NCBI GenBank assembly: GCA_946535225.1
Contig: CAMNDJ010000012.1
Coordinates: 1 to 37,411 of the forward strand
Reading direction: 5' to 3'
From: an uncultured Lachnospiraceae bacterium
Lineage (GTDB): Bacteria; Bacillota; Clostridia; Lachnospirales; Lachnospiraceae
DNA: 37,411 bases
Shown here: one piece after another, positions 1 to 37,411 of the stretch
Position numbering within the stretch: position 1 is the stretch's first letter
How the letters are laid out: each line of letters begins with the position of its first letter
Made by a program: the position numbers and the translations under genes
Notes under the pieces: generated by a model
Databases searched by the model: none
Told to the model about the DNA's origin: nothing
Seen by the model: the letters and a program-made list of their open reading frames with translations, nothing else

Positions 1-2
1 CC

Positions 3-71
3 GTAAAGGGCGTGGGCGAGATAATAATGGATGACAAAGACGCTCGCGGTAAGGTAATCATAGGAGAGTGA
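3..71 (+). CDS. C-terminal tail of an unidentified CDS (partial)
   Basis: An open frame enters from the left edge and ends at TGA 69-71, leaving 22 residues ending in GKVIIGE. The motif DARGKVII resembles the last strand of zinc-type alcohol dehydrogenases and quinone oxidoreductases (MDR family), but 22 residues are too few to assign a family. The same frame continues after the stop into an EAL-domain remnant (72-209), so this tail may be the true end of an intact upstream gene or one side of a deletion junction. Confidence 0.4.
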   Translation, partial: VKGVGEIIMDDKDARGKVIIGE

Positions 72-209
72 GGCAGCACTCAGATATCTTTAGACGATAA
101 CATTCTTAAAGCTTTAGGAGAATTATCGATCAATTACGTATTCCAACCGATATTTCAATCGGACGGGAAGACTGTTTTTGCGTGGGAAGCACTTATGCGT
201 CCGGCATAA
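72..209 (+). pseudogene. EAL-domain (c-di-GMP phosphodiesterase) N-terminal remnant
   Basis: Between TGA 69-71 and TAA 207-209 the frame encodes 45 residues including NYVFQPIFQSDGKTVF and WEALMRP. This is the characteristic opening of an EAL domain: the QPI strand, then the EAL signature about 15-20 residues on. No ATG, GTG or TTG occurs before the homologous part, and the frame stops right after EALMRPA, so roughly 200 residues of catalytic domain are missing. It is read as a dead fragment of a second c-di-GMP phosphodiesterase gene, distinct from the intact EAL protein at 4022-5758. A sequencing or assembly error is the alternative. Confidence 0.6.
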
Positions 210-265
210 GATGAAGGATATGATATATGTCGTGTAACAGTATGATATTGATACGTTAAGGTTGA

Positions 266-293
266 GGATGCATCTAAGGATGCATCCTTTTTC
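266..293 (+). terminator. Rho-independent terminator
   Basis: A perfect 8-bp stem, GGATGCAT (266-273) and ATGCATCC (280-287), with a six-base loop is followed by a run of T at 288-292. It lies downstream of the left-edge gene remnants and upstream of the next promoter. It would insulate the small gene at 350 from upstream transcription. Confidence 0.8.
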
Positions 294-302
294 TATAGGC
301 TG

Positions 303-311
303 TGATATAAT
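303..311 (+). promoter_or_regulatory. Extended -10 promoter for the small ORF
   Basis: TGATATAAT (303-311) is a consensus TATAAT with the TGn extension. It sits directly after the terminator and about 40 bases before the start of the small gene at 350. No recognisable -35 hexamer lies 17 bases upstream, which extended -10 promoters tolerate. Confidence 0.45.
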
Positions 312-349
312 GATAATATCTGATGAAATAGAAGGGTGAGGTGAAGAAT

Positions 350-544
350 ATGAATATCATGCAGGACTTCAAAGAAGGAAGAGCGAGTTATGAGGACCTG
401 GCCGATTTTGCGGCTTCATGGAGGGATCTTACGGGCGACAGGGAACCGTTAAGGAATGCCATGAGAATGACCAGGGAAGAATATGCTGACTGGCTTAATA
501 TGTCTGCAGATGAGTTTGAAGGGAAATACGTATGCAGACAGTGA
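350..544 (+). CDS. Small hypothetical protein, 64 aa
   Basis: I do not recognise this family. The 64-residue product is acidic and looks mostly helical, with a C-terminal segment around MRMTREEYADWL that resembles short helical modules ending in (G)MTxEEYxxW found in small Firmicutes proteins. A GTG at 341 would add three residues. ATG 350 is preferred because GAGGTG at 338-343 sits six bases upstream of it, whereas GTG 341 lies inside that ribosome binding site. The stop at 542-544 overlaps the start (532) of the metallo-beta-lactamase remnant, so the two were probably translationally coupled partners before the second decayed. Confidence 0.55.
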   Translation: MNIMQDFKEGRASYEDLADFAASWRDLTGDREPLRNAMRMTREEYADWLNMSADEFEGKYVCRQ

Positions 545-651
545 TAACGGTCATCGTGGATAATAAGGCTTATAACGGGATCGAAGGCGAGTGGGGGCTT
601 TCGATACTGATAGAGTACTCCGGCAGTAAGATCGTGCCGGACGTCGGATAG
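532..651 (+). pseudogene. Metallo-beta-lactamase-fold hydrolase remnant (N-terminus only)
   Basis: ATG 532 opens a 39-codon frame whose middle, EGEWGLSILIEYSGSKIVPDVG, follows the first two strands of MBL-fold hydrolases, where GExGLSxLIE...ILFDTG is usual. The frame stops at TAG 649-651 just where the loop before the metal-binding HxHxDH motif should begin. No continuation of the fold is visible in the 50 bases downstream. The start overlaps the end of the 64-aa gene by 13 bases. It is read as a truncated relic of a two-gene operon. Confidence 0.6.
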
Positions 652-703
652 ATCGGCTTACATAAACCGAACCGGCGGGCAGGTGGATATACAGGAGGAT
701 CGC

Positions 704-1636
704 ATGGCAGAGTCAGCTGTGTTTTATGTGATAGCGGAGACACTTAAGGAAGTATCTGCACAGGATATTCGAGATACTGAGAGGCAGTATGTTGCAGTTC
801 TTTCTTTTGACGAATGGAATAAGAGTCGTGACAGTTTTGAGATGGGGATAGATATGGATCTGAACATTTCGGAGATCTATACGACCAAGGCTGAGGTCAA
901 CTACGATTCGCTCACGGGTTCGTTCTCCATCCCGAACAGGAAGGACTTCTCCAAGGAGGATTTTAAGTTTGCATTTGCGCTTGATGAGAAAGGGATCGTT
1001 TTTATAGATGACAGCGGCAAGGCCCTTGAACTCATTCGCAACATTCAGAATACCAAGAAGTGGAAACTGCCGAGCCTCGAGCGTTTTATCTACGACCTCT
1101 TAGACCAGATCGTGATGGATGATCTGCGGATCATGGAGAAATACGAGCGCGAACTGGATTCCATCGAAAAGATGATAATGGAAGGGGATGAGAAGTTTCC
1201 ATCAAGCCGCATCAATGATATAAGAAATGACATCCGTGATCTGCGCATCCACTATGAGCAGTTGATGGATCTCGGTCAGGAATTCGAGGAGAATGAGAAT
1301 AATTTCTTCAAGCAGGAAAACCTCAGATATTTCAGATCATTCCTAAACCGCATGGCCAGACTGCACGACACATCGACATCGCTTCGTGACTATACGATGC
1401 AGCTGCGAGATCTTTACAAGGCACACACAGACATCAAGCAGAACCGGATCATGACTGTCCTCACGGTCGTTACTACGATATTCATGCCGCTTACCCTGAT
1501 CGTCGGCTGGTACGGAATGAACTTCCGTTACATGCCGGAACTCGAGTGGAGATGGGGCTATCCCGTTGTAATCGCTGTCTGCGTATTGATCGCCTTAGGA
1601 TCACTCTTGTTCTTCAAGAAGAAAAAATGGCTGTGA
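704..1636 (+). CDS. corA: CorA-family divalent cation (Mg2+) transporter
   Basis: The 310-residue product has the CorA layout: a large soluble N-terminal domain with a long charged helix (about residues 130-240), then two C-terminal membrane segments. The signature YGMN follows the first membrane helix, with a short acidic loop (MPELEWRWGYP) before the second, and the end is basic (FKKKKWL). CorA forms a pentameric channel for Mg2+, sometimes Co2+ or Ni2+. An in-frame GTG at 683 exists, but ATG 704 has AGGAGG at 693-698 with five-base spacing and is chosen. No terminator is obvious after the stop. The family call is secure; ion specificity is inferred. Confidence 0.92.
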   Translation: MAESAVFYVIAETLKEVSAQDIRDTERQYVAVLSFDEWNKSRDSFEMGIDMDLNISEIYTTKAEVNYDSLTGSFSIPNRKDFSKEDFKFAFALDEKGIVFIDDSGKALELIRNIQNTKKWKLPSLERFIYDLLDQIVMDDLRIMEKYERELDSIEKMIMEGDEKFPSSRINDIRNDIRDLRIHYEQLMDLGQEFEENENNFFKQENLRYFRSFLNRMARLHDTSTSLRDYTMQLRDLYKAHTDIKQNRIMTVLTVVTTIFMPLTLIVGWYGMNFRYMPELEWRWGYPVVIAVCVLIALGSLLFFKKKKWL

Positions 1637-1693
1637 TCGGATAAATACCTTCTGTCAAGATTTGATATGTCCCGTGTCAAATAATAAGAAGAA

Positions 1694-1799
1694 GATCGTC
1701 TTCTAAGTGACTATCATATATACTGTTGTCTGATGGGTTAGTCACTGAAGAATCAGTCATTAGGTATCGAAACATAAGATGAATACAAAGAAGACGATC
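1694..1799 (+). promoter_or_regulatory. Structured leader of the MATE gene (nested inverted repeats)
   Basis: An 11-bp perfect inverted repeat, GATCGTCTTCT (1694-1704) and AGAAGACGATC (1789-1799), encloses the start codon at 1779; its right arm is within the first codons. Inside lies a second 8-bp stem, AGTGACTA (1706-1713) with TAGTCACT (1739-1746). A third, ACTGA (1744-1748) with TCAGT (1753-1757), overlaps the right arm of the second, so those two cannot form together. No clear Shine-Dalgarno precedes ATG 1779. This resembles an attenuator or translational switch, but no ligand or known riboswitch class was recognised. Confidence 0.45.
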
Positions 1800-3158
1800 G
1801 TTATAGATGAGAATACTCCGCTGCTTCTGTTGGCCGGCCCGATGTTCCTTGAGCTCTTCCTTAATACGATGCTCAACAATGTGGATACGCTGATGTTGAG
1901 CCACTATGATGGGTATGCCGTAGGAGCGGTCGGCAACGCCAATATCATAATGTTCATGATGAACATTCTCTTCAACGTCATAGCTACGGCTACGAGCGTT
2001 GTCGTCGCACAGTATCTCGGTGCGAAACTCTATGACAAGATGAATATGATCTACACCCTTGCTTTTGTGGTCAATCTCTGTATAGGCATAGCACTGAGCG
2101 GGGCTTTTTGCGCGGCCAATCCTCTTATAATGGACTTCCTTCATGTATCGCCGCAGATGCGCCCTTACTCTATGATATATATCTATATCGTGGGCGGAGG
2201 CGGATTCCTTATGGCTGTGTCCAATGTGATGCTGCAGATATTGCGGTGTAACGGATATACCAAGATCGGAATGTGGGTCACTTTAGCGATCAATATCATC
2301 AACATCGCCGGCAACTATCTGTTCCTGTACGGACCGCTTAAGTTTCTTAATATGGGAGTTGCCGGTGTTGCGATCTCTACTGTTGGTGCAAGGTTACTGG
2401 CAGTGATGGCGCTTATAATATTCTTCTATGCGACAGGGACGGGACGTTTTTCCCTGCATTACCTTAATCCTTTCCCGGGCGAGCTCTTGGCCAAGATGAT
2501 CAGGATAGGTCTTCCGACTGCAGGTGAGAATCTCACTTATAATCTCTATCAGACGACACTTCTGTCATTTGTAAATGCAATGGGTAATGATGCAGTTAAT
2601 GCGAGGGCCTACTGTAATTCGCTTATCTCTTTCGCGATGATCTTTTCCAATGCAGCAGCGATGTCGACTCAGATAATAACAGGCCATCTGGTCGGTGCCG
2701 GCAAGTCGGATGAAGCCTATAAGAGGGTATTTAAGACTCTTGGGACTTCGATGCCGATAACTCTCGCTCTTGCTTCCGCAAATGCCATATTCTGCAGATA
2801 CACTCTTCACATATTTACATCCAATGAGAATATCATCGCACTCGGTCAGATGATAATGATAGTGGATATTTTCGTTGAGGCAGGAAGATGCCTGAATATG
2901 ACCTTTGTCAGCAGCCTCAAGGCAGCAGGCGCTTATATTTTCCCGCTGATCATGGGCGTATTGTGCAACTGGGGTCTTGGTCTGACTACAGGATATACGG
3001 TCGGTGTATTGTTCGGAGCGGGCGTGGCCGGCATTTTCGCAGGCACTGCGACGGATGAGTGTATCAGAGGCCTCATAGTCATGTACTACTGGTATAAGAA
3101 GAAATGGCTCGGCAAGTCCGTTGTAGATAAAAAAGACATGCTCCCTGACGGAGGATAA
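1779..3158 (+). CDS. MATE family multidrug/toxin efflux transporter
   Basis: The 459-residue product has about twelve hydrophobic segments in two similar halves, the layout of MATE transporters. It opens with the typical ENTPLLLLAGPMFLELFLNT-type first helix and keeps motifs such as NVDTLMLSHY and MSTQIITGHLVGAGKSDEAYK, where the two halves repeat. MATE proteins export cationic drugs, dyes or metabolites in exchange for Na+ or H+. ATG 1779 is the first start after an in-frame TAG at 1761. It lacks a good ribosome binding site and sits within the inverted repeats described separately. The substrate cannot be inferred. Confidence 0.9.
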   Translation: MNTKKTIVIDENTPLLLLAGPMFLELFLNTMLNNVDTLMLSHYDGYAVGAVGNANIIMFMMNILFNVIATATSVVVAQYLGAKLYDKMNMIYTLAFVVNLCIGIALSGAFCAANPLIMDFLHVSPQMRPYSMIYIYIVGGGGFLMAVSNVMLQILRCNGYTKIGMWVTLAINIINIAGNYLFLYGPLKFLNMGVAGVAISTVGARLLAVMALIIFFYATGTGRFSLHYLNPFPGELLAKMIRIGLPTAGENLTYNLYQTTLLSFVNAMGNDAVNARAYCNSLISFAMIFSNAAAMSTQIITGHLVGAGKSDEAYKRVFKTLGTSMPITLALASANAIFCRYTLHIFTSNENIIALGQMIMIVDIFVEAGRCLNMTFVSSLKAAGAYIFPLIMGVLCNWGLGLTTGYTVGVLFGAGVAGIFAGTATDECIRGLIVMYYWYKKKWLGKSVVDKKDMLPDGG

Positions 3159-3178
3159 AAATTTTTCGGAAAAATGTG

Positions 3179-3207
3179 TTGACAAATTATATTGCGCACA
3201 ATATAAT
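3179..3207 (+). promoter_or_regulatory. Sigma-A promoter overlapped by a palindromic operator
   Basis: TTGACA (3179-3184) and TATAAT (3202-3207) are both perfect consensus with a 17-base spacer. The spacer and -10 are covered by a perfect 9-bp inverted repeat, ATTATATTG (3186-3194) and CAATATAAT (3199-3207), with four central bases CGCA. Binding here would block RNA polymerase. The ATTGcgcaCAAT core resembles operators of MarR/OhrR-type redox repressors, which fits a peroxidase gene downstream. No such repressor is encoded in the window. Confidence 0.8.
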
Positions 3208-3301
3208 ACAGACAAAGGAAGGCAACAGAGAGCTTTCCGCATAAACAGATAACAGTCATTCCACGAGTAACCGAATAACTTTTTTCAAAGGAGGCAGTCA
3301 T

Positions 3302-3844
3302 ATGGGTTTTTATGATCAAAGCGTAACAGCAGCTAATGGTGAAGAGATTTCCATGAAGGATTATGAGGGCAAGGTAGTCCTTGTGGTCAATACGGCAACA
3401 GGATGCGGATTCACCCCTCATTACAAGGATATTGAGGATATGTATGAGAAGTATCATGACAGAGGGTTTGAAGTCATCGATGTTCCGTGCAATCAGTTCG
3501 CCGGACAGACTCCCGGTACAGACGAGGAGATCCATGAGTTCTGTGCACTTAAGTACAATACACAGTTCCCGCAGATGAAGAAGTCCGACGTCAACGGTGA
3601 TACAGCTATTCCGTTATTTAAATATCTTAAGGAGCAGAAGGGCTTCGAGGGATTCGGCAAAGGCCCCAAGGCTCTTGCGATGAATACGATGCTTGCCAAG
3701 ATCGACAAGGATTATAAGAATAATCCCGAGATCAAATGGAACTTTACCAAGTTCGTCGTAGACAGAAGCGGTAATGTAGTGGCAAGATTTGAGCCTACAG
3801 CCAAGATGTCCGATGTAGACAAGTGTGTGGCATCACTTATGTAA
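3302..3844 (+). CDS. gpx: Glutathione peroxidase family thiol peroxidase
   Basis: The 180-residue product is a full-length Cys-type glutathione-peroxidase homologue that reduces H2O2 and organic hydroperoxides. The peroxidatic cysteine is C35 in NTATGCGFTP, followed by Q65 in PCNQF and W146-N147 in WNFTKF, completing the catalytic tetrad. C81 (EFCALKY) lies where thioredoxin-dependent Cys-GPx enzymes carry the resolving cysteine, so the reductant is more likely thioredoxin than glutathione. ATG 3302 has AAAGGAGG at 3288-3295. The gene stands alone between a strong operator-covered promoter and a terminator, suggesting peroxide or redox induction. Confidence 0.93.
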   Translation: MGFYDQSVTAANGEEISMKDYEGKVVLVVNTATGCGFTPHYKDIEDMYEKYHDRGFEVIDVPCNQFAGQTPGTDEEIHEFCALKYNTQFPQMKKSDVNGDTAIPLFKYLKEQKGFEGFGKGPKALAMNTMLAKIDKDYKNNPEIKWNFTKFVVDRSGNVVARFEPTAKMSDVDKCVASLM

Positions 3845-3851
3845 CAGCTTG

Positions 3852-3879
3852 AAAGGGCCGGAATCATCCGTCCCTTTTT
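3852..3879 (+). terminator. Rho-independent terminator after gpx
   Basis: AAAGGG plus CGGA (3852-3862) can pair with TCCG plus CCCTTT (3867-3877), with one C/T mismatch and a four-base loop, followed by a T run to 3879. It lies seven bases after the stop of the peroxidase gene. Confidence 0.8.
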
Positions 3880-3947
3880 GTATCTGTATAAATACATTTT
3901 TCGCATACAACTTTTTGCTTTATTATGCTATCGTTATCCCGAAATTA

Positions 3948-3956
3948 TGGTATAAT
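3948..3956 (+). promoter_or_regulatory. Extended -10 promoter for the GGDEF-EAL gene
   Basis: TGGTATAAT (3948-3956) is an extended -10 element about 65 bases before ATG 4022. The -35 region is poor (CTATCG at 3928-3933), as is common with TGn-TATAAT promoters. A similar TATGGTAaAAT element precedes the acyltransferase gene at 8870. Confidence 0.5.
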
Positions 3957-4021
3957 TAATATTACGACTATGCGGTCATGATCGGGATGCGCTTAAACAG
4001 ACCGGTCAAAGGGGTTATTTG

Positions 4022-5758
4022 ATGGGAAAAAGCAAGTATTCATACAGAGCAGAGAATATACTTGAGAAGACTATAGACAGTCTGGCACAGAGAAGAGAAG
4101 CCTCCGTCATAGTGTATATTCTGCTGCTCATCTTTTATTTGTTTGCATCTTATATCGTCAGCACCACTGCCGGTTCCGACAAGTCCGTCATGATCGGAGA
4201 AGATACGGTTGCAGTTTATGTCTTTACGGGAGTTTATTCTTCCGTTGCCAATCTCTGCATTATACTTATGGCCAATTTCTGCGGAACGATCGGTTTCATC
4301 ACTTCGATCACCGCGATACTCATTCAGATCGCAATGCTACTTTCGGGGATATTCGTAAGAGGCAATTATTCGAGTCTTCCGGGATTGGTCGCCAATATAG
4401 TCACTGCAGTTGTCGTCTATGTGATTTTCAAGAAGAACAGAAAACAGGAGCGTTATTTAAAAAGGATAAGGGAACAGGCCACTGCTGATATCCTTACCGG
4501 CTTACCCAACGGCTTTGCCAACAGTGAGCTTATCGATGCACTTGTTAAGCGCAAGGAGTCTTTTGCAGTCGTATCGATTGATATAGACGGATTCAAGAGT
4601 ATAAATGATACGGTAGGCTTCGATATGGGTAACAGGGTTCTCATAGAGATCGCTACGATATGGAAAGGGATCGCGGACAGAGGTCTGTCCAGAACCCTCG
4701 ACTTTATCACACGCATCAACGGCGATGAGTTCACGCTCATCATTCGCGACTTCGGTTCTTATGACGATATCATCAAGACTATAGAGCAGTACAAGGATGC
4801 TTTGGACAGGAAGATCAATATAGACGGATATGAGTTCTACTTAAAGGCCAGCTTCGGTTATGCCATTTATCCGATTGATGCTGCTGACGGTGATGCGGTA
4901 TTCTCTCATGCCGTTGCAGCCATGAAGGAGGTCAAGCGTCTTGGCAGCGGTGAGCGTATCCTGCGCTTCTCTTCAGAACTTTTAAAAGACGGCAACAAGC
5001 TTATCATAGACAATAAGATCCGTGATGCGCTTCAGAATGATCTGATATTCTTCAATCTCCAGCCGCAGTATGATATGACTCACAAACTCCGCGGATTTGA
5101 GGCCCTTGCTCGAATGAAGGATTCGGAAGGAAATGTGATCAGCCCCGTTGAGTTCATTCCTGCTGCAGAGAGACTGGGCCTTATCGATGAGATCGATCTG
5201 ATGGTATACAGCAAGTCGGCAATGTTCTTCGGCAGACTCATTAAAGAGACAGGTGCCGACATCGTATTAAGCATCAATGTCTCGGTTAAGCACCTGATGA
5301 AGACCAATTTCATCGATGAGATCAAGAGGCTTCTTAAGGAGAGCGGCATTCCGGCCGATCACCTTGAGATAGAGATCACGGAGTCAATACTTCTTGAGTC
5401 TCCCGAGAAGGCCATAGAAGGCCTGAACGAACTTAAGAACATGGGAATAAGCATAGCGATAGACGACTTCGGAACAGGCTATTCATCTTTGAGTTATCTC
5501 AACAGTTTCCCGTCGGATATCCTCAAGATAGACAAATCATTTATCGACAGGATGAACGAGAACGATTCCTCCAAGAAGTACGTGGAGGCTATAATCTCTC
5601 TTGCCCATGTCCTGGATTTCAAGGTCATAGCCGAGGGTGCGGAAGTACAGGAGCAGCTTGATACTCTTCGCAGCATAGACTGTGACTATGTACAGGGATT
5701 CTTCTGGGGCCGTCCTCTTCCCGAAAAAGAAGCTGAAGAACTGGTTAAGAGCATGTGA
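4022..5758 (+). CDS. Membrane GGDEF-EAL protein, probable c-di-GMP phosphodiesterase
   Basis: The 578-residue product has about four N-terminal membrane segments (residues 28-136), a GGDEF domain (about 150-320) and an EAL domain (about 330-575). The GGDEF signature reads RINGDEF (231-237): the first glycine is asparagine, so cyclase activity is doubtful, although the metal-binding D187 region (SIDIDGF) and the DEF residues remain. The EAL domain looks intact: FEALAR (359-364), SINVS, EITES, DDFGTGYSSL, KIDKSFI, AEGAE and QGFFWGRP are all present. It most likely hydrolyses c-di-GMP, with the GGDEF domain perhaps sensing GTP. ATG 4022 is chosen over TTG 4019 because AAAGGGG (4008-4014) is spaced seven bases away. 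Confidence 0.9.
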   Translation: MGKSKYSYRAENILEKTIDSLAQRREASVIVYILLLIFYLFASYIVSTTAGSDKSVMIGEDTVAVYVFTGVYSSVANLCIILMANFCGTIGFITSITAILIQIAMLLSGIFVRGNYSSLPGLVANIVTAVVVYVIFKKNRKQERYLKRIREQATADILTGLPNGFANSELIDALVKRKESFAVVSIDIDGFKSINDTVGFDMGNRVLIEIATIWKGIADRGLSRTLDFITRINGDEFTLIIRDFGSYDDIIKTIEQYKDALDRKINIDGYEFYLKASFGYAIYPIDAADGDAVFSHAVAAMKEVKRLGSGERILRFSSELLKDGNKLIIDNKIRDALQNDLIFFNLQPQYDMTHKLRGFEALARMKDSEGNVISPVEFIPAAERLGLIDEIDLMVYSKSAMFFGRLIKETGADIVLSINVSVKHLMKTNFIDEIKRLLKESGIPADHLEIEITESILLESPEKAIEGLNELKNMGISIAIDDFGTGYSSLSYLNSFPSDILKIDKSFIDRMNENDSSKKYVEAIISLAHVLDFKVIAEGAEVQEQLDTLRSIDCDYVQGFFWGRPLPEKEAEELVKSM

Positions 5759-5791
5759 TATTGAGGGCCGGAGAATACCGGTGACAGCGTT

Positions 5792-6667
5792 ATGACAAAG
5801 GTTGGCATGGCTGAATGCAGAGTATGTTACAGGCATTGCATGATACCGGAGGGTTCTGCGGGGTTCTGCGGAGCCAGGATAAATGCAGGCGGCAGGATAT
5901 CTGCGGCTAATTACGGATGTATCACTTCCCTTGCGCTTGATCCCATAGAGAAGAAACCGCTAAACCGATTTCACCCCGGAAGCATGATACTCTCGGTGGG
6001 CAGTTACGGTTGCAACCTAAGGTGCCCTTTCTGTCAGAACAGTGACATATCATGGTCCGACAGGGCATATGAATATGCCGTGGAAGCGGACAGGTTATCG
6101 CCTGAAGAGCTGGCTGACATAGCGATAAGAACCCGGGATAAGGGTAATATCGGAGTTGCTTTTACTTATAACGAACCACTCATAGGATATGAATTTGTCC
6201 GTGATACTGCGGCGCTCATACATAAGGCCGGTATGGTAAACGTGCTCGTGACTAACGGTATGGCGGATCTGTCGGTCCTTGAAGAACTGGGGCCTTACAT
6301 CGATGCTATGAACATAGATCTTAAGGGCTTTACCGAAAGATATTACAGGGATGTTCTAAAGGGTGACCTTGATATGGTAAGGGCATTTATAGAAGGTGCA
6401 GTCAGGCTCTGCCATGTCGAGCTTACGACGCTCATCGTTCCGAAAGAAAACGACAGCGAAGAAGAGATGCGCTCTATAGCTTCATATATCAGGAATCTTA
6501 AGGACAGTGCAGGTCATATCATCGGAGAGGATATCCCTCTTCATATTTCCAGATTCTTTCCGCAATTCAATATGACGGACAGACCGGCTACGGATGTCGC
6601 ACACATATATCACCTCGCGGATGTTGCAAGGGAATATTTAAGATACGTATATACAGGTAACTGTTAG
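5792..6667 (+). CDS. amrS: AmmeMemoRadiSam system radical SAM enzyme
   Basis: The 291-residue protein is a radical SAM enzyme related to pyruvate formate-lyase activating enzymes. The [4Fe-4S] motif CNLRCPFC has cysteines at 74, 78 and 81. An N-terminal set of cysteines (9, 12, 16, 26; ECRVCYRHC...FCGAR) is characteristic of this subfamily. It lies 32 bases upstream of a Memo-like/AMMECR1 fusion gene, reproducing the conserved AmmeMemoRadiSam set. The substrate of this system is not established to my knowledge. The start at ATG 5792 has only a weak purine-rich region upstream; it lies 33 bases after the GGDEF-EAL stop, so cotranscription with that gene is likely. Confidence 0.92.
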   Translation: MTKVGMAECRVCYRHCMIPEGSAGFCGARINAGGRISAANYGCITSLALDPIEKKPLNRFHPGSMILSVGSYGCNLRCPFCQNSDISWSDRAYEYAVEADRLSPEELADIAIRTRDKGNIGVAFTYNEPLIGYEFVRDTAALIHKAGMVNVLVTNGMADLSVLEELGPYIDAMNIDLKGFTERYYRDVLKGDLDMVRAFIEGAVRLCHVELTTLIVPKENDSEEEMRSIASYIRNLKDSAGHIIGEDIPLHISRFFPQFNMTDRPATDVAHIYHLADVAREYLRYVYTGNC

Positions 6668-6699
6668 GGCGAATAGACCGCCCGGAATGGAGGAATGCC

Positions 6700-8094
6700 A
6701 TGTCAGTCATAGCAGCTTATATGGTACCGCACCCGCCGATGATCGTACCTGACGTCGGACAGGGAGATGAGAAGAGAGTGAGCCTGACTGTGGACTCATA
6801 TGATAAGGTAGCAAGACAGATCGCGCAGTACAAGCCTGACACGATCGTCATATCCAGCCCGCACACTGTCATGTACAGTGATTATTTTCATATATCACCG
6901 GGTCGAAGAGCGAGGGGTTCTTTTGCACGCTTCCGGGCACCTGGAGTGAAATTTGATGTGGATTATGATACGGAACTTGTAAGCCGTATAGAGTATCTTG
7001 CGGACAGAGAAGACATCGCTGCAGGAACATTGGGCGAAAAGGATGCCGAACTTGATCACGGAGTGATGGTTCCGTTATATTTTATCAATAAATATTACAC
7101 AAACTATAAGCTGGTGCGCATCGGATTGTCAGGTCTTCCTCTTAATGAGCATTACAGGCTGGGAATGAAGATAGCACAGGCTACCGAGGAACTTGACAGA
7201 CGTGTCATATATGTGGGCAGCGGAGATCTCTCGCATAAGCTTCAGACCTACGGGCCTTACGGATACGCACCTGAAGGTCCCGAGTATGACAAGAGGATAA
7301 TGGATGTATGCGGCAGAGCGGCATTTGAAGAACTCTTTGATTTTGATGAGAGCTTCTGCGACAAAGCTGCTGAATGCGGCCACAGGTCCTTTGTGATGAT
7401 GGCGGGAGCACTTGACGGAAAAGCGCTCAAGACGACCTGCTTTTCGCATGAAGATGTGACCGGTGTAGGATATGGCATATGCTCATATGAAGTGACAGGT
7501 ACGGATTCAGACAGACATTTCCTGGACTCGTACTTAAACAGGAAGAGATCTGCACTGGATGATACACAGTCAAGATCCGATGCCTATGTACAGCTTGCCC
7601 GCAGGTCACTTGAGCATTACATCCGAACGGGCAGTGAACTGATGCTTAAGGACTGCGAAGATATCGTATTGCCCGAGATGAGACAGACAAGAGCGGGTGC
7701 ATTCGTATCAATACACGAGCATGGGAGGTTAAGGGGCTGTATAGGAACGATACTTCCTACTACGGGTAACCTTGCTGAAGAGATACTTCAGAACGCTGTG
7801 AGCGCATCCACCAGGGATCCGCGATTCGATCCGATAGAAGAGAGCGAACTTCCCTGGCTTGAGATCAACGTAGATGTCCTAAGCGAACCCGAACCCATAG
7901 ATGCCGAGGATAAGCTGGATCCCAGGAAATACGGTGTGATAGTCACAAACGGTTATAAGAGGGGACTGTTACTTCCGGATATAGACGGCGTAGATACTAT
8001 AGAAGAGCAGATATCGATAGCCAGACGCAAGGGCGGGATAGGAGACAACGAGCCCGTAAAGCTTGAGAGATTCACCGTAACACGGCATGTTTAG
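6700..8094 (+). CDS. amrA: AmmeMemoRadiSam fusion protein: Memo/class III dioxygenase-like plus AMMECR1
   Basis: The 464-residue product has two domains. Residues 1-265 are a Memo/LigB-type fold related to class III extradiol dioxygenases, with candidate metal histidines H11 (VPHPP), H55 (SSPHT), H120 (ELDHGVMVPL) and H179 (GDLSH). Residues 291-464 are an AMMECR1 domain with its hallmark LRGCIGT (344-350) and TRDPRF (371-376). The two halves, often separate genes elsewhere, are fused, implying direct contact. The gene follows amrS closely and has GGAGG at about 6689-6693. The fold and system call are firm; the reaction is unknown. Confidence 0.92.
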   Translation: MSVIAAYMVPHPPMIVPDVGQGDEKRVSLTVDSYDKVARQIAQYKPDTIVISSPHTVMYSDYFHISPGRRARGSFARFRAPGVKFDVDYDTELVSRIEYLADREDIAAGTLGEKDAELDHGVMVPLYFINKYYTNYKLVRIGLSGLPLNEHYRLGMKIAQATEELDRRVIYVGSGDLSHKLQTYGPYGYAPEGPEYDKRIMDVCGRAAFEELFDFDESFCDKAAECGHRSFVMMAGALDGKALKTTCFSHEDVTGVGYGICSYEVTGTDSDRHFLDSYLNRKRSALDDTQSRSDAYVQLARRSLEHYIRTGSELMLKDCEDIVLPEMRQTRAGAFVSIHEHGRLRGCIGTILPTTGNLAEEILQNAVSASTRDPRFDPIEESELPWLEINVDVLSEPEPIDAEDKLDPRKYGVIVTNGYKRGLLLPDIDGVDTIEEQISIARRKGGIGDNEPVKLERFTVTRHV

Positions 8095-8132
8095 CGGGTT
8101 TATGATTTGTTAATAAAGTTTATGAAAAGTTG

Positions 8133-8159
8133 TTAGCACTCGCCCTTGACGAGTGCTAA
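8133..8159 (+). promoter_or_regulatory. CIRCE element (HrcA operator)
   Basis: TTAGCACTC (8133-8141) and GAGTGCTAA (8151-8159) form a perfect inverted repeat with a nine-base spacer, exactly the CIRCE consensus bound by the heat-shock repressor HrcA. It overlaps the -35 region of the hsp20 promoter. Confidence 0.97.
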
Positions 8160-8174
8160 CAATGGTGGTATAAC
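8146..8174 (+). promoter_or_regulatory. hsp20 promoter (sigma-A type)
   Basis: TTGACG (8146-8151) and TATAAC (8169-8174) are separated by 17 bases. The -35 lies inside the CIRCE element, so HrcA binding and RNA polymerase binding should be mutually exclusive. The transcript would have a leader of about 100 bases before ATG 8279. Confidence 0.85.
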
Positions 8175-8278
8175 ATAATCGAACAAAGGGAAAAGGAGTT
8201 GCCGGATACAGGAAGCAGCTTCCGTACCCGGGTCAATAAGCTTTAATGAGAATGATATAGAGTAAGGAGGTAAGGATT

Positions 8279-8734
8279 ATGTTAGCACCTAGTATTTTTG
8301 GAGAGAATCTTTTTGATGACTGGTTTGGTTTTCCTACATTCCCGGAATTCACGGATATGGATCGTACAGAGAAGAAGCTCTACGGAAGACATGCTGACCG
8401 CCTTATGAAGACGGATGTTCATGAGCATGATGATCATTATGAGATCGATATCGATCTTCCGGGATTCAAGAAAGAAGATATAGGCCTTGAACTGAATAAC
8501 GGTTATCTGACAGTCACTGCCACCAAGGATATGAGCCAGGATGAGAATGACAAGAAGGGTAAACTGATAAGACAGGAGAGGTATTCAGGTTCTATGCAGA
8601 GGAGCTTCTACGTAGGTGACAACCTCGATGAGGATGATATCAAGGCTGCATTCAAGCACGGCGTGCTCAACCTTAGTGTACCTAAGGCTGCGGCCAAGAT
8701 ACCTGAGAAGAAGACGATTATGATAGAGGGCTGA
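8279..8734 (+). CDS. hsp20: Hsp20/alpha-crystallin small heat-shock protein
   Basis: The 151-residue protein begins with LAPSIFGENLFDDWFGFP, a typical N-terminal stretch, followed by an alpha-crystallin domain (about 43-145). Conserved features include YEIDIDLPGFKKEDI, the LNNGYLTVTA strand and a late GVLNLSVPK segment. Small heat-shock proteins hold unfolding proteins in a refoldable state without using ATP. Strong RBS AAGGAGG at 8264-8270 precedes ATG 8279. The upstream CIRCE element makes it part of the HrcA regulon, and a terminator follows, so it is probably monocistronic. Confidence 0.95.
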   Translation: MLAPSIFGENLFDDWFGFPTFPEFTDMDRTEKKLYGRHADRLMKTDVHEHDDHYEIDIDLPGFKKEDIGLELNNGYLTVTATKDMSQDENDKKGKLIRQERYSGSMQRSFYVGDNLDEDDIKAAFKHGVLNLSVPKAAAKIPEKKTIMIEG

Positions 8735-8782
8735 TGTCCTCGTTCCGACCCGGTATGGTCGGGTGAATGTTACTTAATGAGC

Positions 8783-8817
8783 AAGGGCTGTTGTCATATG
8801 GACGACAGCCCTTTAAT
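8783..8817 (+). terminator. Rho-independent terminator after hsp20
   Basis: AAGGGCTGTTGTC (8783-8795) pairs with GACGACAGCCCTT (8801-8813) through a five-base loop, one G-T pair included, followed by a short T-rich tail and a longer T run at 8825-8830. A frame opening at 8777 runs through this hairpin, one reason to reject that start for the next gene. Confidence 0.82.
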
Positions 8818-8852
8818 AATGCGCTTTTTTGTCTACCCTACTTGCCGGAAAT

Positions 8853-8862
8853 ATGGTAAAAT
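8853..8862 (+). promoter_or_regulatory. Extended -10 promoter, possibly giving a leaderless mRNA
   Basis: ATGGTAAAAT (8853-8862) contains a TGn extended -10 (TAAAAT at 8857-8862). Transcription seven bases downstream would start at about 8869, next to ATG 8870. No ribosome binding site lies before that ATG. The promoter call rests on sequence similarity only. Confidence 0.35.
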
Positions 8863-8869
8863 CTCTATT

Positions 8870-10252
8870 ATGGCACGTAAAAAGAAAAACGATCCCGTTA
8901 ATGGTAATAAAACAGAGAATAAAGATCGGGAGGTTGCGACAGTTACAGGGCGTAATTCATCCCGTCTTAAGCCATATTCATCGGACAGGGTGATCAGATG
9001 GGACAGACTGGATAATACGGCCAATCTCTTCCCTGCCATAGCCGGAGAAAATGCGACCAATGTATATCGCATCAGTGTGACTTTGTTTGAAAAGATAGAT
9101 CCGGAGAGGCTGCAGAAGGCATTGGATATCATCCTTCCCAAGATGGACGGATTCAATGTAAGGCTCAGAAAGGGTTTTTTCTGGTTTTATTTCGAAGAAA
9201 ACGGCAAACCCGCTCCCCGGGTCACAGCCGAGAATACGTTCCCGTGCAGATTTATAAGGGCTAACAGAAATCACAGCTATCTTTTTCGTGTGACTTATTA
9301 TGACAAACGGATCAATCTTGAGGTTTTCCATGTGCTCACAGACGGTATGGGAGGCATCAATTTCTTAAGAGAACTCACATATCAGTACCTCCGCCTTTCC
9401 CATGAAGAACTCGCAGGGGAAGGAGATGCTTTTGATGATGACACATCTCTTAACTTAGATGACAGTTTCGTCAGGAATTACAAAGCGTTCAAGCCCAGAG
9501 GATTTGAGCGTAAGAAGGCATATCTGATCAAAGCGGAGAAACTGCCCGAGGGAGAATTCGGACTTATGCACGGATATCTTCCGATCGCTCAGATGAAGGA
9601 AGTGTGCAAAAAATACGATGTATCCGTCAACACATATCTCGTTGCCGATTTTGCATACAGCGTATATGTTTCGTGCCTTAAGAAGGGAGCATCGGATAAG
9701 CCGATAAGGATCGCCGTTCCGGTCAATTTAAGACCTTACTATGATTCCAACACAACCAAGAACTTCTTCATGATGGTTTCTGCGGAATTTCATCCGGATG
9801 ATAAAGAATACAGCTTTGAAGAGGTATTAAGGATAATAGACTCAAGCTTAAAGAGTCAGATCAACAAAGAACACCTTGAGGATCTTTTCTCGTACGGAGT
9901 GGGTAATCAGCAGAATCTTGCACTCAGACTTTTCCCTCTTCCTATCAAGATAGTTGCAATGAGGATAGTATACAATCAGTCGGCTCTTGCCAATACCACG
10001 ACAGTTACCAATATAGGCAAGATCCGGATCGATGAAAGGTATGAGCCTTATATCGAAAGGTTCCACGCCAATATAGCCATGTCCAAAGGCCAGTATCTCA
10101 AAGGTACGATATGTGCCTTCAGAGATGATTATGTATTTACTTTCAGTACGGTCTATGCCGATACGTCTGTTGAGCGCGTGTTCTTCAAACAGCTTAAGTC
10201 AGACGGTGTGGACGTACGTATAGAGACTAACGGAGTGTTCGTAAATCAATGA
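8870..10252 (+). CDS. Condensation/acyltransferase-fold protein (HxxxDG)
   Basis: The 460-residue product resembles the chloramphenicol-acetyltransferase-like superfamily that includes alcohol acetyltransferases, PapA proteins and NRPS condensation domains. The active-site motif HVLTDG has H154, D158 and G159, and substrate-channel segments such as VPVNLRPYY are recognisable. The first 30-40 residues are charged and low-complexity. A frame extends upstream to ATG 8777 but crosses the hsp20 terminator; ATG 8870 (MARKKK) is the likelier start. The stop overlaps the start of the zinc-ribbon membrane protein (ATGA), so the two are coupled. Acyl donor and acceptor are unknown. Confidence 0.8.
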   Translation: MARKKKNDPVNGNKTENKDREVATVTGRNSSRLKPYSSDRVIRWDRLDNTANLFPAIAGENATNVYRISVTLFEKIDPERLQKALDIILPKMDGFNVRLRKGFFWFYFEENGKPAPRVTAENTFPCRFIRANRNHSYLFRVTYYDKRINLEVFHVLTDGMGGINFLRELTYQYLRLSHEELAGEGDAFDDDTSLNLDDSFVRNYKAFKPRGFERKKAYLIKAEKLPEGEFGLMHGYLPIAQMKEVCKKYDVSVNTYLVADFAYSVYVSCLKKGASDKPIRIAVPVNLRPYYDSNTTKNFFMMVSAEFHPDDKEYSFEEVLRIIDSSLKSQINKEHLEDLFSYGVGNQQNLALRLFPLPIKIVAMRIVYNQSALANTTTVTNIGKIRIDERYEPYIERFHANIAMSKGQYLKGTICAFRDDYVFTFSTVYADTSVERVFFKQLKSDGVDVRIETNGVFVNQ

Positions 10253-10920
10253 GCAGATGCAGCAAATGTGATATCGAGATCTTAGATAATACAATGGAAT
10301 GTCCTCTCTGCCACAGTGTCCTTAAGGGAGATGAGCAGAGAACGGATACTCCTTCGATGTATCCGAATGCTGCACGTATAGTGCGTAAGTTTAAGTTTGT
10401 GGAGAGGCTTGTATTGTTTGCGTCCGTTATGGCGATGGGAGCACTTATACTGGCCAATTTCATAGGCAGACCCTTCGTGGCGTGGACGGTCATCATAGGG
10501 CTCATACTCGTATATACCAATGTATTGCTGCGTCTTACGATCACCGGTAAGGTCGGATACATATCCAAGACTCTGGTGCTCACTTTCCTTGCCGTGGGGA
10601 TACTCATCGGCATAGATGCGCTCACGGGATACAAAAGGTGGTCGCTTAATGTGATACTTCCTTCGGCCATATTGTTACTTAGTCTGGTCGTTTTTATACT
10701 GATATTCGTTAATTTCCGAAACTGGCAGAGTTATATACCCATGGAGATATTCATGGTGGTGCTGTCACTGGCACTCATCGCGATGTATCTTGTGGGGATC
10801 ATCACCTATCCCAATATAGTCTATATCGCGACTGCGGTATCGGGACTGTTACTCGCGGGGACGGTGATACTCGGCGGAGACAGGGCCAAGAGAGAATTAC
10901 AGAGAAGATTTCATGTTTGA
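10249..10920 (+). CDS. Zinc-ribbon membrane protein (DUF6320-like)
   Basis: The 223-residue protein starts with a four-cysteine zinc ribbon (C4, C7, C18, C21: CSKC...CPLC). About six membrane helices follow from residue 55 to 210 and it ends in a basic tail (KRELQRRF). It matches my memory of DUF6320-type proteins in Lachnospiraceae that accompany acyltransferase-like genes. The start overlaps the acyltransferase stop by four bases, a strong sign of joint production. A plausible role is anchoring or supplying substrate to the acyltransferase, but this is inference. Confidence 0.75.
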   Translation: MSRCSKCDIEILDNTMECPLCHSVLKGDEQRTDTPSMYPNAARIVRKFKFVERLVLFASVMAMGALILANFIGRPFVAWTVIIGLILVYTNVLLRLTITGKVGYISKTLVLTFLAVGILIGIDALTGYKRWSLNVILPSAILLLSLVVFILIFVNFRNWQSYIPMEIFMVVLSLALIAMYLVGIITYPNIVYIATAVSGLLLAGTVILGGDRAKRELQRRFHV

Positions 10921-10986
10921 TCCGCCTTATGACCTGAGATCGTAGTCGGGGCAGGAGTTTATACAGATCGTATTTGGAGGGATAAG

Positions 10987-12594
10987 ATGCAGGGTAAGGC
11001 TGTATCCGAAGGCATAGCCATCGGGATACTAACCATATATCGTAAGAGAAGGCAGCACATGCAGGATCTTGAATACAGAGGGAGTGTTGCAGAGATAAGC
11101 AGATTTGCTCTCGCAAGAAGCAATACCAGACGTGATCTTGAGAATCTGCGCCTCAAGGCATCAATGGAAGAGAACGAGACCAATGTCGCGCTTTTGGGTT
11201 CGTATATGGTCATGCTTGATGATCCTGCCTTTATCGGGACCGTAGAACGGCGTATAACGAACAAACATATGCCGGCGGAGCTTGCGGTCATAAGCGCCAG
11301 GGACAAGATATACTCGCTGTTTAAGGGCATGGATGATGAGTACATGAAGGCGAGGGCCGAGGATATACAGGATATCAGTGACAGAGTGCTCGATAATCTG
11401 GCGGAGAATAAGAGGCTGCCCGATGAATACGAAAGTGATGTGATACTTCTGGCCGAAGATTTGACTCCAAGCGATACTATGCAGCTTGACCGCGACAGGA
11501 TACTCGGCTTTGTGACAAGACGCGGATCGGGTCTGTCGCATACAGCCATCATCGCACGTTCCATGAACATCCCGGCAGCAGTAGCACTTGATTATCCCAA
11601 GGACTGTGAAGGCAAACTTGCGATACTCGACGGTTATTCGGGCGAACTGATCATAGATCCTTCCGAGGAAGTACTTAAGCATTACAGAGACAGGAAGGCC
11701 GAGATTGAAAAGAGAGCTGAGGCACTGAATGAACTGCGCATGCAGCCCAGTGTCACGGCAAACGGCAAGCACATAGGTCTGCTTGCCAATGTCGGCAGTG
11801 TTGAAGATGTAAAGAAGGCGATAGAGTTCGGATGTGAGGGGATAGGCCTTTTCCGTACCGAACTGTTCTATCTTGACAGGGATGATTATCCGACAGAAGA
11901 AGAGCAATATGACACTTATGTCGAATGCGTCAGAGCGCTGGAGGGCAGAGAACTCGTCATCCGCACGATCGACATAGGCGCAGACAAGCAGGAAGCCTAC
12001 ATGCAGATGAAGCATGAGGACAATCCGGCCATGGGAATGAGAGCCGTCAGGTACTGTCTCGGTCACAAGGATGTGTTCAGAACACAGTTAAGAGCGATCT
12101 ACAGAGCGGCTGTGCACGGACGGGTATCGATCCTTCTTCCGATGATCATATCAATAGAAGAGATATGGCAGGTCCGCTCGATAATGAATGAAGTCAGAGC
12201 AGACCTTGAGCGAGAGGGCAGGGAATTCGGAGACTGTCGCTTCGGTGTAATGATAGAGACACCGGCTGCGGCGATGATCTCGGATCTGCTGGCTAATGAG
12301 GTTGACTTCTTCTCAATAGGTACCAACGATCTGACCCAGTATACTCTGGCAGTTGACAGACAGAATACAGAGCTTGATTTCATATGCGATTATCATCATC
12401 AGGCCATCTTAAGGTTCTTACAGATGATCATAAATAACGGACATAACGGCGGTTGCTCGGTGTGTGTATGCGGCGAGCTTGCGGCGGATACATCATTTAC
12501 CGGGGAATTACTTAAGATGGGAGTCGATGAACTCTCTGTGGCTCCCGGATCTCTCTTAAGAGTCAAGCAGGCGATACGCGGCACTTCTCTTTGA
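10987..12594 (+). CDS. ptsI: PTS enzyme I (phosphoenolpyruvate-protein phosphotransferase)
   Basis: The 535-residue cytoplasmic enzyme transfers phosphate from phosphoenolpyruvate to HPr, the first step of PTS sugar uptake. The phosphorylated histidine is H185 in [12 protein letters not shown]. The PEP-binding barrel carries [32 protein letters not shown] and the active-site cysteine in CGELAAD. It is about 40 residues shorter than E. coli enzyme I, and the usual GGxTSH signature reads GSGLSH, mild deviations that leave key residues in place. GGAGG (10977-10981) precedes ATG 10987. No HPr gene is nearby. Confidence 0.93.
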
Positions 12595-12667
12595 GTGTTT
12601 GCCCCGGATTTGTGTACAGTCTCAAATACACAGAACTAAAAACAATGTTTTTTCAGAAAGGGATACC

Positions 12668-13102
12668 ATGCAGAAGATAAGGATCAAATATTTTACCGAC
12701 AAGATCGAGAAACTCACTTATATCGACGGCAAGTCTGACTGGATAGACCTAAGATGTGCCGAGGATATCGACCTTAAGCAGGGTGAGTGGAAGCTGATCC
12801 CCCTGGGAGTTGCGATGCAGCTTCCCAAAGGGTACGAGGCGCATATCGTGCCGCGCAGCTCGACTTTTAAGAACTTCGGGATCATCCAGACCAACCATCA
12901 GGGTGTTGTGGACTGCTCGTACTGCGGAGACAACGACCAGTGGTTCATGCCGGTCCTGGCCATGAGAGATACGCATATAAGTGTCAACGACAGGATATGC
13001 CAGTTCCGTATCATGGAGAATCAGCCGAAGATCGAATTCGAGGAGACGGATCATTTAGAGGGTCAGGACAGAGGAGGTTTCGGTTCAACGGGCAAACAGT
13101 AG
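12668..13102 (+). CDS. dut: dUTP diphosphatase
   Basis: The 144-residue protein is a trimeric-type dUTPase that hydrolyses dUTP to dUMP, keeping uracil out of DNA. The five motifs are recognisable: [36 protein letters not shown] and the C-terminal RGGFGSTGK arm. Motifs 1 and 3 deviate from the common AGxDLxA and GxIDxxYxG, so use of dCTP or other substrates cannot be excluded. An open frame reaches back to TTG 12599, but ATG 12668 with AAAGGGA upstream is the proper start. Confidence 0.9.
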
Positions 13103-13128
13103 ACAAATACTTCGTTATGGAGTATAAC
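13100..13128 (+). promoter_or_regulatory. Promoter for the vanW-mrp operon
   Basis: TAGACA (13100-13105), overlapping the dut stop codon, and TATAAC (13123-13128) are spaced by 17 bases. Each differs from consensus at one position. It lies about 40 bases before ATG 13167 and is the best candidate promoter for the ten-gene cluster that follows. Confidence 0.5.
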
Positions 13129-13166
13129 AATAATCTGAGGGTATAAGCAAAACAAGAAGGATAATT

Positions 13167-13871
13167 ATGAAAAGATCATTGCGATTGAGCCTTTTGACGG
13201 CTCTTGTGATACTCATCGCCGTGGCGAACAGTCTGATCACGGTGATGCCTGCACATGCCGAGCAGCCACAGGTCGTCCTGACACAGGAACAGATAGATCA
13301 GATAGCACAGATACTGTATCAGCAGTCATTGCAGCAGCAATCGGCACAGACGACATCACCTGCAGCACCTGCGCAGACAGAATTGCCGGCAGTAACGGGA
13401 GCCGGATTGCCTGACACTTCGGGTTATTCGCTTCTCGGAACCTATTCGACCAATTATAATGCCAAGATCCCGAGAGCCACCAATGTGAGCATTGCGGCAA
13501 ACAGGATCAACGGCTATGTCTTAAATCCCGGAGATCTGTTCTCTTTTACGACAGTGATCCTTCCCAGGACGGCGGCAAACGGTTATGTGTCTGCTCCCGT
13601 CATAGTGAACAAGGAATTCGTTCCGGGAATGGGCGGAGGCATATGCCAGGTTTCATCTACATTGTATGCGTGCATGGTGACCTGCGGAGTTCCCGCACTG
13701 GAGAGACACCCTCATTCATTGCCCGTATCTTATATCCCTGCGGGTATGGATGCTACGATATCCGGAACAGCAGTGGATCTTAAGTTTACCAATCCCTACG
13801 ATCGACCGATGATGATCTCGGCCACGCCGGACAACGGCAAGCTGACCGTCGGATTGTGGCTTCGGAATTAG
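13167..13871 (+). CDS. Secreted VanW-domain protein
   Basis: The 234-residue protein has a signal peptide (basic start, hydrophobic core, AHA cleavage site at about residue 31) and a Gln/Ala/Pro-rich linker (32-75). A VanW domain (about 83-225) follows, with YSTNYNAKIPRATN, GYVLNPGDLFSF and GGGICQVSSTLY. VanW-domain proteins occur in vancomycin-resistance clusters and as cell-wall-associated proteins, with no settled biochemical function. This one appears exported. It ends 17 bases before mrpE and so is probably cotranscribed with the antiporter genes, an unexpected partnership. Confidence 0.88.
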   Translation: MKRSLRLSLLTALVILIAVANSLITVMPAHAEQPQVVLTQEQIDQIAQILYQQSLQQQSAQTTSPAAPAQTELPAVTGAGLPDTSGYSLLGTYSTNYNAKIPRATNVSIAANRINGYVLNPGDLFSFTTVILPRTAANGYVSAPVIVNKEFVPGMGGGICQVSSTLYACMVTCGVPALERHPHSLPVSYIPAGMDATISGTAVDLKFTNPYDRPMMISATPDNGKLTVGLWLRN

Positions 13872-13888
13872 TATCACAGAGGCATAAG

Positions 13889-14374
13889 ATGCTTATATTT
13901 TTATTCTTTGTATGGATAATCTTTAACGGCAGGCTGACAGCAGAGATAGCGCTCATAGGCGCACTTGTGTCAGTCTGTATATATTTTTTTATCTGTAAGT
14001 TCATGGGCTATTCCGTGAAGATCGATATCTTTGCGCTTCGAAACGCAGGATTCATGTTCAGATATTTCGCCATCCTTGCGGTTGAGATCGTTAAGGCCAA
14101 TTTCTCTGTTGTCAAAATGATAATGAGTTCCAGATATGACGTCGAGCCTGCGATAGTCAGTTTCGATACGGATTTCAAGACCGATTCGGCCAGGGTCATG
14201 CTTGCCAACAGCATCACTCTGACTCCCGGTACTATAACCGTTTCCGTGGAGGGAGACAGGTTCACCGTGCACTGTCTTGATAAGAGCCTTGCAGAGGGTA
14301 TCACGGATTCAGTATTCGTGCGCATGCTCCATGAGTTTGAAGAAAGGTGGGACAGGATCTATGGTGATCGATAA
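13889..14374 (+). CDS. mrpE: Mrp/Mnh antiporter subunit E (MbhA-like)
   Basis: The 161-residue protein has two to three N-terminal membrane segments and a soluble C-terminal half containing ANSITLTPGTITV, the hallmark of MrpE/MnhE. Subunit E is a small accessory component of the multisubunit Na+/H+ antiporter. The reading frame opens at GTG 13856 inside vanW, but ATG 13889 with AGAGG at 13878-13882 is the natural start. Its 3' end overlaps mrpF by 14 bases. Confidence 0.92.
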   Translation: MLIFLFFVWIIFNGRLTAEIALIGALVSVCIYFFICKFMGYSVKIDIFALRNAGFMFRYFAILAVEIVKANFSVVKMIMSSRYDVEPAIVSFDTDFKTDSARVMLANSITLTPGTITVSVEGDRFTVHCLDKSLAEGITDSVFVRMLHEFEERWDRIYGDR

Positions 14375-14678
14375 TGTATACAGATCGATATACATGTTTG
14401 TGATAATCTTTCTGGCTGTATGCCTGTTCGCCTGCCTCATAAGGGCCATTAAAGGACCGAGGATAGCTGACAGGATCGTTGCCGTCAATATGATGGGTAC
14501 CATGGTCATGGTAATAATGACAGCACTGTCACTTATGTTGAAGGAGAGTTATCTTGTTGATATCTCACTGATCTATGCGATGATCAGTTTCATCGCTGTC
14601 GTCGTCATCACCAAGGTTTATATAGGTATATATGAAGAGAGGAAGGCGGCAAGACGAAGAAAGGGGGATGCGGATTGA
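14361..14678 (+). CDS. mrpF: Mrp/Mnh antiporter subunit F (MbhB-like)
   Basis: The 105-residue protein has three membrane helices with the MrpF motif RAIKGPRIADRIVAVNMMG between the first and second and a charged C-terminus. The open frame extends upstream to 14277, but ATG 14361 (overlapping the end of mrpE) gives the normal family length. In Mrp complexes F sits with E and G as a small peripheral membrane group. Confidence 0.92.
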   Translation: MVIDNVYRSIYMFVIIFLAVCLFACLIRAIKGPRIADRIVAVNMMGTMVMVIMTALSLMLKESYLVDISLIYAMISFIAVVVITKVYIGIYEERKAARRRKGDAD

Positions 14679-14679
14679 T

Positions 14680-15000
14680 ATGGAATGGATAAGACTGATA
14701 GCGGGCGGTGCATTTCTGCTCATTGGACTCATCATCTTCGTCGTGGAAGTATATGGCGTATTTCATATGAAATATGTGCTCAACCGGATGCAGGCTGCAG
14801 CCCTTGGAGATACTCTGGGACTGAGCTCTTCTCTCATTGGACTTATGATATACTCGGGCTTTAACATGACTACGCTCAAGATAGCCCTGATAGTGATATT
14901 CCTGTGGTTCTCTTCACCCGTGGCATCTCACCTTCTTGCCAAGCTTGAAGTAACTACTAATGAGGACATAGATACATATGCGGACAGGTATTCAGTCTGA
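14680..15000 (+). CDS. mrpG: Mrp/Mnh antiporter subunit G (MbhC-like)
   Basis: The 106-residue protein has three membrane helices and the MrpG pattern GVFHMKYVLNRMQAAALGDT and LGLSSSLIGLM. ATG 14680 begins one base after the mrpF stop, with AAGGGGG at 14661-14667 as ribosome binding site. ATG 14668 is in frame but would touch that site. It continues the E-F-G gene order. Confidence 0.9.
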   Translation: MEWIRLIAGGAFLLIGLIIFVVEVYGVFHMKYVLNRMQAAALGDTLGLSSSLIGLMIYSGFNMTTLKIALIVIFLWFSSPVASHLLAKLEVTTNEDIDTYADRYSV

Positions 15001-15036
15001 TGAGGAAGCCCTGACAGGCGTATAAGGAGGTCATTC

Positions 15037-15348
15037 ATGACGGTATTACAGATCATATTACTGCTGTTTCTTCTGATCTGTGCGATAAGCGTTAGCATAA
15101 CCAAGGATCTGCTCAATGCGATCCTCATATATATGTCGTTTTCACTCATAATGTCGATCATTTGGGTGACATTGGAGTCTCCGGACCTGGCTATCACCGA
15201 GGCTGCGGTCGGAGCGGGTGTTACCAGTGTGCTCTTCTTTGTGACGCTCAAGAAGATACATGCGATCAATATAGAGAAAGGTACAAAAGAACTTGCCGAT
15301 ACTGATATCAATACGGAAGAAGTGGATGGATTAGATGAGCAGGCGTAA
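15037..15348 (+). CDS. MbhD-like subunit (DUF4040; MrpA C-terminal part as a separate protein)
   Basis: The 103-residue protein has three membrane helices and the motif SPDLAITEAAVGAGVTSVLFF, matching MbhD and the corresponding C-terminal region of MrpA. In Bacillus this region is fused to the large MrpA chain; here it is free-standing, as in archaeal Mbh complexes. An AGGAGG site precedes ATG 15037, and its end overlaps the next start by 14 bases. The C-terminal 25 residues are acidic and soluble. Confidence 0.88.
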   Translation: MTVLQIILLLFLLICAISVSITKDLLNAILIYMSFSLIMSIIWVTLESPDLAITEAAVGAGVTSVLFFVTLKKIHAINIEKGTKELADTDINTEEVDGLDEQA

Positions 15349-16321
15349 AACTGACGAAGAATATTCCAGGACAAAAGCATACAGATTCTTTAAGTGGTTT
15401 CGCGGAGAGAAGGATTATACTCCTGCAGAGACCAAGATGGATATGTCCTTACTGATACCCATGGAGGATATGTCTACAACGGTCGAGAGAATGCAGGATA
15501 AGCAGATCGCCAAGGAAAGGGCCTATGATGAGAAATCCAACAAACTCCTGATCTTCTTTAACAGATTATACAGGGTCGTTGCCGTACTCTTCTGTGTGAT
15601 CTTCGGAGCTTTGCTAATATACAATGTTTCATACCTTCCCGCAGTGGGGGCTGTCGAGAGGCCGACCAATAATGAGGTTCCCGAAAGATACATTGAGAAA
15701 GGCTTAGAGGAGACCGGAGCTGTCAATATAGTAACGGGAATGATACTTGATTACAGAGCTTTTGATACATTCGGAGAGTCCAATGTGCTCTTTGTGGCCA
15801 CGATAACCGTACTCATACTGCTTCACATCAACAAGGACAAGAGCAGATTGAGTCCCGTTCTCTCGGAAGATGACCCGGGAGACAGCGACAGTCTGTATGA
15901 ACCGGGGGATGATATGGTGCTTCAGACCGTGGCCAAATTCCTTGTTCCGATAATAATGATATTCGGGATATATGTGATACTTAACGGACACCTCTCTCCC
16001 GGAGGCGGATTCTCCGGCGGAGCGGTCATAGGAGCCGGACTCATATTGTATGTTAATGCATTCGGTTTTGAGAAGACGGAGGAGTTCTTCACGGAGAAGA
16101 CCTACAAATGGATAAGCTTCTGTGCGCTCACGACTTATTGTCTTTGCAAGGCTTATTCTTTCTTCTGCGGAGCCAATCACCTGAACAGTCATATACCGTT
16201 AGGTACGCCCGGCGCGATCTTATCGAGCGGCCTCATATTGATCCTCAATATCTGTGTGGGTCTTGTGGTAGCCTGTACGATGTACACGTTCTATGTGATG
16301 TTCAGAAAAGGAGATTTCTAA
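15335..16321 (+). CDS. mrpB: Fused MbhE-like and MrpB (MbhF-like) antiporter subunit
   Basis: The 328-residue protein combines three parts. Residues 1-70 are a charged, probably cytoplasmic extension I do not recognise. Residues 75-165 have a membrane helix and the segment ILDYRAFDTFGESNVLF typical of MbhE and the end of MrpA. Residues 190-328 are MrpB/MnhB with NGHLSPGGGFSGGAVIGAGL and four helices. Fusing MbhE with B keeps the mbhE-mbhF order in one chain. It overlaps the MbhD-like gene by 14 bases and is followed directly by mrpC. Confidence 0.88.
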   Translation: MSRRKTDEEYSRTKAYRFFKWFRGEKDYTPAETKMDMSLLIPMEDMSTTVERMQDKQIAKERAYDEKSNKLLIFFNRLYRVVAVLFCVIFGALLIYNVSYLPAVGAVERPTNNEVPERYIEKGLEETGAVNIVTGMILDYRAFDTFGESNVLFVATITVLILLHINKDKSRLSPVLSEDDPGDSDSLYEPGDDMVLQTVAKFLVPIIMIFGIYVILNGHLSPGGGFSGGAVIGAGLILYVNAFGFEKTEEFFTEKTYKWISFCALTTYCLCKAYSFFCGANHLNSHIPLGTPGAILSSGLILILNICVGLVVACTMYTFYVMFRKGDF

Positions 16322-16322
16322 G

Positions 16323-16697
16323 GTGGGAAGCAATCTTTCAGTCAATTATATAGAAGTGATAGCCATGATTCTGTTCGTAACGGGATTTGCGAATCTCCTG
16401 CTCCAGAAGAATCTCATCAAGAAGATAATCGGGTTCAATATCATGGATTCATCAATATACCTGTTCCTTGCCGTCAAGGGATATATCACGGGTCGTACCG
16501 TGCCTATCGTAGTGGACGGAGTGACGAGCGTTGAGGCTTATATCAATCCCATACCCGCAGGACTTGTGCTTACGGGTATCGTTGTGTCGGTTTCGGTATC
16601 AGCTCTTATGTTATCGCTTACCATTCGTCTTTACAGAAGGTACAGGACGCTTAATCTGGACGAGATATCAACAAGGCTTAAGAGGGAGGGAATGTAA
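16323..16697 (+). CDS. mrpC: Mrp/Mnh antiporter subunit C (NuoK-like)
   Basis: The 124-residue protein has three membrane helices and the MrpC/NuoK features NLIKKIIGFNIMDSSIYLFL and NPIPAGLVLTGIVVSVS. It is homologous to NuoK of complex I and contributes to the proton path. The start is GTG 16323 with AAAGGAG at 16307-16313; no in-frame ATG gives a family-length product. The stop overlaps the ATG of the next gene (TAATG). Confidence 0.92.
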   Translation: MGSNLSVNYIEVIAMILFVTGFANLLLQKNLIKKIIGFNIMDSSIYLFLAVKGYITGRTVPIVVDGVTSVEAYINPIPAGLVLTGIVVSVSVSALMLSLTIRLYRRYRTLNLDEISTRLKREGM

Positions 16698-18190
16698 TGG
16701 ATATGGTTCGTAATATCCCATTCTTCTCAATAATGCTCGCGATGTTCTCAGGCCCTGTCTGTTCCGTACTTCCGGGCAGGATAGCCAGGGCAGTGAATGC
16801 CGCTGTCATAACGCTCATCATGGGTATGAGTGCGGTCCTGCTCCATGTCCTTAATATAAGAGGCGAGAGCTTCGTATATATGATGGGACATTTTCCCGCA
16901 CCATGGGGAAATGAGATAAGAGCCGGAGTCTTGGAGGCCGGGATGGCAATGTTCTTCTGCATGGTAATGCTTCTGTCGGTGCTCGGCGGTATCAAGAAGC
17001 TTTTCGATGAAGTCGTGGAGAGCAAACACAATCTGTACTATGTACTGGTCGGGCTGATGCTCAGTTCCCTGCTCGCACTCGTATATACCAATGACCTGTT
17101 CACGGCTTATGTCTTTGTGGAGATCAATACGATCTCAGCCTGCGGACTCATCATGATAAGAGAGAACGGCAGGACGATAGAAGCGGCCGTAAGATATATG
17201 GTCATGAGCCTTATAGGTTCGGCTATGATATTGCTTGGTATCTGCATGCTCTATGATATAACGGGCCATCTCCTGATGAGCAATATAAGGGAATCGGTGA
17301 TCGAAATGACATCGGGCGGGGCCTATCCGGAGCCGCTGCTTTTTACCATCGCACTCATGAGCGTGGGACTTGCGATCAAATGTGCGCTCTTCCCATTCCA
17401 TGCATGGCTGCCCGATGCATACGGTTATTCGACCGTATCCAGTGCGGCGATACTCTCCAGCCTGGTATCAAAGGGATATATATTCTTACTGATCAAGATA
17501 ATATACAGGATAATAGGATTTAATATATACGGTGACAGCGGTGTCATTGACGTCCTTTTCATATTCGGACTTGCAGGAATGATATTCGGCTCCGTGAGTG
17601 CCATAAGAGAGAATGACATCAGACGTATGATAGCCTATTCATCGGTCGCACAGATCGGCTATATCTTTATGGGCATAGGTATGGGTACACAGTTCGGAAT
17701 GGTGGCAGCCATCTTCCATATGCTGTCGCATGCATCGACCAAGTCTCTGCTGTTCATATCAGCCATCGGACTTACGGATGTGTCTGACGGCAGCAGGAAA
17801 TTCGAACCGCTCACGGGCAGCGCATACCGCAACAGAGTAGCGGGGGTGGCATTTGCCGTCGGAGCACTCTCCATGGTCGGCGTGCCGTTATTCTCCGGTT
17901 TTGTGAGCAAACTGCTCTTTGCGGAAGCTGCAGTCAGCCTGACCGGCCGTATGCTTCCGGCTCTCATCGTACTCGGTATCAGTACGATACTTAATGCCAT
18001 ATATTTCATGAAGACCGTTATAAGGATATATACTCCTGTAGAAAATGACAGATATCCCGTTGTATCAATGAAGGAAGTCCCGCTCTACAGCGTAGTCCTC
18101 GTCGCTTTTATAGTACTGAACGTCCTGCTGGGTGTCATGTCCGATCCGATAGTCGAACTGATCCGTAAAGGACTTGATATGTTTTCGTAG
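16697..18190 (+). CDS. mrpD: Antiporter-like subunit 1, MrpD/MbhH-type
   Basis: The 497-residue protein has about fourteen membrane helices and belongs to the NuoL/M/N proton-pump family. The glutamate of helix 5 (E142, YVFVEINTIS), the helix 7 lysine (K228 before FPFHAWLPDAYG) and the helix 8 lysine (K259) are present, so a working ion path is plausible. It directly follows mrpC, the position of MrpD in Mrp operons and MbhH in archaeal hydrogenase operons. AGAGGGAGGG precedes ATG 16697. Confidence 0.9.
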   Translation: MDMVRNIPFFSIMLAMFSGPVCSVLPGRIARAVNAAVITLIMGMSAVLLHVLNIRGESFVYMMGHFPAPWGNEIRAGVLEAGMAMFFCMVMLLSVLGGIKKLFDEVVESKHNLYYVLVGLMLSSLLALVYTNDLFTAYVFVEINTISACGLIMIRENGRTIEAAVRYMVMSLIGSAMILLGICMLYDITGHLLMSNIRESVIEMTSGGAYPEPLLFTIALMSVGLAIKCALFPFHAWLPDAYGYSTVSSAAILSSLVSKGYIFLLIKIIYRIIGFNIYGDSGVIDVLFIFGLAGMIFGSVSAIRENDIRRMIAYSSVAQIGYIFMGIGMGTQFGMVAAIFHMLSHASTKSLLFISAIGLTDVSDGSRKFEPLTGSAYRNRVAGVAFAVGALSMVGVPLFSGFVSKLLFAEAAVSLTGRMLPALIVLGISTILNAIYFMKTVIRIYTPVENDRYPVVSMKEVPLYSVVLVAFIVLNVLLGVMSDPIVELIRKGLDMFS

Positions 18191-18197
18191 GTAAAAA

Positions 18198-19535
18198 ATG
18201 AAGTTACTCACTGTTTTGCCCCTGCAATTTCATATGGATCCTCTGGGTGCGATCTTTGCAGTGCTCACGCTCGTGATATTCATATCATCCGGCGTGTTTT
18301 CGCTTGATTACATGAAAGAAGAGAAGAACAAGAGGAGCTTTGCCGTTTTCTTCGTTCTGTCAATGTTCACTGAGCTTGCTCTGTGCGCGGCATCTAATCT
18401 CGTAACGTTCTATCTGTGCTATGAGCTTTTGACCGTTATGTCCATGCCGCTTGTGATACATGAAAGAAGTGCTGAAGCCAAGATGGCGGCGCTCAAATAT
18501 CTCTTTTTCTCACTTTTCGGTGCATACGGTGCGCTGTTTGGGATATACAATCTGGCAAGATTTGCTTCTTCGCTTGATTTTGTTCTCGGAGGAAACCTGG
18601 GATCTGATGTATTTGCCGCGAATAAGGGGTTGCTCTTAGCGGTCGCTATGGCGATGATCCTCGGCTTCGGAGTCAAGGCGGGAATGTGGCCGATGCATGC
18701 ATGGCTTCCTACGGCTCATCCGATCGCTCCGTCCCCTGCTTCGGCAGCCTTAAGTGCCGTCATAGTCAAGGCGGGTGTCCTGGGTATCATAAGGAGCCTG
18801 TGGTATGTATACGGAGCGGACAAACTAAGAGGTACATGGGTACAGGATGTATTTATGATACTTGCACTCATAACGGTCCTGATGGGATCGATGCTCGCTT
18901 TCATGGAGCCGGTCCTTAAGAAGAGACTGGCTTATTCAACGGTCAGCCAGGTTTCTTATATACTCTTCGGTCTGGCTGTAAGTTTCGGTCAGTCCTGCAG
19001 CGTAAATGACACCGGTCTTAAATATGCATCCGATGCACTTACCGGGGCGATACTGCATGTTCTTGCTCACGGTTTTATAAAGGCTGCGCTTTTCCTTATC
19101 GCAGGGGCGATAATACATCATACCGGTGCGACGAGAGTCGAAGATATGAGGGGCATAGGACTTAAGATGCCGATAACCATGACCTGCTATACTATAGTTT
19201 CGTTAGGACTCATCGGAATACCTCCGACGGGAGGCTTTATCTCCAAATGGTATCTGGCAACAGGTGCTCTTGCGTCTGACATACCGGTATTTGAATATCT
19301 CGGTCCTGCGATATTGCTCGTAAGCGCGCTGCTTACCGCGGGTTATCTGTTACAACTCATGATAATCGGGTTCTTCCCCGGCATGGCATTCAGACAGAGC
19401 GTGCAGGATAAGGAATTAAAGGCCGAACCCGGAATGCTCATGACCGTACCGATAGCTACGCTTACCTTATTGTCTTTGCTCATGGGACTTTTCCCTGAAC
19501 CCGTTATAGAACTTATAAGACAGGTGTTCATATGA
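18198..19535 (+). CDS. Antiporter-like subunit 2 (NuoL/M/N family)
   Basis: The 445-residue protein has about twelve membrane helices. It keeps the key charged residues E76 (LCYELLTVMSMP), K160 (GVKAGMWPMHAWLP) and K191. It seems to begin later than subunit 1, so the first one or two helices of the family may be missing. It starts seven bases after mrpD and ends in a four-base overlap with subunit 3. YELLTVM and AHPIAPSPASA make it closer to subunits 3 and 4 than to MrpD. Which MrpA role it fills is uncertain. Confidence 0.87.
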   Translation: MKLLTVLPLQFHMDPLGAIFAVLTLVIFISSGVFSLDYMKEEKNKRSFAVFFVLSMFTELALCAASNLVTFYLCYELLTVMSMPLVIHERSAEAKMAALKYLFFSLFGAYGALFGIYNLARFASSLDFVLGGNLGSDVFAANKGLLLAVAMAMILGFGVKAGMWPMHAWLPTAHPIAPSPASAALSAVIVKAGVLGIIRSLWYVYGADKLRGTWVQDVFMILALITVLMGSMLAFMEPVLKKRLAYSTVSQVSYILFGLAVSFGQSCSVNDTGLKYASDALTGAILHVLAHGFIKAALFLIAGAIIHHTGATRVEDMRGIGLKMPITMTCYTIVSLGLIGIPPTGGFISKWYLATGALASDIPVFEYLGPAILLVSALLTAGYLLQLMIIGFFPGMAFRQSVQDKELKAEPGMLMTVPIATLTLLSLLMGLFPEPVIELIRQVFI

Positions 19536-20989
19536 TGATAATATTTGCGGTGATCCTGCCTATAATCGCAGGACTTGCCAATGCCCTTATCAGATGGAAG
19601 GGCAAGAGACAAATGCATATCTATATCATGGCTTCGATGGTCGTAACAACGATCATGGTATGGACCATGATACTTACGCCGGGCACAGAGCAGATGACAT
19701 TGGTGTCATTTCCGGGCGATCTGTCCATAGCATTTAAGATGGATGGTCTGAGTATGCTCTTCTCGGGGATGATCTCTTTACTATGGCCACTCGCGACCCT
19801 GTATTCCTATGAATATATGGAGCATGACACCAAGGAGAAGACCTTCCTCATGTTCTATACCGTGACCTACGGAGTGACTCTGGGTATAGCTCTGGCAGCC
19901 AATATACTGACGATGTATTTCTTCTATGAGCTGCTGACGATAGTCACTGTTCCGCTTATCATGCACACCCTTACGCGTAAGGCCATACTCGCGAGCCGTA
20001 AATACATGTACTATTCGCTGGGCGGTGCGGCATTTGCTTTCATCGGCATGATATTCATCATCAGCTACGGAAGCACGATAGAATTCAACTACGGCGGTGT
20101 ACTGGATCTTGCAAGAGTCGGTGACAGGGTCAATGTGCTGCTGCTTATATATGTATTTGCTTTCATGGGATTCGGCGTCAAGGCTGCCGTATGTCCGTTC
20201 AATTCATGGCTTCCGGATGCCGGTGTCGCACCTACTCCGGTGACGGCTCTTCTTCATGCCGTGGCCGTGGTCAAATCGGGAGCATTTGCGATCATCAGAC
20301 TCACCTATTATCTCTTCGGAGCGGACTTTGTCAGGGGAACATGGGCACAGAATACGGTTATGATCGTGACGATCATCACTATAGTCTACGGATGTGCCAG
20401 AGCGGTCAAGGAACCGCATATCAAGAGGAGGCTTGCATATTCCACCGTAAGCAACCTTTCGTACATATTGTTCGGTGTCACGCTGATGACACCTTTAGGC
20501 CTCATCGCCGCTCTTACACATATGATAATGCATGCGTTCATGAAGATATGTTCCTTCTTCTGTGCAGGTGCGGTCATCCACAAGGCGGAGAGAGAATATG
20601 TATATGAGCTTGACGGACTCGGTTATAACATGCCGCAGGTGTTCGGGATATTTACGGTGAGCAGCCTGGCTCTCATGGGTGTACCGGGTTTGGCCGGATT
20701 TGTCAGCAAATGGAATCTGGCATCAGCCGCTATCGAGACTGCGACCCCGTTATCATACGCGGGAGTTGTAGCATTGCTGATATCGGCGATATTGACGGCG
20801 ATATACATGATGACTATTGTGGTGCGCGCATTCTTTCCGAAGGAAAATTATGACACGCGTGTTAACTCGGGCATAAAAGATCCGACGTGGAGGATGCTTC
20901 TGCCTCTGTACATATTCGTGGCAGTGATAATAATACTCGGAATCAACAATTCATATTTGACGGATTTCATAACGGGGATCCCGGGGTAA
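19532..20989 (+). CDS. Antiporter-like subunit 3 (NuoL/M/N family)
   Basis: The 485-residue protein has about fourteen membrane helices, with E133 (FFYELLTIVTVP), K217 (GVKAAVCPFNSWLPDA) and K248. The usual HxWLP after helix 7 reads NSWLP (N224), a substitution not seen in its three neighbours. Paralogy with subunit 2 is evident from YELLTIV, the RRLAYSTVSNLSYILFG stretch and the AFMKICSFFCAGAVI region, suggesting local duplication. ATG 19532 overlaps the previous stop. Confidence 0.87.
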   Translation: MMIIFAVILPIIAGLANALIRWKGKRQMHIYIMASMVVTTIMVWTMILTPGTEQMTLVSFPGDLSIAFKMDGLSMLFSGMISLLWPLATLYSYEYMEHDTKEKTFLMFYTVTYGVTLGIALAANILTMYFFYELLTIVTVPLIMHTLTRKAILASRKYMYYSLGGAAFAFIGMIFIISYGSTIEFNYGGVLDLARVGDRVNVLLLIYVFAFMGFGVKAAVCPFNSWLPDAGVAPTPVTALLHAVAVVKSGAFAIIRLTYYLFGADFVRGTWAQNTVMIVTIITIVYGCARAVKEPHIKRRLAYSTVSNLSYILFGVTLMTPLGLIAALTHMIMHAFMKICSFFCAGAVIHKAEREYVYELDGLGYNMPQVFGIFTVSSLALMGVPGLAGFVSKWNLASAAIETATPLSYAGVVALLISAILTAIYMMTIVVRAFFPKENYDTRVNSGIKDPTWRMLLPLYIFVAVIIILGINNSYLTDFITGIPG

Positions 20990-20993
20990 TAAT

Positions 20994-21110
20994 GTGAAAA
21001 ATGATGTTGATACATCATTTTTCACACAGCGATTTGTGCCGAGCCCAAATCGCTTGATGGCATCGCCGAATATGATATTCGGCTCGCCGCCTCACACAGA
21101 GTGCTCGGCA
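20994..21110 (+). repeat. Cluster of four palindromes between antiporter genes
   Basis: Four adjacent inverted repeats fill this gap: 13 bp (20994-21006 with 21013-21025, six-base loop), 9 bp (21028-21036 with 21046-21054, nine-base loop), GATGgCATC (21056-21064) and 9 bp (21065-21073 with 21075-21083). The loop of the second, TGCCGAGC (21037-21044), is complementary to GCTCGGCA (21103-21110) just before the next ribosome binding site, so a long-range pairing is possible. TCACACAG occurs twice (21022-21029, 21092-21099). There is no T run. It may be a dispersed intergenic repeat or an RNA element setting subunit ratios. Confidence 0.8.
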
Positions 21111-21122
21111 TGAAGGATTAAC

Positions 21123-23081
21123 ATGAAACTCAGTTTTGCTTTTGACAATTTCAGACTGTTATATGCCGGTATCGCCACATTTATGTGGATAGTCAGCCTT
21201 ATCCTTTCCGCAGAGTACATGAAGCACTATGAGAGGAAGGGAAGATATTTCTTCTTCACTCTTTTTACGTATTTTGCGACTCTCGGGGTGTTCTTATCCG
21301 GTGACCTGTATACCATGTTCATATTCTTTGAGGCCATGAGTCTTGCATCCTATGTGTGGGTGGCCTTTGATGAACGTGAGGAGTCGTTAAGAGCGGCAGG
21401 AACCTATCTTGCGGTGTCCGTGATAGGCGGACTGATCATGCTGATGGGACTGTTCCTTCTGTATGATGCCGTTCTCGAAGTGATGGGCAATATAGCTAAC
21501 CCTCTTGATGTATCCAATCTCGCCCTCCTGTACGGAACATCCGATATTCTCGGTGATCCCGGTCTTCCGCACAGAATATGGGCAGCCGGTATCTGCATGC
21601 TCATAGGATTCGGCGCCAAGGCAGGTGCTTTTCCGATACATATCTGGCTTCCCAAGGCGCATCCCGTTGCACCGGCACCGGCATCGGCTCTTTTGTCGGG
21701 AATACTGACCAAGACGGGAATACTCGGTATTCTGATGCTCTCAAGATATATATTTGCACCGGTTTCAAGAAATGATGATATGTGGGCGGCAATAATACTC
21801 ATCATCGGAGTATGCACCATGGCATTAGGAGCGATACTTGCGCTTTTCTCGGTCAATATCAAGCGCACTCTTGCCTGCTCTTCCGTATCGCAGATAGGCT
21901 TCATATTGACGGGCATAGGGACGGCAGATCTGTGCACCGACGAACTGGCGATAAGCGGAAGTCTTCTGCATATGGTCGGACATTCGCTTTTCAAACTCAT
22001 ACTATTCTCGGTGGCCGGCGTGATCTTTATGAACATACACAAGCTGGATCTTAACGATATAAGAGGCTTCGGACGACGCAAGCCTCTGCTCAATGCGATC
22101 TTCTTATGTGCTGCTCTTGGCATTGCCGGGATCCCCGGATTAAACGGCTATATCAGCAAGACGCTCATTCACGAAGGAATAGCGCATCTGAGGATGTACA
22201 CGGCTCTTTTAAACAGCAGTGGGATCGAAACAATCTTATCTTATGACGTCGTTACCGTGATCGAATGGGTATTCTTAATAAGCGGCGGCTGTACCTTGGC
22301 CTATATGCTCAAGCTCTATATCTGTGTGTTTATTGAAAAAAACACAGACTCTGAGTTGCAGGCTGTATACGATGAGCACAGGGATTACATGAATCCTTTT
22401 ACGGGAGGAGCGCTTGTGGTCTCAGCCACAGTTATACCGGTACTCGGACTTACATCCGGTTACAGTCTTAAGGGTGTAGTCGATATGTGTGCGGACTCTT
22501 TGCGCATAGATACGACGGCGGAATACTATCTGGAACACTTCTTTACATGGGAATGTTTAAAAGGCGGTCTCATTTCAATCGCCATCGGCTTAATAATCTA
22601 TTTCGGCATAATAAGGATATGCATGATGAATGATGACAGGACCGAATATATCGATCTGTGGCCTAAGTGGATGGATCTTGAGAATGCCGTATACAGGCCC
22701 GTGATCCTGTATGCGATCCCGTTTGTACTGACGGTGATATGCAGATTCTTTGATAACCTTGTTGATGCTCTGATATGTCTGTTAAGAGACGGGATATTCA
22801 AGGACAGCAAGCAGCAGGAAGAACTGGCGGAAGGCAACCGCTTCACCTATATCCTCGGTGTTATCGCCGGAAGGCTCTCAAGACTTAAGAGGCGCATCCT
22901 AAAAGCGAAGGGGCGTACTGTTGGCAAACCCGTCAATTATGTTCACAGATTTGCCATGGATTACGAGAGTTTCAAGGAAAGCCGGACTCTGATCTTCAGG
23001 AGTATGTCCTTTGGTCTTATGCTGTTCTGTCTGGGCCTTGTTCTTACTGTTGTGTATATTTTCATCACAAGGTTGTGGTAG
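21123..23081 (+). CDS. Antiporter-like subunit 4 with C-terminal extension (NuoL/HyfB-type)
   Basis: The 652-residue protein has a NuoL/M/N-family core with E70 (FIFFEAMSLASYVW), K166 (GAKAGAFPIHIWLPKAHP) and K197. An extension of about 170 residues follows, containing further membrane helices, an amphipathic basic stretch (RLSRLKRRILKAKG) and a final transmembrane segment. Such tails in NuoL form a lateral helix bridging several pump subunits, a plausible role here. AAGGA (21113-21117) precedes ATG 21123. It is separated from subunit 3 by the palindrome cluster. Confidence 0.87.
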   Translation: MKLSFAFDNFRLLYAGIATFMWIVSLILSAEYMKHYERKGRYFFFTLFTYFATLGVFLSGDLYTMFIFFEAMSLASYVWVAFDEREESLRAAGTYLAVSVIGGLIMLMGLFLLYDAVLEVMGNIANPLDVSNLALLYGTSDILGDPGLPHRIWAAGICMLIGFGAKAGAFPIHIWLPKAHPVAPAPASALLSGILTKTGILGILMLSRYIFAPVSRNDDMWAAIILIIGVCTMALGAILALFSVNIKRTLACSSVSQIGFILTGIGTADLCTDELAISGSLLHMVGHSLFKLILFSVAGVIFMNIHKLDLNDIRGFGRRKPLLNAIFLCAALGIAGIPGLNGYISKTLIHEGIAHLRMYTALLNSSGIETILSYDVVTVIEWVFLISGGCTLAYMLKLYICVFIEKNTDSELQAVYDEHRDYMNPFTGGALVVSATVIPVLGLTSGYSLKGVVDMCADSLRIDTTAEYYLEHFFTWECLKGGLISIAIGLIIYFGIIRICMMNDDRTEYIDLWPKWMDLENAVYRPVILYAIPFVLTVICRFFDNLVDALICLLRDGIFKDSKQQEELAEGNRFTYILGVIAGRLSRLKRRILKAKGRTVGKPVNYVHRFAMDYESFKESRTLIFRSMSFGLMLFCLGLVLTVVYIFITRLW

Positions 23082-23110
23082 TTGTAAAAAATAGTCAAAT
23101 TTGTTATAAT
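23082..23110 (+). promoter_or_regulatory. Sigma-A promoter of the signalling block
   Basis: TTGTAA (23082-23087) and TATAAT (23105-23110) have a 17-base spacer and begin one base after the stop codon of the last antiporter gene. Transcription would start near 23117, leaving a leader of about 100 bases before ATG 23218. Confidence 0.75.
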
Positions 23111-23134
23111 TTATGCAGTGTTTATGTGTTTGAA

Positions 23135-23203
23135 CCTGCATTGTATCAGAGGAAAGCAGAGAGCTTTCCTCTGTTAGTATTATCCGCAGGATCTGTAGCG
23201 GAT
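23135..23203 (+). promoter_or_regulatory. Structured leader of the PAS-kinase gene
   Basis: A perfect 11-bp hairpin, CAGAGGAAAGC (23147-23157) and GCTTTCCTCTG (23163-23173), lies in the leader. CCTGC (23135-23139) can close an outer stem with GCAGG (23186-23190). Alternatively ATCCGC (23182-23187) can pair with GCGGAT (23198-23203), which excludes the outer stem and lies next to the ribosome binding site (AGAGGGG, 23206-23212). No T run follows, so this is not a standard terminator. A related hairpin with the same AGAGAGCTTTCC arm lies in the gpx leader (3217-3238). Confidence 0.5.
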
Positions 23204-23217
23204 CAAGAGGGGCATCT

Positions 23218-24648
23218 ATGGAGCAGTTATCGGAGAACAGATTATATGCGCGCAAGATAGCCGACACACTGTTTGAACTTCTCATCAAATTCAATAGCAG
23301 CGGAGAGATCGGATTTGCCAATGAAGTCGCGTACAATGTGCTTATGTATAACAGCATGGAAGAGACGAACATAGCCGATATATTTCCGGGCATGTTCATG
23401 ATCGAGGACGGCAAGTTCATAAGCCGTGAACCGGCGGACGGCCGCATGATCTCTACGAATGCATACAGAAGCAACAATACCTGCTTTGAATCCGAGATAA
23501 GGATACTTAAGGACGAAGGGCCCGCGGGCGGATATATTCTCGTCGGGAGAGACGTGTCCGGCAGAGAGCGCATGATGCGTGAGCTTAAGGCAGCCCAGAA
23601 CAGCGGAGAGACCCTAAGCAAGGTCAAGGACGAATTCGTTGCTACAGTGACACATGAGCTCAGAACTCCTGTCAATGGGATCCTCGGCAATATCAAGGAT
23701 CTTATGAGCAAGGAGCAGGATCCCGACGCACTGTACACGATGGAAATGATCGAGAAGAGCTGCGCCGATATGAATGCCCTTATCAATAACATCCTGGATT
23801 TCTCCAAGCTCGAAGCGGGCAAGTTCGAACTTGAGGAAAGAGAATTCTCTCTTCACAACATGATCGATTATGTCAAGCGTAATCATGTCAACAAGATAAG
23901 GGAGAAAGGGCTGGATTTCTTTGTTACGGTCTCACCGGATATTCCGGACAGGTTGGTCGGAGATGAGTTAAGACTTGAACAGGTGCTCAATAACCTGTTA
24001 TCCAATGCGGCCAAGTTCACTACGGTCGGCAAGATCATGTTAGAGGTCGTGACCACGGCCAGAGCGGGAGAGAAGATAGAACTCTTCTTTATGGTGGTGG
24101 ATACCGGTATCGGAATAGCCGACAAGGACAAGGACAAGCTGTTCAAGGATTTCTCTCAGGTTGATGCATCGATCTCGAGGAAGTACGGCGGAACGGGACT
24201 GGGTCTTAACATAAGCAAGAAACTCGTCAATCTCATGGGAGGAGACATATCCGTGGACAGCATGCCGGGCAAGGGATCGAATTTCAACTTCTCGGTATGG
24301 CTCAGTGTTCCGAGAAGTGAAGGAGATATGTTCGTTGATGATTTCCATGTGGATCCCGAGACCATCGCGGACAGACAGATGCAGAACATCACTGCCGATA
24401 TGTCGACCACATTCGGATCTGCAGAGAACCGTGAAGAGATAGAGAAACGCATAATGAAACTCACTTTGTGCGTGGAGATGGATACATGGGACAAGGCTGA
24501 GATGTTTGCGGATGCAGTCAAGCAGCTGACCATAGGAGCGCCCAAAGAAGTTACTACCGCCGCGTTGCGGCTTAAGATGGCTGTACAGAAGGAGAACAGG
24601 GAGAAGACCGTTGAATCGATAGAGGCATTGCGGCTTCTGTTGGTGTGA
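23218..24648 (+). CDS. Cytoplasmic PAS-domain sensor histidine kinase
   Basis: The 476-residue kinase has a PAS-like sensor (about 1-115), a HisKA dimerisation domain with phospho-acceptor H146 (VTHELRTPVNG) and a HATPase domain (about 255-385) with NLLSNAAKF, DTGIGI and GGTGLGL. No membrane segment is present, so the signal is intracellular. A helical C-terminal segment of about 75 residues (400-476) follows. It resembles a four-helix HPt-like bundle but has no HxLKGSA-type histidine, so it is probably not a phosphotransfer site. It begins a block of six closely spaced signalling genes and probably serves the receivers that follow. Confidence 0.9.
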   Translation: MEQLSENRLYARKIADTLFELLIKFNSSGEIGFANEVAYNVLMYNSMEETNIADIFPGMFMIEDGKFISREPADGRMISTNAYRSNNTCFESEIRILKDEGPAGGYILVGRDVSGRERMMRELKAAQNSGETLSKVKDEFVATVTHELRTPVNGILGNIKDLMSKEQDPDALYTMEMIEKSCADMNALINNILDFSKLEAGKFELEEREFSLHNMIDYVKRNHVNKIREKGLDFFVTVSPDIPDRLVGDELRLEQVLNNLLSNAAKFTTVGKIMLEVVTTARAGEKIELFFMVVDTGIGIADKDKDKLFKDFSQVDASISRKYGGTGLGLNISKKLVNLMGGDISVDSMPGKGSNFNFSVWLSVPRSEGDMFVDDFHVDPETIADRQMQNITADMSTTFGSAENREEIEKRIMKLTLCVEMDTWDKAEMFADAVKQLTIGAPKEVTTAALRLKMAVQKENREKTVESIEALRLLLV

Positions 24649-24666
24649 TCCTAAGAAGGAGGATGT

Positions 24667-25743
24667 ATGGCGGATAATAGTATGAACGCCCAGTACAGGG
24701 GCAAGGTTCTGATAATTGACGATGTGGAAGTCAACAGATTTGTATTGCGCAATATCATATCGGAGATGGGATATCAGCCTATCCTTGCGGAGAACGGAGT
24801 TCAGGGCCTTAAAGTACTGCAGAAATGCGAACCCGAACTGATACTATTAGATATCTCGATGCCTGAGATGGGCGGATATGAATTTGCCTCGATAGTCAAA
24901 TCCAACACGGACACAAGAGATATTCCGATAGTATTCATCTCGGCATATGACGAAGTCGATGATATAGTCAAGGGATTTGAGATCGGCGGTGAGGACTACA
25001 TCACCAAACCTTTCATCCCGGAGGTGGTCAAGGCAAGAGCCGGAGTGCATCTGAAGTTCCACGAGACCAGGCGGGACCTGATGGAGACCAACAGAAGACT
25101 TCAGACAATGGTCAACAGTCAGTTAAGGCAGATCGAGGAAGAGAAGAGAGGCGTGCTGTATGCGCTGGCCAATCTGGCAAGGCGTAACTCCCTGTACGAG
25201 GAGAGCTTTATAGAGAGGCTTCAGTATAACTGCCGATTGATCGCCCAGGCCATGCAGTTAGCAGGGATATACGAAGACGTAGTCACGGATACTTTTATCA
25301 ACAATATAGAGATCGCCGCACCTCTGTGTGACATAGGAAATGTGGCCGTGCCTAAGGAGATACTGCAGAAGAAGGATGTGCTCACCCCTGAAGAGAGACT
25401 CAGGATGCAGACGCATACCACGGTCGGTGCAAGGATACTTAAGGACTTTGCCTTATCGAGTGAGTATAGCGAATTCGTCCAGATGGCGACAGACATAGCC
25501 AATTATCACCATGAGAACTGGAACGGAACGGGTTATCCCGCGGGGAAGAAGGGAGATGACATTCCGTTGGCTGCACAGATCGTGACGGTGGGCAATGTAT
25601 ATTGTGCCCTCACTGCCGAGAGAGTGTACAGAGTATCCTACACCAAGGAAGAGGCGTTAAGGATCATCGGGGCGGATGCCGGAGAGAAGTTCAATCCACA
25701 GATATATACGGTATATCGCAAGATATCCAAACAGCTTAAATAG
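24667..25743 (+). CDS. Response regulator with degenerate HD-GYP domain
   Basis: The 358-residue protein has an intact receiver (about 12-130: D18/D19, phospho-acceptor D62 in LLDISMP, K114 in ITKPF), a coiled linker (135-165) and an HD-GYP-type domain (about 165-355). The HD-GYP signature HHExWxGxGYP is present (281-291), but other metal ligands are changed. HD reads CD (C221-D222), DIGK reads DIGN (N225), the usual aspartate near residue 310 is N310, and the early HxxR-type histidine appears to be F181. It therefore probably does not hydrolyse c-di-GMP and may bind it or act by protein contact. It lies 18 bases after the kinase gene. Confidence 0.88.
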   Translation: MADNSMNAQYRGKVLIIDDVEVNRFVLRNIISEMGYQPILAENGVQGLKVLQKCEPELILLDISMPEMGGYEFASIVKSNTDTRDIPIVFISAYDEVDDIVKGFEIGGEDYITKPFIPEVVKARAGVHLKFHETRRDLMETNRRLQTMVNSQLRQIEEEKRGVLYALANLARRNSLYEESFIERLQYNCRLIAQAMQLAGIYEDVVTDTFINNIEIAAPLCDIGNVAVPKEILQKKDVLTPEERLRMQTHTTVGARILKDFALSSEYSEFVQMATDIANYHHENWNGTGYPAGKKGDDIPLAAQIVTVGNVYCALTAERVYRVSYTKEEALRIIGADAGEKFNPQIYTVYRKISKQLK

Positions 25744-25791
25744 ATACTGAAACTAAACTGAGAAAGGGAATACGGAAACAGGAGGTATACA

Positions 25792-26187
25792 ATGAGGATT
25801 TTATTAGCAGAGGATGATTTCGTCACAAGGAAGTTTATGATGAATTTCCTGTCCAAGTACGGGGATTGCGACGTTACCGTCGATGGTATGGAAGCGGTGG
25901 ATGCTTTCATGATGGCGATGGAAGAGAACGATCCGTACGACCTGGTGTGTCTGGATATCATGATGCCGGTAATGGACGGTTACCAGGCACTCATAGGAAT
26001 CCGTAATATTGAGAAGGAGAAGGGGATCCCTCAGGACAAGGCTGTCAAGGTGATAATGGCGACGGCACTCAATGAGGAGAAAAATGTCAAGATGGCCTTT
26101 GATCTCGGTTGTACCATCTATTCGGGTAAGCCGATCAATCAGGACAGATTTGAACAGGCACTCAAAAAACTCGGACTTATTGAATAG
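25792..26187 (+). CDS. Stand-alone receiver (CheY-like response regulator)
   Basis: The 131-residue protein is a single receiver domain with acidic residues at 7-9 (AEDDF), phospho-acceptor aspartate in CLDIMMPVMDG, the T/A region ATALNEE and the conserved lysine in SGKPIN. There is no output domain, so it probably acts as a phosphate carrier or by protein binding, as CheY and Spo0F do. An AGGAGG site precedes ATG 25792. The stop is 11 bases before the CheA-like kinase start, suggesting the two are direct partners. Confidence 0.92.
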   Translation: MRILLAEDDFVTRKFMMNFLSKYGDCDVTVDGMEAVDAFMMAMEENDPYDLVCLDIMMPVMDGYQALIGIRNIEKEKGIPQDKAVKVIMATALNEEKNVKMAFDLGCTIYSGKPINQDRFEQALKKLGLIE

Positions 26188-26198
26188 AGGTGACACTG

Positions 26199-27893
26199 AT
26201 GTCATTTGAATTGAACAGAGATGATATGCTCGACACCTATGTGTTGGAGACTACTCAGATATTGGAGGAGCTTCAGGCACTGGTGCTGAGATTTCAGGAT
26301 GCGGATGCGTTCTCCGAAGATGCGATCGCCGAGATATTCAGGTATATGCATACTCTAAAGGGCTCTGCGGGTTTTATGATGTTTGAACAGATGCATATGC
26401 TCTCTCATAAGACGGAGGATGTCTTTTACTATCTCAGAGAACATAAGCCTGCATCTGTTCCGCAGAAGGAACTCATAGAACTGGTGCTTAAAGTCTCTGA
26501 TTTCTTTCAGGGTGAGTTAGAGAAGCTCTCCGAAGGACAGGATGCCGATACGGATGCCGGGGATCTCATTGATGAACTGAACACATTCTTAGAGAAGATC
26601 AGTGCATCCGATGAAGACAAGAAGAATGAGAAACTGACGGAAACTGCGGCAGAGAGTTCCGATACCCGTATCTATATCGCACCCAAGGATACCAAGGCTA
26701 ATCATTACTTCCAGATATACATCGTGTATGCCAGGGATACCAAGATGGCCAATGTCCACGCATACAAAGTCGTGAGACTGCTTAAGGATATCGCTGTGGA
26801 TATCAAATATACCCCGGAGGATATACTCACTTCCGAAGCAAGCGGAGATGAGATACTCGATAAGGGATTCAAGATATTACTCAAGACCGGATGCGCAAGA
26901 AAGAAGCTTAAGAAACTCGTCAGTGAAGGTTATGAGACCGAAGCCATAGAGATCAAGGAGATCGATGCCGCAAGATTTGAAGCGGGATTTAAGCTCTTCG
27001 GAGTGGATGCGCCTGTTGTAGCCAAGGTGACCAAGGATGACAAGGAATATGCACCCGGTGATTTCGTGGTTCATAACGGTGCTCCCGGACAGGGCAGATT
27101 CTTAGCCAAGGATACCGAGCAGAAGAAAGATAAGGGTACTCATATCAGTGTGGAAGTGTCTGATATGGACAGACTTGCCGATCTTGTCATCAAACTGTCC
27201 AAGGCTCAGGGTAAGCTCATTGATGACAAGGAAGTAAGAGATGCCGGACTTAAGCTTGAAGCGTTCGACAGGAATGCGGACAAGATAAGAGTCATAACGT
27301 CAGAGATGCAGGATCTGGTAACTTCCATGAGAATGGTATCTTTCACCAATATATTCTTAAGGATGAACCGTGTGATATTCGAGGCATCAAGAAAACTCGG
27401 CAAGGATATCGAGTGCGTGATCGAAGGCGACGAAGTAAAGGCCGACAGAGGTATCATCGAACATATATCGGATCCGCTCATGCATATGGTGCGTAACTGT
27501 GCCGATCACGGCATAGAAGACGGTAATGAGAGAATGCTCGCAGGCAAACCCATGAGAGGCAGGATAACACTTAAGGCTGAAGAATCCGACGGCGAACTCA
27601 GAGTATCCGTTAGCGATGACGGTGCAGGACTTAACAGGGAGAAGATACTTAAAAAGGCTCATGACAAGGATCTTATACCTGCGGACAGACCTGATGAAGA
27701 TTATACAGACAGCGAAGTATGGCAGCTCATCACCATACCGGGATTCTCGACCAACAGTGAAGTCACAGAGTTCTCCGGAAGGGGAGTCGGAATGGACGTG
27801 GTCGTCAATACCGTGGAGACGATAGGCGGCAAGCTCAAGATAGAGAGTACAGAGGGCAAAGGAAGCACTATGACCATGATCTTCCCCGTATAG
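26199..27893 (+). CDS. CheA-like histidine kinase lacking the CheW-like domain
   Basis: The 564-residue protein has an HPt domain with H51 (MHTLKGSAGF) and a region of about 150-290 resembling the CheA P2 response-regulator-binding fold. A short dimerisation helix pair (about 320-390) follows, then a CheA-type ATPase domain (about 390-564) with HMVRNCADHGIE, DDGAGL and GRGVGMDVV. It ends at TMTMIFPV, exactly where the P5 CheW-like domain should begin. Without P5 it cannot join chemoreceptor arrays in the normal way. GTG 26190 is in frame, but ATG 26199 has AGAGG eight bases upstream. Confidence 0.9.
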   Translation: MSFELNRDDMLDTYVLETTQILEELQALVLRFQDADAFSEDAIAEIFRYMHTLKGSAGFMMFEQMHMLSHKTEDVFYYLREHKPASVPQKELIELVLKVSDFFQGELEKLSEGQDADTDAGDLIDELNTFLEKISASDEDKKNEKLTETAAESSDTRIYIAPKDTKANHYFQIYIVYARDTKMANVHAYKVVRLLKDIAVDIKYTPEDILTSEASGDEILDKGFKILLKTGCARKKLKKLVSEGYETEAIEIKEIDAARFEAGFKLFGVDAPVVAKVTKDDKEYAPGDFVVHNGAPGQGRFLAKDTEQKKDKGTHISVEVSDMDRLADLVIKLSKAQGKLIDDKEVRDAGLKLEAFDRNADKIRVITSEMQDLVTSMRMVSFTNIFLRMNRVIFEASRKLGKDIECVIEGDEVKADRGIIEHISDPLMHMVRNCADHGIEDGNERMLAGKPMRGRITLKAEESDGELRVSVSDDGAGLNREKILKKAHDKDLIPADRPDEDYTDSEVWQLITIPGFSTNSEVTEFSGRGVGMDVVVNTVETIGGKLKIESTEGKGSTMTMIFPV

Positions 27894-27933
27894 GAAGGTG
27901 AGTCAGTAAACGTTCCTCTTATGAAGGGCTAAG

Positions 27934-30360
27934 ATGGATAATAAGGAATATGATCTGATAAGAAGAAAGAAAATAGAGAATATCGTGCTTGCGGTATTCA
28001 CGCTCTATGCCATGTGCGTGAGCCTTATGACATATGACAGTATGCAGAGATGGATAATCTATGTCATTGAGGCTTCGCTCGTCATCGTGTGGATGAGCCA
28101 TATCGCAGGTGTCAGGAGCTATGTCTTCAGAGCAGGTCTGTGTGCGTTTGCTTCCGAGTTCTGCGTATTCCTGTATTGTATATTCGTCAATAATGATATA
28201 GAACCAATGATCTCGATCATAGGTCTCACCATCATCATCGGTATATATGAGATACCGAGACTGCTGATATTCCCTATAGTCACATCGACACTGATTCTCT
28301 TACATCATATTTTCATAAGCAAGACCATGCCCATGAGGACGATGGATGAAGTGTTCAGGTCACTGTTGGAGATAGCAGCCATATACATCACGATATTCGT
28401 CGTGGATTTCCTCTTAAGAGAAGAGGCGGGCAGCAAGACCAGGCTGCTTGATACGATCGAAGAACTCAAGATAGCCGAGCGAAGCAAGGACGATTTCCTT
28501 GCCAACGTATCTCATGAGCTGCGCACTCCCATCAATACCATATGCGGTATGAGTGAGATAGCTCTGGCAGAGGCAAGATCACAGATTGTAAGAGATAACC
28601 TGGAGGATATCAAGAATGCGGGCAGAGGCCTTCTGTCGGTCGTGAGCGATATCCTTGATTACTCGGAACTGAGTCGGGGAAGGTTCGTGTTAGATGAGGA
28701 GAAATACAATATCACATCTACGATCAATGATGTGGTGAATCTATGCATCGCCAAGATAGGCGATAAAAAGCTTGAGCTCATCGTCAACTGTGATCCGACG
28801 ATCCCCAGCCAGCTCATAGGAGATGAACCCAAGCTTAAGCGCGTGATATATAACCTCCTTGAGAATGCGATCAAATACACTCAGGAAGGTTATGTGATAG
28901 TCGATGTCAGCAAGAGAACAGAGGAATACGGTATCAATCTCTGCGTTAGGATCAAAGACACCGGTATAGGAATGCGACCTGAGAATCTCAACAAGATCTT
29001 CACCGATTTCACACAGATAAACAGCGGACGGGACAGAAGAGAAGGCGGCATAGGCTTAGGTCTTACGATCTCCAGGGCGATAATAGAACTGATGGACGGA
29101 TTCATCACCATAGATTCCAAGTATGGCGTGGGAACCGAGATACAGTTCACCGTACCTCAGAAGGTCGGCGACATCACTCCTGTCGGGAGTATCGATTCCA
29201 GACTTACTGCAGTCGGCATTGAGACAGTGGATGATGATACATACGGCGCAGGTGCTGTCAGAGTCACGGGACGTTCCGCAAGCTTAGAGCCCATTGGTCA
29301 GATGATCATGCCGAAGGCTCATATAATGATAGTCGATGACAGTTTCATGAACCTCAAGGTCATCGAGGGACTGTTAAAACCATATAGGGTCAAGGTAACG
29401 ACAGCTTTAAGCGGAAAAGAGGCTTTGGAGAAGTTAGTCAGCCGCGATTACGATTTCATCTTCATGGATCATATGATGCCGGAGATGGACGGAGTGGAGT
29501 GTCTTAACAGGATACGTTCGAGAGACATACCTTTCTACAAGAACGTTCCCGTGATCGCGCTTACCGCCAATGCGGTGGCCGGTGCGAGAGAGATGTTCTT
29601 AGAGCAGGGATTCACGGATTTCATTTCCAAGCCTGTGGAGATCTCCGTACTTGAGAAGATACTCAAGAAATACATACCCAAGGACAAGATCAGTTATTCT
29701 GATGATGAGACAGAGGAAGAAGATACACAGGTGACAGCAGGACAGCTTGTCATCGGTGATCTTAATGTCAAGAAGGGACTGTTATATTGCGGCTCTGTAG
29801 AGAATTACAAGAACGTTCTCAATGTCCATGCAACTAACGGACCGGACAATATAGACAAGATCAGGAATCTCTTCAAAGAGAAGAATATCACTGACTATAC
29901 CATATACATCCATGCGCTCAAGAGTTCGATGGCAAGTATCGGAGCCGAGACTCTATCAGAGATGGCCAAAGATATGGAGCAGGCCGGCAAGGACGGCAAC
30001 ATCGAATATATCGAAGCTCACCACGAAGAACTCATGGCGGAGTACGAGCGTATAATAGCGATGCTGCTCGGCCAGGATTCGATGCAGATGGAGATCACGG
30101 ATGATCTGATGGAAAGTACGGACACGGTTCCGATATCGGATGAGAAGCTTGATGATTATCTTGCTGCATTTGAAGATGCGGCCTATACTTTCGTGCCTGC
30201 CAACATGTTACGGATACTTGATGAACTCAGGGCATACAGTTATAACGGGCATCCTCTCATGCCTCAGCTGATACCCATCAGGAAGAAAATCGAGATGTCT
30301 GACTATATGTCGGCAATTGATGCGCTTACGAACATAAGAGAGCGATACAGGAGCAGATAG
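27934..30360 (+). CDS. Membrane hybrid histidine kinase with receiver and HPt domains
   Basis: The 808-residue protein has about six N-terminal membrane helices (15-162) and a HisKA domain with H194 (NVSHELRTPIN). A HATPase domain (about 290-408) carries NLLENAIKY, DTGIGM and GGIGLGL. A receiver (about 462-580) has D512 and K566, and an HPt domain (about 635-715) has H660 in IHALKSSMAS. A C-terminal stretch of about 90 residues is helical and unrecognised. All four phosphorelay steps up to an HPt output are in one chain, so phosphate could pass on to the stand-alone receivers of the same block. No periplasmic sensor domain is visible; the helices themselves may sense. Confidence 0.92.
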   Translation: MDNKEYDLIRRKKIENIVLAVFTLYAMCVSLMTYDSMQRWIIYVIEASLVIVWMSHIAGVRSYVFRAGLCAFASEFCVFLYCIFVNNDIEPMISIIGLTIIIGIYEIPRLLIFPIVTSTLILLHHIFISKTMPMRTMDEVFRSLLEIAAIYITIFVVDFLLREEAGSKTRLLDTIEELKIAERSKDDFLANVSHELRTPINTICGMSEIALAEARSQIVRDNLEDIKNAGRGLLSVVSDILDYSELSRGRFVLDEEKYNITSTINDVVNLCIAKIGDKKLELIVNCDPTIPSQLIGDEPKLKRVIYNLLENAIKYTQEGYVIVDVSKRTEEYGINLCVRIKDTGIGMRPENLNKIFTDFTQINSGRDRREGGIGLGLTISRAIIELMDGFITIDSKYGVGTEIQFTVPQKVGDITPVGSIDSRLTAVGIETVDDDTYGAGAVRVTGRSASLEPIGQMIMPKAHIMIVDDSFMNLKVIEGLLKPYRVKVTTALSGKEALEKLVSRDYDFIFMDHMMPEMDGVECLNRIRSRDIPFYKNVPVIALTANAVAGAREMFLEQGFTDFISKPVEISVLEKILKKYIPKDKISYSDDETEEEDTQVTAGQLVIGDLNVKKGLLYCGSVENYKNVLNVHATNGPDNIDKIRNLFKEKNITDYTIYIHALKSSMASIGAETLSEMAKDMEQAGKDGNIEYIEAHHEELMAEYERIIAMLLGQDSMQMEITDDLMESTDTVPISDEKLDDYLAAFEDAAYTFVPANMLRILDELRAYSYNGHPLMPQLIPIRKKIEMSDYMSAIDALTNIRERYRSR

Positions 30361-30372
30361 GAAAGAACCGAT

Positions 30373-33087
30373 ATGATAAATAAGATCAGGGAATTGATGA
30401 GCAGTGACAACAGGAATATCAGGGAGAAACTCTTCGTGATAGTATGTCTCGAAGGAATAATCGGGGCATTATTCTGTCTGTTGGAGTGCATTTCCATAAG
30501 ATCGGGATGGCCCACCTACATAATCATAGGCCTGACTCTGGTCATAATTCCGTGGGCGGTCAATTACATATGTGATAACGGCGGAAGGGAACTTCCCATA
30601 GCGGTCGTGACGATCTGGATGGATTTCGTCACCTTCCCTACCATATTCTTAACCTGTGGCGGTGTAAAGAGCGGTTCGAGTTGTTGGCTGGCAATGGGTA
30701 TCATATACATCTTCCTTGTATATAGAGGTAAGATGCTCAAGATCCTGGTCACCGCCACCATACTTATCGATTCTGCGTGCTATGCGGTCGCATTCTTAAG
30801 GCCTGAGATCGTCAAGCCTCTCAATACGGAAGCGGCTCAGTATATAGATTCTCTGTTTGGCGCGATCGCTGTCGGTGTTACCGCAGGTCTGGTCTTCTCT
30901 TTCAGAAGGGCAGGGTACGGCAGGGAGAATGCCATGGCCATCAGGCAGCGCAATGAGATCGACAGGATCAATGCTTCAAGAGAGAAATTCTATGCCAATT
31001 TCTCACACGAGATCAGAAACCCCATCAATGCGATAATCGGTCTTAACGAACTCAATATCAGAAACAGCAAGGATAAGGAGATAACGAGAAACTCAGAAGC
31101 CATAGCAGGTTCGGGCAAACTTCTGTTAAGCATAGTCAATGATATCATGGATCTGTCTCAGATGGAGAGCAAGAGCATGAAGCTTGCCTCATCTCCGTTT
31201 GACAGTTCCGATCTGTTAAACAAGATAATGGATATGATATCTGTGAGAGCTAAAGAGAAGAACCTTGAGCTGATACTCGAGGCAGACCCCGAGATACCCG
31301 CTGTACTTGTGGGAGATGAGAGAAGGCTGATACAGATCCTCATCAATCTCATGACAAATGCCGTCAAATATACCAAAGAAGGTCATGTCAAGTTAAGCGT
31401 GATCTCAGAGAAAAAGGAAGATGATAATGTCACCCTCAAGGCTTCCATAAGTGATACGGGCATAGGAATAGAGAAGGAGAACTTAGAGCATCTCTTCGAG
31501 ACCTTTGCACAGTTTGACAGAAATGAAAACGGAGATATAGAAGGTAACGGCTTGGGACTGCCGATAGCATATTCGCTCACACAGATAATGGGCGGTAAGC
31601 TTACCGTGGACAGCGTATACGGCAGCGGTTCTGTTTTTACCGTGGAAGTCACGCTCGGATATGAAGGCGATGAAGTCATGGGTGCGAGCACCTATGAAGA
31701 GATATCTGAAAGCAGAGGAGAATCTGAGGGAGGATATGTAAGGAGCTTTGAGGCCAGCAAGGCCAGGATACTGGTCGTTGATGATGATGCTCAGAACAGG
31801 AGCATCATTACGGGACTGCTTAAGGATACCAAAGTCACCGTATCTGAGGCAGGCAGCGGAGAAGAGGCGCTTAAGCTTACTGCTGCCAACAGATATGATG
31901 TGATCGTGGTCGACTATCTTATGCCGGGAATGAACGGTTCTGAGGTCCTTGAGGCTGTGAGATCGCAGTCCGGAGGTAAGTGTAAGGACAGTGCGATAAT
32001 AGCTTTAACAGGTGCCACGCTTGATTCCGGCAAACACAACAATGCTCTCTACGAGTTCGATATGGTCCTGACCAAGCCGGTTGAATATACCGTGTTGGAG
32101 GATGCGATCGCATCGAGCCTTCCTGCGGAACTCATAGAATACAGGGATAATTCGAGAAACCGGACCGGTGCGCTCTATACGAGAGTAATGCCCAAGAAAA
32201 AGAGACGTCTTCGTATCACTACGGAGTCGATCTGCGATCTGCCTGAAGATGTCATAAGGAAATTTGATATCGGAATAATGTATCTGTATATCAGAACTGC
32301 CCGTGGAAGATTCATGGACACCGTAGAGATAGACAGTATGGATCTGATGGGCAAGCTTACGGACAGCAACAGTGAGGTTCATCCTGACGGGGCTACGGTT
32401 GAAGAATACGAAAGATTCTTCAAGAAGGAACTTGAATCGTCAGAGGATATCATACATCTAAGCTTCAGCTCCAGGATGGGAGAGAGCTGCAACAGGGCCA
32501 TGGAAGCAGCCAAAGGATTCTCACATGTGCATGTCATAGACAGCGGACTGATATCTTCGGCCCTGGGACTTTTGGCGATGATAGCTGCCGGCTGGGCAGG
32601 TTCCGACAGAAGTGTGGATGAGATCTGTGATGATATCGGCAAGATAAGCAAGCATATAGTAATGAGTTATGTACTTCCGTCGGCGTCTATTTATTCAGAC
32701 TACGGCAAACTGACCAAGAAGACCGGTGAACTCTATGACATCATGAATATACATCCGGCCATAAGTCTCTCCGGCGGTAAGTTAAAGCAGACAAGGATAT
32801 ACCGCGGAGACATGGAGAGCGTTATATACAGCCACATCAAGACGACACTGCTCTTAGCAGGCCGTATGGATCTGAGAGTACCCGTTATAGTGACTCATGT
32901 GGCGCTTTCTCCGAGGATCCAGAACAATATAATGAGTGAGATGCGCGGATCCATTCCGGATAATGCACTTATGTTAACCAAGTCCAGTGTATCATCTGCC
33001 GGTAATATCGGACAGGGAGGCATGGGAATTGCTTACCTTAAGATGACTCATTTCACCGATTGGAAGGATCTCGGTGTACAGATATAA
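30373..33087 (+). CDS. Membrane hybrid histidine kinase fused to a DegV fatty-acid-binding domain
   Basis: The 904-residue protein has about six membrane helices (20-178) and a HisKA domain with H212 (NFSHEIRNPIN). A HATPase domain (about 310-430) carries NLMTNAVKY, DTGIGI and GNGLGL, and a receiver (464-580) has D514 and K568. After a basic linker, residues 613-900 form a DegV-type (EDD) domain: RITTESICDLP, HLSFSSRMGESCNRAM, VHVIDSGLISSALGLL and a final GNIGQGGMGIAYL. Free-standing DegV/FakB proteins bind one fatty acid and present it to the FakA kinase. Here the domain could be the kinase's output or a lipid sensor. It starts 12 bases after the previous hybrid kinase. Confidence 0.9.
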   Translation: MINKIRELMSSDNRNIREKLFVIVCLEGIIGALFCLLECISIRSGWPTYIIIGLTLVIIPWAVNYICDNGGRELPIAVVTIWMDFVTFPTIFLTCGGVKSGSSCWLAMGIIYIFLVYRGKMLKILVTATILIDSACYAVAFLRPEIVKPLNTEAAQYIDSLFGAIAVGVTAGLVFSFRRAGYGRENAMAIRQRNEIDRINASREKFYANFSHEIRNPINAIIGLNELNIRNSKDKEITRNSEAIAGSGKLLLSIVNDIMDLSQMESKSMKLASSPFDSSDLLNKIMDMISVRAKEKNLELILEADPEIPAVLVGDERRLIQILINLMTNAVKYTKEGHVKLSVISEKKEDDNVTLKASISDTGIGIEKENLEHLFETFAQFDRNENGDIEGNGLGLPIAYSLTQIMGGKLTVDSVYGSGSVFTVEVTLGYEGDEVMGASTYEEISESRGESEGGYVRSFEASKARILVVDDDAQNRSIITGLLKDTKVTVSEAGSGEEALKLTAANRYDVIVVDYLMPGMNGSEVLEAVRSQSGGKCKDSAIIALTGATLDSGKHNNALYEFDMVLTKPVEYTVLEDAIASSLPAELIEYRDNSRNRTGALYTRVMPKKKRRLRITTESICDLPEDVIRKFDIGIMYLYIRTARGRFMDTVEIDSMDLMGKLTDSNSEVHPDGATVEEYERFFKKELESSEDIIHLSFSSRMGESCNRAMEAAKGFSHVHVIDSGLISSALGLLAMIAAGWAGSDRSVDEICDDIGKISKHIVMSYVLPSASIYSDYGKLTKKTGELYDIMNIHPAISLSGGKLKQTRIYRGDMESVIYSHIKTTLLLAGRMDLRVPVIVTHVALSPRIQNNIMSEMRGSIPDNALMLTKSSVSSAGNIGQGGMGIAYLKMTHFTDWKDLGVQI

Positions 33088-33112
33088 GAAAAGCGCACAC
33101 TTTTTTTCTTAT
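33084..33112 (+). terminator. AT-rich hairpin at the end of the signalling block
   Basis: ATAAGAAAA (33084-33092), which contains the stop codon, pairs perfectly with TTTTCTTAT (33104-33112). The stem is weak and has no separate T run after it, so termination may be partial. It lies just upstream of the sigma-28-type promoter. Confidence 0.4.
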
Positions 33113-33118
33113 CAGCTA

Positions 33119-33145
33119 TAAAGTATTGCGTGAAACATCCGATAA
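33119..33145 (+). promoter_or_regulatory. Sigma-28 (FliA/SigD)-type flagellar promoter
   Basis: TAAA (33119-33122), then 15 bases, then TCCGATAA (33138-33145) match the flagellar consensus TAAA-N15-GCCGATAA at all but one position. It is about 40 bases before flgM. Control of the anti-sigma factor gene by its own target sigma factor is the usual feedback arrangement. Confidence 0.85.
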
Positions 33146-33187
33146 ACATTATGAAGCCAAAAGTTTATCCCAAGGAGGTGGGACATT

Positions 33188-33463
33188 ATGCGTATAGAAG
33201 CATATAATCAGGTACAGCAGCTTTACAGAAGCAGCCAGCCTAAGCAGGTCAAGAAAGAGGCCAAAGCAAGCTTCTCCGATCAACTTCAGATATCAAGCGT
33301 AGGCAAGGATATCCAGGTTGCAAAGCAGGCAGTCGCAGGTGCATCCGATGTACGTGAGGACCTTGTGGCATCTGTTAAGGAGCGCATCGATAACGGCACA
33401 TACAGTGTTGATGCAGAGAGCTTCGCAGCTAAGCTGTACGAAAGATTCAGCGCTACGATCTAG
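33188..33463 (+). CDS. flgM: Anti-sigma-28 factor FlgM
   Basis: The 91-residue protein matches FlgM: a disordered polar N-terminal half and a C-terminal sigma-binding half with VREDLVASVKERIDNGTYSVDAESFAAKLYER. FlgM holds the flagellar sigma factor inactive until the hook is complete and FlgM is exported. A strong AAGGAGG site precedes ATG 33188. It is the first gene of the operon, followed by flgN and flgK. Confidence 0.92.
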   Translation: MRIEAYNQVQQLYRSSQPKQVKKEAKASFSDQLQISSVGKDIQVAKQAVAGASDVREDLVASVKERIDNGTYSVDAESFAAKLYERFSATI

Positions 33464-33473
33464 GAGGTAATCG

Positions 33474-33992
33474 GTGGCCAGTCTGATGGAGAATCTTATC
33501 GATAATCTTGAGAAAGAAAATGAAGCCTATTTAAGGCTCCTTAAGTTATCCATGGACAAGACCCCGGTTATCATCAGCTCTGATCTGGACGCACTGGCTA
33601 AGATCACGGATGATGAACAGTCAGTCGTTAATGAGATCAATACTCTTGACCATAAGCGTCAGGAGAACATGAAGGACATAGCAGGCGTTATTAACAAGGA
33701 TGTTGATAGCTTGAAAGTGGTCGACCTTATCGAGATGTTAAAAGGAAGACCAAATGAACAGAACAGGTTGGCAGAGATATATGATAAGCTGCGTGACACA
33801 CTTTCTCAGATGAAGAGAGTCAACGAACAGAACAGACAGCTTATCGAGAGTTCACTGGAGATGGTGCAATTCGACATGAATGTTCTGCAGGCCTACAGAG
33901 CCGCTCCCGAGACGGCCAATTACACATCAGGTGCTTACAGTGCAGGAACCTATATGGGCGTAGACAAGGGAGCGTTTGACGCGAAACAATAA
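33474..33992 (+). CDS. flgN: FlgN-family flagellar export chaperone
   Basis: The 172-residue protein is mainly helical, with long heptad-like stretches (about 1-135) typical of FlgN and a flexible C-terminus rich in Thr, Ser, Gly and Tyr. FlgN escorts the hook-associated proteins FlgK and FlgL to the export gate; flgK follows immediately. The start is GTG 33474, with AGGAGG at 33462-33467. It follows flgM by 10 bases. Confidence 0.85.
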   Translation: MASLMENLIDNLEKENEAYLRLLKLSMDKTPVIISSDLDALAKITDDEQSVVNEINTLDHKRQENMKDIAGVINKDVDSLKVVDLIEMLKGRPNEQNRLAEIYDKLRDTLSQMKRVNEQNRQLIESSLEMVQFDMNVLQAYRAAPETANYTSGAYSAGTYMGVDKGAFDAKQ

Positions 33993-34021
33993 CATCCGGC
34001 GGTTAGTAACGAGGTAAGCTT

Positions 34022-35764
34022 ATGCCATTGATGGGAAGCCTGTATATAGGAGTGTCCGGTCTCCAGACCAGTCAGAACGCACTTAATACAACTGCACACA
34101 ATATATCTAATACCGACACCACCGGTTATGTGCGCCAGCAGATACTTCAGGGTACTGCTGCATATAATACGATCAAGACGGATTACAAGTCTGTATCTAA
34201 TCAGCAGATAGGTTTAGGTGTCGTATATTCCAAGACAAGACAGGTACGTGACGTCTTCTTAGACGCCACCTATAGAAGAGAATCAGGCAGGAGCTCTTTC
34301 TATGAGGTATCGGCAGATGCCCTCGGAGAGATCGAGAGCCTTCTTGATGAAATGAACGGCGAGACTTTCCAGGAGTCTATCCAGGATCTTTGGACTTCGG
34401 TCCAGGAGATGGCTAAGGACCCGAGCAGCGCTGTTACGCAGGGACTCTTTGTTGAGAGATGTTCAGAATTCCTTGCCCGCAGTCAGTCAGTGTACGACGG
34501 GCTCTGTGATTATCAGACAAGTCTCAATGAAACAGTAAAGAAGCATACAAACCGTATCAACGACATCGCTCAGCAGATCAAGGCACTGAACGACGAGATA
34601 CGTATGATAGAGATCTCCAATACGAAGGATTTCGGTATCTCCTTCGAGAGAGCAAACGACCTTAGAGATACACGTAATGCCCTTATAGATGAACTTTCGA
34701 CCTACGGCAATATCCAGTATGAAGAAGATGTTGACTGTACGGTATGGGTACAGCTTGAGGGAGAGGATCTTGTAAGACGAGAGATAGCTTATTCGCTCGG
34801 TATATATGAAGATCCCAAGACAGGATTCTATACACCCTTCTGGGAGAAGAACGCAAGGTTTACGGTCGATCCCGATACGGGTGAGAGGAAATACTCTCAG
34901 GAGGAAGTTGAGAAAGCCAAGGTATACGATCTTAACAGAGTGATATCTTCGGATCTGAATACCGATATAGGAGCCCTTAAATCAGCGCTTCTTGCCAGAG
35001 GAGATCACAAGGCCGATTACACGGATCTTATGCCGGACAGATATGACTACGAGATATCTCAGTCGGTCTGCATGAACATCATGGCAGAGTTCGATCAGCT
35101 GGTACACGGTATAGCAACATCGATCAACAAGGTCATATCGGATGCAGCGATAGAAGCCAAGAATATCAATCCCTCGAGCACATATCTGATGACGATCGAT
35201 CCGGTCAGCGGAAAGGAAGTACCGATACAGGTATTTAAGAAGATAGCATCTGAAGGATATGACAATGCAGGTGTATATAATAAGGAACAGACGGGTACAT
35301 ACGATCCTGCGACAGGAGAGGTACAGGGTTATCAGGTAGAATCCCTCTACACCACCACGAATCTTCAGATAAATGTAGAACTCTTAAGACAGCCTACGAA
35401 GTTAGGTTTTGTCAAGATAGACGGTCAGGTTGACTACGCAACGATGGAGAAGATGAAGGCGGCGTTCGAGTCCGAAGACATGACGCTTAATCCCAACGTC
35501 AAGAAGAAGTCTTCATTCGTGGACTACTACGGAGACTTAGTAAGTCAGGTAGCTAATTCCGGAGCCGTATATAAGAGTATCATCGACAGTCAGCAGAAGA
35601 CAGTAATGGCAACATCCAATGCCAGAGAGCAGGTCATCGGAGTATCACAGGATGAGGAGATGACCTTCATGGTCAAGTTCCAGAATGCATATAATGCATC
35701 TTCAAGATATATCAATGTAGTTGACGATATGTTAGAGCACATAATCAATACGCTCGCAGTCTAA
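34022..35764 (+). CDS. flgK: Flagellar hook-associated protein FlgK (first copy)
   Basis: The 580-residue protein begins with the FlgK/rod-hook signature LYIGVSGLQTSQNALNTTAH and NISNTDTTGYVRQ. It ends with the matching C-terminal coiled region (SNAREQVIGVSQDEEMTFMVKFQNAYNASSRYINVVDDMLEHIINTLAV). The central part is the variable domain. FlgK joins the hook to the filament through FlgL. ATG 34022 has GAGGTAAG upstream. A second FlgK-like gene follows after 47 bases. Confidence 0.92.
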   Translation: MPLMGSLYIGVSGLQTSQNALNTTAHNISNTDTTGYVRQQILQGTAAYNTIKTDYKSVSNQQIGLGVVYSKTRQVRDVFLDATYRRESGRSSFYEVSADALGEIESLLDEMNGETFQESIQDLWTSVQEMAKDPSSAVTQGLFVERCSEFLARSQSVYDGLCDYQTSLNETVKKHTNRINDIAQQIKALNDEIRMIEISNTKDFGISFERANDLRDTRNALIDELSTYGNIQYEEDVDCTVWVQLEGEDLVRREIAYSLGIYEDPKTGFYTPFWEKNARFTVDPDTGERKYSQEEVEKAKVYDLNRVISSDLNTDIGALKSALLARGDHKADYTDLMPDRYDYEISQSVCMNIMAEFDQLVHGIATSINKVISDAAIEAKNINPSSTYLMTIDPVSGKEVPIQVFKKIASEGYDNAGVYNKEQTGTYDPATGEVQGYQVESLYTTTNLQINVELLRQPTKLGFVKIDGQVDYATMEKMKAAFESEDMTLNPNVKKKSSFVDYYGDLVSQVANSGAVYKSIIDSQQKTVMATSNAREQVIGVSQDEEMTFMVKFQNAYNASSRYINVVDDMLEHIINTLAV

Positions 35765-35768
35765 ACGA

Positions 35769-35783
35769 TTCGCCGACGGCGAA
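35769..35783 (+). repeat. Short hairpin between the two flgK genes
   Basis: TTCGCC (35769-35774) and GGCGAA (35778-35783) form a six-bp stem with a three-base loop immediately after the first flgK stop. There is no T run, so a terminator is unlikely; RNA processing or reduced read-through is possible. Confidence 0.4.
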
Positions 35784-35811
35784 GCGGAAAGATATCGAAA
35801 GGAGTCAGTAG

Positions 35812-37411
35812 ATGCCTTCACAGTTTTTCGGATTAAATATCGCATATACAGGTCTGTTGAACGCCAATGCCGGCCTCAACACCACAGCCAATAACATATC
35901 GAATGCAGAGACAGAGGGCTACAGCCGTCAGGGTATCCATTCCGAAGCTGCAGAGGCCTTAAGAGTCTTCACTACATACGGTTGTGCGGGTGCGGGTGTT
36001 GAGACACTCTCTATTGAGCGTATCCATGACGAATTCTATGATAACAAGTACTGGGCCAATAATGACAAGGCCGGCCAGTATGAGATGAAGGATTATTACA
36101 TGAAGCAGATAGAGGATTATTTCAGAGATGATTCCACTATCGAAGGCTTCACCACCACCTTCAATAAGATGATGACGGCTCTTGCAGAGGTCAAGAAGAA
36201 TCCCGCCAACATCTCTACCAAGGCACAGTTTGTCGGAATGGCCGACAATCTCTGTGAATACTTCAATTCCATGGCTAATTCCATGGAGCAGGTTCAGAAG
36301 GACGTCAATTCCGAGGTCAAGTTAAAAGTCGACGAGATCAACTCCATCGCGAGCGAACTCGCTACCATCAATAAGCAGATCAATGTTATCGAGATAGGCG
36401 GCGGAACGGCCAATGAACTGCGAGACAAGAGAACACTTCTGATAGATCAGCTTTCTTCTATAGTTAGTGTGGAAGCAAGGGAATACCCGATCGTGGATTC
36501 CAATGATCCCGACCGTAAGACCGGCGGCAACATGTATATCGTCAAGATAGCAGGAGGCCAGACTCTTGTGGATACCGATCAGTACAATACTCTCGAAGTA
36601 CTGGCGCGTACGTCTTCGGAGAAGGTCAACCAGTCGGATATAGACGGTCTGTATGATGTGTATTGGATATCGGATGCCAACCATGCGGTATACGAGAAGA
36701 TCGTCAAGGAAGGTCTTAAGGAGGATCCGGATTTCAATCTCGAGTGGAATGATTTCGTTAAGTTCGGATACAGGACCGATAAGATGAAATATGATCCGTG
36801 CTCAGAGTTCAACCTCTACAATGCCAGTCTCGGCGGCCAGCTAGAGGGCCTCATCCAGATGAGAGACGGTAATAACTCAGAGAACTTCACGGGCAAGATC
36901 ACAGAAGTCGGTGCCGGTACGACACTAAATGAAGCGAATCAGACGATAAGACAGATCAGAGTACAGATAGACGAGAAGACCAAGAGCTATCTTACGGATC
37001 TTAACAAATGTACTCTTTCAGACTCAGGCGGAACTATCACTCTCGCCAACCAGAAGTTCTATTATGACAGCTGGAAGTTCGAATATGACAGCGCTGAAGA
37101 TAAGTATTATTACACTATAGATATCAACGAGAGTAAGAGCCGTGCCATGGTACAGCAGTCGACCACAGGCAAGGAAGCTGACATAGGTATCCCGATCAAG
37201 TATCAGGGAGTTCCCTATTATCAGCAGCAGCTCAACGAATGGTGCAGGATCTTCGGTGCGGCATTCAACAATATCCTTTTGGAAGGTTATACATCCGAAG
37301 GAGACGGCGGAGTCGAGATGTTCGTGGCCAACAAGGCAACCGAAGAAGCTCAGTACATGTTCAGAGACGCCAAGTACGGCAAATATGTTCCGGAAGGCAC
37401 AAGTAATACGG
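35812..37411 (+). CDS. flgK: Second FlgK-like hook-associated protein (partial, runs off the window)
   Basis: The frame from ATG 35812 stays open to the window edge, giving 533 residues. The N-terminus (GLNIAYTGLLNANAGLNTTA, NNISNAETEGYSRQ) and the helical stretch around residues 100-220 (ELRDKRTLLIDQLS) are those of FlgK, but the sequence differs widely from the first copy. The C-terminal coiled region lies outside the window. An AAAGGAG site precedes the ATG. FlgL would normally come next, so this may be a second hook-filament junction protein or a specialised paralog. Confidence 0.88.
   Translation, partial: MPSQFFGLNIAYTGLLNANAGLNTTANNISNAETEGYSRQGIHSEAAEALRVFTTYGCAGAGVETLSIERIHDEFYDNKYWANNDKAGQYEMKDYYMKQIEDYFRDDSTIEGFTTTFNKMMTALAEVKKNPANISTKAQFVGMADNLCEYFNSMANSMEQVQKDVNSEVKLKVDEINSIASELATINKQINVIEIGGGTANELRDKRTLLIDQLSSIVSVEAREYPIVDSNDPDRKTGGNMYIVKIAGGQTLVDTDQYNTLEVLARTSSEKVNQSDIDGLYDVYWISDANHAVYEKIVKEGLKEDPDFNLEWNDFVKFGYRTDKMKYDPCSEFNLYNASLGGQLEGLIQMRDGNNSENFTGKITEVGAGTTLNEANQTIRQIRVQIDEKTKSYLTDLNKCTLSDSGGTITLANQKFYYDSWKFEYDSAEDKYYYTIDINESKSRAMVQQSTTGKEADIGIPIKYQGVPYYQQQLNEWCRIFGAAFNNILLEGYTSEGDGGVEMFVANKATEEAQYMFRDAKYGKYVPEGTSNT

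Follow-up and report, generated by a model that had tools for sequence, protein, structure and literature searches.

The window, by which we mean the whole analysed stretch of 37,411 nucleotides, carries two adjacent hybrid histidine kinase genes between genes for a REC-HD-GYP response regulator, a CheY-like receiver and a CheA-like protein on one side and flgM-flgN-flgK on the other. The second kinase gene is open from ATG to stop without interruption (30373-33087, +; 904 amino acids) and joins a histidine kinase core and a receiver to a DegV domain (HK-REC-DegV). The features of the cluster are as follows.

23218..24648, +, another histidine kinase in the cluster, with HisKA and HATPase (Pfam; in the pieces of 4 of 8 relatives)
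24667..25743, +, REC-HD-GYP response regulator, possible c-di-GMP output (Pfam Response_reg and HD_5)
25792..26187, +, CheY-like lone receiver, possible output (Pfam)
26190..27893, +, CheA-like protein with Hpt, P2 and HATPase (Pfam)
27934..30360, +, partner hybrid kinase HK-REC-Hpt, 808 amino acids, 12 bases upstream of the HK-REC-DegV gene (Pfam)
29836..30054, +, Hpt of the partner, residues 635-707, histidine in a HALKS motif (Pfam; sequence)
30373..33087, +, HK-REC-DegV hybrid kinase, 904 amino acids (open frame, Pfam domains, orthologues)
30418..30900, +, membrane region at its N-terminus (residues 16-176) with five clear hydrophobic segments (hydropathy scan)
30979..31170, +, HisKA, residues 203-266, phospho-accepting H212 (Pfam 9.5e-13; alignment)
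31312..31653, +, HATPase_c, residues 314-427 (Pfam 1.3e-24)
31768..32109, +, receiver (Response_reg), residues 466-579, D514 (Pfam 8e-19; alignment)
32209..33042, +, signalling-type DegV/EDD domain, residues 613-890 (Pfam 1.5e-27; tree; residue counts)
33004..33006, +, N878, which occupies the position of His270 in FakB1 (signalling DegVs: N in 80 of 90; metabolic DegVs: H in 46 of 50)
33188..33463, +, FlgM anti-sigma-28 factor (Pfam; downstream in 8 of 8 relatives)
33474..33992, +, FlgN (Pfam; 8 of 8 relatives)
34022..35764, +, FlgK (Pfam; 8 of 8 relatives)

All four Pfam domains of the 904-residue kinase scored above their curated cut-offs, which together with the open frame confirms the earlier proposal that a DegV domain is fused to a phosphorelay kinase in a single chain. 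In a 19-row alignment with relatives, H212, N325, N329, D361-x-G-x-G, D514, T546 and K568 were invariant; the protein thus has the HisKA histidine, the HATPase N and G boxes and the receiver aspartate of a hybrid histidine kinase. The H212 core and the D514 receiver are intact, and the chain has no Hpt domain. A simple hydropathy scan revealed five clear N-terminal segments rather than the six membrane helices initially counted. The best-scoring named kinase relatives (37-40% identity) were from Lachnospiraceae assemblies (e.g. L036, L109, L113), which makes a Lachnospiraceae origin of the window probable. No DegV domain was found at E 1e-3 when the frames of at least 100 amino acids at loci L036-L115 were searched with a profile.

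The DegV match spans positions 2-279 of the 280-position Pfam model at 97.1 bits (cut-off 27), an above-cut-off match across the whole domain that assigns it to the DegV/EDD family, and TIGR00762 of NCBIfam is passed as well (103.2 bits, cut-off 99.7). The domain is of full length; the C-terminal motif, which had been taken as a recognisable DegV motif, is altered and reads N-I-G-Q-G in place of the H-x-G of most metabolic DegVs. An AlphaFold single-sequence model of the DegV region had a mean pLDDT of 31.

A second HK-REC-DegV kinase of 895 amino acids is encoded in the same genome, and the architecture was found in 15 of 20 genomes of the genus, its own included. These 15 genomes yielded 26 DegV matches in open frames of 891-1163 amino acids, all of which were HK-REC-DegV or HK-REC-DegV-Hpt by profiles, in agreement with Pfam for the 11 given. 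When the family was searched with a REC+DegV profile, 69 of 397 genomes, from 61 genera, had a best match at E <1e-115 with both domains in a single frame; partial matches (G193, G350) and shortened frames (G182, G199, G135) are among the 69. In a sample of the order, a threshold of 1e-70 was passed by 11 of 295 genomes, each with a match spanning REC and DegV; most of these were genomes of the family sample, and one came from another family. The four matches among 398 genomes of a phylum sample were the genome itself, two more genomes from its family and a lone DegV. From these samples the HK-REC-DegV architecture looks confined to the Lachnospiraceae and near kin, and rare forms may be missed because only four to five candidates were scored per genome. 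Of two scans of viral contigs, the first yielded three matches to the receiver only and the second yielded none. When plasmids were searched with the DegV portion of L126, the second fusion, 56 records were returned, all below 60% identity, and the ten listed of these were annotated as DegV family protein.

A frameshift or an assembly join between two genes had been named as the way in which the fusion might prove spurious. The gene does sit in a draft genome of 129 contigs, and in one relative (L214) kinase and DegV are two adjacent frames. Such an artefact is nevertheless excluded, because eight relatives from other, independent genomes carry frames of 892-908 amino acids with the same domains and the same neighbours, HK-REC-Hpt upstream and flgM-flgN-flgK downstream. 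The single frames in 69 family genomes and a dN/dS of 0.08 for the DegV part speak against it too, and we regard its probability as negligible. The fusion is recurrent (15/20 genus and 69/397 family genomes) and conserved. A comparison of the relatives G019 and G005 gave a dN/dS of 0.082 for both DegV and the receiver, with values of 0.067 in the kinase core and 0.66 in the linker. Judged by these sequence ratios, the DegV domain is under purifying selection, and a passenger or decaying domain was ruled out because of the value of 0.08.

DegV/FakB proteins are carriers of lipid metabolism. For a comparison of the signalling DegVs with such carriers, 152 DegV domains were reduced to 140 by thinning near-copies (90 signalling, 50 metabolic). 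In a quick tree with midpoint root the two sets formed separate branches (SH-aLRT 99); with a root between them, L206-L209, which are stand-alone DegVs, are the first to diverge within the signalling set. In FakB1, Thr62, Ser95 and His270 are described as part of a network that hydrogen-bonds the carboxylate of the fatty acid, while Arg173 and Arg205 of FakB are described as fully conserved and as required together with FakA (PMC8892158, PMC9136124). These residues were placed by motif, without direct alignment to the S. aureus protein, and the placement fits the published neighbours Thr61, Ser63, Ile94, Val204, Leu271 and Gly272.

Arg173 was present in 28 of 90 signalling versus 50 of 50 metabolic DegVs, Arg205 in 5 versus 48 and His270 in 2 versus 46; all three occurred together in none of the 90 signalling domains and in 45 of the 50 metabolic ones. 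The 904-residue kinase has K at the position of Arg173, the residue needed for phosphorylation, and keeps R at that of Arg205, which serves FakA and membrane docking. Within the carboxylate network, S is found at the Ser95 position, and N and P replace His270 and Thr62. The signalling DegVs have a conserved motif of their own at the carboxylate site, S872 ... N878-x-G, with S872 in 99%. The residues of the carboxylate site are less conserved in the nine loci of the window's type than elsewhere (P, A or Q at the Thr62 position in 9/9, N at the His270 position in 4/9). Compared with the metabolic set the signalling domains are of full length with one column deleted, and their median length of 291 versus 285 residues reflects linker at the N-terminal edge. 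On these residues, the DegV part of the 904-residue kinase is not an ordinary FakB: it shares the same domain over its full length but belongs to a type that is fused to a kinase and has mostly lost the FakA-related and carboxylate residues.

One option offered by the initial annotation was a kinase that controls fatty-acid delivery. In such a scheme the kinase would govern fatty-acid uptake, its DegV domain acting as a FakB that hands its cargo to FakA in a phosphorylation-gated manner. FakA is indeed encoded in the genome (PF13684), the DegV fold is of the FakB type and Arg205 is kept in the 904-residue kinase. This option is not supported, because none of the 90 signalling DegVs retains Arg173, Arg205 and His270 together, the present one having K, R and N. 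The genome moreover has four lone DegV genes, three of which keep all three residues, and one of these three ordinary DegVs shares the contig of FakA; the fourth (L004) has I at the Arg205 and Y at the His270 site. Delivery to FakA was judged unlikely on residues, and we give the whole scheme very little chance.

The loss of the carboxylate histidine and of the FakA-related arginines in most signalling DegVs could also mean that the domain binds no small molecule and serves as a docking or dimerisation module that holds two kinases together. A precedent is FakA_C, an EDD fold related to FakB that is described as having no fatty-acid tunnel, binding no fatty acid and serving protein binding (PMC9136124); four stand-alone signalling DegVs that adjoin an HK-REC-Hpt kinase would suit this role. 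FakA_C, however, has lost the tunnel-forming insertions according to the same source, whereas the signalling DegVs keep the full domain length with the single deleted column and display a new conserved motif at the carboxylate site (N in 80/90, S872 in 99%). A docking module is therefore unlikely in our estimation, although it has to be taken seriously. A further variant retains the same module and lets the DegV domain sense a non-lipid metabolite instead of a fatty acid. The changed carboxylate-site residues and the differing metabolic genes that flank the loci (KDPG aldolase downstream in L127, M20 peptidase in L205) would agree with it, but several of the solved structures matching the domain are named fatty-acid kinase B proteins, the rest having DegV-type or hypothetical names, and no positive sign of another ligand was found. 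We consider this variant improbable.

The partner kinase upstream and its complementary Hpt were missing from the initial annotation. The partner has membrane segments by hydropathy. It belongs to a regular gene order that was examined in 87 DegV-kinase genes with their flanks. Directly upstream of HK-REC-DegV genes lies a same-strand HK-REC-Hpt gene (704-1047 amino acids) in 60 of 67 cases and an Hpt-less HK-REC gene in none. The remaining seven were not scorable: in L190 and L241 the piece ends before any upstream gene, L187 and L227 are preceded by REC-Hpt fragments and L224 by a REC fragment, L202 has no domain upstream, and one L234 copy follows another HK-REC-DegV. DegV kinases with an Hpt of their own number 17 (15 HK-REC-DegV-Hpt and two with N-terminal DegV); 15 of them follow an Hpt-less HK-REC gene (619-687 amino acids), none follows HK-REC-Hpt, and L132 and L229, with no upstream gene in the piece, were unscored. 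Three kinases fall into neither group. L195 has its DegV at the N-terminus and an Hpt-less partner and is truncated by the end of its contig; L196 and L197 are HK-DegV proteins with the neighbour on the other strand and no adjacent partner gene.

No scored locus contradicts this complementarity (Fisher's p 4e-16, relatedness ignored); the Hpt of the L203 partner was found by our own profile and not by Pfam at 0.01. A tree of 74 partner rows, in which the truncated L195 was scored as own-Hpt, requires two or more changes of the Hpt state, but one change only is not rejected (p-AU 0.1). The swap thus appears to amount to only one or two evolutionary events, and its rows should not be counted as independent. 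Between kinase core and receiver, 68 of 82 upstream kinases have 140-159 residues, which in consensus look like a degenerate receiver; the partner of the 904-residue kinase is without this extra segment. The layout in the window is that of an Hpt-sharing pair, with an Hpt-less hybrid kinase beside a kinase with Hpt, and from its sequence the 904-residue kinase seems to share one Hpt with the adjacent second kinase.

Twelve further loci were inspected around high-scoring lone or odd DegV matches. Four of them hold stand-alone DegVs with the N motif (L206-L209), and all four directly follow an HK-REC-Hpt gene. Kinase and DegV are separate genes in L214 and L215, and in L217 a REC-DegV frame lies where the contig ends; the other five loci, with six DegV genes, showed ordinary motifs and no kinase directly upstream. 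At three loci the DegV domain lies at the N-terminus of kinases. Because the same parts fuse and separate, the DegV and kinase parts are likely to work together. The sensor role suggested at the outset fits these arrangements, since this DegV type is found at either terminus of a kinase or encoded on its own, always next to a partner kinase of one kind; the fatty acid named as its ligand is suggested by the fold only.

The flgM-flgN-flgK genes lie downstream in nine of nine loci of the window's type, this one included. On the other side, the GYP label of the regulator at 24667-25743 is our own reading of Response_reg plus HD_5, and Pfam found neither an H-kinase_dim nor a CheW domain in the CheA-like protein at 26190-27893, as was also the case for the CheA-like proteins of L119 and L140. 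A full CheA with both domains is encoded in L116 and L118 (window type) and in L203, L204 and L257 (other genera), and is followed in L116, L118, L203 and L204 by CheW and a methyl-accepting protein (Pfam); in the genome analysed here, CheW and methyl-accepting proteins are encoded elsewhere. Patterns for promoters and terminators in 22900-36200 were near chance (24 versus 22.3 and 9 versus 7.2).

A kinase was found within five genes of 86 of 94 signalling but only 3 of 24 metabolic DegV genes, and a receiver-linked GGDEF, EAL or HD-GYP domain within the same distance of 43 of 94 versus 1 of 24; the 94 genes, which comprise the 87 kinases and seven stand-alone, split or cut forms, are not independent because many are close kin. 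The 24 metabolic genes consist of 18 from 20 control loci, two of which (L259 and L264) yielded none, together with six found at L210-L213 and L216. In the loci of the window's type, a receiver-linked c-di-GMP domain lies within five genes in 6 of 9. The other three, and 51 of the 94 signalling genes in all, have no such domain within five genes, so the output may vary.

With a probability of about 0.55, we favour a two-kinase, Hpt-sharing phosphorelay with a DegV ligand sensor and an output in motility or c-di-GMP. The HK-REC-DegV protein would form one half of this relay and the HK-REC-Hpt protein encoded directly upstream the other. Phosphate would pass from H212 to D514, then presumably to the histidine of the partner's Hpt, and from there to the putative targets, the REC-HD-GYP protein (24667-25743) and/or the CheY-like receiver (25792-26187), which would act on the c-di-GMP level or on motility. 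The C-terminal DegV domain may be a dedicated ligand sensor derived from FakB-type fatty-acid carriers; it has lost residues for FakA-dependent phosphorylation while retaining its size and its own motif S872 ... N878-x-G. Depending on the state of its ligand, conceivably a fatty acid or another amphiphile, the domain would determine how far the kinase or the receiver next to it is phosphorylated.

A wider reading is tentative and, to our mind, somewhat doubtful: a fatty-acid-sensing phosphorelay throughout the family, in which a FakB-derived receptor and paired kinases with one Hpt would control c-di-GMP and flagellar motility. The His-to-Asn swap and the lost FakA-contact arginines would then have cut the receptor off from lipid metabolism, and the system would be a counterpart of DSF/RpfC-RpfG with a different receptor.

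A search of the open-access literature found no description of a DegV fusion to a histidine kinase or phosphorelay, in line with the initial annotation. The word DegV is absent from the main text of a 2015 census of kinases, Hpt proteins and receivers (PMC4558063), and DegV kinases are not mentioned in the available portions of PMC7773995, PMC3146951 and PMC12688256. The signalling module, possibly with a lipid-sensing role, may thus be undescribed; what is new is the sensor branch and the paired, Hpt-complementary gene order, the relay parts being known. A branch of DegV/FakB turned signalling domain would, if true, represent a new class of receptors, present in 69 of 397 genomes of the family, and many of the fusion-bearing genomes probably belong to organisms living in guts among fatty acids. 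The location of the Hpt on one partner or the other provides a concrete test of shared relays. There is also a problem of naming, as the 904-residue kinase passes the NCBI DegV model and may be named after DegV.

Sharing of an Hpt has been described for LadS-GacS of P. aeruginosa and CblS-CblT of B. cenocepacia, in which an Hpt-less hybrid kinase relies on that of another kinase (PMC4866733). The pair in the window resembles these systems in combining a hybrid kinase without Hpt and a second kinase with one; it differs in that the genes are adjacent, the Hpt can reside on either partner and one partner carries a DegV domain, the transfer itself being putative. In the RpfC-RpfG system a fatty acid (DSF) signals via a membrane kinase that contains REC and Hpt domains and via a regulator of the HD-GYP type (PMC5391125), and the genes at 27934-30360 and 24667-25743 have the same layout within one cluster, as judged by Pfam and hydropathy. 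RpfC is reported to bind DSF by a 22-residue N-terminal sensor (PMC5391125), whereas here the candidate sensor, the DegV domain, sits on the second kinase.

Signalling DegVs, a separate DegV branch mostly carrying N at the place of FakB1 His270 (N motif), occurred in several gene arrangements among the compared loci (L-numbers). In L206-L209, the DegV with this motif is a separate gene immediately downstream of an HK-REC-Hpt gene, and in L193, L194, and L195 a signalling DegV is located at the N terminus of a kinase. The HK-DegV genes of L196 and L197, in whose products no receiver and for which no partner was recognised, are followed downstream by a gene for a 459-aa protein and then a GGDEF gene. 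L124 and L234 each hold two DegV-kinase genes, in L234 directly in tandem. The shortened HK-REC-DegV frame of L202 is overlapped by an upstream 266-aa frame and is possibly a broken gene.

L193 3811-8544: DegV-dCache-HK-REC-Hpt protein, 1578 aa
L196 5975-8560: HK-DegV protein
L197 5814-8375: HK-DegV protein
L202 8035-10089: shortened HK-REC-DegV frame, 685 aa

The lone DegV of L004, which lies on contig 2 of the window's own genome, sits on a long branch of the DegV tree and lacks the arginine at the R205 place and the histidine at the H270 place, differing there from the three other lone DegVs of this genome.

In upstream partner kinases, e.g. that of L121, a region of approximately 140 residues that looks like a degenerate receiver separates HATPase from the receiver; the partner kinase of the window lacks this region.

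Further genes were assigned in the window, among them an additional c-di-GMP gene (GGDEF-EAL) and antiporter-type genes upstream of the kinase cluster.

4019-5758: GGDEF-EAL protein
15335-23081: antiporter-type subunits MnhB, MbhE, and Proton_antipo_M
26190-27893: CheA-like protein (domains Hpt, P2, HATPase)

In the CheA-like protein, neither a dimerisation domain (H-kinase_dim) nor a CheW domain was found. In the window-type relatives L116 and L118, the matching position is occupied by a complete CheA, plus CheW and MCP.
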